Below are positions 1 to 64,000 of a DNA stretch of 64,000 nucleotides, in pieces. How positions within the stretch are numbered: the first letter of the stretch is position 1; every line of letters begins with the position of its first letter. Made by a program: the position numbers and the translations under genes. The DNA comes from Prostheceraeus crozeri (taxonomy: Eukaryota > Platyhelminthes > Polycladida > Euryleptidae): the NCBI GenBank assembly GCA_907163375.1, contig CAJQUW010015664.1, positions 1-64,000 on the forward strand, in the 5' to 3' direction. Below the pieces are notes generated by a model. The model was not told where the DNA came from, did no database searches, and saw nothing but the letters and a program-made list of their open reading frames with translations.

Positions 1-2334
1 CATCCAATATTCGTAAATTCCGCAAATTAACCAACAATTCATTGACTTCATTGACTCCCAAGAGGATGCTGGATATCCGCAAAAAAAAAAAATTTCTGTG
101 ATCATCGTTTTGAACTGTCACTACACGTGTAATATTGATAACTCAAAATACTTGATAGCACTGAGGATGAGTTTTCACTTCGCATTAAAGAGGTTATCTT
201 ATCATGTATATTAAACCGTCTTATCACAAGCAATTGAGTAATCCTGTTGCAAATTATAGAACTTTTTTTACATTCTATGGTTGCATATTATTGCTTTTTT
301 GTGACCTTCACGTCAATCATTTGGATCGAATGTCCATACTGACTGATATTTAAAATTAGAACAATAAGAAGTCTCCAGATTCCTTGCACGACAACACGTC
401 AAGGCAGTGACTGAAATGTGAGATTGCGTCAACGACATCGATATAATGGTCTCAAAGTGTCTAATTCTATTATCGGTAGTAAGAAATTAAGTGGAAATTC
501 TTCACCAGTAACAAGCTGCTCAACTTCATGGAAATCTGCTGCTGCTACTTGTTAGACTTTGAAGGACGAAAACAAATTTGAAGACGAAATTTGGAGGCGG
601 CATGTGCCCTTTTTCCTACTGTTATGACAAGCGAATTTCTATTTTTGAACAGGAAGACAGAGAACTCGTTTTTTCAGATGAAAAACAAATCTGAAGAAAT
701 CTGTTTTTCATGAGAGAATCCGTTTTTGAAAGATTTTCTTCTATTTAAGTTAAATTGGAGTATAGACATGAAGAAGACAAGAAATGAATGGAATTCGTTT
801 GAGGACGATCTAGCAGTTGTGTGAATTCGCCAAAATGTGAAAAATGATTAACAGAAGGGATATCTTCAACTGAATTCCTTCCAAAACAACTTGTTTGCAT
901 CAAATTCATTCATTTCCTATTCTTTGCAGCTTCTTTTCGTCTGGTGGGACTGCACGGGGGGAGGATGGCAGACAGAAAGGTGACTACGGTCCTCAATCTC
1001 CCGAATCCTCCGCTGTGGGAGAAGTCAGAGAGGAGTTAGCGGAGACGTTCACCGAGCGTTCCGGAGAAGACGCGGATTTTGTTCGGACAAGGGACAGCCG
1101 AAGGTTGCGGCGCTGAGAGCGGTTGTTCGTGGCGTTTGAGAAAGGAAGAGGGTGTGGACCTCGCAGACGGGGATGAGGTGAGCAGGGGCCGATGAAGGTT
1201 GAGAAAGTGGGGGAATTCCTTGAAGGAGGACGAAAATAAGACCTTCATTCTTTCCTCCAGGACGCTGTCTCGTCCTCGCATATATCCCCGTTGACAGATA
1301 AAAGAAAACTTGTCATTTTCACATTTCATCCACAAATGGAAGACATTCTGTGTGAATTTCTGTTGAAAATTTTATAAAACTTGCAATTAATTTTACACCT
1401 CTAATTTTCACTCCACGGAGTCATGAACGACCTCAAAAATCGAAAAGCCCTTCCTCAAAATGATGCATTTTCATGTTACCTATCGATCAACAACTGATCT
1501 GCAGCAGAAACGAGATCGCCTTAGTGTCTAAAGACTTCGTGATTTGAATTTTTTGAATTTCTTGAATTGAGTTAATTTGTGTAAAATCTATTTAAAAGAA
1601 TTGTCCAGTGAAAATCGAAGTTGAGCACTTTTTGAGAAAAACTCATCTTCTTGTGCACATTAGGCTCTACTCTCGAGGTGCACTACAATGTGCTGATTTG
1701 ATGAATGGATGGGGAGCCATCGGAGTTGCGACAACAGGGGTGAAATAGGGTCACTTTGTTAGGTGTAACTTAAAAAACCTACCTATACCTACTGGTGGTC
1801 TGTATATGAACCACACTTCATTTCTACATAAAAGTGCAAATTCCGAACATTGGGTTGTGAATGCCGCAGAATTTTATGGTCGATGCTGCCTCATGTATCT
1901 AAACAAAGCATTTTACAAATAAATTCGAAGCATATTTGTCTTTTCAAGAGGAGCATTAATCCTCTGTCTCTCTCTAGATCTGTTATCGTTCGGTCGTTTG
2001 CTTTTCATGCTCTCGCTGTTCGGTATTTGATAGTGTTTTGGCTGGTTATATACTATTTTTCAGTGGCGAATTTTATATGTATGTAATCCATTGAGCGCTC
2101 TCTATAAATTGGTGGAATTTGTAAATATCATTTCTGCTCCAGTTGGGAGTTATCTCATTCGGAAGATATTTGTGCCCACATTCTTGTGAATTGAATTCAT
2201 TTGCGTTTGTGTACAGATTTCTTGTGCTACATTGGATTTCCGCAGTGTCCACGATAGTTATTTTTGGCTGCATATCAATAATCATCTAACTTTCACATTG
2301 CCTGTACAACGTGCAACGTTGGCGTGACATTAAG
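1..2334. other. No recognisable gene
   Basis: I see no protein family, RNA gene or repeat boundary here. A G-rich patch at about 940-1200 stands out in an AT-rich background and follows a possible splice acceptor (CTATTCTTTGCAG near 928), so an exon of an unknown host gene is possible. The short open frames have no recognisable motif. Confidence 0.5.
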
Positions 2335-3716
2335 GTCACATGCAGGGGCGTAGTGCGCATCCTCAAGCGGGCACAATGCAATAGTGCAAAATTTGATAGA
2401 CTAAGTAGTCACAGTGAAATATGTACCCGTACTGCTACTCATTTTTGCATGATAAAAAGGTAATATCAATAATATCAAGAGGTGAAATAATGTCAAAAGT
2501 TGTGCTAACATAAATAGTATCAAGAGGTGAAACATAACAAAGTTGAGCTAACATAAATAGTAATAAGCGGAAAGATAATATCCAAAGTTAGAAAGGAAAT
2601 AGTAGGTTTTATTCAATTTTGATTGTAGTGTAGTCTTACTTTTTGTAGTAACCGTATCTATCTACACGTATTTGATAGTTTAATGAAAAGCAGTTGATTA
2701 AAACATACGTTAATTGAAATTAAGAACAAAATCTGATTGGAGAACATGATTAACCAAGATAATAACTATGATTAACGTCGATCACACATATTCCAAAACA
2801 CGTCTCTAATTCTCGTCACGTCTTCTTTTTGATTTCTTTGGGTTTCTGATGCAATAATTAGGAGATCTCTCAAACGATCTTGATCCATTGTGGTCCGTAG
2901 CGCCGATTTTACGAATTTCAATGAGCTGAAAGAACGTTCACATGATACTGATGTAACCGGCAAGGTCATTGCTAATCGATCAAGTATATTCAGATTAGGG
3001 TATGTTGTCGTCATCTTGTTGTCAATCATCAATAGCAAATAAACAGACTGTAAGTTTTCACAAGCAGAAATATCTGATACAGACTTTTCATTGCAAAATA
3101 GTTTATATTCAGATAATGCAGCTTTGTATTGGATATCTTCTCAATAGATTTCGCTCAGAGTTTCAAATTCTTTCAATTGTCCTTTTGACGGTTGTAATAA
3201 TGAAGACAGAGACCTTAAAAGAGGCATTGAGCTGTCAGGAAACCGAATATCGAGTGTGTTATGGATCAGATCAAATAATTCGTAAAAGAATGAAACTCTG
3301 AGTATGTCTTAACGATTCTGTGCCCGCATTTTCGTCAACGGTTCGAAAAACATTTTTCCTTCTCTCAGAAAATGGGGCTCTACCCTCTCGGCCAACGACA
3401 AAGCTTTGTCCCAAAACATATCAAACACCTCTTCATTGCGATACGAAAGGATTTGCTTTTTCACTGATTCAATCTGTGAGCAAGCTGCAGTGAGATCAAT
3501 AGAATTGGATTGAAATGTTTTTGACACAACATTGATCAAGCTCAAAACATCTTCCAGCACAGTAAGGCAACACACACATTGGAAATTGAAGCTGTTGAGC
3601 ATCATCATAGCAGTGCTACTTGAATCTGCATCGTAACTATCCCCATCGCGAATTTCTACGACTGTCGCTCGTATGGCGACAATGTTTTGGACTCTAATTC
3701 GAACTGGAAATCTCAC

Positions 3717-4148
3717 TTCAACATCGTTTCTAAGAAAGCATCCTCTAGACTGTTCATGCTACGTCAGCTTAAGCCTTTTTTGACAAAAAGTGAATTGATT
3801 TTAGTTTTCAATAGCTGTATACGAAGCATTCTCGAATATGCAGCTCCTCTTTTTGTTGGCTAGGTGAAACTCTCAGCCAAACCTTTGAAAGGATTCAATC
3901 TCGAGCTCATTCAATCATTTGCGGATCTTCCTCTTGCGTGTGTGCAGACTTTGTTCCGTTAAGTTATCGCCGCTCGATGATTGGATTTAAACTGTTCATG
4001 GCACTTATTGCCAATGACGACCATCCTCTGAACCATATGTCGCCGATTCCTTTGAAGAATTCCAGGGGTTTTCGACTTCCAGTCTGTAAGAGTGCTCTAC
4101 GAGACAAGTCTTTTTTGATTACTATGATTCGACTTTATAACAGTGACA

Positions 4149-4179
<31 letters not shown>

Positions 4180-4345
4180 GTTTGATTTATTTAACTTTTC
4201 ATTAACTTTCTTTTCACTCTGTTCTTGTTATAGTTCATAATTTTTGTGCTAACATTTTTCAAAACATTTGTAAAATTTTGACTCACGATTATCATTATTG
4301 AGGCTTATTGGTATCAAATAAACGGTTATTATTATCATTATTTTC
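3717..4345 (+). mobile_element. LINE 3' fragment nested in the hAT element
   Basis: The end of a CR1/Jockey-type reverse transcriptase ORF is visible (RIQSRAHSIICG, then GFKLFMALIANDDHPL, 3890-4160). It is followed by a 3' UTR ending AAATAAACGG then TTATTATTATCATTATT near 4316-4343. It interrupts the minus-strand hAT transposase between its TRWATR motif and the following region. This is a 5'-truncated LINE copy; the left boundary is approximate. Confidence 0.7.
4148..4177. repeat. (CT)n microsatellite
   Basis: About 30 bp of uninterrupted CT dinucleotides within the LINE fragment. Confidence 0.9.
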
Positions 4346-6344
4346 CAACACGACATGACAATTACCTGCCCGTGTCGCCCAACGCGTTCCACTAAGTGAA
4401 GGCAGTGCTCTTGGTCTACTGCGACAGCATGTAGGTAGATCGTCCTCGGCATCTTCGGATACAGTTTTTTGAATGGCTGCAAACAGCCCATGTCGCTTGC
4501 TCGATCCTTCAATAAATCTGCTTATCCAAAAGACCAAAAAAGTTTCTCGTTATTATGTTTTTTGAGCAGGCATCAACCACAACGAGATTAACGCGATATC
4601 CATAGCAATGAACGAAGTATGCAAGAGGCGAGAGCTGCTTCAAGTGTGTCTGGACACCTGTATATCCCCGACACTGCGGAACAGCCGTCATAAGACTGAC
4701 CACTAAGGTTAGTCACGGACAAACCATGCAATTGCAAAAGTTGTGTTGTGAATAGATTAGTTAAAGTCTCTGAATTTACATTTTTTAAATGTTGCATATC
4801 AACAAGACATTCAGAAATAAGACCACTTCGGTTAACAAATCTTATAATGATCGACAACTGATCAATTTTCGAACAATCCATGGTCGTATCCATACACACC
4901 GAAAAATAACGAGCTTCTCATATTTCCTGTATTCAGTTTTCAATGATATTTTCTGCACAGGCAGATATGAGTTCATTTTGTGATTGTGGTGAAGTATAGG
5001 ACGGATAACCCGCTTAGGATTTAATGTGGATTTCTGAAGATGCTGCGACAAGGACTCATCCCATCGCCCTACCAAATGAATAATCTCAAGAAAAACTCCA
5101 CGATTCGCAGAATCATGAGATTCATAATGTCCTCTGAATGGCAAACGTAGCCTGCCTAAAGTAGATGTAATATCAATCAAAATGGGCAATGGTTCATATC
5201 GATTATCTTTGTCTTGATTTTTGGTTGCTGTCTGCTTTTTCATGCTCAGCTGACAATTGATCGATAACACTGTCGCTATTGATGATATCATGCCAGCTCT
5301 TCATATTTTCAATGTGAAGAGTCGACATCGAATACTTATCGAAACCCCTTCCTGTCTCTAATGCTTTTGACCAATTTCGAAAGCCTAGTGTAGTGAATGT
5401 CGGATCACTTTCTATTGATTTGAATATTCGGCACGGAAAACAAAAGGCCGCGTCCTTCGTTAAATCATATTCTAGTCAAGACCGATCACCATACCAGTCA
5501 TTGCGAAAACTCCTGTTTCGACTATCAAATTTCGTAGATGGATAGATAAAGTCACGCTCTGGTCTAACAGGTCCTTTCTTCAAATATTCAATGTAAGACA
5601 CTGTGTCATTAGGATTGCGTACTCGAAATAGGCTAAGATTGTCGCGCTTACTTGGAATAGATTCATTGACAGAAGCAGTTTCTTTCGGACTGTTTGATGA
5701 TGTCACCGATGAAGTTTTGGTAGGTGTTGAAATTGATAGTCTGACGTCACTTTTACTCTTTCGAACGAAGAATTTATCCATGCCGTAGTGTTGAGCACTT
5801 TGGATGAGCAGATTAAGTAAACAGCATAATAGTACACACGTAACACTGTCAGAATATGCAAAAGGTGAATTTCAAAGGAACTCAACCATTATTGCTTGTA
5901 TTTTCACATTCTGGATGACTGTATTGAATATAACCCGATGCAGCACAATCAGCTCGTCTGTGATTGGCCGATGACGGTGCTTGGGGAAATTAGCTAAGGA
6001 ATCTTATTCCGTGGTAGAAACACTTAGTGGTAGAGTGCGTCATCTCGTTAAGTTAATGATGATGACACTAATGTACGCAAGGCAAGAAACATGTCACTAT
6101 AACGCACATGTAACAAGAATAACCCACGTGCCCCCCGTGCACCAATGGCACGACGCCCCTGGTCACATGTTAAATTTCATTTGTGGACTCATTGTGTTCC
6201 GACTCGCTTTTCTTCTGTTAGCTATTATTCTCAGGATAAGCAGGTGTCACAATAAAGCTGCTGGTAGTGATAGCTTGGTGTAGGGGCAACGATTTTCTGT
6301 CGTGACTAGAGTTTTGGCGTTCGAACCCCGCTTCAACTTTCACA

Positions 6345-7081
6345 ATGGCTACTCCGAGTAGAAGAAACACACGCTCTAATAGCGCATCGAACGTTCTCAC
6401 CATCAACGACGCAAAAGAATTAATGAACACACTAAAAACAGAAATCCTCGCCGACATGAAGTCCGAAATAAGTGCAGTCAACGCTAGTCTTACAGAGATA
6501 CATAATGAGACCAAGTGTATGGAAAAAGAGTTAATGACATTCAAAGATAAATTGACCTCTAATGATGATGAAATCAAGTTTATAAAAGGGAAATTGTTCA
6601 ATCTGCCGACGATGATTTCAATGAAATCGAAGAAAGAAATTCCCGCCTCAACAATGTTATTGTATCTGGAATCAAAGAACTTGAAGGAACTCTGGAAGAA
6701 AGGAAAACTCACGATAAAGATGCGTTTGTCAACATGCTTGATGAAGTTAATCTAAAAGATGTAATTTTGCATGATGTTATTGGTTTTCATCGCATCGGTC
6801 GAACCAAATCTGATAGACCTCGTACGTTTGTTAAAAATTATTTCTCGTAATTCTGAATCAAAGAAATGTCCCCTAAAAAAGCGAAACATTTAAGAAATTC
6901 TGAACGATACAAAACAGTGTTCGTCAATCCTGACAGGACATATGCTCAAATTGCATTTCGGAGACTTCGTAGTGAATTGAATGAGAGGAGAGCAAATGCT
7001 GATGATGTAGTTATTTATGAACAACGTGTTATTCAGAGATCAAATGTTCGATCAGCGCCGATCTCAAATAATTTTCTGTGA
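6345..7081 (+). pseudogene. LINE ORF1-like protein, frameshifted
   Basis: The first segment (6345-6755) begins MATPSRRNTRSNSASN and contains a heptad-like coiled coil over residues 20-80, as expected of a LINE ORF1 RNA-binding chaperone. After frame changes, 6866-7081 continues with SPKKAKHLRNSERY and a basic stretch resembling the end of ORF1. It lies directly upstream of the endonuclease. Function is inferred from position and coiled coil; no zinc knuckle is visible. Confidence 0.6.
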
Positions 7082-8330
7082 TGGATTTTATTGTTTCTTT
7101 TCGTAGACAAACATTTCCCACAGTGCTGCTGTTGAACGCTCGGTCAATTTTTCACAAATTTGACGAGTTATCTGTATTAGTTGCTTTAGTAAAACCTGGC
7201 TTGGTAGTTGTAACAGAATCTTGGCTTCATTCCGACTTAAATGATGACATGATTAAACTGCGTAGCTACAATTTGTACAGATGTGATTGACTTGGGCGCG
7301 TTGGCGTCGGTGTTTGTGCATGGATCGCTACTGACCTATGCTGTGATGTTTCATGTTGTTCTCATCCCCGCACGATCGAATTTTTGGCACTGAAAATTTG
7401 TAAATTAAATCTTTTTGTCGTTTGTGCATATGTACCACCAAATCTGAGAGCAAGTGATCGTAATGTTATCTACGAATTTTTTGTTGGTGTAATAGACAGT
7501 GAATTATCAGTAAACCAGACTTGAAACTTATGATTTGCGGAGATTTTAATGATATGGATACATCCATTTTTTCGGAACAATTTTCACTTGTAAATTCTGT
7601 AAAACGTCCCACTCGGCTGAATTCTATTCTTGACCAAATATGGATCAGTTCTGATTTTTGTGATATTTACCAAGAAGATGCTTGTATTGGTCTTCCACTT
7701 GGTTCGTCTGACCATAAATCTGTTTTGCTGTTTGATAAAGAATTTGATAATTGTTCATCCAGATTGGTCAAAGTCTGGGATTTTCGTGAGTCACACATGG
7801 ATGATTTTCAATATCTCCTATCAATTACAGACTTCAACTCTATTATTGTTGATGACTATTCTGTTGATAAAATGTGTTGTATATTTTATTATTATTTGCA
7901 AGTTGCTATGTCATTTATTCCATCCAGTTTTGTGTTGATGACAGACAAGGATAAACCTTGGGTTACACCTCTTCTGAAATCATTAATAAACAATCGTTGA
8001 AATGCTTTCCGCAGCAAACAATGGGAATTATACCATCATTACAAAGCAAAAATAAAAGATGAAATACTGAAATCAAAATATGCATGGTCGCAGAGGCAGT
8101 TACAGTCAGCGAAAAATGCTTGGAAAGTTGTCAACGAAGTTCGTGGTGAAGTTGACAAGATGGCCTTCCATAATTTGATAATGAACTATGGTGGTCTAGG
8201 GGGCTTGATTTCTGCAGTTCACGTCGAGATGTGTGAGAAGTTCAATTACGACCACGAAGTCGGCAGTCCCACGTTTCAGAATGATGCATGGATTCTTACA
8301 CCGACAGTCTATGACGTGCAACCATCCTTG
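7078..8330 (+). pseudogene. LINE ORF2 endonuclease domain, broken
   Basis: This is an exonuclease-endonuclease-phosphatase type domain that nicks target DNA for LINE insertion. Visible motifs in order are LLNARS (7130), VVTESWLHSDL (7206), GDFNDMD (7540) and GSSDHKSVLLFD (7701). The reading frame stops at 7290 and changes frame near 7510. A linker region up to about 8330 is also broken. The motif order is diagnostic of CR1/Jockey-type LINEs. Confidence 0.8.
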
Positions 8331-8352
8331 ACTCATCTACCTGTTCATAAAT

Positions 8353-9557
8353 ATGTTGGTTGTGACGGCATTCCCAATCGTATTACGTGATGGCGCTTTC
8401 TGGCTTTCTTTCCCACTCCATCAGATTTTTATCAAGTCAGTTGAGTCTCGAACTTTCCCCTCGTGTTGGAAATTGGCTGATGTTGTACCCGTGCCCAAAT
8501 GTAAGAGACCCACTGTTCATGACTTTCGACCGATATCTGTTACCCCAGTCATCAGCAAGATATCTGAACGTCTTGTTCTCAATTCTGTCATGCCACAGAT
8601 TGTCCAATTGTATGGTCCCCATCAATATGCCTTCAGACAATATTGTTCTACAGAAAGTGCGTTGATCAAAATTCATGATAGTATCACCGCATATCTTGAT
8701 ATACCTACCACGAAAGCAATGAGGCCATCCTGTTTGGGTTTATCGAAGGCATTCTATAAATTGAATCACAACTCCTTGCTAAACCATTTGATTGACGGCA
8801 ATGTTAATCTAGGCTTTATTACATGGCTGCAAAGTTATTTGGATAGCCGCACTCAACGTCTGAAATTGAATGGTATGTATGGTCCCACAACAAAAATACC
8901 ATCAGGAATTCCCCAAGGGTCCATTTTAGGTCCTTTTCTTTTCACTGCCTTCATGGGGTCTTTGCGTGTGTCACCAGAATCATCCATGGTTATTTACGCT
9001 GATGATGTTACTCTCATTGAGCCAATTTCTCGCGATCTCATACCGAACAATCAATCTGGGGCATGTACAAGAATGGATTGATATCAAGAGGATGAAACTA
9101 AATCTCTAGAAATCCTCGCAGATGATTTCCTATCATGGAGAACAATTTGACGCTTTATATCCATCTATCAAGTTTTCAGATACCGTGAAAATTTTGGGTG
9201 TTCATTGGAGCAAGAATTTCAAAAATGGATCTTCATTTCAGCGAAATTTTGAAACTTGCATCGCAAAGACTGTACGTAATTCTAACGTTAAAGCCGCTTG
9301 TTTCTTCTGACCAGCTTGTCATTGTGTATAATTCGCTGATTTGTAATCTTTTACTCTATGCTGCTCCTCTGTTTTCTTGGCTTCCAAAATCCATCGAGCT
9401 AAAATTACAAAGATTTTATAATCGTGTTCACCGACTGATTTGCGGTAAAGACTGTACGTGCAACAAGTTTCCAATGTTTTCTGTGGTTCTGAAAGACTGT
9501 GCATCTTCAGTTTTCAAGAAATGTGAAGTAAACGAGGAGCATCATCTGCATCATTGA
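8353..9557 (+). pseudogene. LINE ORF2 reverse transcriptase, broken
   Basis: Reverse transcriptase motifs run in order: ADVVPVPKC, FRPISVTPVISKISERLV, YAFRQYCSTESAL, GIPQGSILGPFLFTAFM and the catalytic VIYADDVTLI near 8990. The conserved aspartate of motif A is replaced in CLGLSKAFYKLNH, where the family has D before LSKAF. That alone would inactivate the enzyme. After a frame change, 9122-9557 holds the thumb and C-terminal region (LLYAAPLFSWLPKS, HRLICG). It completes the LINE together with the upstream endonuclease. Confidence 0.82.
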
Positions 9558-9950
9558 TTCCTCCTCGAATGCTACGTAGCGGTCATTTATGTCCAAATGT
9601 TAAAACTGCCACAAGACTCCATTCATTCATACCTTGTGTTGTCATGAATGAAAACCATGTAGTATTTTCCAATTGTGTGACAGTGTTCTCTTTCACTTAT
9701 CTCTCCGGTTTCTATTGTATCTGACTTATTTTGTGACTTGTATTTTGTGTATTTAATGACTTTCATATCAGAAATAGAACACTTACTTAATATTATGAAA
9801 AGAACGAAATATGGTGGACTTTGAATGATTTTGAGACTTGCTTGTGACTTTGTTGATTTTTTGCTGCCCTTAAGGCTTCTTATTTGCCACGGTCATCAAA
9901 TCATTTCATTTGTACCGACTTATTTGGCAAATAAAAAATTATTATTATCA

Positions 9951-12280
9951 TTGTCATCTAAATGTTTCTTTGCAAGTTCTGTTGCTGAGTCTGTGCTAGA
10001 TGTTTTGAGTAAAAGGGGCAGCCATAGACAAATCATGCGGGCTGAGAACGAATGGGTCGGTGCTGAACGGCAATGCAGCAGATTTGGAATTGGGGCTCAA
10101 AAGGTTAATATCGATTTTTTGGCATTTTCATTATAATTAGTGATTTTTTGATTTAGTGACTTTCTGAATGCAATCCAACTTCATCAACACAAACATGACA
10201 AGGATGTGAAGAAAGAACAAAAGACACAATTGACCGCAGAATATAAGTTCTATTCAAACGCATAAGTGACTATATATTTTTATGTCTACTAAGTTACATT
10301 ATTGAGAAGCAAGTGACTAAATAAAGGCTTCCAGGCTGACGGGAAGTGTGCATGCCTTAGTTCATTGCAACAAATTAGATTGGTGCAGAGTGCAAAGCTC
10401 TTCACGATGTTTTAAGATAGACCGATTGCTTTAATTACTGAATAGTATTACGTATAATACGTGCGTGAAGTTAGCGCAACCACTCAACGCAACCATTTTT
10501 ATTTCTACTGTGCCACTCCCAAAAATCACCTCCTCCACACTCAATCTGGGACCGCTGATAATGTGCCACGACTCAGTTTCACGAAATTCAGCCTCCTTTG
10601 GCATGAAATGGAATTCAAATTTCAAATTGGTTGCGCTGTGAAGTTGGCGCAACCAATCTTTCCGACTTTCATAAAAAAAAAAATCGATACCATCAAGCAA
10701 CAAAGCCCATCACAAACGATGAAATGTGCAGTCTTGTTATGTGCCAGGCAAAAAATTAATAAAAAGAAGCCAATCTTCATGTAAAATATCAAATTTTAAT
10801 AACTTTTTTATGTACATGGTGTGAGTTAGCGCAGCCAATTTTCAAATCAATATTACTCAGACACCCAAGTCGTTATATATCAAATAAATCACACCAGCGG
10901 GTGTGCCAGGTAATATTCATCAGAATCAATCAAATCTAGTCATTCACTCGCTCAAGTAACAAAATATTCAACATCAAAAGCACATTGCCAAAGTTTATAA
11001 TTGACTAATGAACATTCAACGCAACTATTTTTTATATTCGAAATGTGCCACTCCTGAAATATACAATTTTGGGTGTCGCTGATTATGTGCCACGCATCAG
11101 TTTTACCAAATTCGGCCTCCCTTCACTCGCAAAACTCAATTCAAAGTTCAAAAACAACATATTCCAACGCAAACACTTTTCACCTTCATAATTGCTCAGC
11201 TCAGACAACGGTTTCACATCAAATGAATAGCAGCATGGGGTGTGAGGTTTGGGTTGTGGGGGTCAATATTCATCAGACATGGACATCTGCATCATCAAAA
11301 AAATCAGTTATTAAGATGAGTTGCGAAATTATTTCAGAAAAATGGTTCAAATATTTTGATTTTCTTCGTCAACGTGACCAATGTTACATATATGACAATT
11401 TCAGCTAAGTTTCTTTCTATCAAATGTTTTGTAAACAAAAATGTTCATATAAATTATCAATTAACCCTATCAGGACCGGCGGATTTTTAGCGTCGTAGGA
11501 CCGTGGGGATTGTCCCTCAAATTATCCATGTTCGATGGATGAAAACTGTTTGAACGAAGTAGGGTTACAACACATTTCGAGTCTCCTTTTTCGGAATGGA
11601 GAGTACCTATTCCGCATGATTCGGAAGATCTTCATACCAAAAATTCAAAATTTAAATTTGATATTTTCTATATTTTTATTTTTCATGAATTCTATGTATA
11701 TTTTTGAATCATCAAAAATTGTTATATTACAACTAAAGTTTTAATTACGAACTTTTACTCAAGTAATATCTATATGGTGTTTATTGTGAGCATAATAATT
11801 CTGCGTTAATTTTAGCAGTATGAAATAGCAATTTGAAATTTGAACGTTAAATAATGTCTTTTCATGTATTATTGCATTTTTTCTATCTTTACAAATGTCT
11901 TGTTTGTGTTGACTTATTCGCTATTAAAGACCAATGTTATGGATTACATTCCGACTGCCACATCTTTCGAATGGTTGATGCGTATTTTGCATCTATTCTG
12001 TGGCTTTCATATCTCAAAAACTTCACATCAAAACTTCATATTTTCACCATTTGACATTTACATGTACAATGTAAGTACATGTACTCATTTGGAGGAGAGA
12101 TAAGATGAATGTGTGTGTTGACAATCTTGAATTGCGCATGCATCAACTCATGTAAATATGATACAGAAACATTATATCAATAATAAATCAATGACTGCTC
12201 AAAACTGAAATACCATCAATTTTCTAAAAATGTTCTTTTAAAAATTGGGACCTTACAGTGCGTTAATTTTTGCCCATTTT
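9951..12280. other. AT-rich region with diverged direct repeats, no gene
   Basis: No protein family is recognisable. A repeat about 560 bp apart is visible: the stretch at 10464-10620 (GTGAAGTTAGCGCAACC..., CACGACTCAGTTTCACGAAATTC) recurs in diverged form at 11010-11130 (CAACGCAACTATTTTTTATA, CACGCATCAGTTTTACCAAATTC). The rest is low-complexity AT-rich DNA. Confidence 0.5.
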
Positions 12281-12284
12281 TTTA

Positions 12285-13010
12285 TCTTGAAAGTCAACAT
12301 ACATACAAACCAAAAGCTATTCCTATTGAACAAAAGCTTAATATCGCTAAGAACGAATTGCAAAGAAGATTGGTGAGATGCTCTAACATTGAAGATAAAC
12401 AAAAATGCAGAGACGATCTCTACAAAACACTAAATTTCAATGATTATCCTGATCATTTTCTTCAAACTCACCTTCCACGAATCCCCGGACGTACAAACAA
12501 ACCCAAAAATCAGTTTTACTTTCAAATACCATTCATATCGGATTCTGTAAACAACCAACTAAAAAGAATATTCAGAGGTGTCAACTTACCTGTCCGTATA
12601 TCTCACAGGTCTTTTACACTACGAATGGCTTTAAATCAACGCCATCGTCATGATAATATCAAATGTGATCTTAGATCTTGTCAGTTAAATAATTATCTAT
12701 GTCTGCGTACAAACGTTATTTATCAAATTAAGTGCAATTCATGTTCAAAAATTTATATTGGTAGTACGATTCGATCGTTGCACGTGCGCCTGAAAGAACA
12801 TCTATAACTAGAAAAGAATCCAGTGCATTCAGGCACAAACAACTTTGCTCTACAAAGGATATTTTCCCTTTTGAAATTTCTATCCTAGCTTCCGATAATG
12901 ATAACATCAACCTTCGTCTTCGAGAAGCTATGTACATCAAGAAATTGAGAGGGAGGAGTGCAATGAGTACCAAAGCTAGCTTTTCTGATTTCTTTGTATA
13001 TTTTGAATTT
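12285..13010 (+). pseudogene. PLE protein C-terminus with GIY-YIG endonuclease, frameshifted
   Basis: The reading frame contains a basic RT-linker region followed by the GIY-YIG core (IYQIKCNSCSKIYIGSTIRSL at 12718-12783). PLEs use this nuclease to nick target DNA for reverse transcription. The frame stops at 12807 and continues in another frame through a helical C-terminus (FEISILASDNDN, LRLREAMYIKKLRG, 12865-12955). The C-terminal match to the copy at 39.9 kb supports the family call. Confidence 0.78.
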
Positions 13011-13130
13011 TGTAACATCTATTGCATGCTCTGTTTTACTTCCTTTTTATGTGATCAGGCCGTCATAACGGTAAAAATTTTGAAAAATAAAAAACAGCAG
13101 TTTGGCTTATTTGTATATTTTACTTTTATT
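12285..13130 (+). mobile_element. Penelope-like element, 3' end
   Basis: This is the 5'-truncated tail of a PLE, containing the end of the RT linker, the GIY-YIG endonuclease and the 3' UTR. The last 280 bp (12848-13127) are nearly identical to 39845-40130 beside the Polinton; identity stops at TTTACTTTTAT in both copies. This gives the 3' end of the family. Confidence 0.78.
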
Positions 13131-13930
13131 GGTTACCTGTATTCAGCTTTTTTGATAGATCAGTGTCAATCCAAGTTCTGTCTCTTTGCCAACCACCATT
13201 TTCTCTTCTAACGAACCGCCAGATGACACCAGATTCTCGCTGAAGCTCTCTGTTTGTAAGTCACGCATGTCTTTAATGGCGCGAGTGTTAAGATCGTGAC
13301 AGCGTCGCCTTAGAGATTGACCTGCTGGGGAAAGGCTATATCGAACAAGAACGTGGTTGCAATCAATCTTCAGGGGTGAAATGCAGAAGTCAGTTTAGCC
13401 TCAAAAGGAGATTTGAAAGTCAGCTTTACTAGTCGATGGGAATTACGTTTTCATTTTCCTAAGCGAGAGGCATCAACTAGCTTTGGTAAAGATGAATGCC
13501 CTAACCTGTCTTTGATGGAATGGAACAGTGAAGCAAGTCCTAAAGAAAGGTCTTTAGTTTCTGGGAAGTTAGAGAAGACAAGTTCATTAGGAACAAAAGA
13601 TCCATGAGCCGGAAATGTTGGAGCTACTTTATTGACCGACTGAGACTGGGATTTAGCGGTGACCTGGAGTGGACAAGAGGACGCAGCTATACTTGAGCAA
13701 ATGAAGAAATGGCAGCTGAAGGCAGAGAGTCATTTAAATCAGAAACATGGTCATCTGAAATATATTTGTTGGAGACTGTAACCTTTGCTAAGTACAGGTC
13801 TAAAAGGAATATCGATTGGCTAGAAGGGAGAGGTAAAGTTGTCTCATCCAGTGATTTTGTGAGCGACGTGATAGCTTCTATTTTCAATGACAAGATGTCA
13901 TGTTTTTTACTCAATTTTCAACGGTATAAT
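13131..13930. other. Unassigned region
   Basis: A minus-strand stretch at 13195-13380 can be read as DCNHVLVRYSLS followed by a basic linker, faintly like the end of a LINE endonuclease, but I cannot confirm it. No other feature is seen. Confidence 0.3.
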
Positions 13931-14275
13931 TATATGATTCATAAGGCGTCATTTCTTGAATCTGAACAGTAATGTGGACACATTTACATATTTTAAAGCT
14001 CATTGTGATCAGCTTCTTACGTTATTTTTTCTCAGTTGTTTTTCTCTTTCAGTGGCAGTTTGTGATGTGATCACGCTTAAGAAAACAATCTTATTATAAT
14101 AAAGATGAGCTTTAATGGTAACCCGTCGAATTGCTAATTTGACAAATTACCTCTCCCAGTTGACATGTGAGGATTTTGGAATACTATTCATCATACTATT
14201 CCTTATATCCTGCATCAGTCAAATTCGTTCACATTTCTCCAAAAGTGTGAATGATGCATATCTCACAGGTGGTAC
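13930..14275. repeat. Dispersed repeat, related to 53105-53465
   Basis: A roughly 340-bp block shares ordered similarity with 53105-53465. Shared patches include TCTGAACAGTAATGTGGA versus TCTGAATGGTGATGTAGA, the GGCAGTTTGTGATG/GGCAGGTTGCCTATG patch, and GTCGAATTGCTAATTTGACA versus ATCGAGTTGCTAATTTAACA. The copies are diverged and there is no coding potential. It is an uncharacterised interspersed element. Confidence 0.6.
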
Positions 14276-14403
14276 TGGGTCTCGACTCACGTTCATTTAA
14301 TGAAATCGTCTACGCAGCAGTTTACGGTATGAAGACCAGAAGAGTGCACTTTGTGAACATTCGATGAAGGCCCACAGTGATAAAGTGATGACCATTAACA
14401 ATT

Positions 14404-17400
14404 AGTAGTAAGTAAAACTCCACTTCTGGATAGCGCAAGATGGCCGCGTCGCTGACGTCCCCCCCCCTCCTGTCAGTCGAGTCGGTCGTGGTGTGCCGTC
14501 GTGTTGCTTCGAGTCTGACGTCCCCCCCCCCTATGGCCGGCCGTCGTAGCGCGAGGTGGTGTGTGATGTGCTCTCCAGGTCGGCGTGGTGTGCCGGCCAG
14601 GTTGGCGTGGTGTGCCGGCCAGGTTGGGAGGGTGGACTGTCGTAGCTCACCTGAAAAAATCCTAAGTGTCAGAGTGGCTTTGTATGGGTAAAATTTTGAA
14701 AATTTTCCAAAGTGTGTCAATTCGACCTGGGACCTTTACCAAAACATTTTTCATCAAATTTCACCGACCCCCCTCCCCCCCCTCGTTCGGAGAAATTTGA
14801 TGAAAAATGTTTTGGTGAAAGTCCCAGGTCGAATTGACACACTTTGGAAAATTTTCAAAATTTTACCAATACAAAGCCACTCTGACACTTAGGATTTTTT
14901 CAGGTGAGCTACGACAGTCCACCCTCCCAACCTGGCCGGCACAACACGCCACGTCATTTCGACCTGGGACCTTTACCAAAACATTTTTCATCAAATTTCT
15001 CCGACCCCCCCTGACAGCGATCTTCTAAATTTCTTCTTTGAAAATTTTCCAAAGTGTGGCATTTCGACCTGGGACCTTCACCAAAGTTTGTTTCATCAAA
15101 TTTCACTGACCCCCCCACCCACAGCGATCTTCTAACTTTGGTTCTAGTGGACGGATTTTGTCTTACAGCTACTCGTTTGAAAAAGGAGAAAAAACTGCTC
15201 GGTGACATTTTTTGTTGCGAGTCAATCGGACCAGCCGTTCAAATGTTAGAGCTGTTACAAGATTTTAGGTCGGAGGTCTTGTCAGAGTGACTTTGTATGG
15301 GTAAAATTTTGAAAATTTTCCAAAGTGTGGAATTTCGACCTGGGACCTTCACCAAAACATTTTTCATCAAATTTCTCCGAACGAGGGGGGGGTCCGTGAA
15401 ATTTGATGAAAAATGTTTTGGTAAAGGTCCCAGGTCGAAATTCGGAAGTTTTAAATTTTTCAAAATTTTCAGCACACTGGAGCTCTCACACTTAGGAATT
15501 TTTTAACTTGTGGCATGTTACATGGACATGTGCTGACGCACCAACTTCCCGTGGTCATATGAGAATGGTTTAGGTGTCATATGATACAGAATGATGAGAC
15601 GAATCGTTTGCAACAAACCGCTACGACAGTCCACCCTCCCAACCTGGCCGGCACAACACGCCACGTCATTTCGACCTGGGACCGTCACCAAAACATTTTT
15701 CATCAAATTTCACTGACCCCCCCCCCCCCGACAGCAATCTTCTAATCATCTAACTTTGGTTCTAGTGGACGGATTTTGTCTTACAGCTACTCGTTTGAAA
15801 AAGGAGAAAAAACTGCTCGGTGACATTTTTTGTTGCGAGTCAATCGGACCAGCCGTTCAAATGTTAGAGCTGTTACAAGATTTTAGGTCGGAGCTCTTGT
15901 CAGAGTGACTTTGTATGGGTAAAATTTTGAAAATTTTCCAAAGTGTGGAATTTCGACCTGGGACCGTCACCAAAACATTTTTCATCAAATTTCACTGACC
16001 CCCCCCCCGACAGCAATCTTCTAACTTTGGTTCTAGTGAACGGATTTTGTCTTAAGGCTACTCGTTTGAAAGAGGAGAAAAAACTGCTCGCCGACATTTT
16101 TTGTTGCGAGTCAATCGGACCAGCCGTTCAAAAGTTAGAGCTGTTACAAGATTTTAGGTCGGAGCTCGCTCACCTGAAAAAATCCTAAGTGTCAGAGTGG
16201 CTTTGTATGGGTAAAATTTTGAAAATTTTCCAAAGTGTGGAATTTCGACCTGGGACCGTCACCAAAACATTTTTCATCAAATTTCACTGACCTCTCCCCC
16301 CCCCTCTGGACAGCTAGCTTCAATCTTGGCTTCTAGTGGACGGATTTTGTCGTGCAATAGCTCGTTTGAAAGCTAAGAGTGAGAAAAATTCAGTGAAAGA
16401 AACGGCTTGTTCATATCTGTCTTCGTTCAAAAGTTAGAGCGGTTACAAGATTTTAGGTCGGAGCTCGCTCACCTGAAAAAATCCTAAGTGTCAGAGTGGC
16501 TTTGTATGGGTAAAATTTTGAAAATTTTCCAAAGTGTGGAATTTCGACCTGGGACCGTCACCAAAACATTTTTCATCAAATTCCTCTGAACGAGGGGGGG
16601 GTCCGTGAAATTTGATGAAAAATGTTTTGGTAAAGGTCCCAGGTCGAAATTCGGAAGTTTTAAATTTTTCAAAATTTTCAGCACACTGGAGCTCTCACAC
16701 TTAGGAATTTTTTAACTTGTGGCATGTTACATGGACATGTGCTGACGCACCAACTTCCCGTGGTCATATGAGAATGGTTTAGGTGTCATATGATACAGAA
16801 TGATGAGACGAATCGTTTGCAACAAACCGCTACGACAGTCCACCCTCCCAACCTGGCCGGCACAACACGCCACGTCATTTCGACCTGGGACCGTCACCAA
16901 AACATTTTTCATCAAATTTCACTGACCCCCCCCCCCGACAGCAATCTTCTAATCATCTAACTTTGGTTCTAGTGGACGGATTTTGTCTTACAGCTACTCG
17001 TTTGAAAAAGGAGAAAAAACTGCTCGGTGACATTTTTTGTTGCGAGTCAATCGGACCAGCCGTTCAAATGTTAGAGCTGTTACAAGATTTTAGGTCGGAG
17101 CTCTTGTCAGAGTGACTTTGTATGGGTAAAATTTTGAAAATTTTCCAAAGTGTGGAATTTCGACCTGGGACCGTCACCAAAACATTTTTCATCAAATTTC
17201 ACTGACCCCCCCCCGACAGCAATCTTCTAACTTTGGTTCTAGTGAACGGATTTTGTCTTAAGGCTACTCGTTTGAAAGAGGAGAAAAAACTGCTCGACGA
17301 CATTTTTTGTTGCGAGTCAATCGGACCAGCCGTTCAAAAGTTAGAGCTGTTACAAGATTTTAGGTCGGAGCTCGCTCACCTGAAAAAATCCTAAGTGTCA

Positions 17401-18030
17401 GAGTGGCTTTGTATGGGTAAAATTTTGAAAATTTTCCAAAGTGTGGAATTTCGACCTGGGACCGTCACCAAAACATTTTTCATCAAATTTCACTGACCTC
17501 TCCCCCCCTCTGGACAGCTAGCTTCAATCTTGGCTTCTAGTGGACGGATTTTGTCGTGCAATAGCTCGTTTGAAAGCTAAGAGTGAGACAAATTCAGTGA
17601 AAGAAACGGCTTGTTCATATCTGTCTTCGTTCAAAAGTTAGAGCGGTTACAAGATTTTAGGTCGGAGCTCGCTCACCTGAAAAAATCCTAAGTGTCAGAG
17701 TGGCTTTGTATGGGTAAAATTTTGAAAATTTTCCAAAGTGTGGAATTTCGACCTGGGACCGTCACCAAAACATTTTTCATCAAATTCCTCTGAACGAGGG
17801 GGGGGGTCCGTGAAATTTGATGAAAAATGTTTTGGTAAAGGTCCCAGGTCGAAATTCGGAAGTTTTAAATTTTTCAAAATTTTCACCACACTGGAGCTCT
17901 CACACTTAGGAATTTTTCACTTGTGGCATGTTACATGGACATGTGCTGACGCACCAACTTCCCGTGGTCATATGAGAATGGTTCAGGTGTCATATTGTAA
18001 AGAATGATGAGACAAATCGTTTGCAACAAA
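14404..18030. repeat. Polinton left terminal region, tandem arrays
   Basis: The outer 290 bp are G/C-homopolymer-rich (runs of C at 14460 and 14521). They are followed by many copies of a block containing TTTGTATGGGTAAAATTTTG, GACCTGGGACC and CCAAAACATTTTTCATCAAA, in both orientations. A higher-order unit of about 1.21 kb occurs twice, plus part of a third: the marker CACTTGTGGCATGTTACATG lies at 15508, 16719 and 17924. Short open frames here are repeat artefacts. Confidence 0.88.
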
Positions 18031-18090
18031 CCGCATGTCGCTACGATGAATACTTTCGGAGATAGAGCCATTTTAAGTTTTCTTCCGAGC

Positions 18091-18099
18091 ATATATAAA
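18091..18099 (+). promoter_or_regulatory. TATA box of the coiled-coil gene
   Basis: ATATATAAA lies 50 bp upstream of a strong splice donor (GAG|GTAAGC at 18141), immediately inside the left terminal array. It is followed by a GC-rich leader, as expected for a core promoter of the gene starting at 18690. Confidence 0.6.
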
Positions 18100-18140
18100 C
18101 CCCCGACAACGTAAGTCTGATCACTTCATCGAAAGACGAG

Positions 18141-18672
18141 GTAAGCGACGGTCGTCGCTCTGAGCTCCCGATATCGGGTGTTTCAAAGGACTCTATCTTT
18201 TGAAGTAGGCAAGCTATCTTCTTACTTCAAAGTTTGTATGATAGAGTTTGATAGTGTCTTTACTACTGATAAAATTTTTAAAAATAGTATGAGTAGTAAA
18301 ATGCGGAATGTTTTAAAAAATCTTAATTTTCAGTTTTTTCAAAGTTTTAACATATGGACTAAGGTTTTCAAGTATCCTGAGTTCAAATCTGCTATCAGAT
18401 TTGAAATTTAACTAAGTCTAAGGCAGCTTTGAGGGGTTAGATCCCAGCTACTGATCACTACCTTTGACTCGGCGTTCCTGTTACCACTTCGGGGCAGTGA
18501 CAATGATGTCTTCAGCTGTAAAGAGCGGGTATCGGGGAAGATCTCTCACTTCCCTAGTGATCAGTACAAGGCCTTCGGGCTGTCGACGGGATCGAGTGCC
18601 ACTCACTACACTCTTTAGGAATATGACTGTACTACATGATTCCAAACTTATACAAATTTCATTATCTTACAG
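18141..18672 (+). other. 5' UTR intron of the coiled-coil gene
   Basis: Donor GAG|GTAAGC at 18141 and acceptor TTATCTTACAG| at 18672 frame a 532-bp intron. The first ATG after the junction (18690) opens the zinc-binding/coiled-coil protein. Assignment is by splice consensus and position only. Confidence 0.55.
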
Positions 18673-18689
18673 CTAACGATAAATCAGGC

Positions 18690-19830
18690 ATGGCAAACGA
18701 TAAGAATCGCAAATATCATGTAAAAATGTGTGTGTGCGGTCGAATCAATCGAAGTGCGGACGCCAAGGCGCATGTGAAGAAGGCGGGCACCGGCCACATG
18801 ATTATCTTGAATAGGGTTGCGTGTGTGAAGTGTAGAGTGCTGAAGGGTGATGAGGATGAGGCGCGTTTCTACAGAGTGCATGCAGACTGTAGTGGTGGTT
18901 TAGTGACTGACTTAAGATTTACGCAGTTGATTGTGGAAGAGAGGGAGCGAATGTTGGCGATCGAGCGAGAGGGTAAGGTTGAGAATGTTGTTGAGAATGA
19001 TGAGTTGGCGAGAGCGGTTGCGTCGTTGGAGGGTGAGATTGAGCGAAAGAGAGTGCTTGAGAGTGATGATGAGGATGATGTGGATTTAGATAGGGAGCGT
19101 GTGAGGAAGCGTGTGAGGAAGTTGAGCTATTCGTCGTCGGAGGTGTCAAACATTGTCATCACCGACCCCCCGAAGAGCTCATCTTCCCCAAAAGTGAAGA
19201 GTGGTGGGATTCGTGTGCAGTCGGCGAGGTGGTTGAAGGATGAAGAGAAGAGGCATGTTTCGCAGCAGATGGCGTATGATTTGTTGGTGAATAAGTATGA
19301 GAGTTTGAAGAAAGTGAAGGATGAAGTTGTGAAGGAGTTGGATGAGTTGAAAAAGAAGGAACTGAGGAACTGAAGTCTAAGGAGGTAACGGATGAGAATA
19401 TTAGAATGAGGCGTAGTGTGACTGATTTGAAGAATAAGACGCGAGAGTTGGAAGAGAAGAATGATGAGTGTGAGAAGAGGCGAGTGCTGCGGAGAGAAGA
19501 ATGAGAGATGCAGAAGCGAAGTTTGAGGAGATGATGAAGGAGATGAGTATGTTGAGAGCGAGGAATGTTGAGTTGGAGAGGACTGTGGCTCGGCGGGGTG
19601 ATGAGAGGCAGGCGTATGAGAAGTTGGAGCGCATGAGGGATGAGTGGGAACGTGTGAATGAGGATCGTTTGTTTGAGTTTCACATCCCTATTCGGGATAA
19701 TCATTTGGCCGGCGAAGTATTAGTAAATCAAACCCTCGACGAGTCAATTATTTGCTACAATGGCCATCCGACCAAGAAATGTCTGCATGCCACCCTGAGA
19801 ATGCGCGGCCATCTCCATAAATTCTGTTAG
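18690..19830 (+). pseudogene. Polinton zinc-binding coiled-coil protein, two frameshifts
   Basis: Function unknown. From ATG 18690 the N-terminus has a cysteine cluster (CVCGR, then CVKCRVLKG, then a further Cys in HADCSGG) suggesting a zinc-binding module over residues 10-65. It is followed by a long acidic/basic coiled coil with LESDDEDDVDLDRERVRKR. The frame ends at 19373, but the coiled coil continues in another frame (19374-19500) and again from 19501 (RDAEAKFEEMMKEMSMLRAR) to 19830. The continuous heptad character across three frames shows two indels in a once single protein of about 370 residues. It lies next to the left array with its own TATA box and intron. I do not recognise a family. 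Confidence 0.6.
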
Positions 19831-19865
19831 GAAGCGCGCGAGACTGCCTAAGGATGGCTAACTTG

Positions 19866-19925
19866 GTAAGTGAAAAGCAAATAAGATAGTATATCCTATC
19901 CTAATACATATCATTTTCATTGCAG
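19866..19925 (+). other. Candidate small intron
   Basis: CTTG|GTAAGTGAAAAG to TTTTCATTGCAG| is a consensus 60-bp intron. It joins a short frame starting ATGGCTAACTTG to one ending at a TAG (19998) within the first 135-bp repeat. Which transcript uses it is unclear. Confidence 0.45.
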
Positions 19926-19964
19926 ATCTTTTACCCGCCTTCACCACCCCATCACGTCACTCCC

Positions 19965-20099
19965 GAGAACGAACCATCGGCTCTCTTAAGGGCCACCTAG
20001 GGGCAAGACATGATAGAACCTCCACGCGGTTTGCCCTGGGCAGTCTTCGGACTGGCGAATACTATCATTAAGTTGAATCTGCTATCAGTCAACTTGAAC
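19965..20099 (+). repeat. 135-bp intergenic repeat, copy 1
   Basis: Near-identical to 20441-20575 and 20973-21107. It contains GGCTCT-CTTA-AGGGCC followed by ACC (19979-19997), a stem-loop resembling a histone mRNA 3' end. Here ACC is followed by TAG where the other copies have ATG. Confidence 0.85.
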
Positions 20100-20119
20100 G
20101 TTGCGTCGTGTTAGAGGGG

Positions 20120-20127
20120 TATATAAA
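20120..20127 (+). promoter_or_regulatory. TATA box of the 88-residue gene
   Basis: TATATAAA lies 39 bp upstream of ATG 20159, downstream of the first 135-bp repeat. Confidence 0.65.
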
Positions 20128-20158
20128 CCACTGCCTCTCATTTCATTTCATTTCAATC

Positions 20159-20425
20159 ATGCAGACGCCGAACAGTCAAGTCAGCTCTCCTCGCGGACCG
20201 CAGTTAAGGCCGCGAAATATATTTGAGGAGTTTGTCAGGCTAGAGGAGCAAGACAGAGTTTTTAATAATCTTGCTCGGATTGGCAATCCGATGACAGCAA
20301 CTGCTGTCAATCCAACGGAATGGCGCTACATTCCACTTTTTAGCCACGTGCCAATTAGCGTGGAAGTCGACAGTGCTACCAAAGAGAGAGTCAAAGACTC
20401 TCTCAGCAGAATTGGTAGGGTGTAA
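20159..20425 (+). CDS. Polinton small protein, unknown
   Basis: An 88-residue protein starting MQTPNSQVSSPRGPQ, intact. The N-terminus is rich in Pro/Ser/Gln, followed by a charged helix (IFEEFVRLEEQDRVFNNL), and it ends in an RVKDSLSRIGRV helix. No family is recognised. It has its own TATA box 39 bp upstream. Its stop codon is followed 30 nt later by a histone-like stem-loop in the second 135-bp repeat, an arrangement shared with the next gene. This suggests a duplicated transcription-unit cassette. The start is chosen as the first ATG after the TATA box. Confidence 0.5.
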   Translation: MQTPNSQVSSPRGPQLRPRNIFEEFVRLEEQDRVFNNLARIGNPMTATAVNPTEWRYIPLFSHVPISVEVDSATKERVKDSLSRIGRV

Positions 20426-20440
20426 GATGACGTTACTCCC

Positions 20441-20575
20441 GAGAACGAACCATCGGCTCTCTTAAGGGCCACCATGGGGCAAGACATGATAGAACCTCCA
20501 CGCGGTTTGCCCTGGGCAGTCTTCGGACTGGCGAATACTATCATTAAGTTGAATCTGCTATCAGTCAACTTGAAC
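20441..20575 (+). repeat. 135-bp intergenic repeat, copy 2
   Basis: Begins GAGAACGAACCATCGG. The stem-loop is at 20455-20470. ACCATGGGG follows, giving an ATG at 20474 in strong Kozak context that opens a frame of about 46 codons. It sits between the stop of the 88-residue gene and the TATA box of the next. Confidence 0.85.
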
Positions 20576-20643
20576 ATTATGCAGTCGATTGCTATCCCTG
20601 AAGCATTCTGATTCGCTGTTGAGCAATTCATTGTTGAAAACCC

Positions 20644-20650
20644 TATATAA
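20644..20650 (+). promoter_or_regulatory. TATA box of the 84-residue gene
   Basis: TATATAA lies 48 bp upstream of ATG 20692. Confidence 0.65.
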
Positions 20651-20691
20651 GCCAGAAGATTGTAGCACTTCTCATTCAATTTGAAGTCACG

Positions 20692-20946
20692 ATGGAAGCG
20701 ACATCTGCCGACAACATTCCCGTCTTCATCGATGAAGACAACGCTATTCCCGAGTTCGTCATCCTCGACGAGTGGGATGAAGAGGATGATAAGAAGGGGA
20801 AGATCGAAAAGATTGTTTGGACGGATGGGGTGTGGACTCCAAATACCACTCGCATCCGAAAGGTGCCAGATGCACCAGTACGACCTCGGCGGTATAGGAT
20901 CTATGACAACCTAACCGTCAAACCCATTGACTATTCCAGCCAATAG
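20692..20946 (+). CDS. Polinton small acidic protein, unknown
   Basis: An intact 84-residue protein (MEATSADNIPVFIDEDN). The first half is very acidic (FVILDEWDEEDD), and a basic Pro/Arg-rich second half includes APVRPRRYRIYDNL. The acidic-then-basic layout would suit a small regulatory or nucleic-acid-mimic protein, but that is speculation and no family is recognised. It has its own TATA box, and the third 135-bp repeat with its stem-loop begins 26 nt after the stop. Confidence 0.5.
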   Translation: MEATSADNIPVFIDEDNAIPEFVILDEWDEEDDKKGKIEKIVWTDGVWTPNTTRIRKVPDAPVRPRRYRIYDNLTVKPIDYSSQ

Positions 20947-20972
20947 TCAACTTAATTGACACCATTGACACC

Positions 20973-21107
20973 GAGAACGAACCATCGGCTCTCTTAAGGG
21001 CCACCATGGGGCAAGACATGATAGAACCTCCTCGCGGTTTGCCCTGGGCAGTCTTCGGACTGGCGAATACTATCATTAAGTTGAATCTGCTATCAGTCAA
21101 CTTGAAC
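20973..21107 (+). repeat. 135-bp intergenic repeat, copy 3
   Basis: Same unit as the two upstream copies, with one silent-type difference (CCTCCTCGC). The stem-loop is at 20987-21002, 41 nt after the preceding stop codon. A Kozak-context ATG is at 21006. Confidence 0.85.
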
Positions 21108-21450
21108 GTTGCAAATGAAGTTCGGTGTAATACTTCCTTTCGACGGGCGTTCCTGTAAAGGGCGGCGGTGAAACCCGTAGCTATGTATACCGCAAGGGAC
21201 ATTCGGCAATGGTCAATCTTGTTAAACCTCTCTGCGTCATGTTTGCAAGTGATTGCCTCTGTCTCAACGTAGTATGCATTCGCGCCAGGGCGACATTTAG
21301 CCAACTGTCGAAGGTTGCCTAAAACTTTTCATTGCATACGTTATGAGAACAATGAGTTCTACCTGTCTCTATCAATGAGACGAATTGATGAATGGAATGA
21401 AATGGGAGGACACTCACGCGCCACACGCAACATAACAGACTTCTCTCTTC
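21108..21450. other. Unassigned Polinton segment
   Basis: No gene is recognised. It contains ATTCGGCAATGGTCAATCTTG-like unique sequence between the third 135-bp repeat and the 205-bp tandem repeats. Confidence 0.4.
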
Positions 21451-22066
21451 CGTAGTCTAACAAGCTCTTTACACATGGATCGCAGTCGATTGCTGTCCCT
21501 GTATCAGAAGTGTAAGCTATCTTAATTTATTTGACACTATTTCATCTATCATCATCGTCCATATGAAATGTTTTAAGATTTACAAGTTAGGCTAAGCGTG
21601 CTACTATTTCCAAATGAAAAAGTATACATGGTTAAATCATCCACTTAAGCCCATCCGTAGTCTAACAAGCTCTTTACACATGGATCGCAGTCGATTGCTA
21701 TCCCTGTATCAGAAGTGTAAGCTATCTTAATTTATTTGACACTATTTCATCTATCATCATCATCGTCCATATGAAATGTTTTAAGATTTACAAGTTGGAC
21801 TAAGCGTGCTACTATTTCCAAATGAAAAAGTATACATGGTTAAATCATCCACTTAAGCCCATCCGTAGTCTAACAAGCTCTTTACACATGGATCGCAGTC
21901 GATTGCTATCCCTGTATCAGAAGCGTAAGCTATCTTAATTTATTTGACACTATTTCATCTACCATCATCGTCCATATGAAATGTTTTAAGATTTACAAGT
22001 TAGACTAAGCGTGCTACTATTTCCAAATGAAAACGTATACATGGTTAAATCATCCACTGAAGCCCC
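21451..22066. repeat. Three tandem copies of a 205-208 bp repeat
   Basis: Units start at CGTAGTCTAACAAGCTC (21451, 21656, 21864) and are almost identical. Each includes GCAGTCGATTGCTATCCCTG, a 20-mer also present once at 20581 beside the second 135-bp repeat. There is no coding potential. Their position between genes suggests a regulatory or replication-related array, but this is unproven. Confidence 0.9.
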
Positions 22067-22115
22067 ATACAAGTAAGTCAGTATGAAAGCAAAGATAATA
22101 CGAAATAAAAATTTA

Positions 22116-22511
22116 TTATGGCATGTATTTCAAGAGGTCTTCATCGTCAATATCGTCCCAGAGTCTGGCTTCACATAGATAACAAAAACAGTTCAGTTGC
22201 TTTAATCGTTCTTCCACTGCGAGCCTCACTTTGTCAATATACTCCCACTTCTCCATAGGTCGTGGCTGGGAGTTAGGGATGTACCATTCCCATAATTGGT
22301 GGAGGAATTTCGTGCTGGTGATCTCCATCACATCGTCAGTATCGTACTGGAGATACTTCCACCTCACGCCTGTTAAGTCGGGACACTCCTTCTCACATAC
22401 ACTCTCTTCGTTGTCCGCTGGTAATAACACCTTCTCTACCTTCGTTGGAGCGTTTGGTGTTGAGGATGGAGAAGAGAATTTTGTGTTTGGTGTTGTCGGA
22501 GGGCTTGTCAT
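22116..22511 (-). CDS. Polinton protein, unknown (131 aa)
   Basis: An intact minus-strand frame beginning MTSPPTTPNTKFSSPSSTPN. The N-terminus is Ser/Thr/Pro-rich, followed by an ordered region with VRWKYLQYDTDDVMEI, LHQLWEWYIPN and a C-terminal CFCYLCEARLWDD pair of cysteines. No family is recognised. A minus-strand AATAAA overlaps the region just after the stop (about 22105). It is divergent from DNA polymerase, with a shared roughly 250-bp spacer. The Ser/Thr/Pro start resembles the predicted N-termini of two other genes in the element. Confidence 0.6.
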   Translation of the reverse strand: MTSPPTTPNTKFSSPSSTPNAPTKVEKVLLPADNEESVCEKECPDLTGVRWKYLQYDTDDVMEITSTKFLHQLWEWYIPNSQPRPMEKWEYIDKVRLAVEERLKQLNCFCYLCEARLWDDIDDEDLLKYMP

Positions 22512-22761
22512 GTGAATAATTACTTTGAAATGTTTTCTAATTCTTAAGTATCAACAAGCAACCAATCAGAATGAACAGCCAATGAATGATGAATATGAAA
22601 ATATATATGTAAAGTGACATTCGTGTCATTTCACTCTGTCTTTGTGACATATAAGTGAAGTGTTCTCTGACGAATTCTATATTTGAGGCGTACAAGTAAA
22701 CTGCTCTCTCGTGAAGTCTCTATCTTGTTGAAGTATCAACCTTAAACTCGATTTCGTTGAA

Positions 22762-22831
22762 ATGGTAAGTTGAAAATTTCTTCACTCATCTCCGTCAAAC
22801 GTGTGGTTAATAGCATCTTCCTCAATTTCAG
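22762..22831 (+). other. ATG-only first exon and 67-bp intron of DNA polymerase gene
   Basis: GAA-ATG|GTAAGT at 22762-22770 and TCAATTTCAG| ending at 22831 give an exon that supplies only the start codon to the downstream frame, followed by a 67-bp intron. The spliced frame continues from 22832 with a Pro/Ser/Thr-rich start. It then meets a TAA about 60 nt on, so a further intron or a frame-breaking indel must lie near 22890-22925. Confidence 0.5.
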
Positions 22832-25800
22832 CCATCAACTTCATCACCAACGCCCTCCCTTCTCCAGGAAAGTTTAGAGTCGTTGAGTCAAGATAGGTTG
22901 TAACAATACACTGAGACTTGAACAGAGATGATAGAATGATTTCTCTTTCAGGTGATGTGAGTTCCAGCTCAGGACTCTCGCGACAAGGCAACGAGTGGGA
23001 ATGTGCCGACTGCGGACATATGTTTACAAGGAAGCACAGTCTCCTTCGACACATCAAACAACGTGTGTGTCAACGCAAAGCGGCGTCAATCTCCGGAGGT
23101 GAAGTTGATTCTGACGATGACATCTCCTTTCCTTGCGATTTGTGCCCTCTTTCTTTTGATAGTCACTTTCAGCGATCTTCGCACAGACTTCAACACACGC
23201 ATGCAAATGATCACTACACCAACGGTACCTCTACCATCTCCCTCATTAATGTTTCACATAATAATTTAGTACGCGACTACTGCATGGAGTCCAATACTCA
23301 AATAGTAGATTTTCCTGAGTGGCTCCTTCAAAATTCTAACATTATCGAAGCGCTCTTCAACAATTTAGACAATTTTAGAATGAAGGCGCTCATCTACCTT
23401 AAACTAAAATATATTAAGATAGATTTTCAAACGGGTCAAGTGACGGAGAGAATACAGTTTCATGTTCCTTCCTCTTCCACAACCGAAGTTGTAGATTGCG
23501 AGTCTTGGCTAAATTTTCACATTCAATGTTTAAAATCAAATGTAGATAAATTCAATCAACGCGACAGCGCTCTCATTTTTGATGGTGTGGACTCAGCCAT
23601 ATTCAAAATTTCACTATTAGAAAGTCATGCAGCTCGAGGCACATTTAAACTACCAAAAACGTTGTATAATAAGAAAGCTGTCATCAATGTCGATTGTAAA
23701 TCACAGTGTTTCAAATATGCAGTCCTATCCATCCTTCACTATAATGATATCAACGCGAATCGAAATCATACCTATAGCTATAGACAGTGGAAGGATGAAC
23801 TAGACTTTGAAGGTTGTGATAGTAACAACATGAAAATCAAAGATGTAGAAACGTTCGAAAAACATAATAAGATTAAAATTGTCGTTCACGTGTGGGAGAA
23901 GGGGTTGAAGGGTGCCCGCTATAATTCACGTTCAACTTTTTATGAACGTGTAGTCAACCTCTTATTAGTAAAACAAGATGATAGCGAGGAATGGCACTAC
24001 TGTGGTATTCCCAAAATCTCTCGCTTGTACACTCACTTGGGGCACTCTAAAAGAGGTGAACATTTTGTATGCGACCGCTGCATCCGCTCCTTTTGGAGTA
24101 AAGATAAATTTGAAACTCACTATGAATGGTGCAAGCGAGGTAAATTACAAATGGAACGCATGCCCAAAGATAAAATATTTTCACATAGGGATAATGGTGA
24201 CGAATTAAGTCCCCTGCGTGTCATTTACGCAGACATAGAATGCTACATTGATGATATCATCCACAAGCCAGCAGCCATATCCTGCTATGAAGTATGGCAT
24301 GACCACTTTAGGAATAGACAAAACAAAATGCATACTTGGCAAGATGAAGATTGCATTTCAAAATTTCTAGAATTTCTCGATAAAGCTGCTAAATTTCAAC
24401 AATCATATGATTCCCAATTGCAGCGTAAGTCACTACATATGTCGGATGAAGACAAACAAAAATTTGAAAGTTGCACATCCTGTCCTAAATGTCATAAAAT
24501 GTTTGATGACGATAAAATGAAGAAAGTGCGTGATCATGATCACATCACTGGTAAATTTAGAAACGCACTCTGCTCCAAATGTAACTTTTCACTTAGGTTG
24601 AGACGTCGTGTACTACCCGTCATTTTTCATAACTTTAAGGGCTAGGACAGTCATATGCTCATAAAAGGAGGGTTGAGCCAGATGAAATCGTGGCAGTTTA
24701 ATGTAATAGCACAAACGAGAGAAAAATTCATGGCAATGACAGCAAAAGTACCAGTACATAAAACTAAAGAAAATAAGACAGTCTTCTTCGAAATAAAATT
24801 TTTAGATTCATTTCAATTCATGTCAGCGTCACTAGCTTCTCTCGTTCGTAATCTCAAGTTTCTTCCCCATAGTCAAACTTTGAAGAAACACTATCCAAAC
24901 TTAACGGATGAAATAATCACTCGCAAAGGAGTCTTTCCTTATGCGTATTTTAGCTCAATGTCTAAACTAAATGAAACAACCCTTCCTTCCATTGACAAAC
25001 TCAAAAACGATTTGACGGGTGAAGATTGTCCAGTAGAGGACTATGAACATGCTCAAGAGGCATGGTTAAAATTTGATTGTAAAACGTTTGGCGATTATAT
25101 GATCGCTTACTTAGAATTAGATGTCATTTTGCTGGCTGATGTCTTTCAGGAATTTCGACGAGTGGCATTAGAAGAAGACAAATTAGATCCTGTCCACTTT
25201 GTCAGTCTACCAGCCATGTCCTTTAAATCAGCCTGTAAAATGACTGGTGAGACCATTCATCTCTTACAAGACCCGGAGATGTATAATATATTTGAGCGCG
25301 GAATACGCGGTGGTCTCACATTTGTAAATAAACATCATATAAAATCTGAAACAGTAGGTGATGATCATATCCACCTAAAGTACTATGACCAAAATAATTT
25401 ATATGGCAGTTCACTGTCTAAACCACTACCTCATTCCGAGTTTAGTTGGTTAAATCAAGATGAGCTTGCGTATTACTCCAACCCTTCAAACATACTGAAG
25501 ATTCCAGATGAAGGTGATTGGGGATATTATTTTGAAGTGGATTTGATATATCCAAATAGCATTAAAAATAAAACTGCTGATTTCCCACTCGCACCTGAAT
25601 CTGGTGAAGTGACTGAAGATATGTTTTCACCATTCATGTCACAATTTCATAATAACTTAATAGAGTGTGGACAGCCAAGGTACAAACCATGCCGCAAACT
25701 TTTACTCACCCAATATGATAAGAAAAATTATCTCGTGCACTTCTGCATATTAAAATTCTATTTAGAAATGGGCATGCTTCTAAAGTCAGTTCACCGCATT

Positions 25801-26736
25801 ATCAAATTTAGACAGAAAGCCTTCCTCAAACCCTACATAGATAGTAACAGTCAAAAACGTGCACTCGCCCAAAATAATTTTGAAAAGGATTTTTATAAAT
25901 ATAAGAATAACAGTCTATTCGGAAAGACCATGGAGGATGTTAGAAAACGTATGAATTACAAACTAGTCGTTGATGAACAAAAATATCACAAATTGACCTC
26001 ATCACCTCTTTTCATTGATAGAGACATCATCGATGAGGATCTTGTAGGTGTTAAAATGATAAAATCAGAAGTTGAGTTGTGCAAACCCATCTATATTGAG
26101 CAAGCCGTTTTAGATTATTCCAAGCTTGAAATGTATCAACTCTTCTACAAAATATTAAAACCATGCCCTCTCGTAAAAGAGGTTGGCTTGCTGGGTGGTG
26201 ATACAGATAGTTTCTTTTTAGGAATTACCACTCAAAAAGATTTAAATTTTAATGAAGTAGGCAAGTCATTAGAAAAATATTTCGATACATCTAACTACAA
26301 TCCCACTCATCCACTCTATTCCATACAGAATAAAGCCAAACTTGGTTGTTTTAAGGATGAAACAGCAGGGAAGGAAATAGATGAAATGATTCTCCTCGGT
26401 CCTAAAATATATTCCATGAAATTAAAAGAATGTGCAGATAGTATTAAGCGTGCTAAAGGTATATCAAAATCCATTGTTCACAAAATGAAACATTGGTCCT
26501 ATAAGAAGGCCTATAAAAATAAAACTATAACGTTTGTCAATATGACAATCTTAAAATCTCAAGTTCATACTGTGAAAACGCACACGTTCAAGAAACGAGC
26601 ACTTTCAGCATGGGAGGATAAGAGGTGTTGGATAGGACATAACACATCTCTTCCACATGGACATCCTGACACAAACATACCTCCACTTAAAAGAATAAAA
26701 CTCACGCTACCACATTCAGGAGATGTATTGACATAA
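22832..26736 (+). pseudogene. Protein-primed type DNA polymerase B, in-frame stop
   Basis: This is the replicative polymerase of the element. Starting from 22918 the frame shows two C2H2 fingers (WECADCGHMF..., FPCDLCPLSF...) and a third near 24080 (CDRCIRSFWSKDKF). ExoI carries DIE in VIYADIECYID (24220), and there is an RDHDHITGKFRNALCSKC region. An in-frame TAG at 24643-24645 falls inside the ExoII region (FHNFKG before, DSHMLI after). The frame continues unchanged from there with ExoIII YLELDVILLADVF, PolA YYDQNNLYGS, PolB KNNSLFGKTMED and PolC GGDTDSFF. All catalytic motifs are present, so the nonsense codon is the only clear break apart from uncertainty at the 5' end. Convergent with the gene ending at 26942. 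Confidence 0.9.
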
Positions 26737-26941
26737 TCAACTTTAACTCAGTATTTTAATTTTTCTTTTTGTAGATATACATGGTTGTTTTATGTATCGC
26801 ATGAGATCGTTTCTTCCTTGTGAATATATGCCTACAGTCAGCCCATTCTTCCTTTATCTGTGAAAAGACTTTTTCATACATATATTTTTATTTCAATAAA
26901 CATAACACAGTGACTTCACTTTGTTTTCCGAAACACTAAAG

Positions 26942-28465
26942 TTACGAGGGATTTAGATCTTTCACATGGATGCACTCTTGTAAACCATTGGTAATTTTGA
27001 TAGCAATAGAGGGTATAGTTTGTTTGACGACGGGATGATAGAAAATAGATTCAAACATCTTCTCGACTATTCCATATGAAGCGTCTTTATCATGAATGAA
27101 ATCACGTAAAATGTATTCTTTTTTCTCACCAACAGAAATAGGTAGAATCAAATCACTTTGAATGTAAAGGTGCTGTTCATGTTTATCAAGTGTCATTGGT
27201 GTTTCTATACCAATCGTATGCGCAGCAGCAAACACTGTTTGTAGCATTGTAAAACCAAAGATTTTTTTCAAATTTTTACTCAATTGACATTGAATGTCAT
27301 CACCCAGTTTCAGAACAACGCGTTGATTTTCAATTGAAAACGAAATGTGGTGTGTCTTTACATCATATTTACTTTTCATCACATGCTTCAACTTCTGTTG
27401 TATATAAGGATTTACTAGATGAATGAAGCTTTCAACTGTATGATATAGACGCGGCATTATATTGATAGCAACTTTAGATTCTTGATAAGACTGGTAAATT
27501 TTCTTGATGCGATCGCCATAGATGTCCACCCACCATTCATCATTAACTGAATCAGCTTTAGTGTGATATTCATGAGAAGCATACACCACACCGCTTCCAA
27601 TAATAGGTGTATAATGTCTTACAAAATGACGCAAGGTTGGAGAGAAATAAACTGTAAGTTTGTCATTATATTTCTGAATAACCAACTTATTTTTGTTCGC
27701 CATAATTTTCTCTCCATACTTCTTACCCACAGTCTCATTCCATCGTTTTACTAACTCAATAAGTGATAAAGGTTGAACACCACGCTTTTTCAAAATGATC
27801 CGTTCTTCGCATTCTACAACATCTTCATCAAATATTTTAAATCTATAATGAAATTTGTTGATTCGATTTGAATAAACTTTTTTAACATTTGCAGTAGCAA
27901 TTGATGTTAGATGTAGTCCATGACCAAAACCAAGATGTGGATAGAATTCATTATCCAACCTCAGTGTAAGACCTTTAGTAAAAGAATGAAAGCGGAGGAA
28001 CTGTCTCCCACTCCAATGATAGATAGTAAACTCATAAGCTTTCTGATTTTTATTCTTCATGATGGAAGTATTGCCACTGTTGAATGCCTTAATAATTTTC
28101 TCATTCCCAAATGGACCATAAGAATCTGATTTTATCTGAATCCATTCATAATTCCACTTTCCATCTGACGTTAAATTGTATGGGAACTGAAATGCATTAT
28201 TCATCGTTATTCCATCATGGGTGCGAGGAGTCAATATCATTTCTTCCAAATCATTCGCATTCTGAATATTGCTATCATAGCAAATACTAGAAACGCCAAC
28301 CTCCCATTCACCTTCTAAATGTAGTGGGCGATTTAATTCTACTCGATAGTCTGATGGTTTATTTTTGGGAAATTTATTCATAGAAGCATTACTGGGCAAG
28401 TAGATTAGAAACGAGTCCTTATTTTCACTTTCCATATTATTCACATTGGAAAAATATATTAGCAT
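26942..28465 (-). CDS. Polinton virion-associated-type protein 1 (LPSN family)
   Basis: An intact 507-residue frame. The true start may be the Met at 28435 (MESENKDSFLIYLPSN). The N-terminal block with LPSNASMNKFPKNKPSDY, then LEGEWEVGVSSI, is a recurrent signature of a conserved but uncharacterised protein found alongside Polinton-type genes. The rest is mostly beta-rich with a repeated pattern of IMPRLYHTVESFI-like segments. A structural or host-attachment role is plausible but unproven. It is followed upstream by a broken paralogue (28475-29870) only 9 bp away, so the two look like a tandem duplication in one transcription unit. Confidence 0.7.
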   Translation of the reverse strand: MLIYFSNVNNMESENKDSFLIYLPSNASMNKFPKNKPSDYRVELNRPLHLEGEWEVGVSSICYDSNIQNANDLEEMILTPRTHDGITMNNAFQFPYNLTSDGKWNYEWIQIKSDSYGPFGNEKIIKAFNSGNTSIMKNKNQKAYEFTIYHWSGRQFLRFHSFTKGLTLRLDNEFYPHLGFGHGLHLTSIATANVKKVYSNRINKFHYRFKIFDEDVVECEERIILKKRGVQPLSLIELVKRWNETVGKKYGEKIMANKNKLVIQKYNDKLTVYFSPTLRHFVRHYTPIIGSGVVYASHEYHTKADSVNDEWWVDIYGDRIKKIYQSYQESKVAINIMPRLYHTVESFIHLVNPYIQQKLKHVMKSKYDVKTHHISFSIENQRVVLKLGDDIQCQLSKNLKKIFGFTMLQTVFAAAHTIGIETPMTLDKHEQHLYIQSDLILPISVGEKKEYILRDFIHDKDASYGIVEKMFESIFYHPVVKQTIPSIAIKITNGLQECIHVKDLNPS

Positions 28466-28474
28466 ACTTTTGCA

Positions 28475-29870
28475 TTAACTCTTCATTCGGAAATGGAGTG
28501 TGATACTTGTCACAGCCTCTTTATGAAAAGGAATCAACGCACCAGCATCGTCATAAATTGCAATATCAATTTGTGGGATGTAGTTTGATTTCAGCTTTGT
28601 ATAATGCACTTTCTTGAAAGTATGCTCAGATAAAATACTGCAGCTTTTTGGCTGGTATGGTATCATTGCTAGCAATGGAGCTTCAACATCTCCCACACGT
28701 ACATCTTCACCAATATTGGAATATATCTGAAAATAGTTAATACGACGCGATAGTGACATGTCTGCGCTAGCTTTGGTTACAGTACCACTTTTAAAGATAT
28801 TTTGATCAAAACCCAAAATGTCCATTAGAGTTTTATCCATAATTAGTTCAATACCTTTTCCACTTATAGTGAGAGACAAAGTACCTTCTTTTTCAGAAAA
28901 TGAAATATGTTGCTCATTAATCACTTCATTTAAATAATCTACAACCAATTTAACCGAAGTAATAATGCGAGGCATCAACACTCTTATTTCATGTAAGATA
29001 CCACCGAAAGGCTCTACACACTTTCTGTATAAAGATACGGTCCATTCTGTATCAAATTGATTTGACCTTTCACATGGTAAATGTTGCATATCAGATTTTC
29101 CATGAACAGCTGCAGAACGATGTCGTAAGAACTGATGAAAATCTTTTGAACAAACTAATACTAGATCATCATCATTTAATTTGCTTATTGCAATATGATT
29201 AGATGATTTGATATAAGTCAATGTTGCCACTTGTTTACCATCAACTCGAAGGAGATAATTAAATTTCTTCAATAATGTTTCAGGAGTCATGTTTGTCTTT
29301 CTTGGCTTAATCACAATCTTCTTCACCAACGTCTTCTCATTTCTTGGAATAAGATCTACATAATAAGCTTCCTCTCGATATATTAACTGTTTATGACCAC
29401 TTATGTCGTAATTAACGTTAAAATTATCATAGCTTGTTAAGGCGCTAGCGAGGTAACCTAAATCATTTCTTAAACTTGGACTTAAACCAACAATCCAATC
29501 TTTCTCAACTACATGATGTACATAATTATAATCATCATTGTGCGGAGTAAATTGGACAATATGTTTACTCGCTTTATTCAAGAAATCATATATAAACTTT
29601 TACATGATAAGAGATCTTTCTTTGGCCACTGTGGAATGTATACTCGGCACCCCTTTTCACATTGATAAGCAGCTGTACGTCTCATATTAATAGTCATCAC
29701 CTCAGTATAGAAGTATAGACACAGTTGCTATAAACAAGTTGAGTGACACCCACTTCCCAATTTCCATTTAGCTGTTGTACATGATCAATGGGAGTAGAAA
29801 AGAGTGCGGCTCGATTACTAGCAAATCTATTTGTAGCCGCATTGCTAAGCAAAATATGATAAAACGACAT
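28475..29870 (-). pseudogene. Polinton virion-associated-type protein 2 (paralogue), frame-broken
   Basis: The long frame 29581-28475 shares the layout of its neighbour, including RVLMPRIITSVKLVVDYL and a C-terminal end with PQIDIAIYDDAGALIPF then TLHFR. The N-terminal signature lies upstream in a different frame, from ATG 29870: SFYHILLSNAATNRF and LNGNWEVGV, clearly matching LPSNASMNKF and LEGEWEVGV of the neighbour. Between about 29585 and 29710 the frame is lost, by indel or an unrecognised intron. The gene is therefore longer than the intact-looking part suggests and probably inactive. Known: this family recurs with Polinton genes. Inferred: a virion role. Confidence 0.65.
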
Positions 29871-29905
29871 TTTGATATTGCTGATCTGCGACTTTGCATA
29901 ACATC

Positions 29906-30262
29906 ATGAAGACTTGGATTTTGGACTCTCTACAATATATCAGAGTTGATCGTGATGGAAACGTACATTTTAAAAATTCTCATGGTCATACATCAAGAGG
30001 TATTACATTAACATGGCGACAATTTGTCAACCTCAATGATATCATGAGGGATTTGGAATATTTTGAAACATTAAGATTCATCTCCTTGGGTGATCAAGTT
30101 TGGCTTCAACATTACAGAAATGAAATTCAAATCTACCATTCTCATTCCGCAAACTGTTTCTCATTTCGCAAATACAATTGGGAGAAGTATAGAAGATACA
30201 TACATCGCTCCATCATGACATTTATTCGTCGTGAGTTCATCGCCCTACTATGCAAATCTTAA
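29906..30262 (+). CDS. Polinton small protein A, paralogue of next gene
   Basis: A 118-residue frame from ATG 29906 (MKTWILDSLQYIRVDRDGN). It has about 40-50 percent similarity over its full length to the first 110 residues of the next gene. Both read W-LDSLQ-I..D.-GNV.FK.S.G...R...L, F..L..IM.DL.YF and WEKYRR-IHRSI. The beta-strand-then-helix pattern resembles a small single-strand-binding fold of the PC4/p15 type, but I would not assign it without a profile search. It opens a rightward cluster ending with a TBP-like gene, which makes a role in transcription attractive. Confidence 0.6.
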   Translation: MKTWILDSLQYIRVDRDGNVHFKNSHGHTSRGITLTWRQFVNLNDIMRDLEYFETLRFISLGDQVWLQHYRNEIQIYHSHSANCFSFRKYNWEKYRRYIHRSIMTFIRREFIALLCKS

Positions 30263-30284
30263 TCAGACATGACTACCACACATC

Positions 30285-30935
30285 ATGAGTTGGAAATTAG
30301 ATTCCCTACAACGTATTGAAACGGATCATGATCGAAACGTCTATTTCAAAGATTCAACTGGAAATGTGAGAAGAGAGTTTGCTTTATCTTATCGTCATTT
30401 TCAATCTCTACATCATATCATGAAGGACTTGAAATACTTCTATATGAAAAGACATTCACGTATTGGAAATCGCATCTGGCTGCGCGTCAACAATCGGCGA
30501 ATTCAACTCTATCATTCCCAACTTCATACTAACTTCACATTTCATCAAGGTAGTTGGGAAAAGTATAAAAGGAAGGTGCATCGCTCAATTTACTCATTTT
30601 TTCATCATGAAGCGCCATCGCTACACCATCGTCAACATTCTCCGTCGCTTCAGACTCTACACCAAAATCGATCTCACAACATTACACCAACAGCTTCCAA
30701 ACAGCAAGTATTACCCGGGCCGTCCTCAAATGTTAGTGGTGAAGATGAACAATTCACGGAATCTTCAACTCTTCCCAAATGGGACTGTACAGATTCTCGG
30801 CGCTCTTTCTCATTCATCGGCGCAGTCAATGCGCTTAGAGCTACAGAGACTACTACGTCGGATATGGAAGAGGGAGAGGTGTGTGATGTCGAATCTGAGT
30901 GTGGACAATATGGTGATCTCTACTCAATTGAGTGA
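30285..30935 (+). CDS. Polinton small protein B, overlaps TBP-like gene
   Basis: A 216-residue frame (MSWKLDSLQRIETDHDRNV) starting 23 nt after the stop of its paralogue. Residues 1-110 match that paralogue. The remainder is a low-complexity Ser/Thr/His/Gln-rich tail ending in acidic MEEGEVCDVESECG. From 30607 onward this tail is read in a different frame from the TBP-like protein, so either the overlap is real or the tail is a by-product of a lost stop codon. The paralogue ends at the equivalent point, which favours the second option. Confidence 0.55.
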   Translation: MSWKLDSLQRIETDHDRNVYFKDSTGNVRREFALSYRHFQSLHHIMKDLKYFYMKRHSRIGNRIWLRVNNRRIQLYHSQLHTNFTFHQGSWEKYKRKVHRSIYSFFHHEAPSLHHRQHSPSLQTLHQNRSHNITPTASKQQVLPGPSSNVSGEDEQFTESSTLPKWDCTDSRRSFSFIGAVNALRATETTTSDMEEGEVCDVESECGQYGDLYSIE

Positions 30936-31152
30936 AAGTGTTTCATTTTTGAAGATTCGTACCAGCAGTTACAATTTGTGTTATGAACCCGAACTTTTTC
31001 CTGCAGCTCTCATTAGTTGTTGGTTACCTGTGCATGTGGCAATCTTTCATAATAGTAAAGTGATCATTACTGGACTAAAATCTCATGTACAAGCAAATGT
31101 GATCCTAGACTATCTCATTGAGTATGTACGTACCCAGCGGATTGTAAAATAA
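30607..31152 (+). CDS. TATA-binding-protein-like protein
   Basis: A 181-residue protein from ATG 30607 with two tandem TBP-type repeats. In TBP these form the saddle that bends promoter DNA and recruits TFIIB. Repeat 1 (residues about 5-75) has IVNILRRF, SKYYPGRPQMLVVKM and LFPNGTVQILGA. Repeat 2 (about 95-178) opens NLSVDNMVIS, then YEPELFPAALISC, VAIFHNSKVIITGLKS and NVILDYLIEYV. YEPELFP and the I.F..-[S/G]-K-[V]-ITG-KS pattern are signatures of the TBP second repeat. Length matches a bare TBP core with no N-terminal extension. The first repeat is more diverged. A poly(A) signal AATAAA overlaps the end (31150). It converges on the protease gene. A viral-type promoter-recognition role is inferred. 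Confidence 0.85.
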   Translation: MKRHRYTIVNILRRFRLYTKIDLTTLHQQLPNSKYYPGRPQMLVVKMNNSRNLQLFPNGTVQILGALSHSSAQSMRLELQRLLRRIWKRERCVMSNLSVDNMVISTQLSESVSFLKIRTSSYNLCYEPELFPAALISCWLPVHVAIFHNSKVIITGLKSHVQANVILDYLIEYVRTQRIVK

Positions 31153-31178
31153 AAAACAATTTTTCCAACATGATGTTT

Positions 31179-31640
31179 TTATTTCAAATCATGATAGAAC
31201 TTACAAATCATTTTTTCATTAGAGGATGGATTACATGAAAAGTTTTGAATAATAGATGCAAATCGAGATACATGTAAACGTTTTAAGATGAAGTACAGTA
31301 CAAAAGCACCACACGTTGATGAAAGTGGATGTTGTAGTATGCGTTCATTTCGCTGATATTGACGCGTATGTTTTCTCAACCACTGCTGTGTTGGTATATT
31401 TGGAGGTTGAGCAAGAGAGTCAAATAGTTCACCACGTCGGTCTTCTCCAATAAAGATCGCTTTCCAATGCTCACCGCCTAAATTCTGCGAATGAGTGTTT
31501 AGCACAATAAAGATGGGATAGTGATTTACTGCAGGTGGTAAAGTATCGAGTGAATAGACATTATCGAAAGCTTTCAACGTCGCTTCGTCTGCATTACGCT
31601 GCACTTTAGTCTTAATATCGTCAGCAGTCAACCAACTCAT
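31179..31640 (-). CDS. Adenain-like cysteine protease
   Basis: A 153-residue protease that would mature virion proteins. Catalytic residues are visible in adenain order: His in GGEHWKAIF (residue about 58), acidic partner in ELFDSLAQPP, and nucleophile Cys in HPLSSTCGAFVLYF (about 110). Length is shorter than adenovirus protease but typical for Polintons. Its ATG overlaps the stop of the upstream capsid gene (TAATG), so the two are probably translated from one message. Probable targets are the capsid-associated basic and pVI-like proteins in the same element. Minus-strand AATAAA lies just downstream (31177). Confidence 0.9.
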   Translation of the reverse strand: MSWLTADDIKTKVQRNADEATLKAFDNVYSLDTLPPAVNHYPIFIVLNTHSQNLGGEHWKAIFIGEDRRGELFDSLAQPPNIPTQQWLRKHTRQYQRNERILQHPLSSTCGAFVLYFILKRLHVSRFASIIQNFSCNPSSNEKMICKFYHDLK

Positions 31641-32917
31641 TAACGATTATACTGAAGAATCACGTCACGATACTTTGTAATTTCAATATTTGAATCGAAG
31701 ACTGCATAAATTAATACATTGATCGTCTCAGGTAGTGTTCTTTTGAACGTCAAATCCAAACGAATATTATGAGGCACGTTCGCTTGACGACAGGGGGCAC
31801 TAATATCGCTGTCAGCAGTCAAATCAAATGCATAAATAGTATATCCACTCTTAAACTCTTTCATAGTCAGTCCGTTGGTGTCATCCGTATTGTAAAAGCC
31901 AAAGACATCCATAAAATCAACATAACTGCGCATAAATTGATCCGAAGCAAAATCTGGTTTGTAGGGTGGACCAGGATGACTCACACCATTTACACGTAAA
32001 GCAATTTCACTTAACTGATTGTGTTTGAAATTGAAAGGATTCTTCTTTATATTACCATTAAATGCATCATTTTCAACCATTGCCACCATGAGGAGCTTCG
32101 GTGCTTCCGATGGAAAGAGGCCATCTTTCATGAAACTCTTTTGATCTTTCGGAATTGTAAAGGTGAGAAGCTTTGTATGCTGAACGGGGTAAATGGCATT
32201 TTGGCGGTTAAGGCCTTCAGCATGCCCTCTAATGACACTTGGATTCGGTACTACTCGACGAATGTAAAGTGCAATATCTTCCACATGAATTCTAAAATTG
32301 TCAACTTTAGCAAATGCATTCAGCGCAAATTCAGGCTTATTCAATGTCAGCTTGAGTCGCATACTGGTATTACAGAGTAAAAACTTTGACTGTCTAAAGA
32401 AGTCTAAATTCAGCGGACCATATAGCTGACATACTTTACTATCTTTAATCATAGCAGATCGCTTTACAAAGCCACTGTTTGTTTCAACATGAAATTTTCC
32501 TGCTTCATCTCTGTACCATCCCATGGCTTCCATATGACTTTTTTGTGCTGCTGGATGAAACTGTGATACATGATTGAAATATGATTTATAGGGATAATCG
32601 CTTTGACCACCTTCCACCTGCTGCTCTCCAATCGTTAGAGAAACATCGCGAAGTAATGTAGTCAATGGTAAATTGTTCAGTCCAACTTTATGTGCATCGT
32701 CAATAGCAGTTCCATCTGCTTGCTGAATTCTAAACCTCAAATCAAGCATCGCATAGCTCAAATCTATGTAGTCATCACTACCACCAGGAATAACAAATTC
32801 AATGGGGCCAGCATTCTCAGCTGTTCGAGGATGATAATCTACAATACTTGAACTAAGAATATCTGTCTGTATGGCTTGTTGATCGAACAAACAAAAACCG
32901 GAAGTTTTACACTCCAT
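31640..32917 (-). CDS. Major capsid protein (double jelly-roll type)
   Basis: An intact 425-residue frame (MECKTSGFCLFDQQAIQTDIL). It has PIEFVIPGGSDDYIDLSYAMLDLRFRI near the N-terminus and conserved FNHVSQFH, PLNLDFFRQSKFLL and DLTFKRTLPETINVLIYAVFD regions. This is the hexon-like capsid family found in Polintons and adintoviruses, often labelled by its C. elegans homologue F54H12.2. It would form the icosahedral shell with two jelly rolls. It sits between the basic core-like protein (2 bp away) and the protease (overlapping stop/start), a compact virion gene cluster on the minus strand. Confidence 0.88.
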   Translation of the reverse strand: MECKTSGFCLFDQQAIQTDILSSSIVDYHPRTAENAGPIEFVIPGGSDDYIDLSYAMLDLRFRIQQADGTAIDDAHKVGLNNLPLTTLLRDVSLTIGEQQVEGGQSDYPYKSYFNHVSQFHPAAQKSHMEAMGWYRDEAGKFHVETNSGFVKRSAMIKDSKVCQLYGPLNLDFFRQSKFLLCNTSMRLKLTLNKPEFALNAFAKVDNFRIHVEDIALYIRRVVPNPSVIRGHAEGLNRQNAIYPVQHTKLLTFTIPKDQKSFMKDGLFPSEAPKLLMVAMVENDAFNGNIKKNPFNFKHNQLSEIALRVNGVSHPGPPYKPDFASDQFMRSYVDFMDVFGFYNTDDTNGLTMKEFKSGYTIYAFDLTADSDISAPCRQANVPHNIRLDLTFKRTLPETINVLIYAVFDSNIEITKYRDVILQYNR

Positions 32918-32919
32918 GA

Positions 32920-33375
32920 TTAGAAGTTATAGCAGCGTCGTCGTTTAGCGCCTGATGAATGATTAGAGCCTCTACGACGTTTGCGTGAATGCCTTTTAAC
33001 TGAAGATCGCACCTTACCAGCTCCGCGATGTTTCCTCCTTCCTTTATTCATTCGTTTAGGTGATTTCTTTCCTTGAGTAACACCAGCAAAGGTCTGCTTC
33101 AATGTTTTTAAACCGCGTTCCTTCCCACGATTCAACAAACTGCTCTTAAAACTTCTACCTCTGGAAAGATCACTAGCAACATCACCAGCAAAGCCAACGG
33201 CATTACTTAAAACATTTCGTTTTAAAGATCTACCGACATTGGAAATGAGAGGTGCTACAACAGATTTCAGTGCACCAAGTATGCTACCTCCACGTTGGCG
33301 GCGAGCGCCAATGTAAATTTGTCCTCCACCACTTACATAGGAGGGTCGTGAATAAAATGAGGCAGTTGGATTCAT
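32920..33375 (-). CDS. Basic core-like virion protein
   Basis: An intact 151-residue protein, very rich in Lys/Arg at the C-terminus (KRHSRKRRRGSNHSSGAKRRR). The N-terminus has GGGQIYIGARRQRGGSILG, where Gly-Gly dipeptides after hydrophobic or basic residues resemble adenain cleavage sites. A moderately hydrophobic helix (ILGALKSVVAPLISNVG) follows. The composition matches adenovirus pVII/pX-type core or pVI-like proteins, which package DNA and are cut by the viral protease. Its position directly before the capsid gene supports a virion role; exact homology is inferred. Confidence 0.7.
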   Translation of the reverse strand: MNPTASFYSRPSYVSGGGQIYIGARRQRGGSILGALKSVVAPLISNVGRSLKRNVLSNAVGFAGDVASDLSRGRSFKSSLLNRGKERGLKTLKQTFAGVTQGKKSPKRMNKGRRKHRGAGKVRSSVKRHSRKRRRGSNHSSGAKRRRCYNF

Positions 33376-33416
33376 AGCTCAAACCCTAAACATTGTTAGT
33401 TACAACTTTGCATGAA

Positions 33417-34504
33417 TCACTGTCGATCACTTAGATGAAAGATGTCGGCACGACGCATCCAAGAGTTCATACTTGAAGGATAACCAGTCCATTTAACAAG
33501 ACCCCATTCTTCACCTTGCCGTTTTTTACATCGAATGATTTTCTCTACCAAATATGTTTCACTTTCAGTGACTACCTCAATCTCATCGCGGTAAAAGCTA
33601 CCCTCAATTTCTTCATTATCGTAATCTTTCAACTTGTAGGTGGTCGGAGAGTCTTTTTGATTAATCCTTGATACTGTAAATACCTCTTCTGTCCAATTCG
33701 GAAGGTACCCTTTAGCAAAAACACTTTTCACTTTTGAGATACGAACTTTATCACCAATTTTCACATCACTTTTCACATGAGTGCGTTTACGTTGGAATGA
33801 TTCGCGCACTTTATCTACATTGTCAGCATTTACATCTACTGGTTTGAGTCCAATAGAACGATGGATAGAGTGATTGTAGGCATGGAGTGTATCTTGTAGA
33901 ACCTTTGTCCAATTTTGTGTCAAGTTGGCAGTAAAATGTCGCCACAAGCGATTTTTTAATGTGCGATTAAAACGTTCAACGAGTGCAGCTTTATAAGCAC
34001 TCTTTACACTAAACAACTCAATGTCATGCCTCTCAAATAATCTTCGCACATGCTGATTTTCAAACTCTTTTCCTTGATCACTCTGAATTCTTTTTGAAAT
34101 GCGACCTTCTCGAAAAATTGTTGGAATGCTTTTGCTACTCCTTTCCCTTCTTTAGTTTTTAAAGGTTGAGCCCACGCATAACGCGAGAAAATATCAATGG
34201 CGGTTAAAATAAAGTTATTGCCCGAGTTATGTTTTGAAATGGAGGCAACATCACACAAATCTGCTTGCCACTGTTCATCGATGTCATGAAGAATATAATG
34301 GCGGGTGCGGTACTTCTTTTTCGCTTGTTTGTGGAGTGTATAGGTAGCCTGACCCTTTAACCTTCGTTTCACTTGTGATTGTGGAAGACCACTCGCTTTT
34401 GATAATTTCTTGATAGATGCAAATCCTGCCGGATGTTTTACATCATAATAGATTGACTTCAAACGTTCAGTCGATGACGACTGACTCTTTTTCCTTCTTC
34501 TCAT
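33417..34504 (-). pseudogene. Retroviral-type integrase with chromodomain, frameshifted
   Basis: A DDE integrase that would insert the element. It begins around 34504 (MRRRKKSQSSS). The N-terminal part has IYYDVKHPAGFASIKKL and LKGQATYTLHKQAKKKYRTRHY, then WQADLCD (first Asp) and ILTAIDIFSRYAWAQPLK. The frame is lost near 34080-34100, beside an A/T run. Another frame resumes with the second Asp region (SDQGKEFEN), followed by AALVERFNRTLKNRLW (Glu). The C-terminus has an SH3-like region and a chromodomain (VEKIIRCKKRQGEEWGLVKW). All catalytic residues exist, split by one indel, which may be a base-calling error or genuine decay. Confidence 0.88.
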
Positions 34505-34682
34505 CTTTTTGTTTTCTTGCCTTTCTACATTTACAACAACTGCAGCATTTAGCTTTAGCGGTTTTGCGATCGTGTTCACATTGCTTAGGGGTTTCATTGT
34601 GAGAGCTTGCGCAGCAAGTGCAAGTGACAACGACATTCACCTCTGGCGGCTCATTACATTGCAAGCAGCACATCTGCTTCAT
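34467..34682 (-). CDS. Small cysteine-rich protein overlapping integrase start
   Basis: A 71-residue frame (MKQMCCLQCNEPPEVN) with Cys pairs CCLQC, CTCC, CEHD and CCSCCKC, then a very basic, lysine-rich tail. It could be a zinc-binding nucleic-acid-binding protein. It begins 1 nt after the stop of the upstream gene and overlaps the start of the integrase in a different frame. That spacing matches the compact style of this cluster and argues that it, not a longer integrase N-terminus, is coding there. No family is recognised. Confidence 0.5.
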   Translation of the reverse strand: MKQMCCLQCNEPPEVNVVVTCTCCASSHNETPKQCEHDRKTAKAKCCSCCKCRKARKQKDEKKEKESVVID

Positions 34683-34683
34683 A

Positions 34684-35376
34684 TTAATAGTCTGAGAACA
34701 TGTATTTCCTGGGAGGAGCTGTTTTACGTTTTCCTTTTACTAGTTTTAGTGGCGATGTAGATCTACGTCGAGTTCTTCCTCTTGTTTGCTTAGTGAGTGT
34801 GGGAGGGGATGTAGCAGGTGACGTCTTAAACCAATTTGTTGGAATTTTCATCGTCTGAAGCATTGGAGCAGTAGCCACTGTTGAATCAAGTTCTTTCAAT
34901 GTCTCATTATTCAAAGCAAATTTTGGTACATTATGCTTTTTCAATAGTTTAAGAAAGTATGACCAACCAGGTGGAACATAGCCCTGACGGCGCTTTCTAC
35001 GTGTCGCATACTGAATCAAGTCTTCATAACGTGAAGCGTCAATCACTTTATTTTCATCTGTAATGATTTCTCCTCTATCATTTACATTGAGATGGGGTTC
35101 AATACTATTGAAAAGAGATATGGCATGTGCGCGAGATGCTAAAGGTGTTGCAGTCGATACAGAGTCACGCATCTTATTCTTCAAGTTTTTTAATTGCGCA
35201 ACAGTTTCCGATTGTAATAATACAGCACGATGTGGATCTTTGATGTGAACATTTTGCTGATAATCTATTTCTTTCCTATACATTTGATTTGCAAGAGGTT
35301 GCTTTACTTGCTGCATGGCAGTCAATTGTACATATTCATCCTGAGGAATAACAATCATGCGAGAATAAGAACTCAT
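34684..35376 (-). CDS. Polinton conserved protein, unknown (230 aa)
   Basis: An intact 230-residue frame (MSSYSRMIVIPQDEYVQL). The middle carries a predicted-helical QSETVAQLKNLKNKMRDS segment, then ARRKRRQGYVPPGW-like wording in YATRRKRRQGYVPPGWSYFL. It ends basic (RGRTRRRSTSPLKLVKGKRK). Proteins of this pattern accompany the ATPase in other Polintons, but their function is not known to me. It lies between ATPase (25 bp upstream) and the cysteine-rich gene on one strand. Confidence 0.6.
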   Translation of the reverse strand: MSSYSRMIVIPQDEYVQLTAMQQVKQPLANQMYRKEIDYQQNVHIKDPHRAVLLQSETVAQLKNLKNKMRDSVSTATPLASRAHAISLFNSIEPHLNVNDRGEIITDENKVIDASRYEDLIQYATRRKRRQGYVPPGWSYFLKLLKKHNVPKFALNNETLKELDSTVATAPMLQTMKIPTNWFKTSPATSPPTLTKQTRGRTRRRSTSPLKLVKGKRKTAPPRKYMFSDY

Positions 35377-35401
35377 AGTTTGTAGATAATCATGGGAGTT
35401 T

Positions 35402-35989
35402 TCAAAATATCACTTCGAAATCTATATTCTTCCGGACACTCTTGCGTAAAGTCAATGAATAAGTAACCGTATGGTTTTCAGTAGCTGCTTGAAAAATTTC
35501 AATTAAGGCTTTTGATCCTCTGGGTGCAACTTGTCGCGCTAAAATTTCAAATTGACTTTTATCTCGCGGATTCTTGAAAATAGCATAATAGTGTGTATTC
35601 AGGTTTCGTGTACGAGCTTCTTTTCCATCAGGAAACAAATTTTGTGTGATATAGATGATAAAGCACCTTTTATGATGTGCTGCGCGAGTGAACATATCTG
35701 TAACATCTTTTGAATTCTTACTTTCTTTTAATAAATCATCCAATACAACAACATCATTAGACTGAAGTTTATCCACTGGAATAATTCCTTCATATGGAAT
35801 AAAGTTGCGACTTTGCAATTCCTGAAACAGCGACGGTTGATAAATACCATAACACCAAATCACTCGATTGATAGGTTCCTTAAACAACTCCCTTCTTTTA
35901 TCCAATAAATTCAGCGTGAAAACAGTTTTACCTGCATGAGATGGGCCTGATACAGTCAGAACATTATCACATTGAAGTCTGAAATCCAT
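35402..35989 (-). CDS. Genome-packaging ATPase (FtsK/HerA type)
   Basis: An ATPase of the A32/FtsK-HerA group, which pumps DNA into capsids. Walker A is VSGPSHAGKTVF (near residue 15 from the Met at 35989). Walker B is NDVVVLDDLL. A following conserved IYITQNLFPDGKEARTRNLN segment carries the sensor/Gln region typical of Polinton ATPases. I choose ATG 35989 because the upstream in-frame extension lacks an ATG and overlaps the end of the pVI-like gene. About 195 residues, as expected. It belongs to the minus-strand virion gene run. Confidence 0.9.
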   Translation of the reverse strand: MDFRLQCDNVLTVSGPSHAGKTVFTLNLLDKRRELFKEPINRVIWCYGIYQPSLFQELQSRNFIPYEGIIPVDKLQSNDVVVLDDLLKESKNSKDVTDMFTRAAHHKRCFIIYITQNLFPDGKEARTRNLNTHYYAIFKNPRDKSQFEILARQVAPRGSKALIEIFQAATENHTVTYSLTLRKSVRKNIDFEVIF

Positions 35990-36020
35990 TTTATTACTTT
36001 GAGACTCAACATTTGCATAA

Positions 36021-36379
36021 TTAACGCTTAGAGCCAAAGATATTTCCCAATAGGTTGCCCACGGCAGGAGCTATCATTGGAAGTATTGCTGAAAGGAAAC
36101 GCCCTTTTGTGTTAGAGTTTCCCTCTTTCTTTGAAGGGTGACTTTAGGATTGGAGATGAAACGCAATTTTGTGGCATATCGCTTAAGTAACTTTCGTTGT
36201 TTTGGCGCTAATGTCTTCGTCCTCAACTTTCTGACATGAGAAATAATTTCGCGAATGAATTTATCGTTGGCATGTCGTATAGCATTGTATCGCTGATTTG
36301 CTTTCATTCGTCGGAGAGCTTGAATGGCTGAAGAAAACTTTGAAGACTTTTTACGTTTCGTCATTTTACGTTTCGCCAT
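36021..36379 (-). pseudogene. pVI/pX-like basic membrane-active protein, frameshifted at 3' end
   Basis: A highly basic 101-residue frame (MAKRKMTKRKKSSKFSSAIQ) ending at 36074. Near its end (QKGVSF...) a different frame opens a hydrophobic glycine-containing tail: FLSAILPMIAPAVGNLLGN, ending GSKR at 36021. A basic region joined to a Gly/hydrophobic tail is the usual form of the pVI/pX-like proteins of Polintons and adintoviruses, so the tail is probably displaced by an indel near 36100. Such peptides are thought to disrupt membranes or coat DNA during entry. Lies directly upstream of the ATPase. Confidence 0.65.
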
Positions 36380-36430
36380 TTTCCGTGTTAGTCTTTGCTA
36401 AAACCTATCTTTACCACATTTGCATAGGTA

Positions 36431-36748
36431 CTAACTATTGCGACATAAGTGACACTCGAAATGAGCAATGTCACAGTGGTTACATTTGCAAAGTTGAATG
36501 CAATTACATATGAAACAGCGTTGACAAAAAGCATGCTTACATCTCTTGAAGATGCGCTTTTCATTTCCATCCTTTCGCTTACATACATCACAACACATAG
36601 TTTCACCGTTACTGATGTCTATAGCAAGTCTTTTTGAAGATATGAATTTGCTAGCCTTTTCTAAATAATAGACACATGTACAGAAGGAATATACTTCGAG
36701 AGTGAGAAAAAAATGTCGAAAACCAGTTGTGCTACAATCAAGTACCAC
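36431..36748 (-). CDS. RING-like zinc-binding protein, start uncertain
   Basis: The frame is open from 36748 but has no ATG before MCCDVCKRKDGNE at 36595, so a short 54-residue product or a frame-displaced fusion to the upstream gene are both possible. Cys/His residues follow a RING/treble-clef spacing: CCDVCKRK, then RCKHAFCQRCF, CNCIQLCKCNHC and ECHLC. RING domains often act as ubiquitin ligases. A second short RING-like gene lies at 37834-38034. Confidence 0.45.
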   Translation of the reverse strand: MVLDCSTTGFRHFFLTLEVYSFCTCVYYLEKASKFISSKRLAIDISNGETMCCDVCKRKDGNEKRIFKRCKHAFCQRCFICNCIQLCKCNHCDIAHFECHLCRNS

Positions 36749-36755
36749 TGCATTT

Positions 36756-37166
36756 TCAATTTTTCTTTATGGAAAGTTGAATGTGAATATCTGAAATCGC
36801 TTCAATCACTAGACTGCTGCCATGATGGTTAAATGCGTTAAGACGTTCAGCAATTTTTATCATATGTCTTTTAAAAAATTCTTCGGGGTGATCTACCACT
36901 TCCATTGAATAAAAAGCAAAATGGAAAGAGCGACTTTCCACCTCTTCCTTTCCAAAATGACTAAACTTAATTTTCGCAACTAATCGCGCCATGATAATGC
37001 TATCAGAGAATGTATTCATTGACTCTAGAAATAGAGTGCTAGCATCATCGACCACTGCTTCGATGTCGGTCTCATCTTTATGAAAATTTATCACATAATC
37101 TTGAACAGCTCCTTTTAAACTTTGCCTATGAAAATGTAATGTTCCGCAGTCGTTTGAGAAAGACAT
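36756..37166 (-). CDS. Polinton protein, unknown (136 aa)
   Basis: An intact frame (MSFSNDCGTLHFHRQSLKG). Mostly beta/alpha with FSHFGKEEVESRSFHFAFYS and a C-terminal FNHHGSSLVIEAISDIHIQL. That last patch recalls a region that precedes polymerase B in other mobile elements (a Gly-Ser-x-hydrophobic-xx-Ile pattern), but the evidence is thin. Neighbours are an exonuclease-like gene upstream and a RING-like gene downstream. Confidence 0.5.
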   Translation of the reverse strand: MSFSNDCGTLHFHRQSLKGAVQDYVINFHKDETDIEAVVDDASTLFLESMNTFSDSIIMARLVAKIKFSHFGKEEVESRSFHFAFYSMEVVDHPEEFFKRHMIKIAERLNAFNHHGSSLVIEAISDIHIQLSIKKN

Positions 37167-37250
37167 GATCGCCCTTTATCTAACCCATCCATTGCATGAA
37201 AACAACTCTTCTCATAGTAACATTTATTGAATAACGGTAACAAGCATGCA

Positions 37251-37781
37251 TTATAAATCAATGGTTTGAAACAGATAAAATAGATACAGCTGGTAACTAT
37301 CATACAGCGAGCAATGATGACCATACAGGACTTTGGCAGTGTTGAGGTAAGGAGGAAAGAAGGATTGGTTATGAACGTAGCTACTACAACGAACAGACAA
37401 AATAGGAACACACAAATCCTTAAAACGTTTCGTGACTTTATGGTAGTGTTGATTCACTCTACTATCCCAAGGTGGGAGCAAAATGTCATCAATGATTAGA
37501 TTGGGAAATACTTTCCTCTCCTTACCAGGATTATTACAAAAGATGCGTATAACATTGAAAGCAGCTAACCATCGTTTAAAGTCAATAAGAAGAGCACTCT
37601 CACAAGAAAAGCCATAGTCTTGCAAATATTTCAGATTAAGTCCATGAATGTGTTTTCTCGCCCATTGATCAACATTGGGATCGCAGTTGGCATGATGATG
37701 ATAGACACTAACAATCTGATATGTCCAATTGTTCATAGCAATAGCACTGAGCTCCTGTACAGGTTCACCCTCACAATCCAT
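37251..37781 (-). CDS. DEDD-type exonuclease-like protein
   Basis: An intact 176-residue frame opening MDCEGEPVQELSAIAM. The D-x-E pair followed by a strand ending in hydrophobics is the first motif of RNase H-fold DEDD exonucleases. KHIHGLNLKYLQDYGF and ESALLIDFKRWLAAF occur where the second and third motifs would lie. The C-terminal third (HHCSLYDSYQLYLFYLF) holds a candidate tyrosine/aspartate motif. It may proofread or process DNA/RNA for the element. The call rests on motif spacing only, with some possibility of chance. Confidence 0.45.
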   Translation of the reverse strand: MDCEGEPVQELSAIAMNNWTYQIVSVYHHHANCDPNVDQWARKHIHGLNLKYLQDYGFSCESALLIDFKRWLAAFNVIRIFCNNPGKERKVFPNLIIDDILLPPWDSRVNQHYHKVTKRFKDLCVPILSVRCSSYVHNQSFFPPYLNTAKVLYGHHCSLYDSYQLYLFYLFQTIDL

Positions 37782-37833
37782 AAAAATGATGATAGAAGCC
37801 TAAAACGGAAATTTACACATCTAAGGAAACGTT

Positions 37834-38034
37834 CTATAACATATTACAAAATGAAGAATTACATCGATGCTTTTCACGACAAAATACACAAATGATATGA
37901 TGGCAACGAAGAAGTAAAATGTATCTAATAAGACCACGTCTACGACACTCAAAGCACATAAGCGAATTGTCATAGGGTAGAGTTAGGAAAGGACTAGTAA
38001 TTCTCCTTCTTTGATTTGCGTTTTGAGGCAGCAT
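37834..38034 (-). CDS. Short RING-like zinc-binding protein
   Basis: A 66-residue frame from ATG 38034 (MLPQNANQRRR). It overlaps the 3' end of the next gene upstream. The core is MCFECRRRGLIRYILLLRCHHIICVFC, a C-x2-C...C-x-H-x4-C-x2-C arrangement that resembles the first half of a RING finger, then EKHRCNSSFC. Its similarity in style to the protein at 36431-36595 suggests a pair of related zinc proteins. Confidence 0.4.
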   Translation of the reverse strand: MLPQNANQRRRITSPFLTLPYDNSLMCFECRRRGLIRYILLLRCHHIICVFCREKHRCNSSFCNML

Positions 38035-38698
38035 TCTTCTCCGACTTGCGCTTCGTACCACTGCTGTTAAGGATTTGATCAATTATGTCATCCACGTTGG
38101 GTGGTTTTGGAATATATAGGATGGATTCCATATGCATGGAGAGAGAGACTATTTTATTATCCTTATGCCGACCATAATATAGCCCATTCACTTTGAAAAG
38201 GATATCCCAAGTACCTTCTCCGAGCTCGTCGCATGTGATGGGTGTTGAATGATCTCCCTCCTTCTTATAGTAAGTGCACCAATATGATACCGGTAGGCAA
38301 ATTTGATTACCATCCCAAATCTTTCTATAGGGAGTATCCTTGTCATCTCTCGCCTTCCACTCTTGAGCAAGAGGAGTAGGAATGTCCATATTTAATGTCA
38401 CGTACTCCTCAATAATATCAAGTTGGTGGCGAATGTACGGACTCACGGGGATCAGTATGTAGTCCCCATACTGATTGTGCATTATCTTGACATCTGTGGA
38501 AGGGAGCATTCCCGTTTGGAGTACTACACCATGATCGTCATAACGCAAGACTTGTTTAAATTTACGCTGTAGCGGTGTAGGATTATGTACCTTGGTTGTT
38601 TCTTCCACTGGCCTCAGTTGTAGATGATCTGATCGTAGCGAACCTTGTAACGTTTGACCACCATTTTGTCCTACTAGTGCAGCAGATGGAGTAGATGC
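37994..38698 (-). CDS. Polinton protein with ATG-only first exon, unknown
   Basis: The body is a 235-residue frame including LLQTGM-type strand segments, YGDYILIPVSPYIRHQLDII, and a lysine-rich tail (TKRKSEKNAASKRKSKKE). Its start codon lies in a separate exon at 38761-38763 (ATG|GTAAGT). A 62-bp intron ends CCATTTTCAG|, after which the frame continues with an Ala/Ser/Thr/Pro-rich start at 38698. A TATA box stands upstream on the minus strand (38865-38876). Function is not recognised. It is the outermost right-hand gene of the element and faces inward, like the coiled-coil gene at the other end. Confidence 0.65.
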   Translation of the reverse strand, partial: ASTPSAALVGQNGGQTLQGSLRSDHLQLRPVEETTKVHNPTPLQRKFKQVLRYDDHGVVLQTGMLPSTDVKIMHNQYGDYILIPVSPYIRHQLDIIEEYVTLNMDIPTPLAQEWKARDDKDTPYRKIWDGNQICLPVSYWCTYYKKEGDHSTPITCDELGEGTWDILFKVNGLYYGRHKDNKIVSLSMHMESILYIPKPPNVDDIIDQILNSSGTKRKSEKNAASKRKSKKENY

Positions 38699-38763
38699 CT
38701 GAAAATGGAAAAGATTGTATTAAGTTTACGTTCAAGGGAGGGAGGAAAGTAGCGACTTACCAT
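38699..38763 (-). other. ATG-only first exon (38761-38763) and 62-bp intron
   Basis: Minus-strand AAA-ATG|GTAAGTCGC and TTTTCCATTTTCAG|GCATCT. The first exon contributes only the start codon, the same design as the polymerase gene at 22762. Confidence 0.65.
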
Positions 38764-38864
38764 TTTAGTTGGATAATAGAACAGGGAACTAGAGAGAGAG
38801 AAAATGTGCGTCCGTCACTCGTGCGATTCAACGATGGAATGATTCTCACTGTGGAAGGCTCGCT

Positions 38865-38876
38865 ATTTATATATAA
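38865..38876 (-). promoter_or_regulatory. TATA box of rightmost Polinton gene
   Basis: TTATATATAAAT on the minus strand, about 105 bp upstream of the ATG-only exon. Confidence 0.6.
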
Positions 38877-39049
38877 ATGCTTGATTCTCATTGGATGATG
38901 ATCCTCATTGGACAATAACATCAAGCTGATTCCAAATCTGGTCTCCGTTTACCAATCCGAGCCTTCGTTTGCCCGCTGGAGCTGTTTCTTGGGAAATTCT
39001 AACTCTGTCGTTTTTCGTCAATCTCCCAAAATCTTAAATAGCGTCTCAC

Positions 39050-39844
39050 ATCTAAACGAAGACAGATAGGAACAAGCCGTTTCTTTCAGTGAATTTGTCT
39101 CACTCTTAGCTTTCAAACGAGCTATTGCACGACAAAATCCGTCCACTAGAAGCCAAGATTGAAGCGAGCTGTCCAGAGGGGGGGGGAGGTCAGTGAAATT
39201 TGATGAAAAATGTTTTGGTGACGGTCCCAGGTCGAAATTCCACACTTTGGAAAATTTTCAAAATTTTACCCATACAAAGCCACTCTGACACTTAGGATTT
39301 TTTCAGGTGAGTGAGCTCCGACCTAAAATCTTGTAACCGCTCTAACTTTTGAACGGCTGGTCCGATTGACTCGCAACAAAAAATGTCGTCGAGCAGTTTT
39401 TTCTCCTCTTTCAAACGAGTAGCCTTAATACAAAATCCGTTCACTAGAACCAAAGTTAGAAGATTGCTGTCGGGGGGGGGGGTCAGTGAAATTTGATGAA
39501 AAATGTTTTGGTGACGGTCCCAGGTCGAAATTCCACACTTTGGAAAATTTTCAAAATTTTACCCATACAAGGCCACTCTGACACTTAGGATTTTTTCAGG
39601 TGAACTACGACAGACCACCCTTCCAACCTGGCCGGCACACCACGCCAACCTGGCCGGCACACCACGCCAACCTAGACACCATATCACCGCGCGCTATACG
39701 ACGGTCGGCCAGAGGGGGGGGACGTCAGCGAACCTGACGGACGCACGTGGCCGGCACACCACGATACTCTGCCGTTCCAGGGGGGGGGACGTCAGCGACG
39801 GCGGCCATCTTGCGCGGTCCAGAAGTGGAGTTTTACTTACTACT
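39050..39844. repeat. Polinton right terminal region
   Basis: This is the inverted counterpart of the left array, but only about 0.8 kb long with two repeat blocks (39190-39300 and 39480-39600) and the same terminal sequence. The 39040-39300 block matches 17400-17640 in reverse complement. The right arm is therefore more than 2.5 kb shorter than the left. Confidence 0.87.
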
Positions 39845-40130
39845 CTCTACAGAGGATATTTTCCTTTTGAAATTTCTATCCTAGCTTCCGATAATGATAA
39901 CATCAACCTTCGTCTTCGAGAAGCTATGTACATCAAGAAATTGAGAGGGAGGAGTGCAATGAGTACCAAAGCTTGCTTTTCTGATTTCTTTGTATATTTT
40001 GAATTTTGTAACATCTATTGCATGCTCTGTTTTACTTCCTTTTTATGTGATCAGGCCGTCATAACGGTAAAAATTTTGAAAAATAAAAAACAGCAGTTTG
40101 GTTTATTTGTATATTTTACTTTTATCAAGA
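39845..40130 (+). mobile_element. Penelope-like element 3' tail abutting the Polinton
   Basis: Starts CTCTACAGAGGATATTTTCC directly after the Polinton terminus and matches 12848-13127 almost base for base. It includes the GIY-YIG protein's C-terminal LRLREAMYIKKLRG and the shared 3' end. The Polinton right end therefore interrupts a PLE copy. Confidence 0.82.
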
Positions 40131-40436
40131 TATTATGCTGCTAAAATTCAATTATAGTTTACTTTTACAGGCAACCAAGTTTTTAAAATTCTCATCTGCA
40201 ACGCTCGCAGTCTGTTAAATATATTACACATTTTTCTTTTATTTATATATCGATGATTTGAAGCCTGATTTCATTTTTGTTACTAAATCGTGGGCTGCTT
40301 CCCATCACAGTGATGCAGTACTCTCTTCACCGGGTTAAATGTTTCGAGGTGATGGGATCGTCTAGGAGGTGGAGACATTCTCTGTGTTTCCAATTGATCC
40401 CGTGCTTCTGTTTTTGAAACATATAGTGTAGAGTCA

Positions 40437-41300
40437 AAATGTTTCCCACTTCACCAGACATGAATATTTTTTTTAAAACAACTTTTTCTGACGTATTTTT
40501 GGGGCGCTGAGTCCATTTCTGGACACGGGGAACTTCGATCTCCAAGGGTTTTTCGTGTAGGCCACTTTTTGTGCTTTTTGCAAAAAATGCCTTTTTTGAG
40601 ACGAGATGCACCCTCAGTATTCAAAAGAAAGTCAGTTAAGAATTGCTGCTGCATAGATTTGAAGTATATGTACCCCCAAATCGACATAGGAGATTTAAGT
40701 GATGATATTGTACTCTAGCAACGGTTTGCTAGAAGACCAACTTTTACATAGCAACGCGAAAGCTACTGTAGATACGAAGATCTAACTAAGTCCTACCCCC
40801 ACTAAATCGATGTCGGAGAATTCAATGATGACATTTTGGCCTAGCAACGGTAGGTAAAGGACCAACTTTCCATAGCAACGGTTGCTACGGCCAGCTTTTC
40901 CATAGCAACGCGAAAACTACCGTAGATGCGAAGATCTAACCAAGTCCTACCCCCACTAAATCGATATCGGAGAGCTCAGTGATGATGTTATGACATAGCA
41001 ACGGTTGCTAGGGGACCAAATTTCCATGACAACGGTTGTTAGGACCAACTTTTCCATAGCAACGGGAAAACTGCTGTAGACGCGAAGATCTAGCCAAGTC
41101 TTACCTCACTACATTGACGCCATCAAATCGATATCGAACCTTTCAGAATATTGCTTGCTTGTACATCATTAGAGGAAAAAGTGTGCGAGTTTCAATGAGA
41201 ATTGAATTGAATAAAATATGTATAAGTGCATGAAACAATAATAACAATTCTTGAGACAGTAATCACAATATTGCACACTATATGCGGCTCAAAATTGATC
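40437..41300. repeat. Left 864-bp TIR with internal tandem units
   Basis: Contains about 3.5 tandem units of 124-165 bp, each beginning AAATCGA[TC][AG]T and ending TCCTACCCCCACT. Each unit carries palindromic GCAACGGTTGC motifs (40717 variant, 40878, 41000, 41032 variant) and ATAGCAACGCGAAA. A short frame (ISIWGYIYFKS-type) is shared by both arms but is probably not a gene. Confidence 0.85.
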
Positions 41301-41526
41301 GTTGCGACTAATTCTTATGAACATTTAGTGTTCTTCCATTGACAAAGGGTCTGGAACCGAAACGTCTGGCTATATTTTTTATTCTTTGTTCATTTTACTT
41401 CGCATTAAACACATCGGGAGAGAATTGAATCTGTATGGCATCACGTAGTCGCCTGCCATGCACACGAACAAAGTGGCTATTGATACTTGACGAACTCCAG
41501 GGATCAGTGTCTCAAGCTCTAGATCA

Positions 41527-42990
41527 ACTAGTGATGAAAATGTTCCGGAAAAGTTTGGAAAATTTTGAAAGTTTTGATTTTTTTGATAGGCCCTATAATT
41601 TGTGCGCTTCCGCAGCCGATGAGGCAGCTAGACACCAATAGACTGGTCTAAAACTCTTCATTTCATCATTATTTCAATAAAACGATCTTAAAAATGGAAA
41701 AGTTTGAATTTTAAAAAATGAATTTGGAAAAATTTGTGCGTTTACTGCCACGGCCGATGCTGCTATACGTACCAATAGAAATGGTCTAAAACTCTTGATT
41801 AAATCATTATTTCGATTAAAACGATCGTTGCAATATCCACGGATTTTCGAGCATTCCTTTGCCACCAGTGGCTTGTGATAATTTGCTAACATTTTAATTA
41901 TCAAATAGACACCCTTTGGGATAATATGAATATTGCTTTACAAGAGAGGTATATTTTCATGCAATGAGAAAATTCTGGAGCAAGAATAATGCACTTTATT
42001 TTGGAGTTTGCTTATAGCTTGAAAGCTAAAAGCTTTGTTGTGCAGAGTTGATTATAGTCATGCAAATTTTCCATCTGTTAATGATCATCTGAAGTATAAT
42101 TCCTATAACTCCACAGTCCAGGCAGCATTATGCATGAACGACCATATTGGAAGATATATATATATATATATATATATTTAAAAAAGAAAACAAAGTTTCT
42201 TGCATTGACCGAACATGTTTCAGAATGTTAACATTCCATCTTCAGCGGTAAAACCTGAATACAATAGCAATGGGAGTTTATATACAAAATGCGGGAAATG
42301 AACAAATGAGAGCGATAAAAAGAGCGATACTGGTGACTTGAACTCTTTTTATCGCTCTCATTTGTTCATTTCCCGCATTTTGTATATAAACTCCCATTGC
42401 TATTGTATTCAGGTTTTACCGCTGAAGATGGAATGTTAACATTCTGAAGCATGTTCGGTCAATGCAAGAAACTTTGTTTTCTTTTTTAAAAATATGAAGC
42501 TGGGTCAACTTGTGAGAGGCCTATTTGGAAACTAAAGATATATGTGATGAGTAAAAGAATATCCATGATAGCCTCTAACTTCTGGCGTATTGTCTGATAT
42601 CTCCGTTGAGGACAAACTACACATCTTGCATTTCCATTTTAAATAGCTCCAAGTAGATTTCAGATCTAACTAAATGAATTTCAGACATTTCCAGATGAAT
42701 TGGAGATTCTCCAGTTGAATTTAAGATCTTTTCAAAGTTGAGTTTCTGACAGATCTGAAATTCAATTAGAGAAATCTGAAATCCATCTAATGTCTGAAAT
42801 TCATTTGGAAAGATCTGAAATAGATATGGAAAATGTGCAGTTGGTTCCAAATGTTGACATGCTGAGATAGAGAAATTTTCGGTCCTTGAATATTACAGTC
42901 TTTTTAAACGACTATAATAAGTCTGCAAAACAATAATTTAATAAGGCATAACGTCAATTATCGGGAAAAAAGTTCAAAAAAATTCCGGAA
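41527..42990. mobile_element. Non-autonomous element, inverted relative at 59382-60390
   Basis: Ends in TAGTGATGAAAATGTTCCGG on the left and a TTCATTTGCATCAAT-type inverted end on the right. Almost the whole unit, including the AGATCTGAAATTCA-rich middle (42640-42800), recurs in inverse orientation at 59382-60390, where the 42165-42490 segment is absent. No coding capacity. Confidence 0.7.
42178..42491. repeat. Inverted repeat with ribozyme-like motif, inserted in the 41.5-kb element
   Basis: Arms of about 150 bp (42178-42329 and 42342-42491) are nearly perfect inverted copies around a 12-bp spacer. Each carries CCGCTGAAGATGGAATGTTA followed by CATTCTGAA[A/G]CATG, reminiscent of a hammerhead core (CUGANGA...GAAAC). 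The (TA)n at 42154-42177 borders it. Absence from the copy at 59.9 kb shows it is an insertion. Confidence 0.75.
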
Positions 42991-43145
42991 ATTTTTTCAT
43001 TTGCATCAATAAGATCAACATCAACAAAGAACATCGGGACACTCCTGTGTCGACGATTATGAACAGCTCAATGACAGAGAAGGTGGTCGACTTCCCTTCC
43101 GGCTGCAATCCCTTCACTTAAAATTCTGAATTCCTCGCTACAATT

Positions 43146-45260
43146 TTGGCACTTAAAGTCGCTCCAACCCACGTGGCCGCAACCTTACTGACAGTCAATG
43201 AAAATGGCAAAGTTGCTCTCCAAAAGTTTGCAGATGAAAGGATTGAATCAGGCTCTCGTAGTCCATGGGATGTTTTTCGGCGTCAACAATTGAAATCATT
43301 CAAGAACCTTTCAAAGAAAATTCCCATAAACGTCAATGGCAAGAAAGTGACTATTTCCACTTCCGCAGACTTCATGAGTCGCCTCCTATTGGCAGCACAA
43401 ACTGATGCTAATCTGGACTTAAAGACTATCATGGCCAACTACGAGCTGTCGCTGCACCCCTTAGCTCTTTTCGACGAACAAGGCGATGTACGAACGACGA
43501 CAAAAACTGCTCTTCTCAAGGTCTTCCAGGGATTTCTCAGTGCTCAGTCAAAGGAATCGCCACTGTCTTCAACGCCACATCGACGAGTTTTTGTCTTGGA
43601 CGGAATGGCCGAACTCCAGCAGCTTCCAGTTGGTAGAGCAAATAATTTCCGAGAATTGTCAGAATTGCTTCTGGAATACATCTCTAAGAAGTCTGTAGGA
43701 AATGACGAGGTACATCTGGTGTTTGACAGGCATGACATCGGACAATCACTGAATGATCGAACAAGGAAGTCGAGATCCAAGGGACATTCACCCAGAAACG
43801 AAAATTCCCGCTGGAACTTCGATGAGCAGAATCCTATCAACTACCGTATATACTCGCATATAAGCCGAGTTTAGAAGTATAAAATACAATGCTGAAATCA
43901 GGGGGTCGGCTTATATGCGTATAAAACAAAATGAACACAAGGACAGATACTAATGCCAATTTTCCAGCTACACGTTTTCATCGCTATCTGCCTTTTTATT
44001 TGGTTGTGTGTCACCAGTGGCGAGCCGTAACCAAGCTAGAGGTAATGATGAAGCCGACGTCATTGGTACACGGTTTGGTTTCTTAGAAATAAAAAAATTT
44101 CTTCTATTTCTTTTAGTATGTAACATAAAAGTAAGCATTTATCATCTTTACAGTAACAAATTTCTATGAACCAAAAATATAGTGTAAAATTAGATAAGTT
44201 GAGTACCGGCTTATATGCGGGTTTTTGCAAAAACTGGTAATTCTAAAGCAATTTTAGATGGTCGGCTTATATGCGAGATCGGCTTATATGCGAGTATATA
44301 CGGTAACTCAAACAAGACTGCCTTTACGTCAATCATTACATCGATGACAATATCAATCCAGTGGACTACTGAATGTGTCTTCTCTTGGCAGGAAAAGATC
44401 ACTTATTCTCAGGGAATAGACGGCTCTGGCTTCGTTTGCTGCCAAGAAGAAGCGGACACGAAAATCGTCCTTCATTTTTCCAGGTTGCCGAAGGACGTGG
44501 ATGTCACTGTTGTCTCGCCTGACATCGACGTCTTAGTTCTACTTTTTCGCCACTTTAACAGCATTCACAACAGAACAAAGCCTCGCCTCCGGAAGAACAA
44601 ATATTCAATTGCAGCCATTCGTGAAAGTGTCAGACAACGATCGGACGTTATAACCAGCTTCCACGCCCTCACCAGATGCGACACGGTGGGGTCTTTCTAC
44701 AAGAAGGGAAAGAGTATTCATGAAGGCCGACGAGCAAACCTTGTGTGCTCTATCGAACATGCAGCTTACGGAGGAGCTACAGATGGAAACCCTTAGCATC
44801 ATTTGCGACTTCATAGCGCCAGTGTACGGTTTTAAGGGAACGATGTCTGAGGCGCGATGGCTTGCGCTCAGGAGAAACGCTGCTGAATCACTTGCCCCAC
44901 CCACGGACTCAGCTGCAACACAACCAAACGGGCTCAGCCTCAAGCCACGATTTGGGAGGAAGCATTGAATCCCGCTTTACAAACTCTGAAGCCGACTGAT
45001 TTCGGCTTCCAGGAGGATATCAACCCGATACCAACTACGCTTCCCTCCCCCCCGCTCCTCAGTTTATCAAGGATATTCTAAAGTGTGGTTGCAAGACAAA
45101 ATGTAGTACTGGACGATGCCGCTGTCATCGAATGAATAGTTCATGCAAAGAACTATGTGACTGCTCAAACATCATGTGTCTCAACGAAAACACTACGCGG
45201 GAAGATGCTCTATTTGACTCTGAGGATGACTGTAAACTATCACTCTTTTCTATGAGACTG
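43146..45260 (+). pseudogene. PIN/XPG-like nuclease-type protein with CXC-type C-terminus, broken
   Basis: The gene carried by the 6.84-kb element. First piece (43146-43838): VFVLDGMAELQQL and VHLVFDRHDIGQSLNDRTRK. It is interrupted by a MITE (43843-44304). Second piece (44305-44715): CCQEEADTKIVLHFSRL, then VVSPDIDVLVLLF and FHALTRCDTVGSFYKKGK. The E-A-D and S-x-D-x-D spacing resembles the acidic core of XPG/FEN nucleases. After frame changes: MKADEQTLCALSNM, WLALRRNAAE, and a Cys-rich end (CGCKTKCSTGRCRC, CKELCDC, 45082-45160) like a CXC domain. The family is common in invertebrate repeats but uncharacterised, as far as I know. Confidence 0.65.
43843..44304. mobile_element. 462-bp MITE with 4-bp target duplication AACT
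   Basis: Termini ACCGTATATACTCGCATATA and inverted TATATGCGAGTATATACGGT, flanked by AACT at 43839-43842 and 44305-44308. Removing it with one AACT leaves an uninterrupted reading frame in the nuclease-like gene, confirming the boundaries. The motif GGCTTATATGCG recurs inside (about 43911, 44212, 44262). Confidence 0.9.
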
Positions 45261-45707
45261 TTACTTTTTTGGAGATAGTGATGACGTTGTACATCTATGA
45301 CTGCAAATTAAGAGTGCAGGGGTAAATCCAATTTAATCCACAACATTTGACGAAAATGTGTCTTTGATTTGTAAAATCCATATTTCTGAACCGATTTCAA
45401 TAGTTTTTTTTAATCGAACCGTAAAGATCTCATCTATTATGGCATGGTTTTTAAAAAGTCACAAAGCCAAGACCTTCTTCACAAGTTGCCGTTTTTTGCC
45501 GAAAATAGACCAAAAAAGCATGTCCAAAGTTGCAGTATTCTCACTTCAACACGGATTTTCGATTAGATACATTCAAATACACCCACTAATATTTATATCA
45601 TCTGAAAGAGGAAGATCAGCTCTTTAAGACAGTCTAACTTTAAATATTATAATCAATATTAATCATTGAATTTTCACTGGCTTTCCATTGTCCAATGAAA
45701 AAAATGT

Positions 45708-46340
45708 CCTCTGACCGAGACGTTTTCTGTCCTCTGACCGAGGTACCTTTTCTCGAAGAATATTGATTCTTCCATTAAACGTTTTGCACCAAACGAATCC
45801 TCCAGTGTGCTAGTTTATAAATCCGTAAAGAAAATTCAGTTTGATGCCGTTACAAGTGTGCAATATTGATTTAAAAATATTTTTATCCGTTTTTTCGACC
45901 AGAGAATTTGAATATTCCCAAAAATTTCATATGGATGCTGAAACCAGAAATTTTGTCAGGAATCGATGAAATTTCACAGCATAGGATAGCATTAAGATCC
46001 ATGCTCTTAACATCTATGCAAAAGAAATTTTTCATTTATATCAATTAACCCTCTCAAAATCTCCAAAAACCACGAAAATGTCCTCTGACCGAGACCCTAA
46101 AAAATCTCGGTCAGAGGACAACGTTGAAATTGAAGATCTCGGTCAGAGTACAAGGGTCTCGGTCTAAAGACATGATAATGTATGCAATTACATTTAGATC
46201 ACTTCGTTTTACGCGTTCAAGTATTCGTCCAAAGTTCCCGCAGTCTCATGAACCCAAATGCACAAACCGAAGAGTTTCCTGTTCGACATCAATTTGTCCT
46301 CTGACCGAGACCTTAAAAATCTCGGTCAGAGGACAAGGTG
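45708..46340. mobile_element. MITE-like element with GTCCTCTGACCGAGA repeats
   Basis: TCCTCTGACCGAGA occurs at 45711, 45733 (variant), 46081 and 46299. Inverted copies TCTCGGTCAGAGGACA lie at 46107 and 46319, and partial ones at 46138 and 46158. The outer copies are inverted to each other, so the block could be a TIR element about 630 bp long. No coding capacity. Confidence 0.55.
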
Positions 46341-46410
46341 GGTGACGGTCAACGGGCACCTTTTCAGTTTTATCTAAAATTTGCTACCTGTCATTCCTAT
46401 CAGCCATAGC

Positions 46411-47274
46411 AATCAATTTTGGGCCGCATATAGTGTGCAATATTGTGATTACTGTCTCAAGAATTGTTATTATTGTTTCATGCACTTATACATATTTTAT
46501 TCAATTCAATTCTCATTGAAACTCGCACACTTTTTCCTCTAATGATGTACAAGCAAGCAATATTCTGAAAGGTTCGATATCGATTTGATGGCGTCAATGT
46601 AGTGTGGTAAGACTTGGCTAGATCTTCGCGTCTACAGCAGTTTTCCCGTTGCTATGGAAAAGTTGGTCCTAACAACCGTTGTCATGGAAATTTGGTCCCC
46701 TAGCAACCGTTGCTATGTCATAACATCATCACTGAGCTCTCCGATATCGATTTAGTGGGGGTAGGACTTGGTTAGATCTTCGCATCTACGGTAGTTTTCG
46801 CGTTGCTATGGAAAAGCTGGCCGTAGCAACCGTTGCTATGGAAAGTTGGTCCTTTACCTACCGTTGCTAGGCCAAAATGTCATCATTGAATTCTCCGACA
46901 TCGATTTAGTGGGGGTAGGACTTAGTTAGATCTTCGTATCTACAGTAGCTTTCGCGTTGCTATGTAAAAGTTGGTCTTCTAGCAAACCGTTGCTAGAGTA
47001 CAATATCATCACTTAAATCTCCTATGTCGATTTGGGGGTACATATACTTCAAATCTATGAAGCAGCAATTCTTAACTGACTTTCTTTTGAATACTGAGGG
47101 TGCATCTCGTCTCAAAAAAGGCATTTTTTGCAAAAAGCACAAAAAGTGGCCTACACGAAAAACCCTTGGAGATCGAAGTTCCCCGTGTCCAGAAATGGAC
47201 TCAGCGCCCCAAAAATACGTCAGAAAAAGTTGTTTTAAAAAAATATTCATGTCTGGTGAAGTGGGAAACATTTT
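46411..47274. repeat. Right 864-bp TIR
   Basis: Reverse complement of 41300-40437 with very few differences, including the same GCAACGGTTGC palindromes. Confidence 0.88.
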
Positions 47275-48220
47275 TCGACCAAATTGAACTACACTAATAG
47301 GGTTTTCTGATTCTGTTTGGTGTGAGATCATTTTTCCCAATAGTTCATCTGTTGTCATCGTTCACCCAACTCTATCCCTTACAGTGACTCTCTCCTTTAT
47401 GAATCTCTTCGCGCCTCTGCATCATTCTCTCATGATATGAGAATTATTGCAGGCGATTTCAATTACCCTTGCATTGGTTGGTACACTTTGAGTTGTTCCA
47501 ACACTGCAGAAAATTTTCTTACAGCTGCTTTTGAAACTGGTCTTCATCAAAATGTTTTTGAACCAACTCGCCAAAACTCAATCCTTGATTTAATTTTCTC
47601 TTCCTCACCAGACATCATCACACGTGTTGACATCACTGAGCCTCTAGGCTCTTCCGATCATAATATGGTGCTAGCAGAAATGCCACTTACAGGATCTTCT
47701 AACATTTGCAAAGTTCATAATCCCCGCTTCAATTTCTATAAAGCCAACTGGAATCTTTATCGTGATGTCCTTCAACTGACCAATTGGAATGTTTTGTATG
47801 CATCTGATATTGTAGACGAAATATGGTCATTTTTCGCTTCAATCGTCAAGCATGCACTTATTTGTTCGGTCCCTTTGAAGCGTAATCATGGAATGGTTAG
47901 ACCTCCTTGGCTTTCACAAGATATCTATGTGGAATGAAGAAATTAAGGAGAGAGTCTGAAAGGTCCTTTCATGCCAACCCCACAGAAAAAAATCGCCGTT
48001 CTCGTAATCATTGTTCCAAATTATTAAAGAGTGCGACGCGTCGAGCCATCAAGCAGTATGAGATGTCATTAGCATGTAGCATTAATCCAAAGCCCTTTTT
48101 CCAAAATGTGAAATCAAAACAACGATCTTCCCCAACTATCGGTCCGATAAAAGATCCAATCTCCGATGATGTCGTTTATGATCCTCAAAGAATGGCCAAG
48201 ATCTTTAAGGAATTGTAACA
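47275..48220 (+). pseudogene. LINE endonuclease, second half, broken
   Basis: Continues the LINE frame after the 6.84-kb insertion: SDSLLYESLRASASFSHDM, IIAGDFNYPCIGW, NSILDLIFSSS and EPLGSSDHNMVLAEM are typical of CR1/Jockey endonucleases. Frame changes at about 47435 and 47935; the linker to RT follows (NHCSKLLKSATRRAIKQY). Confidence 0.78.
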
Positions 48221-48399
48221 AAATGTCTTCTCTAAAGAATCTTATCCTCTACCTTATGTACCGATTCCCTCTTTCCAATGCATCTCCACGTTTGACTTTC
48301 CACCTGAAAGGATTTTTTCCATCTTTCCAAACTAGAGCTTTGCGTCTCTTGGTCCAGATGGTCTCCCATACGTCTGTTAAAAGGTAGCTGCTGCTATTC

Positions 48400-49350
48400 T
48401 GATTTCTCTAACTGTCACACATGTTTCCTTACTTTTTACTTAGGGCTCTCTGCCAAGTATTTGGAAACTTGCACATGTTATTCCACTCTACAAGAAGGGA
48501 AGTCGTAAGCAGACGGCTAATTATCGTCCCGTCAGTCTTACTTGCACAGCCTCCAAACTTATGGAATGTGTAATCAGGGACAGTTTGTGTCAGCTTTGGA
48601 AAAAAGCATTCGTTGATAAAAAAACTCACAATTCGGTTTTCGGTCGACTTCAGCCTGCTTTGTCCAGCTTCTCGAGTTTTTGGAAGACTTGGAAGACACT
48701 TCTTATATCGATCGTGGCAACTTGGCGGATGCGATATACCTCGATGATGAAAAGACTTTCAACACCGTGCCAGGCCAAAAACCATCGACCAGATTGCGTG
48801 CTTTAGGTATTCAGGGTGATCTTCACAACTTTTTTTAAAGATTTTTTGAGAAATAGATTTGAGATTATTGTTGTTGATGGTGTTTTTTCTTCTCCTTATA
48901 CTGTGACCTCTGATGTCCCTCAAGGTTCCGTTATTGGTCCTGATATGTTTGTAGCTTACATCAATGATATCGATGGTTGCTGCAAAATCTTCTATTCTCA
49001 AATACGCAGATGATATCAAGCTGTATATTGAAGTCAAGGGTTCAAGCCCGTGAATATTCTTTTCCCCAACGTGTCATTCACGACTGGAATTCCCTGCCCC
49101 CTGATATTGTGAACACGACATCCCTACCGAGCTTCAAGAAGAACTTTTACAATTTGCTATTTTACAAAGCGAACTCTGTTACTTCCCCAGTAGACCTACC
49201 TGTTTATATGATCATCTATGAATTGTCGACTTTATTTTGTATACCTGCATGTTGCAAACTTGCTTTGCCTTGTGCTTTATGCACTTGTGGGTATAATGAA
49301 ATTAAAAAAATATATCTCAGCCAAGAAGCTGTCAATAAGATCTCAACTTT
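48400..49350 (+). pseudogene. LINE reverse transcriptase, internally deleted
   Basis: Motifs in order: IWKLAHVIPLYKKGSRK, ANYRPVSLTCTASKLMECVI (48445-48575), VPQGSVIGPDMFVAYINDI (48917) and YADDIKLY (49006). Directly after KLYIEVKGS the sequence jumps to SFPQRVIHDWNSLPPDIV, the extreme C-terminus, so several hundred base pairs of thumb region are deleted. Frame changes occur between motifs. Dead copy. Confidence 0.78.
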
Positions 49351-49664
49351 TCCTTGAAGACTTGCACGGACTTGCATTATAATGCAGTTCATGAAACGTC
49401 CTTGATCATCAGCTTAATTTCCGCTTAATTAAAATGCCTGTTAGCAAAGATTCATTTCTTCTGATATCCAACGTGTTTCATACTACTTAATAAGTGGTTC
49501 ATCTCAGTACTTTAAAAACACAGTAACAATTTGCGAAAACCTAGATTTTTCAGAACTGCTCAAATAATTTTTTGGACCGCAGAAGCGTAATCTGCGCAAA
49601 AAAACCAAATCTTTTCATATAAAAAATTTCATTGTTTGTAGATCCTTTTTTGAGTTGACACTAA
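49351..49664. other. Unassigned AT-rich spacer
   Basis: No gene or repeat is recognised between the LINE end and the palindrome. Confidence 0.4.
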
Positions 49665-50935
49665 TCGCTTGTTCTCTTGGACGAAATACAACATGTGATG
49701 TGTGTAAAAGGAAGAGCAAACTTCTTCGGATATATTCTCTAATAAAGTATGTGCAGACTTTATTAGAGAATATATCCGAAGAGGTTTGCTTTTCCTTTTG
49801 CATCCATCAACCGGATATGTGGAGAAATCGACCCCATGGTCAACATCAACATGTGATGTGATTTGATGATATAATCGCTTCTAGCAGTAAATACAGTTCT
49901 ATGATGCAATTTAGCAGGCGGCGTTAACTTCGCATCTCAGTGATAAAATCGATATGAATGCGTGTGCGAACATTTTAAAGTGCAGATACAGCTTGCATAA
50001 TAAAAGATAAAGTAAGAATTGAAGAAAGACAAAATTATGCTACGAATATTTACCCCAATAAAACAAGCAAATGATAAAACAATAATACAAAAATACAAAA
50101 ATTTACGAAGATACTAGATAAAAGTATTAACTAAAACAAGGAAGAAATTAAAACAAATTTAAGTAAACAATAAGAATAAAACACAAAATAATGAGCATAA
50201 ACAAATAAAACAATAAAAAAATACATAAAATGAAATTTCAAATGAAATAACTAAGGGAAAATACAATCAACACAATCCTAACGTGATTATATTATTTGAT
50301 TGTAGTTGTGCTGATTGCATTTTCCTCTAGTCATTCTATTTGTAATTTCATTCTTTTTATTTTCTTTTTTCATTGTTTTATTTGTTTATGCTTATTATTT
50401 TGTGTTTTATTCTCATTGTTTACTTAAATTTGTTTTACTTTCTTCCTTGTTTTAGTTTGTACTTTTATCTAGTATTTTCGTAAATTTTTGTAATTTGTAT
50501 TATTGTTTTATCATTTGCCTGTTTATTGGGTTGTTTTATAATCTTATCTTTCAGTAGGCCTAGTTATGTCATTTATTTGACTTTTTCTATGTGGTTTTTG
50601 ACGTACTTCATTAATTGATTGCTTACGTTTTTTACATTTTTTAAATTTCACATATTGTCTTTTTTCTTTAATTTACATTGCTTGTAAATATTCGTACCTG
50701 CTCTATCTTACATTGTAGCATAATTTTGTCTTTCTTCAATTCTTACTTTATCTTTTATTATGCAAGCTGTATCTGCACTTTAAAATGTTCGCACACGCAT
50801 TCATATCGATTTTATCACTGAGATGCGAAGTTAATGCCGCCTGCTAAATTGCATCATAGAACTGTATTTACTGCTAGAAGCGATTATATCATCAAATCAC
50901 ATCACATGTTGTATTTCGTCCAAGAGAACAAGCGA
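49665..50935. repeat. 1.27-kb foldback palindrome
   Basis: Left arm 49665-50280 and right arm 50295-50935 are inverted copies centred near 50290. The outer end reads TCGCTTGTTCTCTTGGACGA and its complement. The left arm holds a 158-bp insertion (49703-49860); the right arm has about 150 bp not in the left (near 50530-50690). The inner part is A/T-rich with no coding potential. Confidence 0.85.
49703..49860. mobile_element. Small hairpin insertion with 12-bp direct repeat
   Basis: The sequence ACATGTGATGTG is present at 49691-49702 and again at 49849-49860, and only once in the opposite palindrome arm. Between them lies a hairpin with 41-bp arms (49707-49747 and 49757-49799), for example CTTCGGATATATTCTC. 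Confidence 0.75.
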
Positions 50936-51450
50936 GGCTTGAAATTGACTAATCGTCATGTTTTCAATTACTTTTTGATTCTTACGTAACATTGTAGTAT
51001 TGTAATACATTTTAAGCAAAATATTCCAAGTCATAGATATCGGACGAATGTTTAGTACATAGATATTTCATCAAATGAAAACTATCGAAATCATTTTTAT
51101 AATTATTTATGTTATGAAAATGACTATTTTAATTGTTTCAAAATAATTTAGTTGCTTCAATCGCCTTGAATTGTCAATAACATACACTTCTTAATTGTCA
51201 AACTTGTGTTGTCATGGACAATTACTTAGGCCGATAAAGCTAATAGTTATCTGCCGTAAACCTAATAATCAGACATGTATAAAATATTTGAAAGTTTGAA
51301 TATTCAAAATTATCTTGGTGGACATGTAGGCCTAATACATATCATGGAAGATTCAATATGAAACGCTGATTATGAATGTAAGTATAAAAATGATTATTTT
51401 TTTTCGTAAGGAATCTGTAATTCAAACAAATAATATAAGTATTCATTCTT
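50936..51450. other. AT-rich region, nothing recognised
   Basis: No gene, repeat boundary or RNA is seen. Confidence 0.4.
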
Positions 51451-51477
51451 CAATAACACTTTGAGAAGATTGTAACA

Positions 51478-52158
51478 TCACTGGCACGCATGACATTTTG
51501 ATGATCGATGTTGCAGACACATCGGCTTACTACATATTGAGCAGGCATAGCTTGTCTTCCTGTCGGATTTCCTATCGCAGAAGGCACGTCGTTTCTGTTT
51601 GTCCAAAACAGTCGCAGTTCTTGCCTCATTGCTGCTTCCGAAACCGAAGAAAAAAAGTGCATCAACGGTAGTAGATTTCAAATTTCGTTGATTTGAACGG
51701 CGAGTCATCTGTCCTGATATCAGCTGGTAAGCAGCTTCTTTTACAAATTGATAATGGGACTCCTGCTTGCGGCAATTTCGTTCTGCAATTTCATGAAATA
51801 TGATGGATGCATTATTACTGACAACATCCAACATGTTTGAGAAAACGGCGTACGGTCATCGTCTGCATTTGCGCTTGCAGGTGAATCCTCTCATCTTCTT
51901 GTCGGCAATATCCACTCCTGATTTGGTTTCATTGTAAACTGTCACCGTCAATGGTTTCGTATTGAGGGGAGGAACTGGAACTGTACGATGCATGGAATCA
52001 AACAGAAGAACGGGCTTATTACCTTTATCCCAGAAAGAGACAAGTGCGCATCCATTATCATTGTAAAACACTCGCGCGTCCTCTTTGCACATACGCTTTG
52101 GACGAGACATTTTGAAATGACAGCTGCAAGCAAAGCTTTCTTGTGTTGAAAAATTCAA
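51478..52158 (-). pseudogene. piggyBac transposase C-terminal part, in-frame stop
   Basis: A minus-strand frame with SFWDKGNKPVLLFDSMH, TVTVYNETKSGVDIADKKM and GFTCKRKCRR. An in-frame TGA (near 51857) is followed by PYAVFSNMLDVVSNNASIIF and a terminal zinc-binding cluster (CSICSKPMCLQHRSSKCHAC). This is the end of a piggyBac (DDE_Tnp_1_7) transposase with its C-terminal cysteine-rich domain, which binds element ends. The N-terminal half and TTAA-flanked termini were not found, so the copy is truncated. Confidence 0.85.
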
Positions 52159-52260
52159 ATATTTCTATGACGACATAACTCTTATTGCCAAAGTTTTCTT
52201 ATGTTGAAAAAATTCAAATATTTCTATGACGACATGACTCTCATTGCCTGCAAAGCATTG
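52130..52260. repeat. Tandem duplication of about 67 bp
   Basis: TTCAAATATTTCTATGACGA and adjacent bases occur at 52148 and 52215 in tandem with few changes, just upstream of the piggyBac remnant. Confidence 0.75.
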
Positions 52261-53104
52261 CCATCTTTATTTTAGTATCATTTACTGTTTGACATAGTAA
52301 TCGAAATTTGATATAGAAATAGGTCGTGTTCAAACTACTACCAGAGAAATAGTTCAGATGCAATCATGATTTGTATTAACTGAACATAGAAAGGGCACTG
52401 AAATATGATAATTATCTGATCAGAATGTGAGGTGTGCCTCACCCCTATTGGCGATTAACATATGTTACTTTGATGTCTATGGTAATACCGTCAAAAATAA
52501 TATTTTTGATTGGATGTAATAATCTCTTATATGGATCAGTAAAAGTCATGAAATATGATGCACCATTGATAAATGTAGATACTATTTCTGATTGTTTAAA
52601 CATTGACTGGGGTGTGACACACCCCAGAATTCGAACAACCGTTAAGCACATGCGGGGCCTTTCAGCCACTACAAGCGACCAGCATCTTCCGGCAAGTAAC
52701 ATTAATTTATTTGCACACAATTAATTACAGAATCATGATAAAATTAATCATCATAATTATCAATAAATAAAGCCGCTAAATTAATTTTCATAAAATTAAA
52801 AACTAATTCTTGCACAATGCATTTCGTCCACTCTTATTCAAGTGCAAAGATGGACTGAATATAAAATGCAAAATCTGAAATCATATGCTTCTACGGTAAT
52901 ATCTCTATGAACAAAGATTGGTCATAGATTTATTACTGTAGAAGTATATGATTTCAGATTTTGCATTTGATCAGATTTTATATTTTTTAATTATGCTGAT
53001 GATCAAGGGAATCTAATGAGCGGCATTACAATGGAAGTCTTCATTAAAAAGTCGAGATCCTATTGTGCTGTCGTGGCTGAAATTTCATGTTTTTAATTCA
53101 ATTT
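52260..53104. other. Unassigned region with a small foldback
   Basis: Inverted repeat at 52862-52905 and 52930-52985 around AAATCTGAAATCATATGCTT. A short palindrome GGGGTGTGACACACCCC is at 52608. No protein family. Confidence 0.45.
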
Positions 53105-53465
53105 TCAGCGGCATGAATTTATGATTCACTGAATCTATGTTTCACTTCTTGAATCTGAATGGTGATGTAGACCCATTTCCATCTTTCAAAGTTAATTGAA
53201 ATCATTGTCTTTGATTATGTTACTCTGCTCTCCCAGTGGCAGGTTGCCTATGATTGATCACGATTGAGGTTCAGCATTCTCTTGAGGTTCAGCATGAAAG
53301 CAATAGCAGGTCATCGAGTTGCTAATTTAACAAACATAACCTCTCCAAGGCTGTCATGACACGGAGGATTTGCAAAATAATATCATTTCCTTCTCCATTA
53401 TACAATCATGATCAGTCAATTCCGTTGTAATTTCTTCAAATCTGCATAAATGTGCATATCTCAGA
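53105..53465. repeat. Dispersed repeat, related to 13930-14275
   Basis: Diverged copy of the block left of the Polinton; ends just before the AT microsatellite. Confidence 0.6.
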
Positions 53466-53467
53466 AA

Positions 53468-53470
53468 AGA

Positions 53471-53549
<79 letters not shown>

Positions 53550-53550
53550 T
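53468..53550. repeat. (AT)n microsatellite
   Basis: About 80 bp of AT dinucleotides with one GT interruption. Confidence 0.95.
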
Positions 53551-53670
53551 AATTTGAAAATTTGCATCCTGAGTGTGATTGATTTAACAAAAAGATGTCT
53601 TCAGGAATAAGATATTATTTACCACAAATTTTCAGGCTGTTGCTTCAGCTCGTCGTCTTTTCCACCTGAC

Positions 53671-54393
53671 ATATATATATAAATACGAAATGTGCTCTCC
53701 TGCCCCACCGAGAATTGTACTCTCCTGCCCCACTTGTACATGAAGGGACCAGGGCCTACAACAATCGTCGGACCAGGCATTTGGAGGTGCTCTGACTGTC
53801 ATATATCTTCATTCATATCAGTACATATCACAGCACAATCATATTCCGCAAAAGCTAACTCTAAATATGAAAATTGAGGGCCTACAGCAATCGATCGTCG
53901 GACCAGGCATTTGGAGGTTCTCTGACAGCCATAGCACTTCTTTCATATCAGTACATATCAATGCACAATCATATTCCGCAAAAGCTAACTCTAAATACGA
54001 AAATTGAGGGCCTACAGCAATGGACGGACCATGCATTTGGAGGTGCTCTGACTGTCATATATCTCAGTACATATCACAGCACGATCATATTCCGCAAAAG
54101 CTAACTCTAAATACGAAAATTGAAGGGACCAGGGCCTACAGCAATCGTCGGACCAGGCATTTGGAGGCGCTGACAGCCATAGAACTTCTTTCACAACAGT
54201 ACATATCAATGCACAATCATATTCCGCAAAAGCTCATACGTGGGGCAGGAGAGTCAGTGGGGCAGGAGTGCACATGGGGGCAGGAGCGTACAGTTGTGGG
54301 GCAGGGGCGTACATTTCATATTCGTCCGTGGGGCAGGAGAGTACAAGTGGGGCAGGAGAGTACAATTCGGTGGGGCAGGAGCGCACATTTCGT
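53671..54393. mobile_element. TIR element with CTCCTGCCCCAC repeats and internal tandem array
   Basis: Inverted ends (TACGAAATGTGCTCTCCTG at 53680 and its counterpart at 54369-54390) lie in TA-repeat flanks. The interior holds four tandem units of roughly 120 bp (53745-54230). Each has CGTCGGACCAGGCATTTGGA and ATATTCCGCAAAAGCTAACT. Another eight or so GGGGCAGGAG motifs stand at the right end. Confidence 0.75.
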
Positions 54394-54420
54394 ATATATA
54401 TATATATATATATATACTTT
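54394..54420. repeat. (AT)n microsatellite
   Basis: TA repeats separating the TIR element from the PLE end. Confidence 0.9.
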
Positions 54421-54459
54421 AAAATGCGTGGAATGGAGGGAGTCAATGAATATAAATAA

Positions 54460-55250
54460 AGGAGAGAACCAAAAGACGTCTTTGGTGTTACCGGTTCCCG
54501 TACTTTATTGTACTTCGTCAGACACCACTTAAAAATAACTACAAACTGAAAAGCAACTATTTTTACTTTGAAAACTTTGAAATAAAATAGCTTTCTTTAC
54601 ATTTTCCTCTGAGATCTAGCTGCATCATTAGAAAATTGATAAAAAGGCGCAGCTACAAATTTGATTTCTATGTTACTACAACAGGCGGTTGTATGTTTAC
54701 TTACGTGGAGCAAAGCAAGCCTGGGATTATTAATTTGTTGTCGATGGACGGTCAACCTATTCCGCAAGATATCACCAGTTTGACCCTCATAGAAATCGTT
54801 GCAACCATTACATTTCAAGGAGTACAACATATTGTTAGAATTACAACTGAAGTTCTTTTTTATTTGGGAGACAAAATCACCAATTTTTATCGTTGTACCG
54901 GTGATGAGAAAGTCACAACATTTGCATCTGACATCAACGCATTTAGTGACTCCCGTAATAATCGTATTGTCATTTCTGCGAAGAATATTCAATAGAGAAC
55001 GGCTTTGGCGGTAAGAAGCGGTAATTTTAAAGTTGTTAAATGGCTCAATTAAAGCAAGACTACCAGTGATTGGGTAAATGATATTTTTATAAACATTTGG
55101 GTTATTGGGATTAAAAGTTGATGCGAAAGGTAGTATTGGCTTATTAGTTGTTGGTATTGGTCCATCACGACGTTGAGACTGTGCAATTGCGATAGCGTTA
55201 TCGATTAGATTCATTGGATCCAACTTTACTTGGTATTTAACAATTTACGC
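54460..55250 (-). mobile_element. Penelope-like element 3' end, minus strand
   Basis: Includes the C-terminal protein below and, downstream at 54470-54525, a ribozyme-like sequence (CTGACGAAGTAC loop GTAC GGGAACC on the minus strand). The upstream part is missing, as in a 5'-truncated insertion. Confidence 0.75.
54597..55223 (-). pseudogene. PLE RT linker and GIY-YIG endonuclease, truncated
   Basis: A 208-residue open frame. The N-terminal portion includes LNILRRNDNTIITGVTKC and CVDVRCKCCDFLITG, the zinc-binding linker typical of PLEs. Then comes the GIY-YIG core MLYSLKCNGCNDFYEGQTGD with the catalytic Arg in LRNRLTVHRQQI. GYY/GIY is replaced by FYEG-type spacing, usual for the family. The RT domain that should precede it is absent, so this is a truncated copy rather than a gene. 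Confidence 0.8.
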
Positions 55251-56150
55251 TTCTTTACAGAATCAGAATGGCAGCATCATGCATGGACACTTCAGCATCA
55301 ACAGCATCTATCATTTCTATTCAGCCAACAACTGCGGAAATGATCATCGGACACTGTGGATGCTGCAAGCATCGAGCAACATGTGACGAGCACTCACGCA
55401 GTTGATGGCTATGTCACTTGGCTTCATCCTGAGAAATTCATTGCGAACGGAACATGGCTTGAGCATTCGAATGAAAATGTTTGCGCTGTCATATTGCTCA
55501 ATAAATCATTTGTTAATGCTTTTACAAATTCTAAAGAAGATCAACCTCAAGCTTAGAAGCAAACACCTTTTAAGGTAAAAGTTGTAGTGGACGATTTTCT
55601 GCTCACCGATTCAAATAATGTCCGCGGGCCACTTTGGATATGAGAATTGGTGGTGGGTCACCCAACATGAGTCGGCGGGCCACGCGTTGCCCACCAGTGA
55701 TTTGTTGTCTTGAAGCATGCTACACAACTATAGATACAATGGCCATAATATAACAATAATAACAACGTAAGAATAGTTCCGAACACACGTTTACCTCAGT
55801 TTTGAGCCATCCCTTTAACTTCCAGTCGTCTGAATTCAGCGGATCTAATCTTGCTGAAAACGATTTTTATTGAGATTTACAGTCTGATTCATATCAATTT
55901 TTGTTTAGAAGAAAAAAAGAATGTAGAATGCAGACAGATTTAACATCGCTTTCTGAAATTGAAAATTATAAATGCTTCATTTCTTATCTTCAGCAATATC
56001 TACTAAATAATACTTTTCCTGAAAAAAAGAAGGAGTTGCACATTTTAGAATATTTCTCAAAATGGATAGTATTTGCTAATTACCATCAGAGGACTATTGT
56101 AACTGACAACAATAAAATTAAATAAACGATAGATCAAATTGCTATGCAAA
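55251..56150. other. Unassigned region
   Basis: Two short plus-strand frames (55356-55556 and 55901-56125) lack recognisable motifs. A GCGGGCCAC motif occurs twice (55623, 55666). Nothing else is seen. Confidence 0.4.
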
Positions 56151-56157
56151 AGATGTT

Positions 56158-56228
56158 CGGCTAGTATAATTCGAACCTACGACCCAGGCTAACTAGACCT
56201 GTGCTCTAACCAACAGAGCTACGAGCCA
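56158..56228 (-). tRNA. tRNA-Thr(AGU)-like sequence, probably degenerate
   Basis: On the minus strand: A box TAGCTCTGTTGGTTAGAGC with a perfect 4-bp D stem, an anticodon arm CAGGT-CTAGTTA-GCCTG with AGT anticodon, and B box GGTTCGAAT. Acceptor and T stems contain mismatches, so it may be a tRNA pseudogene or the head of a tRNA-derived SINE rather than a functional tRNA. Confidence 0.45.
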
Positions 56229-56573
56229 CTTACGCGATAGTGTCAATTGGCAGGATCAAACCCTCACCACCACACATCAGTTGTCAAGGCAATAATAATA
56301 ATCAATGAATAAATAACACGTCACAATTGTGACCGCCGAGAAGATCATTACACACGACGAAGCCCCTTTGATCTACCGACTCAAGATGAAAAGAACTTTC
56401 TACATGCTTGACGTCACCATTCAGACTATTCAACGCAGAGAGAAGGGAGTGGCAGAGAAAGAGAATAAATTGTACTGGTCATAAACAAACCTTAAAATCA
56501 TCAAAGAACCAATGGTTTCAGGACGACATGGCGGCCAATCACTAACTTTCGTCATGTAAAAGCTTTATAAATT

Positions 56574-56580
56574 TAGAGAA
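56574..56580 (+). promoter_or_regulatory. TATA box of small secreted protein
   Basis: TTATAAA about 50 bp upstream of ATG 56622. Confidence 0.5.
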
Positions 56581-56621
56581 AGTAGGAATTTCAAAAGTGA
56601 TTTAATTTACTGATAGAGAAC

Positions 56622-56927
56622 ATGTCATCAAATGTCTTGCATATTTTACTAATGGTTTTTGCGGTGGAATATTGTTGTGCGGAAAAATACGCTTTGCCTA
56701 CTGGTGCAACTACAGTAACACTTGATATTTCAGAAGCTACGCAAAACGAAAAAAATATTCTTTCGCAATTGGCAGAAAGTCATGGAATTCAAGTAGAAAG
56801 TGAAAACCCTGTGAAAATCGTCTATAGAGTCGCTTCTAATGAAATCCAGAATCTTGCTGATTTCGTTTCTGAACTTCAGGACAGGACCGAAAATGTTGAA
56901 ATCATCACAAAACATGACAAGAAATGA
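56622..56927 (+). CDS. Small secreted protein, unknown
   Basis: An intact 101-residue frame with a convincing signal peptide (MSSNVLHILLMVFAVEYCCA, likely cut before EKYAL). It is followed by an acidic/Ser-Thr-rich mature part of about 80 residues (TVTLDISEATQNEKNILSQL, IQNLADFVSELQDR). It has no cysteines after the leader and ends THDKK-like in KHDKK. A TATA box is about 50 bp upstream. It is the only open frame in the right half that looks like a host gene. Family unknown. It could be intronless or the first exon of a longer gene. Confidence 0.55.
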   Translation: MSSNVLHILLMVFAVEYCCAEKYALPTGATTVTLDISEATQNEKNILSQLAESHGIQVESENPVKIVYRVASNEIQNLADFVSELQDRTENVEIITKHDKK

Positions 56928-57218
56928 ACAGTAGTGCAAATTTGTATGTTGACATTCATTCATCTTCTGACATTCTATAAATTATATGTCATTCTATTAT
57001 GTCAACTACATTGCCTCTTATGCAAATATAAGGTTGCTGAATATGCTACTGTCTTCTGCAACAAGATTGTTTTCTCTCAGATAACCTTAAATATTAAAAT
57101 CAGCTTTTTGTAAACACATAAAACCTTGTGAATTCAAGTAAAACGGGTGGATATGCCAAAGTATCATTCAAAATTGACATACTTGACCAAGCGGCAAGAA
57201 AGTTAAACCATTTTTTTA
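56928..57218. other. Unassigned spacer
   Basis: 3' flank of the secreted-protein gene. No clear AATAAA is seen close to the stop, which weakens the case for a complete single-exon gene. Confidence 0.35.
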
Positions 57219-58138
57219 AAAAAAGTTTTCAAGGCAGAACAAAGTATCAGTATTCTCTCGATAAATGTTTATTGGTCTTTTCACGAATTAAGTAAAACGT
57301 AAAAAAGACAGGGCCTTCGGCGTCCAGCGCCTTCTAACGGTCGATGTAAAGTGCAAAACGGCAGCATAAGTGAAGGTTTATAAAGAGGTGAGTGATATTA
57401 AGAAGTGTGTGTTGTGCACCAAATGTGAGGTGATTGAAGTGTGAAGACAGGCTGCTTTGAGGTAGTTTATGTTTTCTATTGATTTTGGGCTGAAACTGTG
57501 ATTGCTTCTGATTCAGTAAATGTTGTGTCTCAAGTATTATCGATTTTAGCAATGAAACCGACCTGAAAATCCCCGATGTCACCTATGTCGTTATGCTTGC
57601 TTCTAATATGCTCGTACAAGGCATTACTTTTTTATCGCCTTTTTGTGCTCATTGTGTCTAGTAATAAACTTGCGAGCCGTTTTACCGATACAGAATTCTT
57701 TACAACGTTAGCATGTGTACTTATAAACTGCGAATTTGTCACTACAAGAGTATTTAATTGATTGCAATCAAATATTGCAGTCACAATTATTCCTATATTT
57801 CTCATTATTAAGATGCTTAGCTGACTGTTTGCCATTATCTTTGGCAATTGTAATAGGTAAATCATATTTTTAATGGCTATATGTATCGAACTGTTGTATT
57901 TATCGCTTATGTAAGGTACTTAAAATGCACTCTTATTAGTATTATTATTTATTATTTATTTTCTTATGTCATTCACCTCTTTATAAACCTTCACACAAGC
58001 TACAGTTTAGCACTTTATATCGACCGTTAGAAGGCGCAGGACGCCGAAGGACCTGTCGTTTTACGCAAAACTTAATTTGTGAATAGACACATATACACAT
58101 ATATCGAGAGATTACTAATATTTTGTTCTGCCTTGACC
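57219..58138 (-). mobile_element. PLE remnant flanked by ~180-bp inverted repeats
   Basis: Arms 57219-57395 and 57970-58138 are inverted (AAGGCAGAACAAAGTATCAG, CTTCTAACGGTCGAT and AAGGTTTATAAAGAGGTGA lie in both). Between them, minus-strand frames read RCKEFCIGKTARKFITRHNE then ALYEHIRSKHNDIGDIG, the GIY-YIG domain of a PLE with two frame changes (57880-57540). Confidence 0.65.
57340..57865 (-). pseudogene. PLE GIY-YIG endonuclease remnant
   Basis: About 100 codons survive across three frames: a CxxC-like start, FCIGKTARKFITRHNEHKKA (nuclease core with the catalytic Arg position) and a C-terminal HIRSKHNDIGDIGDFQVGFI. The Gly-Lys-Thr and the Arg-xx-His-x-Glu-His spacing fit PLE endonucleases. 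The remnant is heavily decayed. Confidence 0.6.
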
Positions 58139-58159
58139 CATTTTGAAAAAATATCAATC

Positions 58160-59135
58160 AACACCACAGGCGGCGAAACCGGGGGTGCGGGTGGGGGATC
58201 ATCATAACTAATTCCTCTTCAGTTCAAATGAGTAGTTTGAATACAGGTCTACGAGTTAATTATTTAATTATATATGAACACATAAGAAATAATTTTTGCA
58301 ATACATACATGTATTTAACCCAGTCCTAATGACGACTAAATATTGCGCTCACGCAGGCGAAACATGTACCTTTTTGGAACATGTACATCAGCGTCCATAA
58401 TTCCTTCCAGGATATTCACCACAACTAAATAATTTTGAAGTAGGCTTCTATTACACCGGTTCTAGCAGTCCACTTAGTCGGACAAAGAGGTTTCAAGGTC
58501 TGCAATCTCTATCTCTTTCACATAATTGGCTTTGGATTTCTGTGAATAAATTGAGTCGCTTAGGAGAGTTTTTTATTACATCATAAATTTGTTTACACAA
58601 ACAAAGTGAATTCTTAATCAGATATAATTTGCGGCAACTTCTTGGCATATTAAGTTCAAAGTATGATTCACACAGTGAATTGACAGGTCTTATGGATTTA
58701 TAAATACCCTTGATCCTGGTAGCGACACCTTTGTACACACCTGGACGGAAGCACCGTCGTGCGTTTGTCCTCGAATTTTTATATATCAGTTGATGAGGCT
58801 GATGGAACACTAAATTACTATGGTTTTGCCTGCTTTAGTGCGATATTTAGTCGTCGTTAGGAGTAGATTGTAAACAGTGTGTATCGCAAAAATTATTCCT
58901 TATGTGTTCATATATAATTAAATGATTAACTGGTAGACCTGTATTCAAAATACTTATTTAGATTCAGGAAGCATTAGTTATGATGATTATGTTTTAAACC
59001 AATTTCCCCAAACACTATTAGCAGGCTTCACCAAATGGGACATCGGATAGAAGTGGGGGGGGCAATCGACCGATTTGCAAATGTGGTAGGGCTATAGCCA
59101 CACCGCCCCCCCGTTTCGCCGCCTATGATTGGTGA
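58160..59135 (-). mobile_element. hAT-like remnant with GGCGGCGAAAC termini
   Basis: Inverted termini AGGCGGCGAAACCGGGGG at 58168 and its counterpart CCGTTTCGCCGCCT at 59110-59125. Longer inverted similarity runs to 58310 and from 58870 (ATATATAATTAA, TAGACCTGTATTC). The interior encodes a fragment of a DUF4371 transposase. No target duplication was identified. Confidence 0.55.
58480..58810 (-). pseudogene. hAT/ZMYM1-like transposase fragment
   Basis: A minus-strand frame with a conserved KNSPKRLNLFTEIQSQLC region and DRDCRP, followed out of frame by an LNLFVRLSGLL stretch. In ZMYM1/DUF4371 transposases SPKR-x-LF is followed by a Cys-Pro-Thr-Arg-Trp motif, which is here degraded. It is about 105 codons of a protein normally over 500. 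Confidence 0.55.
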
Positions 59136-59381
59136 TGACATTCATAGACCGCACAGTGGGCCAGGAGGTGGACAAAAATAAAAAAATCGATGTTCAGCAA
59201 TCTGAATCTTTCATTTATTTTTCATACGCCCAAATGCAGGAAAATAGATAGATTTATTATTTTACTTGTTTTATAGTGGCTCACGGCTGCAATAAAGTGC
59301 GAAGTTTTTATGTTTGGATTTAGTCTATTGTTTTCCATGAATTCAGCACGGAAAATACGTTTAACTCAATTACCTACATCT
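59136..59381. other. Unassigned spacer
   Basis: Nothing recognisable. Confidence 0.35.
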
Positions 59382-60390
59382 AGTGATGCAAATCGAAAAT
59401 TTTCCAATGGAAAATTTTGAAATTTATTTTTCGGTGATTGACGCTTTTGCCTTTGTTTTGGAGACTTAATATAGTCGCTTGAAAAGACTGTAATATTCAA
59501 AGACTGAAAAATTCTCTATCATCCATGTATGTTAACTTTTGGAACCAACTGCACCTTTTCCATGTCTATTTCAGATCTTTCCAAAATGAATTTCAGACAT
59601 TAGATGGATTTCAGATTTCTCTAGCTGAATTTCAGATATCTGTCAGAAACTCAACTTTGAAAAGATCTTAAATTCAACTGTAGATCTCCAATTCATCTGG
59701 ATCATATCTGAAATTCATTTGGACAGATCTGTAATCGATTTGGAACTATCTGAACCATCTGAACTAGAAATGGAAGATGTGAATCCTCAGCGAAGATGTC
59801 GGACATTGCGCCAGAAGTTTGAAGCTATTATAGATATTCTTTTACTCATCACAGATATCTTTAGTTTCCAAATATCTCACGAGTTTATAGTCTTTATATC
59901 TTCCAATAAGGTCGCTCATGAATGCTGCGTGGACTGTGTGCTTATACTTCACATGTTCATCAACACATGGAGAATCTGTATCACTATGATCAACTCCGCA
60001 TAATAAAGCTTAACTTTCAAGCTAACAAGCAAACTCCAAAAGTACATTAGTTTTGTTCCAGATCTTTCACATTGCATGAAATTATACCCCTATTGTAAAG
60101 CAAGATTCACGTTATCCCAAACGGTGTCTGTGTGATAATTAAAAAATGCTAACAAATTAGCACAAGCCACTAGTAGCAAAGGAATGTTCAAAAATCCGCG
60201 GACGGGACTCGTATTGCTACGATCGCTTTAATCGAAATAATGATGAAATCAAGATTTTTAGACCCATTCTATTGGTACGTAGCTGCCTCGGCAGTGGAAG
60301 CGCTCAAATTGTGGGGCCTATCAAAAAATCAAAACTGTCAAAATTTTCCAATATTTTCCATAATTTTCCGGAAAATTTTCATCACTACAC
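59382..60390. mobile_element. Non-autonomous element, inverted relative of 41527-42990
   Basis: Ends TAGTGATGCAAATCGAAAAT and inverted GGAAAATTTTCATCACTA. It contains the AGATCT-rich middle and the CGCTCAAATTGTGG-type patch in reverse order to the copy at 41.5 kb. The copies are diverged but collinear. Confidence 0.72.
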
Positions 60391-60769
60391 ATCTACACAA
60401 GGACATATCCCGCGCTTATGAAATTTTAACCAGCTCTTCTTAGCATTAAAAAGCACAGTTTTGTGTAGTTTGCACGAGTACTAGATATTTGGAAGCTTGT
60501 AATAACAGTGTCTGAAATAAAGCAGGATTTTTCGATAAAAGTCAGTGTATTGACGCAAGGAAAAACAGCAATTCGTGTCAATAAGAAGGTGCTCTCTTCT
60601 CAATAGAACATGCTTATGTCATACTTGATATGATATGAGTTTCAGCTTTATTCACAGCTAATGGTCAATAGTGACGTCACATGCAGTTAGCACGGGAAGA
60701 GGGAAAGTCGCGATTAGATAATCACACACAGACTTCCAATATGCGAACGGAACGGCAACGCACAACAGC
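60391..60769. other. 3' flank of LTR element, possible LTR
   Basis: On the minus strand this follows the pol stop codon. GAATAAAGCTG at about 60650 is a candidate poly(A) signal. I could not delimit an LTR because the other LTR is outside the window. Confidence 0.4.
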
Positions 60770-63700
60770 TCAAACTCCCACACGCCCCCCAGGTCGACAG
60801 ACCTCACACGCACACCACATCACTAAGTCACCGAATCTATCCGGCGGCTTCCTCTCGCGGATGCTACGACGTAAAATACTGGCCTCATTATCCTCATCAT
60901 CTTCACCGCTTAAACCGCTTTCATCACTGTTTGAGTATGTAGGAAACGTATCTAACGTACACTCCTCACCAGGGACTAGCCTTAGGTGTGAAACGTGGCG
61001 TGCAACGCCATCTTCATTCAGAATAACACTTACGCTAGAACAGATGCTAGTTATCCGATGGGGACCCGACCAAGTACTATCGCACCTCCCCGAAACACTC
61101 TTCAGGTAAACTCTGTCGCCAATACTGAAGGGATTTCTATCTAAATCCTCATACTTTGAACTTTCTTCCGAGTCAACCTGCTCAGGGCCTACCCGCTGGA
61201 TGTGTTTACGCTCAGTAGTCACTCCTGGCTTCTTAGAGGTGGCTGCAAACATTAACTCGTAGGGGCTTTGCCGCTCACCGTCTCTACTATTATTTACCCA
61301 GAACGTTGCTTCTTCGATATCTCGGTTCGCTCGCTTGGCACATCTCTTAACAGTACGGTGGACTCGTTCTATAATTGCGTTGCCTTGCGGGCGATAAGCA
61401 CTAGAAAAAACATGTTTAATCTCCCAATTATCGAATAGCTCATAGATATCTCTACTTCTAAACACGGTACCGTTATCGGATAACACCGAACTAGGAGGAC
61501 CGAACTCCGCTATAATTTGAGACAACTGCATCGACACTTCAGATGAAGACTCATTGCGCAGCCGTCTCCAAATAGTGTACCGAGATGAAAGGTCGATTAT
61601 AGTCAAATAAGGAATCCCATTATAGTGAGTTATATCAACTGCTATGTTCTGCCATATAACCGGACTAGTGCTGAAGGCGCCCTTATCCCAACTAAAATTC
61701 ACCGCCGGATCTATCCTAGCACACATGTCACAACTACGGACGACTTTCTTTACTAGCCTCCTAGAAACCAAATTTCCTAGCTTCTGTTTGGCTAGATTCA
61801 AGGTTCGATCTACACCAAAGTGGCACCTTTCGTGGATCTTTTTAATTTCCATGAGGTTGCGGTTTTGATTATCTGCGCCCTCTGCTACTGCTGCGGATAG
61901 AACATTTGCTGTGTCTGCTTGATCTCTCATAACCTGTATCCATTTTTGGGGGACACGAGTGAGGCTGTCCGAAATATTTTCAGCAGATTTCACTAAGTGC
62001 GGTTCGACTTTGATTTTTTCGGTTTCTATAATCTCTCTTAGAGTATCAAGTCGACGTTTGATAAGTCTTTCTGATAGAGCACGAGTCTTGACATTGTGCG
62101 TTTTATTGATAACTGCCGTCAACCATTTATACACAGTGGATGAATCAGTCTTAATAATTATGTCTCTCTTACCCCAGCGTAGGGCCATATTAAGCCCTTT
62201 GATAGCTGCGTCTAACTCACTAATATTGATATGTCCAGTGTCGTTATGTGGTCTCAACCACGAAGCGTCCTCTATTATCTTATCGTTAACTGTCAAGACA
62301 ACACCTGGAGCTAGGTTGCTAGCATCAGCCCAAACAACAATAGGACTATTTTCAGGGACCGGCCAACTTCCCCTCACTGGATCACCATTAGTCGCTATCT
62401 GCCGCATCATCTGATTAATGAGATCCATAACTGGCGTCGTGACACTATCATCCCACTTAAGCTGCGCTAACGAAGTCAAGCGTTGGAGGAAACTACAATA
62501 AACGCGCAACCACCCAGCAACTGGAAAGTGGCCTAACAGCTCTCCTATGATGCCATTAATTTGACGCCGAGAACACTGTCCTGAAGGTATGGTGGGAATA
62601 GTTTTATCTCTTTGCCATGACAAGTCATCGTTCACTCGGATGCCCAGTACACGAACTCCTGCAGGATTCCCTAAGCTAACGGGTTCCTTGGTCAGTAATC
62701 CCCACTTTGACAGGTGATTTTTGACATGAGAGACGCTTACTTTACTTTCGTCAATGAATAAGTCATCCACGTAGCTGGAGACAGATTCCTTCAATTCCTT
62801 TTCAAGTGATATCACTTTATCTACTACTGCTGTCATAATCTTAGGAGCGACGGAGAGACCGAACCCCAGCCTGGTGAGCAAGTATATTTCATTTTTCCAT
62901 CTAACGGCCTGATGCACCCACAGTGACTCATGCACGTGTATTTGTAAATAAGCTTTACGTAAGTCTAAGAGGGAACAATTAGACCCTCGTTGCCGCCATT
63001 CCCGAAGCCTATCTGAACATAGAGGTACTGAGCCCCCTGGAAAACTTTTAACGACCTGGTTCAGCCTTCGATAATCTAAAACCGGGCGAATCTTTTTTTC
63101 ATCTCCTTTATCTTGGAGCACAGCCATGGTAGGCAAAAACTCTGAATTTCACCATGCTGAGTGGCGTCATACTTTACTAGTATCCCCTCGCTAACCCAAG
63201 AATTCATTTCGGCATCGAAGCCATTCCGATCGCAGGGTTTCACATAGTCAATAGGAGTTTTATGCAAATTATCGGTATTACCACCCTCGGTCCACTTCCA
63301 GCTAGCTACCCATCGACCTTCAACGAAGCTGGCGGTAAAGTCGCTATCACTAACGCTTAGGCTTTGCGGGGCCCAGTCAGCGTCGATACTGACGGCAGCT
63401 GTAACATGGGTGATGTTTTGGGAGAACTTAACCGTAACTTCTCCCTCACAATAGCTGAGTTCGAGTCTCTTGTGAGATAGAATGTCTAAACCTAGCACAA
63501 CATCGACATCAAGCGGCAATCGTTTAACAACATGTGCTTTCACCGGGCCTAACTCAACGTCATCGTCCGTCACAACAGACCTGAGCATGACAGCACCACA
63601 AGTATGCAACTTGTCCTTATTCATCAGCTCTAAACACAGACTAGACTGCTCGCGACGTTTCCCCTTAGCCCTGTGCTCACCTAGCAAAGTAACGCTGCAG

Positions 63701-63954
63701 CCGGTATCAATCAGCACTCGCAGTTTGTGTCCATCGATCCACATCGTCCGGATTAATGCGCGGATGCGGGGGCAGCATGATCCGGCACATCCACCTCCGC
63801 ACGTCCGTTTCCCGAAGCAGTAGACTTGGGGCAATGGGATCGAAGATGCCCAACTTCTCCACAGCTGTAGCAGATAGTGTTGCAGTCCCGAAGAAGATGT
63901 CCGATACGCTTGTAGCCGCTGCAGCGCGGTTTGTTTGTTCTCTGCGGATCCCAA
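60770..63954 (-). pseudogene. LTR retrotransposon gag-pol, Gypsy/Metaviridae-like, partial
   Basis: A minus-strand polyprotein running off the right edge. Order: gag zinc knuckle CYSCGEVGHLRSHC (63865-63820), aspartic protease VLIDTGCSVTLL (63725), and reverse transcriptase with RPVLDYRRLN, LTRLGFGLSVAPKIM and catalytic SYVDDLF (62770). Then RNase H WADASNLAPG and TDSSTVYKW, and integrase with a VVRSCDMC zinc half, AVDITHYNG, SVLSDNGTVF and YRPQGNAIIERVHRTVKR. Knuckle, protease and RT lie in three frames. The first change could be programmed frameshifting. The second, at a T5 run near 63146, looks like an indel. Domain order PR-RT-RH-IN and integrase motifs fit Gypsy-type elements. Confidence 0.85.
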
Positions 63955-64000
63955 CGTTGGCGTGTTCCGACGCTGGTTGTTCCAGCTGCAGCAATGTCCA

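What the first reader, a model, noticed from the sequence alone, without database searches (positions are those of the whole stretch)
30607..31152. A TBP-like promoter-recognition protein encoded by a Polinton
The frame contains two tandem TBP-type repeats. The second is easily recognised (YEPELFPAALISC, then IFHNSKVIITGLKS); the first carries the equivalent YYPGRPQMLVVKM and NGTVQILGA. Several genes of this element have clear TATA boxes (18091, 20120, 20644, 38865). An element-encoded TBP could switch its own promoters or outcompete host TBP. TBP-like proteins are known in some large DNA viruses; I do not know of one established as part of Polintons. It is intact while several neighbours are broken.
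Basis: partly seen in the sequence, partly recalled or inferred. Interest (0 to 1): 0.88.

Follow-up and report, generated by a model that had tools for sequence, protein, structure and literature searches.

The report
Polinton-encoded TATA-binding protein family
A virus-like mobile element, present in hundreds of copies in what looks like an animal genome, carries its own strongly conserved version of the protein that tells cells where genes start, which suggests that it may run its own gene-expression programme.

Summary
Confirmed. 30607-31152 (+) encodes a two-lobed TBP: Pfam TBP E=2.1e-20, AlphaFold pLDDT 95.9, and all 44 PDB fold matches at E<=0.001 are TBPs. It lies inside a Polinton with a double-jelly-roll capsid protein, protease, integrase, PolB-like gene and inverted repeats.

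It belongs to a distinct TBP family: all 135 listed relatives carry the TBP domain, and a 100/100 branch parts the family from host TBP and TLF and from human and archaeal TBPs. Host TBP is 87% identical to human's, 26% to this protein.

At least 300 TBP copies in two families sit in this genome. 20 of 20 fetched copies keep the small paralogs, protease and capsid gene in order; pN/pS is 0.13.

Lobe 2 keeps the TFIIB-contact glutamates and both phenylalanines; lobe 1 is rewired (F to P, V to invariant Q, T to L/M/F). Best model: a substitute TBP recruiting host TFIIB to the element's own promoters. A TATGCAAA motif before several genes is a tentative target. My searches found no published Polinton TBP.

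The parts
30607..31152 (+). Polinton TBP, 181 aa, two TBP lobes (residues about 6-85 and 97-175)
   Evidence: open frame; PF00352 E=2.1e-20, two stretches; profile against PDB; model and fold match; pN/pS 0.134 among the window and 20 copies, 0 stops, 0 indels
30564..30571 (+). canonical TATA box TATAAAAG, 43 nt before the TBP start codon, inside the codons of the upstream ORF
   Evidence: unchanged in 20 of 20 copies; also at the same place in both family-2 copies read, whose TBP is 44% identical. Function inferred
30285..30617 (+). small gene upstream of TBP, paralog of 29906-30262; its ORF runs on to 30935 in another frame over the TBP gene
   Evidence: 44% identity between the two; pN/pS 0.141; changes in the overlap respect the TBP frame only
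29906..30262 (+). first of the two paralogous small genes, unknown function
   Evidence: start codon checked
31179..31640 (-). cysteine protease (Ulp1/adenovirus-protease type), next gene after TBP
   Evidence: Peptidase_C48 E=0.0013, Peptidase_C5 E=0.044, both below the curated cut-off
31640..32917 (-). major capsid protein, double jelly-roll
   Evidence: 263 relatives; pTM 0.84; PDB matches PBCV-1 1.3e-16, Sputnik 2.3e-15, mavirus 1.8e-14
33417..34636 (-). retroviral-type integrase with chromodomain, frame-broken
   Evidence: rve E=0.00049 and rve_3 E=0.0023, both below the curated cut-off; Chromo E=8.9e-07, above it; two overlapping ORFs in different frames
35402..35989 (-). packaging-ATPase-like gene (Walker A GPSHAGKT read by eye)
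   Evidence: Pox_A32 E=0.017, weak; start codon re-chosen at 35989
22918..26736 (+). PolB-like gene with N-terminal C2H2 finger and endonuclease VII-like domain, split by an in-frame stop
   Evidence: Endonuclease_7 E=1.3e-06; zf-C2H2 E=0.0009, below cut-off; polymerase motifs read by eye only, no Pfam, NCBIfam or PDB polymerase match
14404..39844 (.). span of the element between inverted terminal repeats; ends AGTAGTAAGTAAAACTCC on both sides; no matching target-site duplication seen
33407..33413 (-). one of six ATGCAAA motifs (mostly preceded by T) 29-46 nt before start codons; others: 28469-28475 -, 29893-29899 -, 30250-30256 +, 36012-36018 -, 36419-36425 -
   Evidence: candidate promoter element, tentative

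Best explanation
The gene encodes a second, element-owned TBP that belongs to a family of Polinton TBPs. It most likely works as a substitute promoter-recognition factor. Lobe 2 bends DNA and docks the host's TFIIB, and so RNA polymerase II. The altered lobe 1 changes which DNA is read and probably weakens contact with host regulators of TBP. The TBP gene has a canonical TATA box, so host TBP could switch it on early; the element TBP would then serve promoters of the element's own class, for which TATGCAAA is the present candidate. Shown: TBP identity and predicted fold, residence in Polintons, separation from host TBP, purifying selection, conservation of the TFIIB-contact glutamates. Inferred: DNA binding, TFIIB recruitment, the early/late order and the target motif.
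For: TBP identity. Selection: among the window and 20 copies TBP pN/pS is 0.134 with no stop or indel, MCP 0.210; in the stretch overlapped by the upstream ORF, 9 of 15 changes (19 ungapped copies) are silent for TBP and 0 of 15 for the other frame. DNA surface in 136 members, human numbering: F214, F288, F305 kept in 136, 135, 136 of 136; N257 136 of 136, N167 114 of 114 with a letter; F197 is P in 130 of 133, V220 is Q in 136 of 136, T222 is L, M or F in 136 of 136. TFIIB surface: E284 kept in 133 of 136 (3 D), E286 136 of 136, L287 125 of 136. PMC7221094 names E284 (C.L3.2) and E286 (C.L3.4) as TFIIB contacts (passages); L287 as a contact is recalled. Regulator surface: at R235 and R239, N-lobe signature positions in that paper, the family is basic in only 30 and 21 of 136. 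No TFIIB-like match among the element ORFs scanned, unlike most TBP-bearing viruses, which have a TFIIB-like gene (PMC7221094). Promoters: ATGCAAA within 60 nt before 6 of 17 curated starts; 0 of 4000 and 0 of 3000 random sets have any 7-mer that often.
Against: No binding, expression or TFIIB contact was measured. The promoter statistic depends on the choice of starts: two were re-chosen after I saw the motif. With 90 nt instead of 60 the curated set is matched by 3 of 3000 random sets. Without the two re-chosen starts it is 5 of 16 (reached by 16 of 3000 at 60 nt, 86 of 3000 at 90 nt). With the 27 unedited ORF starts only 4, which 1351 of 3000 sets reach for some 7-mer at 60 nt and 2767 of 3000 at 90 nt. 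ATGCAAA is not enriched overall (27 in the window, 22.1 expected). Family 2 has TBP but no ATGCAAA in the 60-90 nt before the genes checked, and no capsid gene was found in the pieces read, so TBP is not tied to capsid genes alone. MCP and protease genes of the window lack the motif in their 60 nt. ATGCAAAT is also the POU octamer (recalled). The TATA before TBP lies in codons of the upstream ORF, so its conservation may be coding. Motif constraint in copies is weak by variable sites (2 of 28 against 16 of 117 in the rest of these intergenic stretches, my count; by base-copies 2 of 553 against 57 of 2307). The regulator patch is only partly lost: K243 position basic in 64 of 114, and the window's protein has R at R239 and K243.
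Confidence: 0.55

Rival explanations
1. It is a plain TBP double: it binds ordinary TATA boxes and competes with or tops up host TBP on element and host promoters, with no specificity of its own.
For: Three of four intercalating Phe and the TFIIB stirrup are kept; TATA boxes stand before TBP and at 20120 and 20644.
Against: Lobe 1 contact residues are changed in the same way in nearly all members (P at F197 in 130 of 133, Q at V220 in 136 of 136, L/M/F at T222 in 136 of 136), which suggests altered reading of DNA; 26% identity to host TBP.
Confidence: 0.2
2. The TBP fold is used for something other than transcription start, for example bending the terminal repeats or binding single-stranded DNA during replication.
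For: Retained in family 2, which has a PolB-like gene but no capsid gene found in the 17.7 kb examined of one copy. A TBP lacking key phenylalanines binds single-stranded DNA in Giardia (PMC12209930, start of abstract in the listing).
Against: The TFIIB-contact glutamates, not needed for replication, are almost invariant (133 and 136 of 136); three of four Phe are kept.
Confidence: 0.15
3. It is a recent stray copy of the host TBP or TLF gene caught in the element.
For: Cellular TBPs are its only solved relatives.
Against: Host TBP (two exons on C9306) and a TLF-like gene (C3829) were found in the same genome; they fall on the cellular side of a 100/100 split whose two drawn halves add up to 3.9 changes per column. 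The gene is in at least 300 copies here and has 135 listed relatives in public sequence sets.
Confidence: 0.01
4. TATGCAAA is a host POU-factor octamer site or chance, and has nothing to do with the TBP.
For: Sequence equals the octamer in part (recalled); the unedited start set gives no family-wise signal; family 2 has TBP without the motif before its genes.
Against: 6 of its 9 occurrences in 18600-38620 sit 29-46 nt before a start codon on the same strand (two of the six starts re-chosen), a core-promoter distance.
Confidence: 0.4

Closest known systems
Cellular TBP (PF00352), the host's own TBP
   Same: Two-lobed fold, asparagines and three of four DNA-kinking Phe, TFIIB-contact E284/E286 and L287 positions
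   Different: 26% identity to the host's own TBP; F197 to P, V220 to invariant Q, T222 to L/M/F; N-lobe signature positions R235 and R239 mostly not basic; no N-terminal extension; encoded by a mobile element
KSHV ORF24 and beta/gamma-herpesvirus vTBP (PMC12529657: abstract and sections 4, 15, 16 read)
   Same: Virus-encoded TBP mimic using host RNA polymerase II; polar residue at the V122 (yeast numbering) position, N485 there and Q here; altered T124 position
   Different: ORF24 keeps F99 and F116, lacks the TFIIB glutamates and has further domains for Pol II and partner contact; the Polinton TBP loses F99, keeps the glutamates and is only the TBP core
TBPs of giant viruses and mirusviruses (PMC7221094 passages; PMC10132985 passages: 59% of mirusvirus genomes)
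   Same: DNA-virus TBPs of distant sequence; BFVD fold matches to Heterosigma akashiwo virus, Terrestrivirus and others
   Different: According to PMC7221094 almost all viruses with a TBP also have a TFIIB-like protein and conserve C.L3.2 in about 40%; here E284 is kept in 133 of 136 and no scanned element ORF matches TFIIB
TLF/TRF2 (TBPL1)
   Same: TBP paralog with changed DNA surface
   Different: The host TLF-like gene groups with human TBPL1 (recalled sequence), 99/95, not with the Polinton proteins
Polinton/Maverick elements, adintoviruses
   Same: Inverted repeats, integrase, protease, double-jelly-roll MCP, PolB-like gene, ATPase-like gene
   Different: A TBP gene as a component is not mentioned in what I saw of the papers found (listings; term look-ups in main texts 27, 28, 31)

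Membership tests
TBP (PF00352) | Profile match over both lobes | tested here: met
   E=2.1e-20, two stretches; family 2 E=7.2e-22
TBP (PF00352) | Saddle fold of two alpha/beta lobes | tested here: met
   predicted model, pLDDT 95.9; all 44 PDB matches with E<=0.001 are TBP chains or complexes containing TBP
TBP (PF00352) | Four DNA-intercalating phenylalanines | tested here: not met
   three of four; the F197 position is P in 130 of 133
TBP (PF00352) | TFIIB-contact acidic pair in lobe 2 | tested here: met
   E284 position E in 133 and D in 3 of 136, E286 position E in 136 of 136; roles from PMC7221094
TBP (PF00352) | Basic lobe-1 cluster for TFIIA, Mot1, TAF1, Brf | tested here: not met
   R235 position basic in 30 of 136, R239 in 21 of 136 (both named in PMC7221094); K243 position, my guess for N.H2.21, basic in 64 of 114; window protein L, R, R
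TBP (PF00352) | Binds TATA DNA and nucleates initiation | not testable with these tools
   needs protein
Polinton/Maverick | Retroviral-type integrase | tested here: met
   rve E=0.00049 and rve_3 E=0.0023 in the two fragments (each below the curated cut-off), Chromo E=8.9e-07 above it
Polinton/Maverick | Adenovirus/Ulp1-type cysteine protease | tested here: inconclusive
   Peptidase_C48 19.1 bits against a cut-off of 20.7; right size and place
Polinton/Maverick | Double-jelly-roll MCP | tested here: met
   (predicted model)
Polinton/Maverick | Protein-primed PolB | tested here: inconclusive
   no polymerase profile or PDB match; polymerase motifs only read by eye; endonuclease VII part matches
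Polinton/Maverick | Packaging ATPase | tested here: inconclusive
   Pox_A32 E=0.017; Walker A read by eye
Polinton/Maverick | Terminal inverted repeats | tested here: met
   14404 and 39844; left arm expanded by repeats
Polinton/Maverick | Short target-site duplication | tested here: not met
   no matching flanks beside 14404/39844; the left side is rearranged, so this is weak
beta/gamma-herpesvirus vTBP | Extended protein with Pol II- and ORF34-binding domains | tested here: not met
   181 aa, TBP core only
Host TBP/TLF copy | Groups with host TBP or TLF in a tree | tested here: not met
   100/100 split

The most novel reading that the evidence does not exclude
A family of Polintons carries a two-step transcription switch. 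Canonical TATA boxes let host TBP express early genes, including the element's own TBP; the element TBP, with a glutamine in place of a groove-lining valine, then reads a G/C-centred box (TATGCAAA) before structural genes and recruits host TFIIB and Pol II there. It would be, as far as I know (recalled, not searched), the first viral TBP that keeps host TFIIB while changing its DNA code; capsid-poor relatives would use the same protein with another box.
Probability: 0.25. Interest if true: 0.93.

Novelty: new variant of a known kind. Interest (0 to 1): 0.82.

Why it matters
Polintons are thought (established view, recalled) to be close to the root of many eukaryotic DNA viruses, and how they express capsid genes in their hosts' nuclei is, to my knowledge, not worked out. 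A conserved element-owned TBP gives a concrete handle: it names a promoter factor, predicts host TFIIB as partner and predicts a promoter class. It is also a natural experiment in TBP specificity: 136 aligned natural variants share a fixed change of residues that line the minor-groove face. Such genes may also confuse annotation, since public sets already label some as the TATA-box binding protein of TFIID (4 of the 120 rows listed).

Tried and rejected
Searches that led nowhere: IMG/VR with TBP, TBP alignment, MCP, MCP alignment and PolB and GTDB contigs with both alignments gave no confirmed relative, so no other element's DNA came from there. PHROGs gave nothing for TBP. Rfam (gathering scores) and ARAGORN found no RNA gene in the window.

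Considered and rejected: recent host stray copy. A functional overlapping protein over the TBP gene (ORF 30285-30935, open in 19 of 20 copies): in the overlap 9 of 15 changes are silent in TBP and 0 of 15 in the other frame. General enrichment of ATGCAAA: not so. My reading of 29907 as the start of the first paralog was off by one (one search shows stops in that frame; the ATG is at 29906), so the p29907 row is not used; the curated start list still held that error and a PolB start off by three, both put right.

Biases: the 20 copies were picked by me from the 150 best TBP scores, so their TBP pN/pS leans low. The planned unbiased sample through MCP could not be run. The contig-length test used the 135 TBP and 120 MCP rows listed, of 400 and 263 found; without a length cut it gives 6 against a mean of 1.22, reached by 1 of 800 shifts. 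One search left out 4 of 136 family rows shorter than 150 aa; one search used 30 of 136 plus one family-2 protein; indels were found in 1 (p30285), 4 (protease), 3 (MCP), 2 (33375) of 20 and 5 (28475) and 19 (26942) of 19 copies, in-frame stops in 1 copy each of protease, 33375 and 28475 and 3 of 26942; 14 of its 147 non-host places carry a stop (my count).

Full report
Observation. The frame at 30607-31152 is open for 181 codons. Pfam TBP matches twice in it (E=2.1e-20). phmmer finds 35 PDB sequences, 34 of them named as TBP or TFIID or as TBP fusions and one named only by its locus. A search of 5.8 billion proteins gives 61 relatives at 34-82% identity, all with the TBP domain. The profile built from them gives 400, of which 120 are listed, all with the TBP domain. 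The AlphaFold model from 136 sequences has mean pLDDT 95.9 and pTM 0.87. Its 44 PDB matches with E<=0.001 are all TBP chains or complexes. This is far more than chance.

Surroundings. Next to it on the other strand lie a cysteine protease (31179-31640; Peptidase_C48 E=0.0013, just under the cut-off) and a 425-aa protein whose model (pTM 0.84) matches double-jelly-roll capsid proteins of PBCV-1, Sputnik and mavirus (1.3e-16 to 1.8e-14). The same element has a split integrase with chromodomain, a gene with C2H2 and endonuclease VII parts followed by a PolB-like half, and an ATPase-like gene. Inverted ends AGTAGTAAGTAAAACTCC lie at 14404 and 39844. I found no target-site duplication, and the left arm is expanded by repeats of about 300 bases. 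PolB rests on motifs that I read by eye; no profile confirmed it.

Not a lone case. The whole genome (2.05 Gb, 14165 contigs) is held. The window's TBP finds 150 scored copies (of 11888 first-look candidates) at 98-100% identity, all full length, none with a stop. A relative (P0022) as query brings up a second family: 150 scored copies, 5 with a stop; the ten loci kept are 42-44% identical to the window's TBP. The two lists do not overlap: their open-frame lengths differ (199-292 against 180-201 residues, with no shared value by my reading), and the four contigs that I found in both carry different positions. So at least 300 copies exist. Two further queries returned 150 places with 3 stops and 147 non-host places with 14 stops, partly the same places. 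I fetched 20 of the 150 first-family copies. In 20 of 20 the two small paralogs, TBP, protease, MCP and the 33375 gene stand in the window's order and orientation; 19 of 20 also keep the two genes and the PolB end on the other side. Among these and the window, pN/pS is 0.134 for TBP, 0.210 for MCP, 0.255 for the protease. The copies were chosen through TBP, so this leans low for TBP, but no copy carries an indel or stop there, while 3 and 4 of 20 carry indels in MCP and protease.

Elsewhere. No context is given for the database proteins, but longest-contig lengths are. Among rows of 5000 bases or more (34 TBP, 71 MCP) five lengths are shared (7106, 5810, 5387, 9996, 10272); the mean of 800 shifted controls is 0.19 and the largest 2. 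This is indirect evidence that TBP and MCP share contigs in other data sets.

Not the host's TBP. The human TBP core finds the host's own gene as two exons on C9306 (85-86% identity) and a TLF-like gene on C3829. A TLF, which groups with human TBPL1 (sequence recalled), points to an animal host; this is inference. In the tree all seven cellular proteins are one side of a 100/100 branch and all 31 Polinton proteins the other; host TBP is 86.8% identical to human TBP and 26.4% to the window's protein. A larger tree (132 family rows, 5 cellular) agrees. Where the family came from is open: identity to two archaeal TBPs (28-29%) is no lower than to the animal ones.

How it may work. Human TBP added to the family alignment shows which contacts are kept. 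Kept: F214, F288, F305, N167, N257, V259, T313, and E284, E286, L287 (L287 in 125 of 136). E284 and E286 are TFIIB contact positions according to PMC7221094 (passages); viral TBPs there keep the first in about 40%, and almost all such viruses have a TFIIB-like protein. KSHV ORF24 also lacks the TFIIB glutamates (PMC12529657 section 16). Here they stand in 133 (plus 3 D) and 136 of 136, and no scanned ORF of the element matches TFIIB. Changed: F197 is proline in 130 of 133, V220 glutamine in 136 of 136, T222 L/M/F in 136 of 136. ORF24 has asparagines at the last two (PMC12529657 table 1) and reads a TATT motif (section 4). The basic lobe-1 cluster that binds TFIIA, Mot1, TAF1 and Brf (PMC7221094) is only partly kept: the R235 and R239 positions are basic in 30 and 21 of 136, the K243 position in 64 of 114; the window's protein has L, R and R. 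So the simplest reading is a TBP that still calls host TFIIB, reads different DNA and is less open to host TBP regulators. All of this is inferred from residues.

Promoters. ATGCAAA, mostly preceded by T, lies 29-46 nt before the start codon on the same strand in 6 of 17 curated genes, and 6 of its 9 sites in 18600-38620 are so placed. No 7-mer does as well in 4000 or 3000 random sets at 60 nt; at 90 nt 3 of 3000 do. This needs care. Two starts (28435, 35989) were re-chosen after I saw the motif; without them it is 5 of 16, reached by 16 of 3000 sets at 60 nt and 86 of 3000 at 90 nt; with 27 unedited ORF starts there is no family-wise signal (1351 of 3000 and 2767 of 3000). MCP and protease themselves lack it. 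In the two family-2 stretches read, none of the genes checked has it before its start. The TBP gene itself has TATAAAAG 43 nt before its ATG, unchanged in 20 of 20 copies and present at the same place in both family-2 copies, though it also encodes part of the upstream ORF. An early TATA class and a TATGCAAA class is therefore a lead, not a result.

Literature. Ten searches of the open-access library were made. Those on Polintons or Mavericks with TBP or TATA terms and on Polinton transcription or promoters (of which 30 of 121 papers were listed, and 102) list no paper on a Polinton TBP as far as titles and abstract starts show. Term look-ups in the main texts of PMC11071296, PMC11071308 and PMC10120064 found no TBP. 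In PMC7786948, PMC11464507, PMC12085832 and PMC4602308 the passages show the terms without relation to each other or in giant or algal viruses. Subscription papers and supplements were not searched. TBPs are in print for mirusviruses (PMC10132985 passages), elements of an alga with mirusvirus-like capsid genes (PMC10675990 passage), giant viruses and herpesviruses.

Verdict. The new parts are a broad Polinton TBP family, its heavy amplification in one genome, its fixed rewiring of lobe 1 with an intact TFIIB face, and a capsid-poor relative that keeps it.

Noticed in passing
L041 and L039 (C13086:232300-250000), L040: Second TBP-bearing family: PolB-like gene (43% and 63% identity to the window's halves), TBP, repeated relatives of the small genes 37166 and 38608 and one of 37781, but no match to MCP, protease, integrase or ATPase in the 17.7 kb of one copy. 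Possibly a capsid-less lineage; distant capsid genes could have been missed.
   Followed up: partly
25000-26736 against L009-L028: The PolB end exists in two versions: 83-85% identical to the window in 10 of 20 copies, 95-99% in 9 of 20 (absent in 1), while the other genes are 95-100% alike; suggests exchange between element lineages.
   Followed up: no
30285-30935: The small gene upstream of TBP stays open about 110 codons into the TBP gene in another frame, in 19 of 20 copies and in both family-2 stretches read; changes in the overlap respect the TBP frame only.
   Followed up: yes
26942-28435 and 28475-29870 (-): Two adjacent genes of unknown function that look paralogous (shared start region, read by eye), candidates for minor capsid proteins; start region of the second is out of frame.
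   Followed up: no
15037-18034, 39025-39844: Left terminal repeat is expanded into arrays of about 299 bases, partly inverted; right one is short.
   Followed up: no
P0138: A protein that NCBI names after a metagenome bin, Pseudomonadota bacterium, is 86% identical to this Polinton MCP, so the bin probably holds eukaryotic DNA.
   Followed up: no
60770-63954, 8353-9081, 40436-41299 with 46412-47274: Other mobile DNA: a Ty3-like retroelement, a reverse transcriptase fragment, and a 99.5% inverted repeat of 864 bases.
   Followed up: no
20426-20611 and 20931-21158: Stretch repeated behind two small left-end ORFs, both with canonical TATA boxes about 45-51 nt before the likely starts (distances counted by eye).
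   Followed up: no
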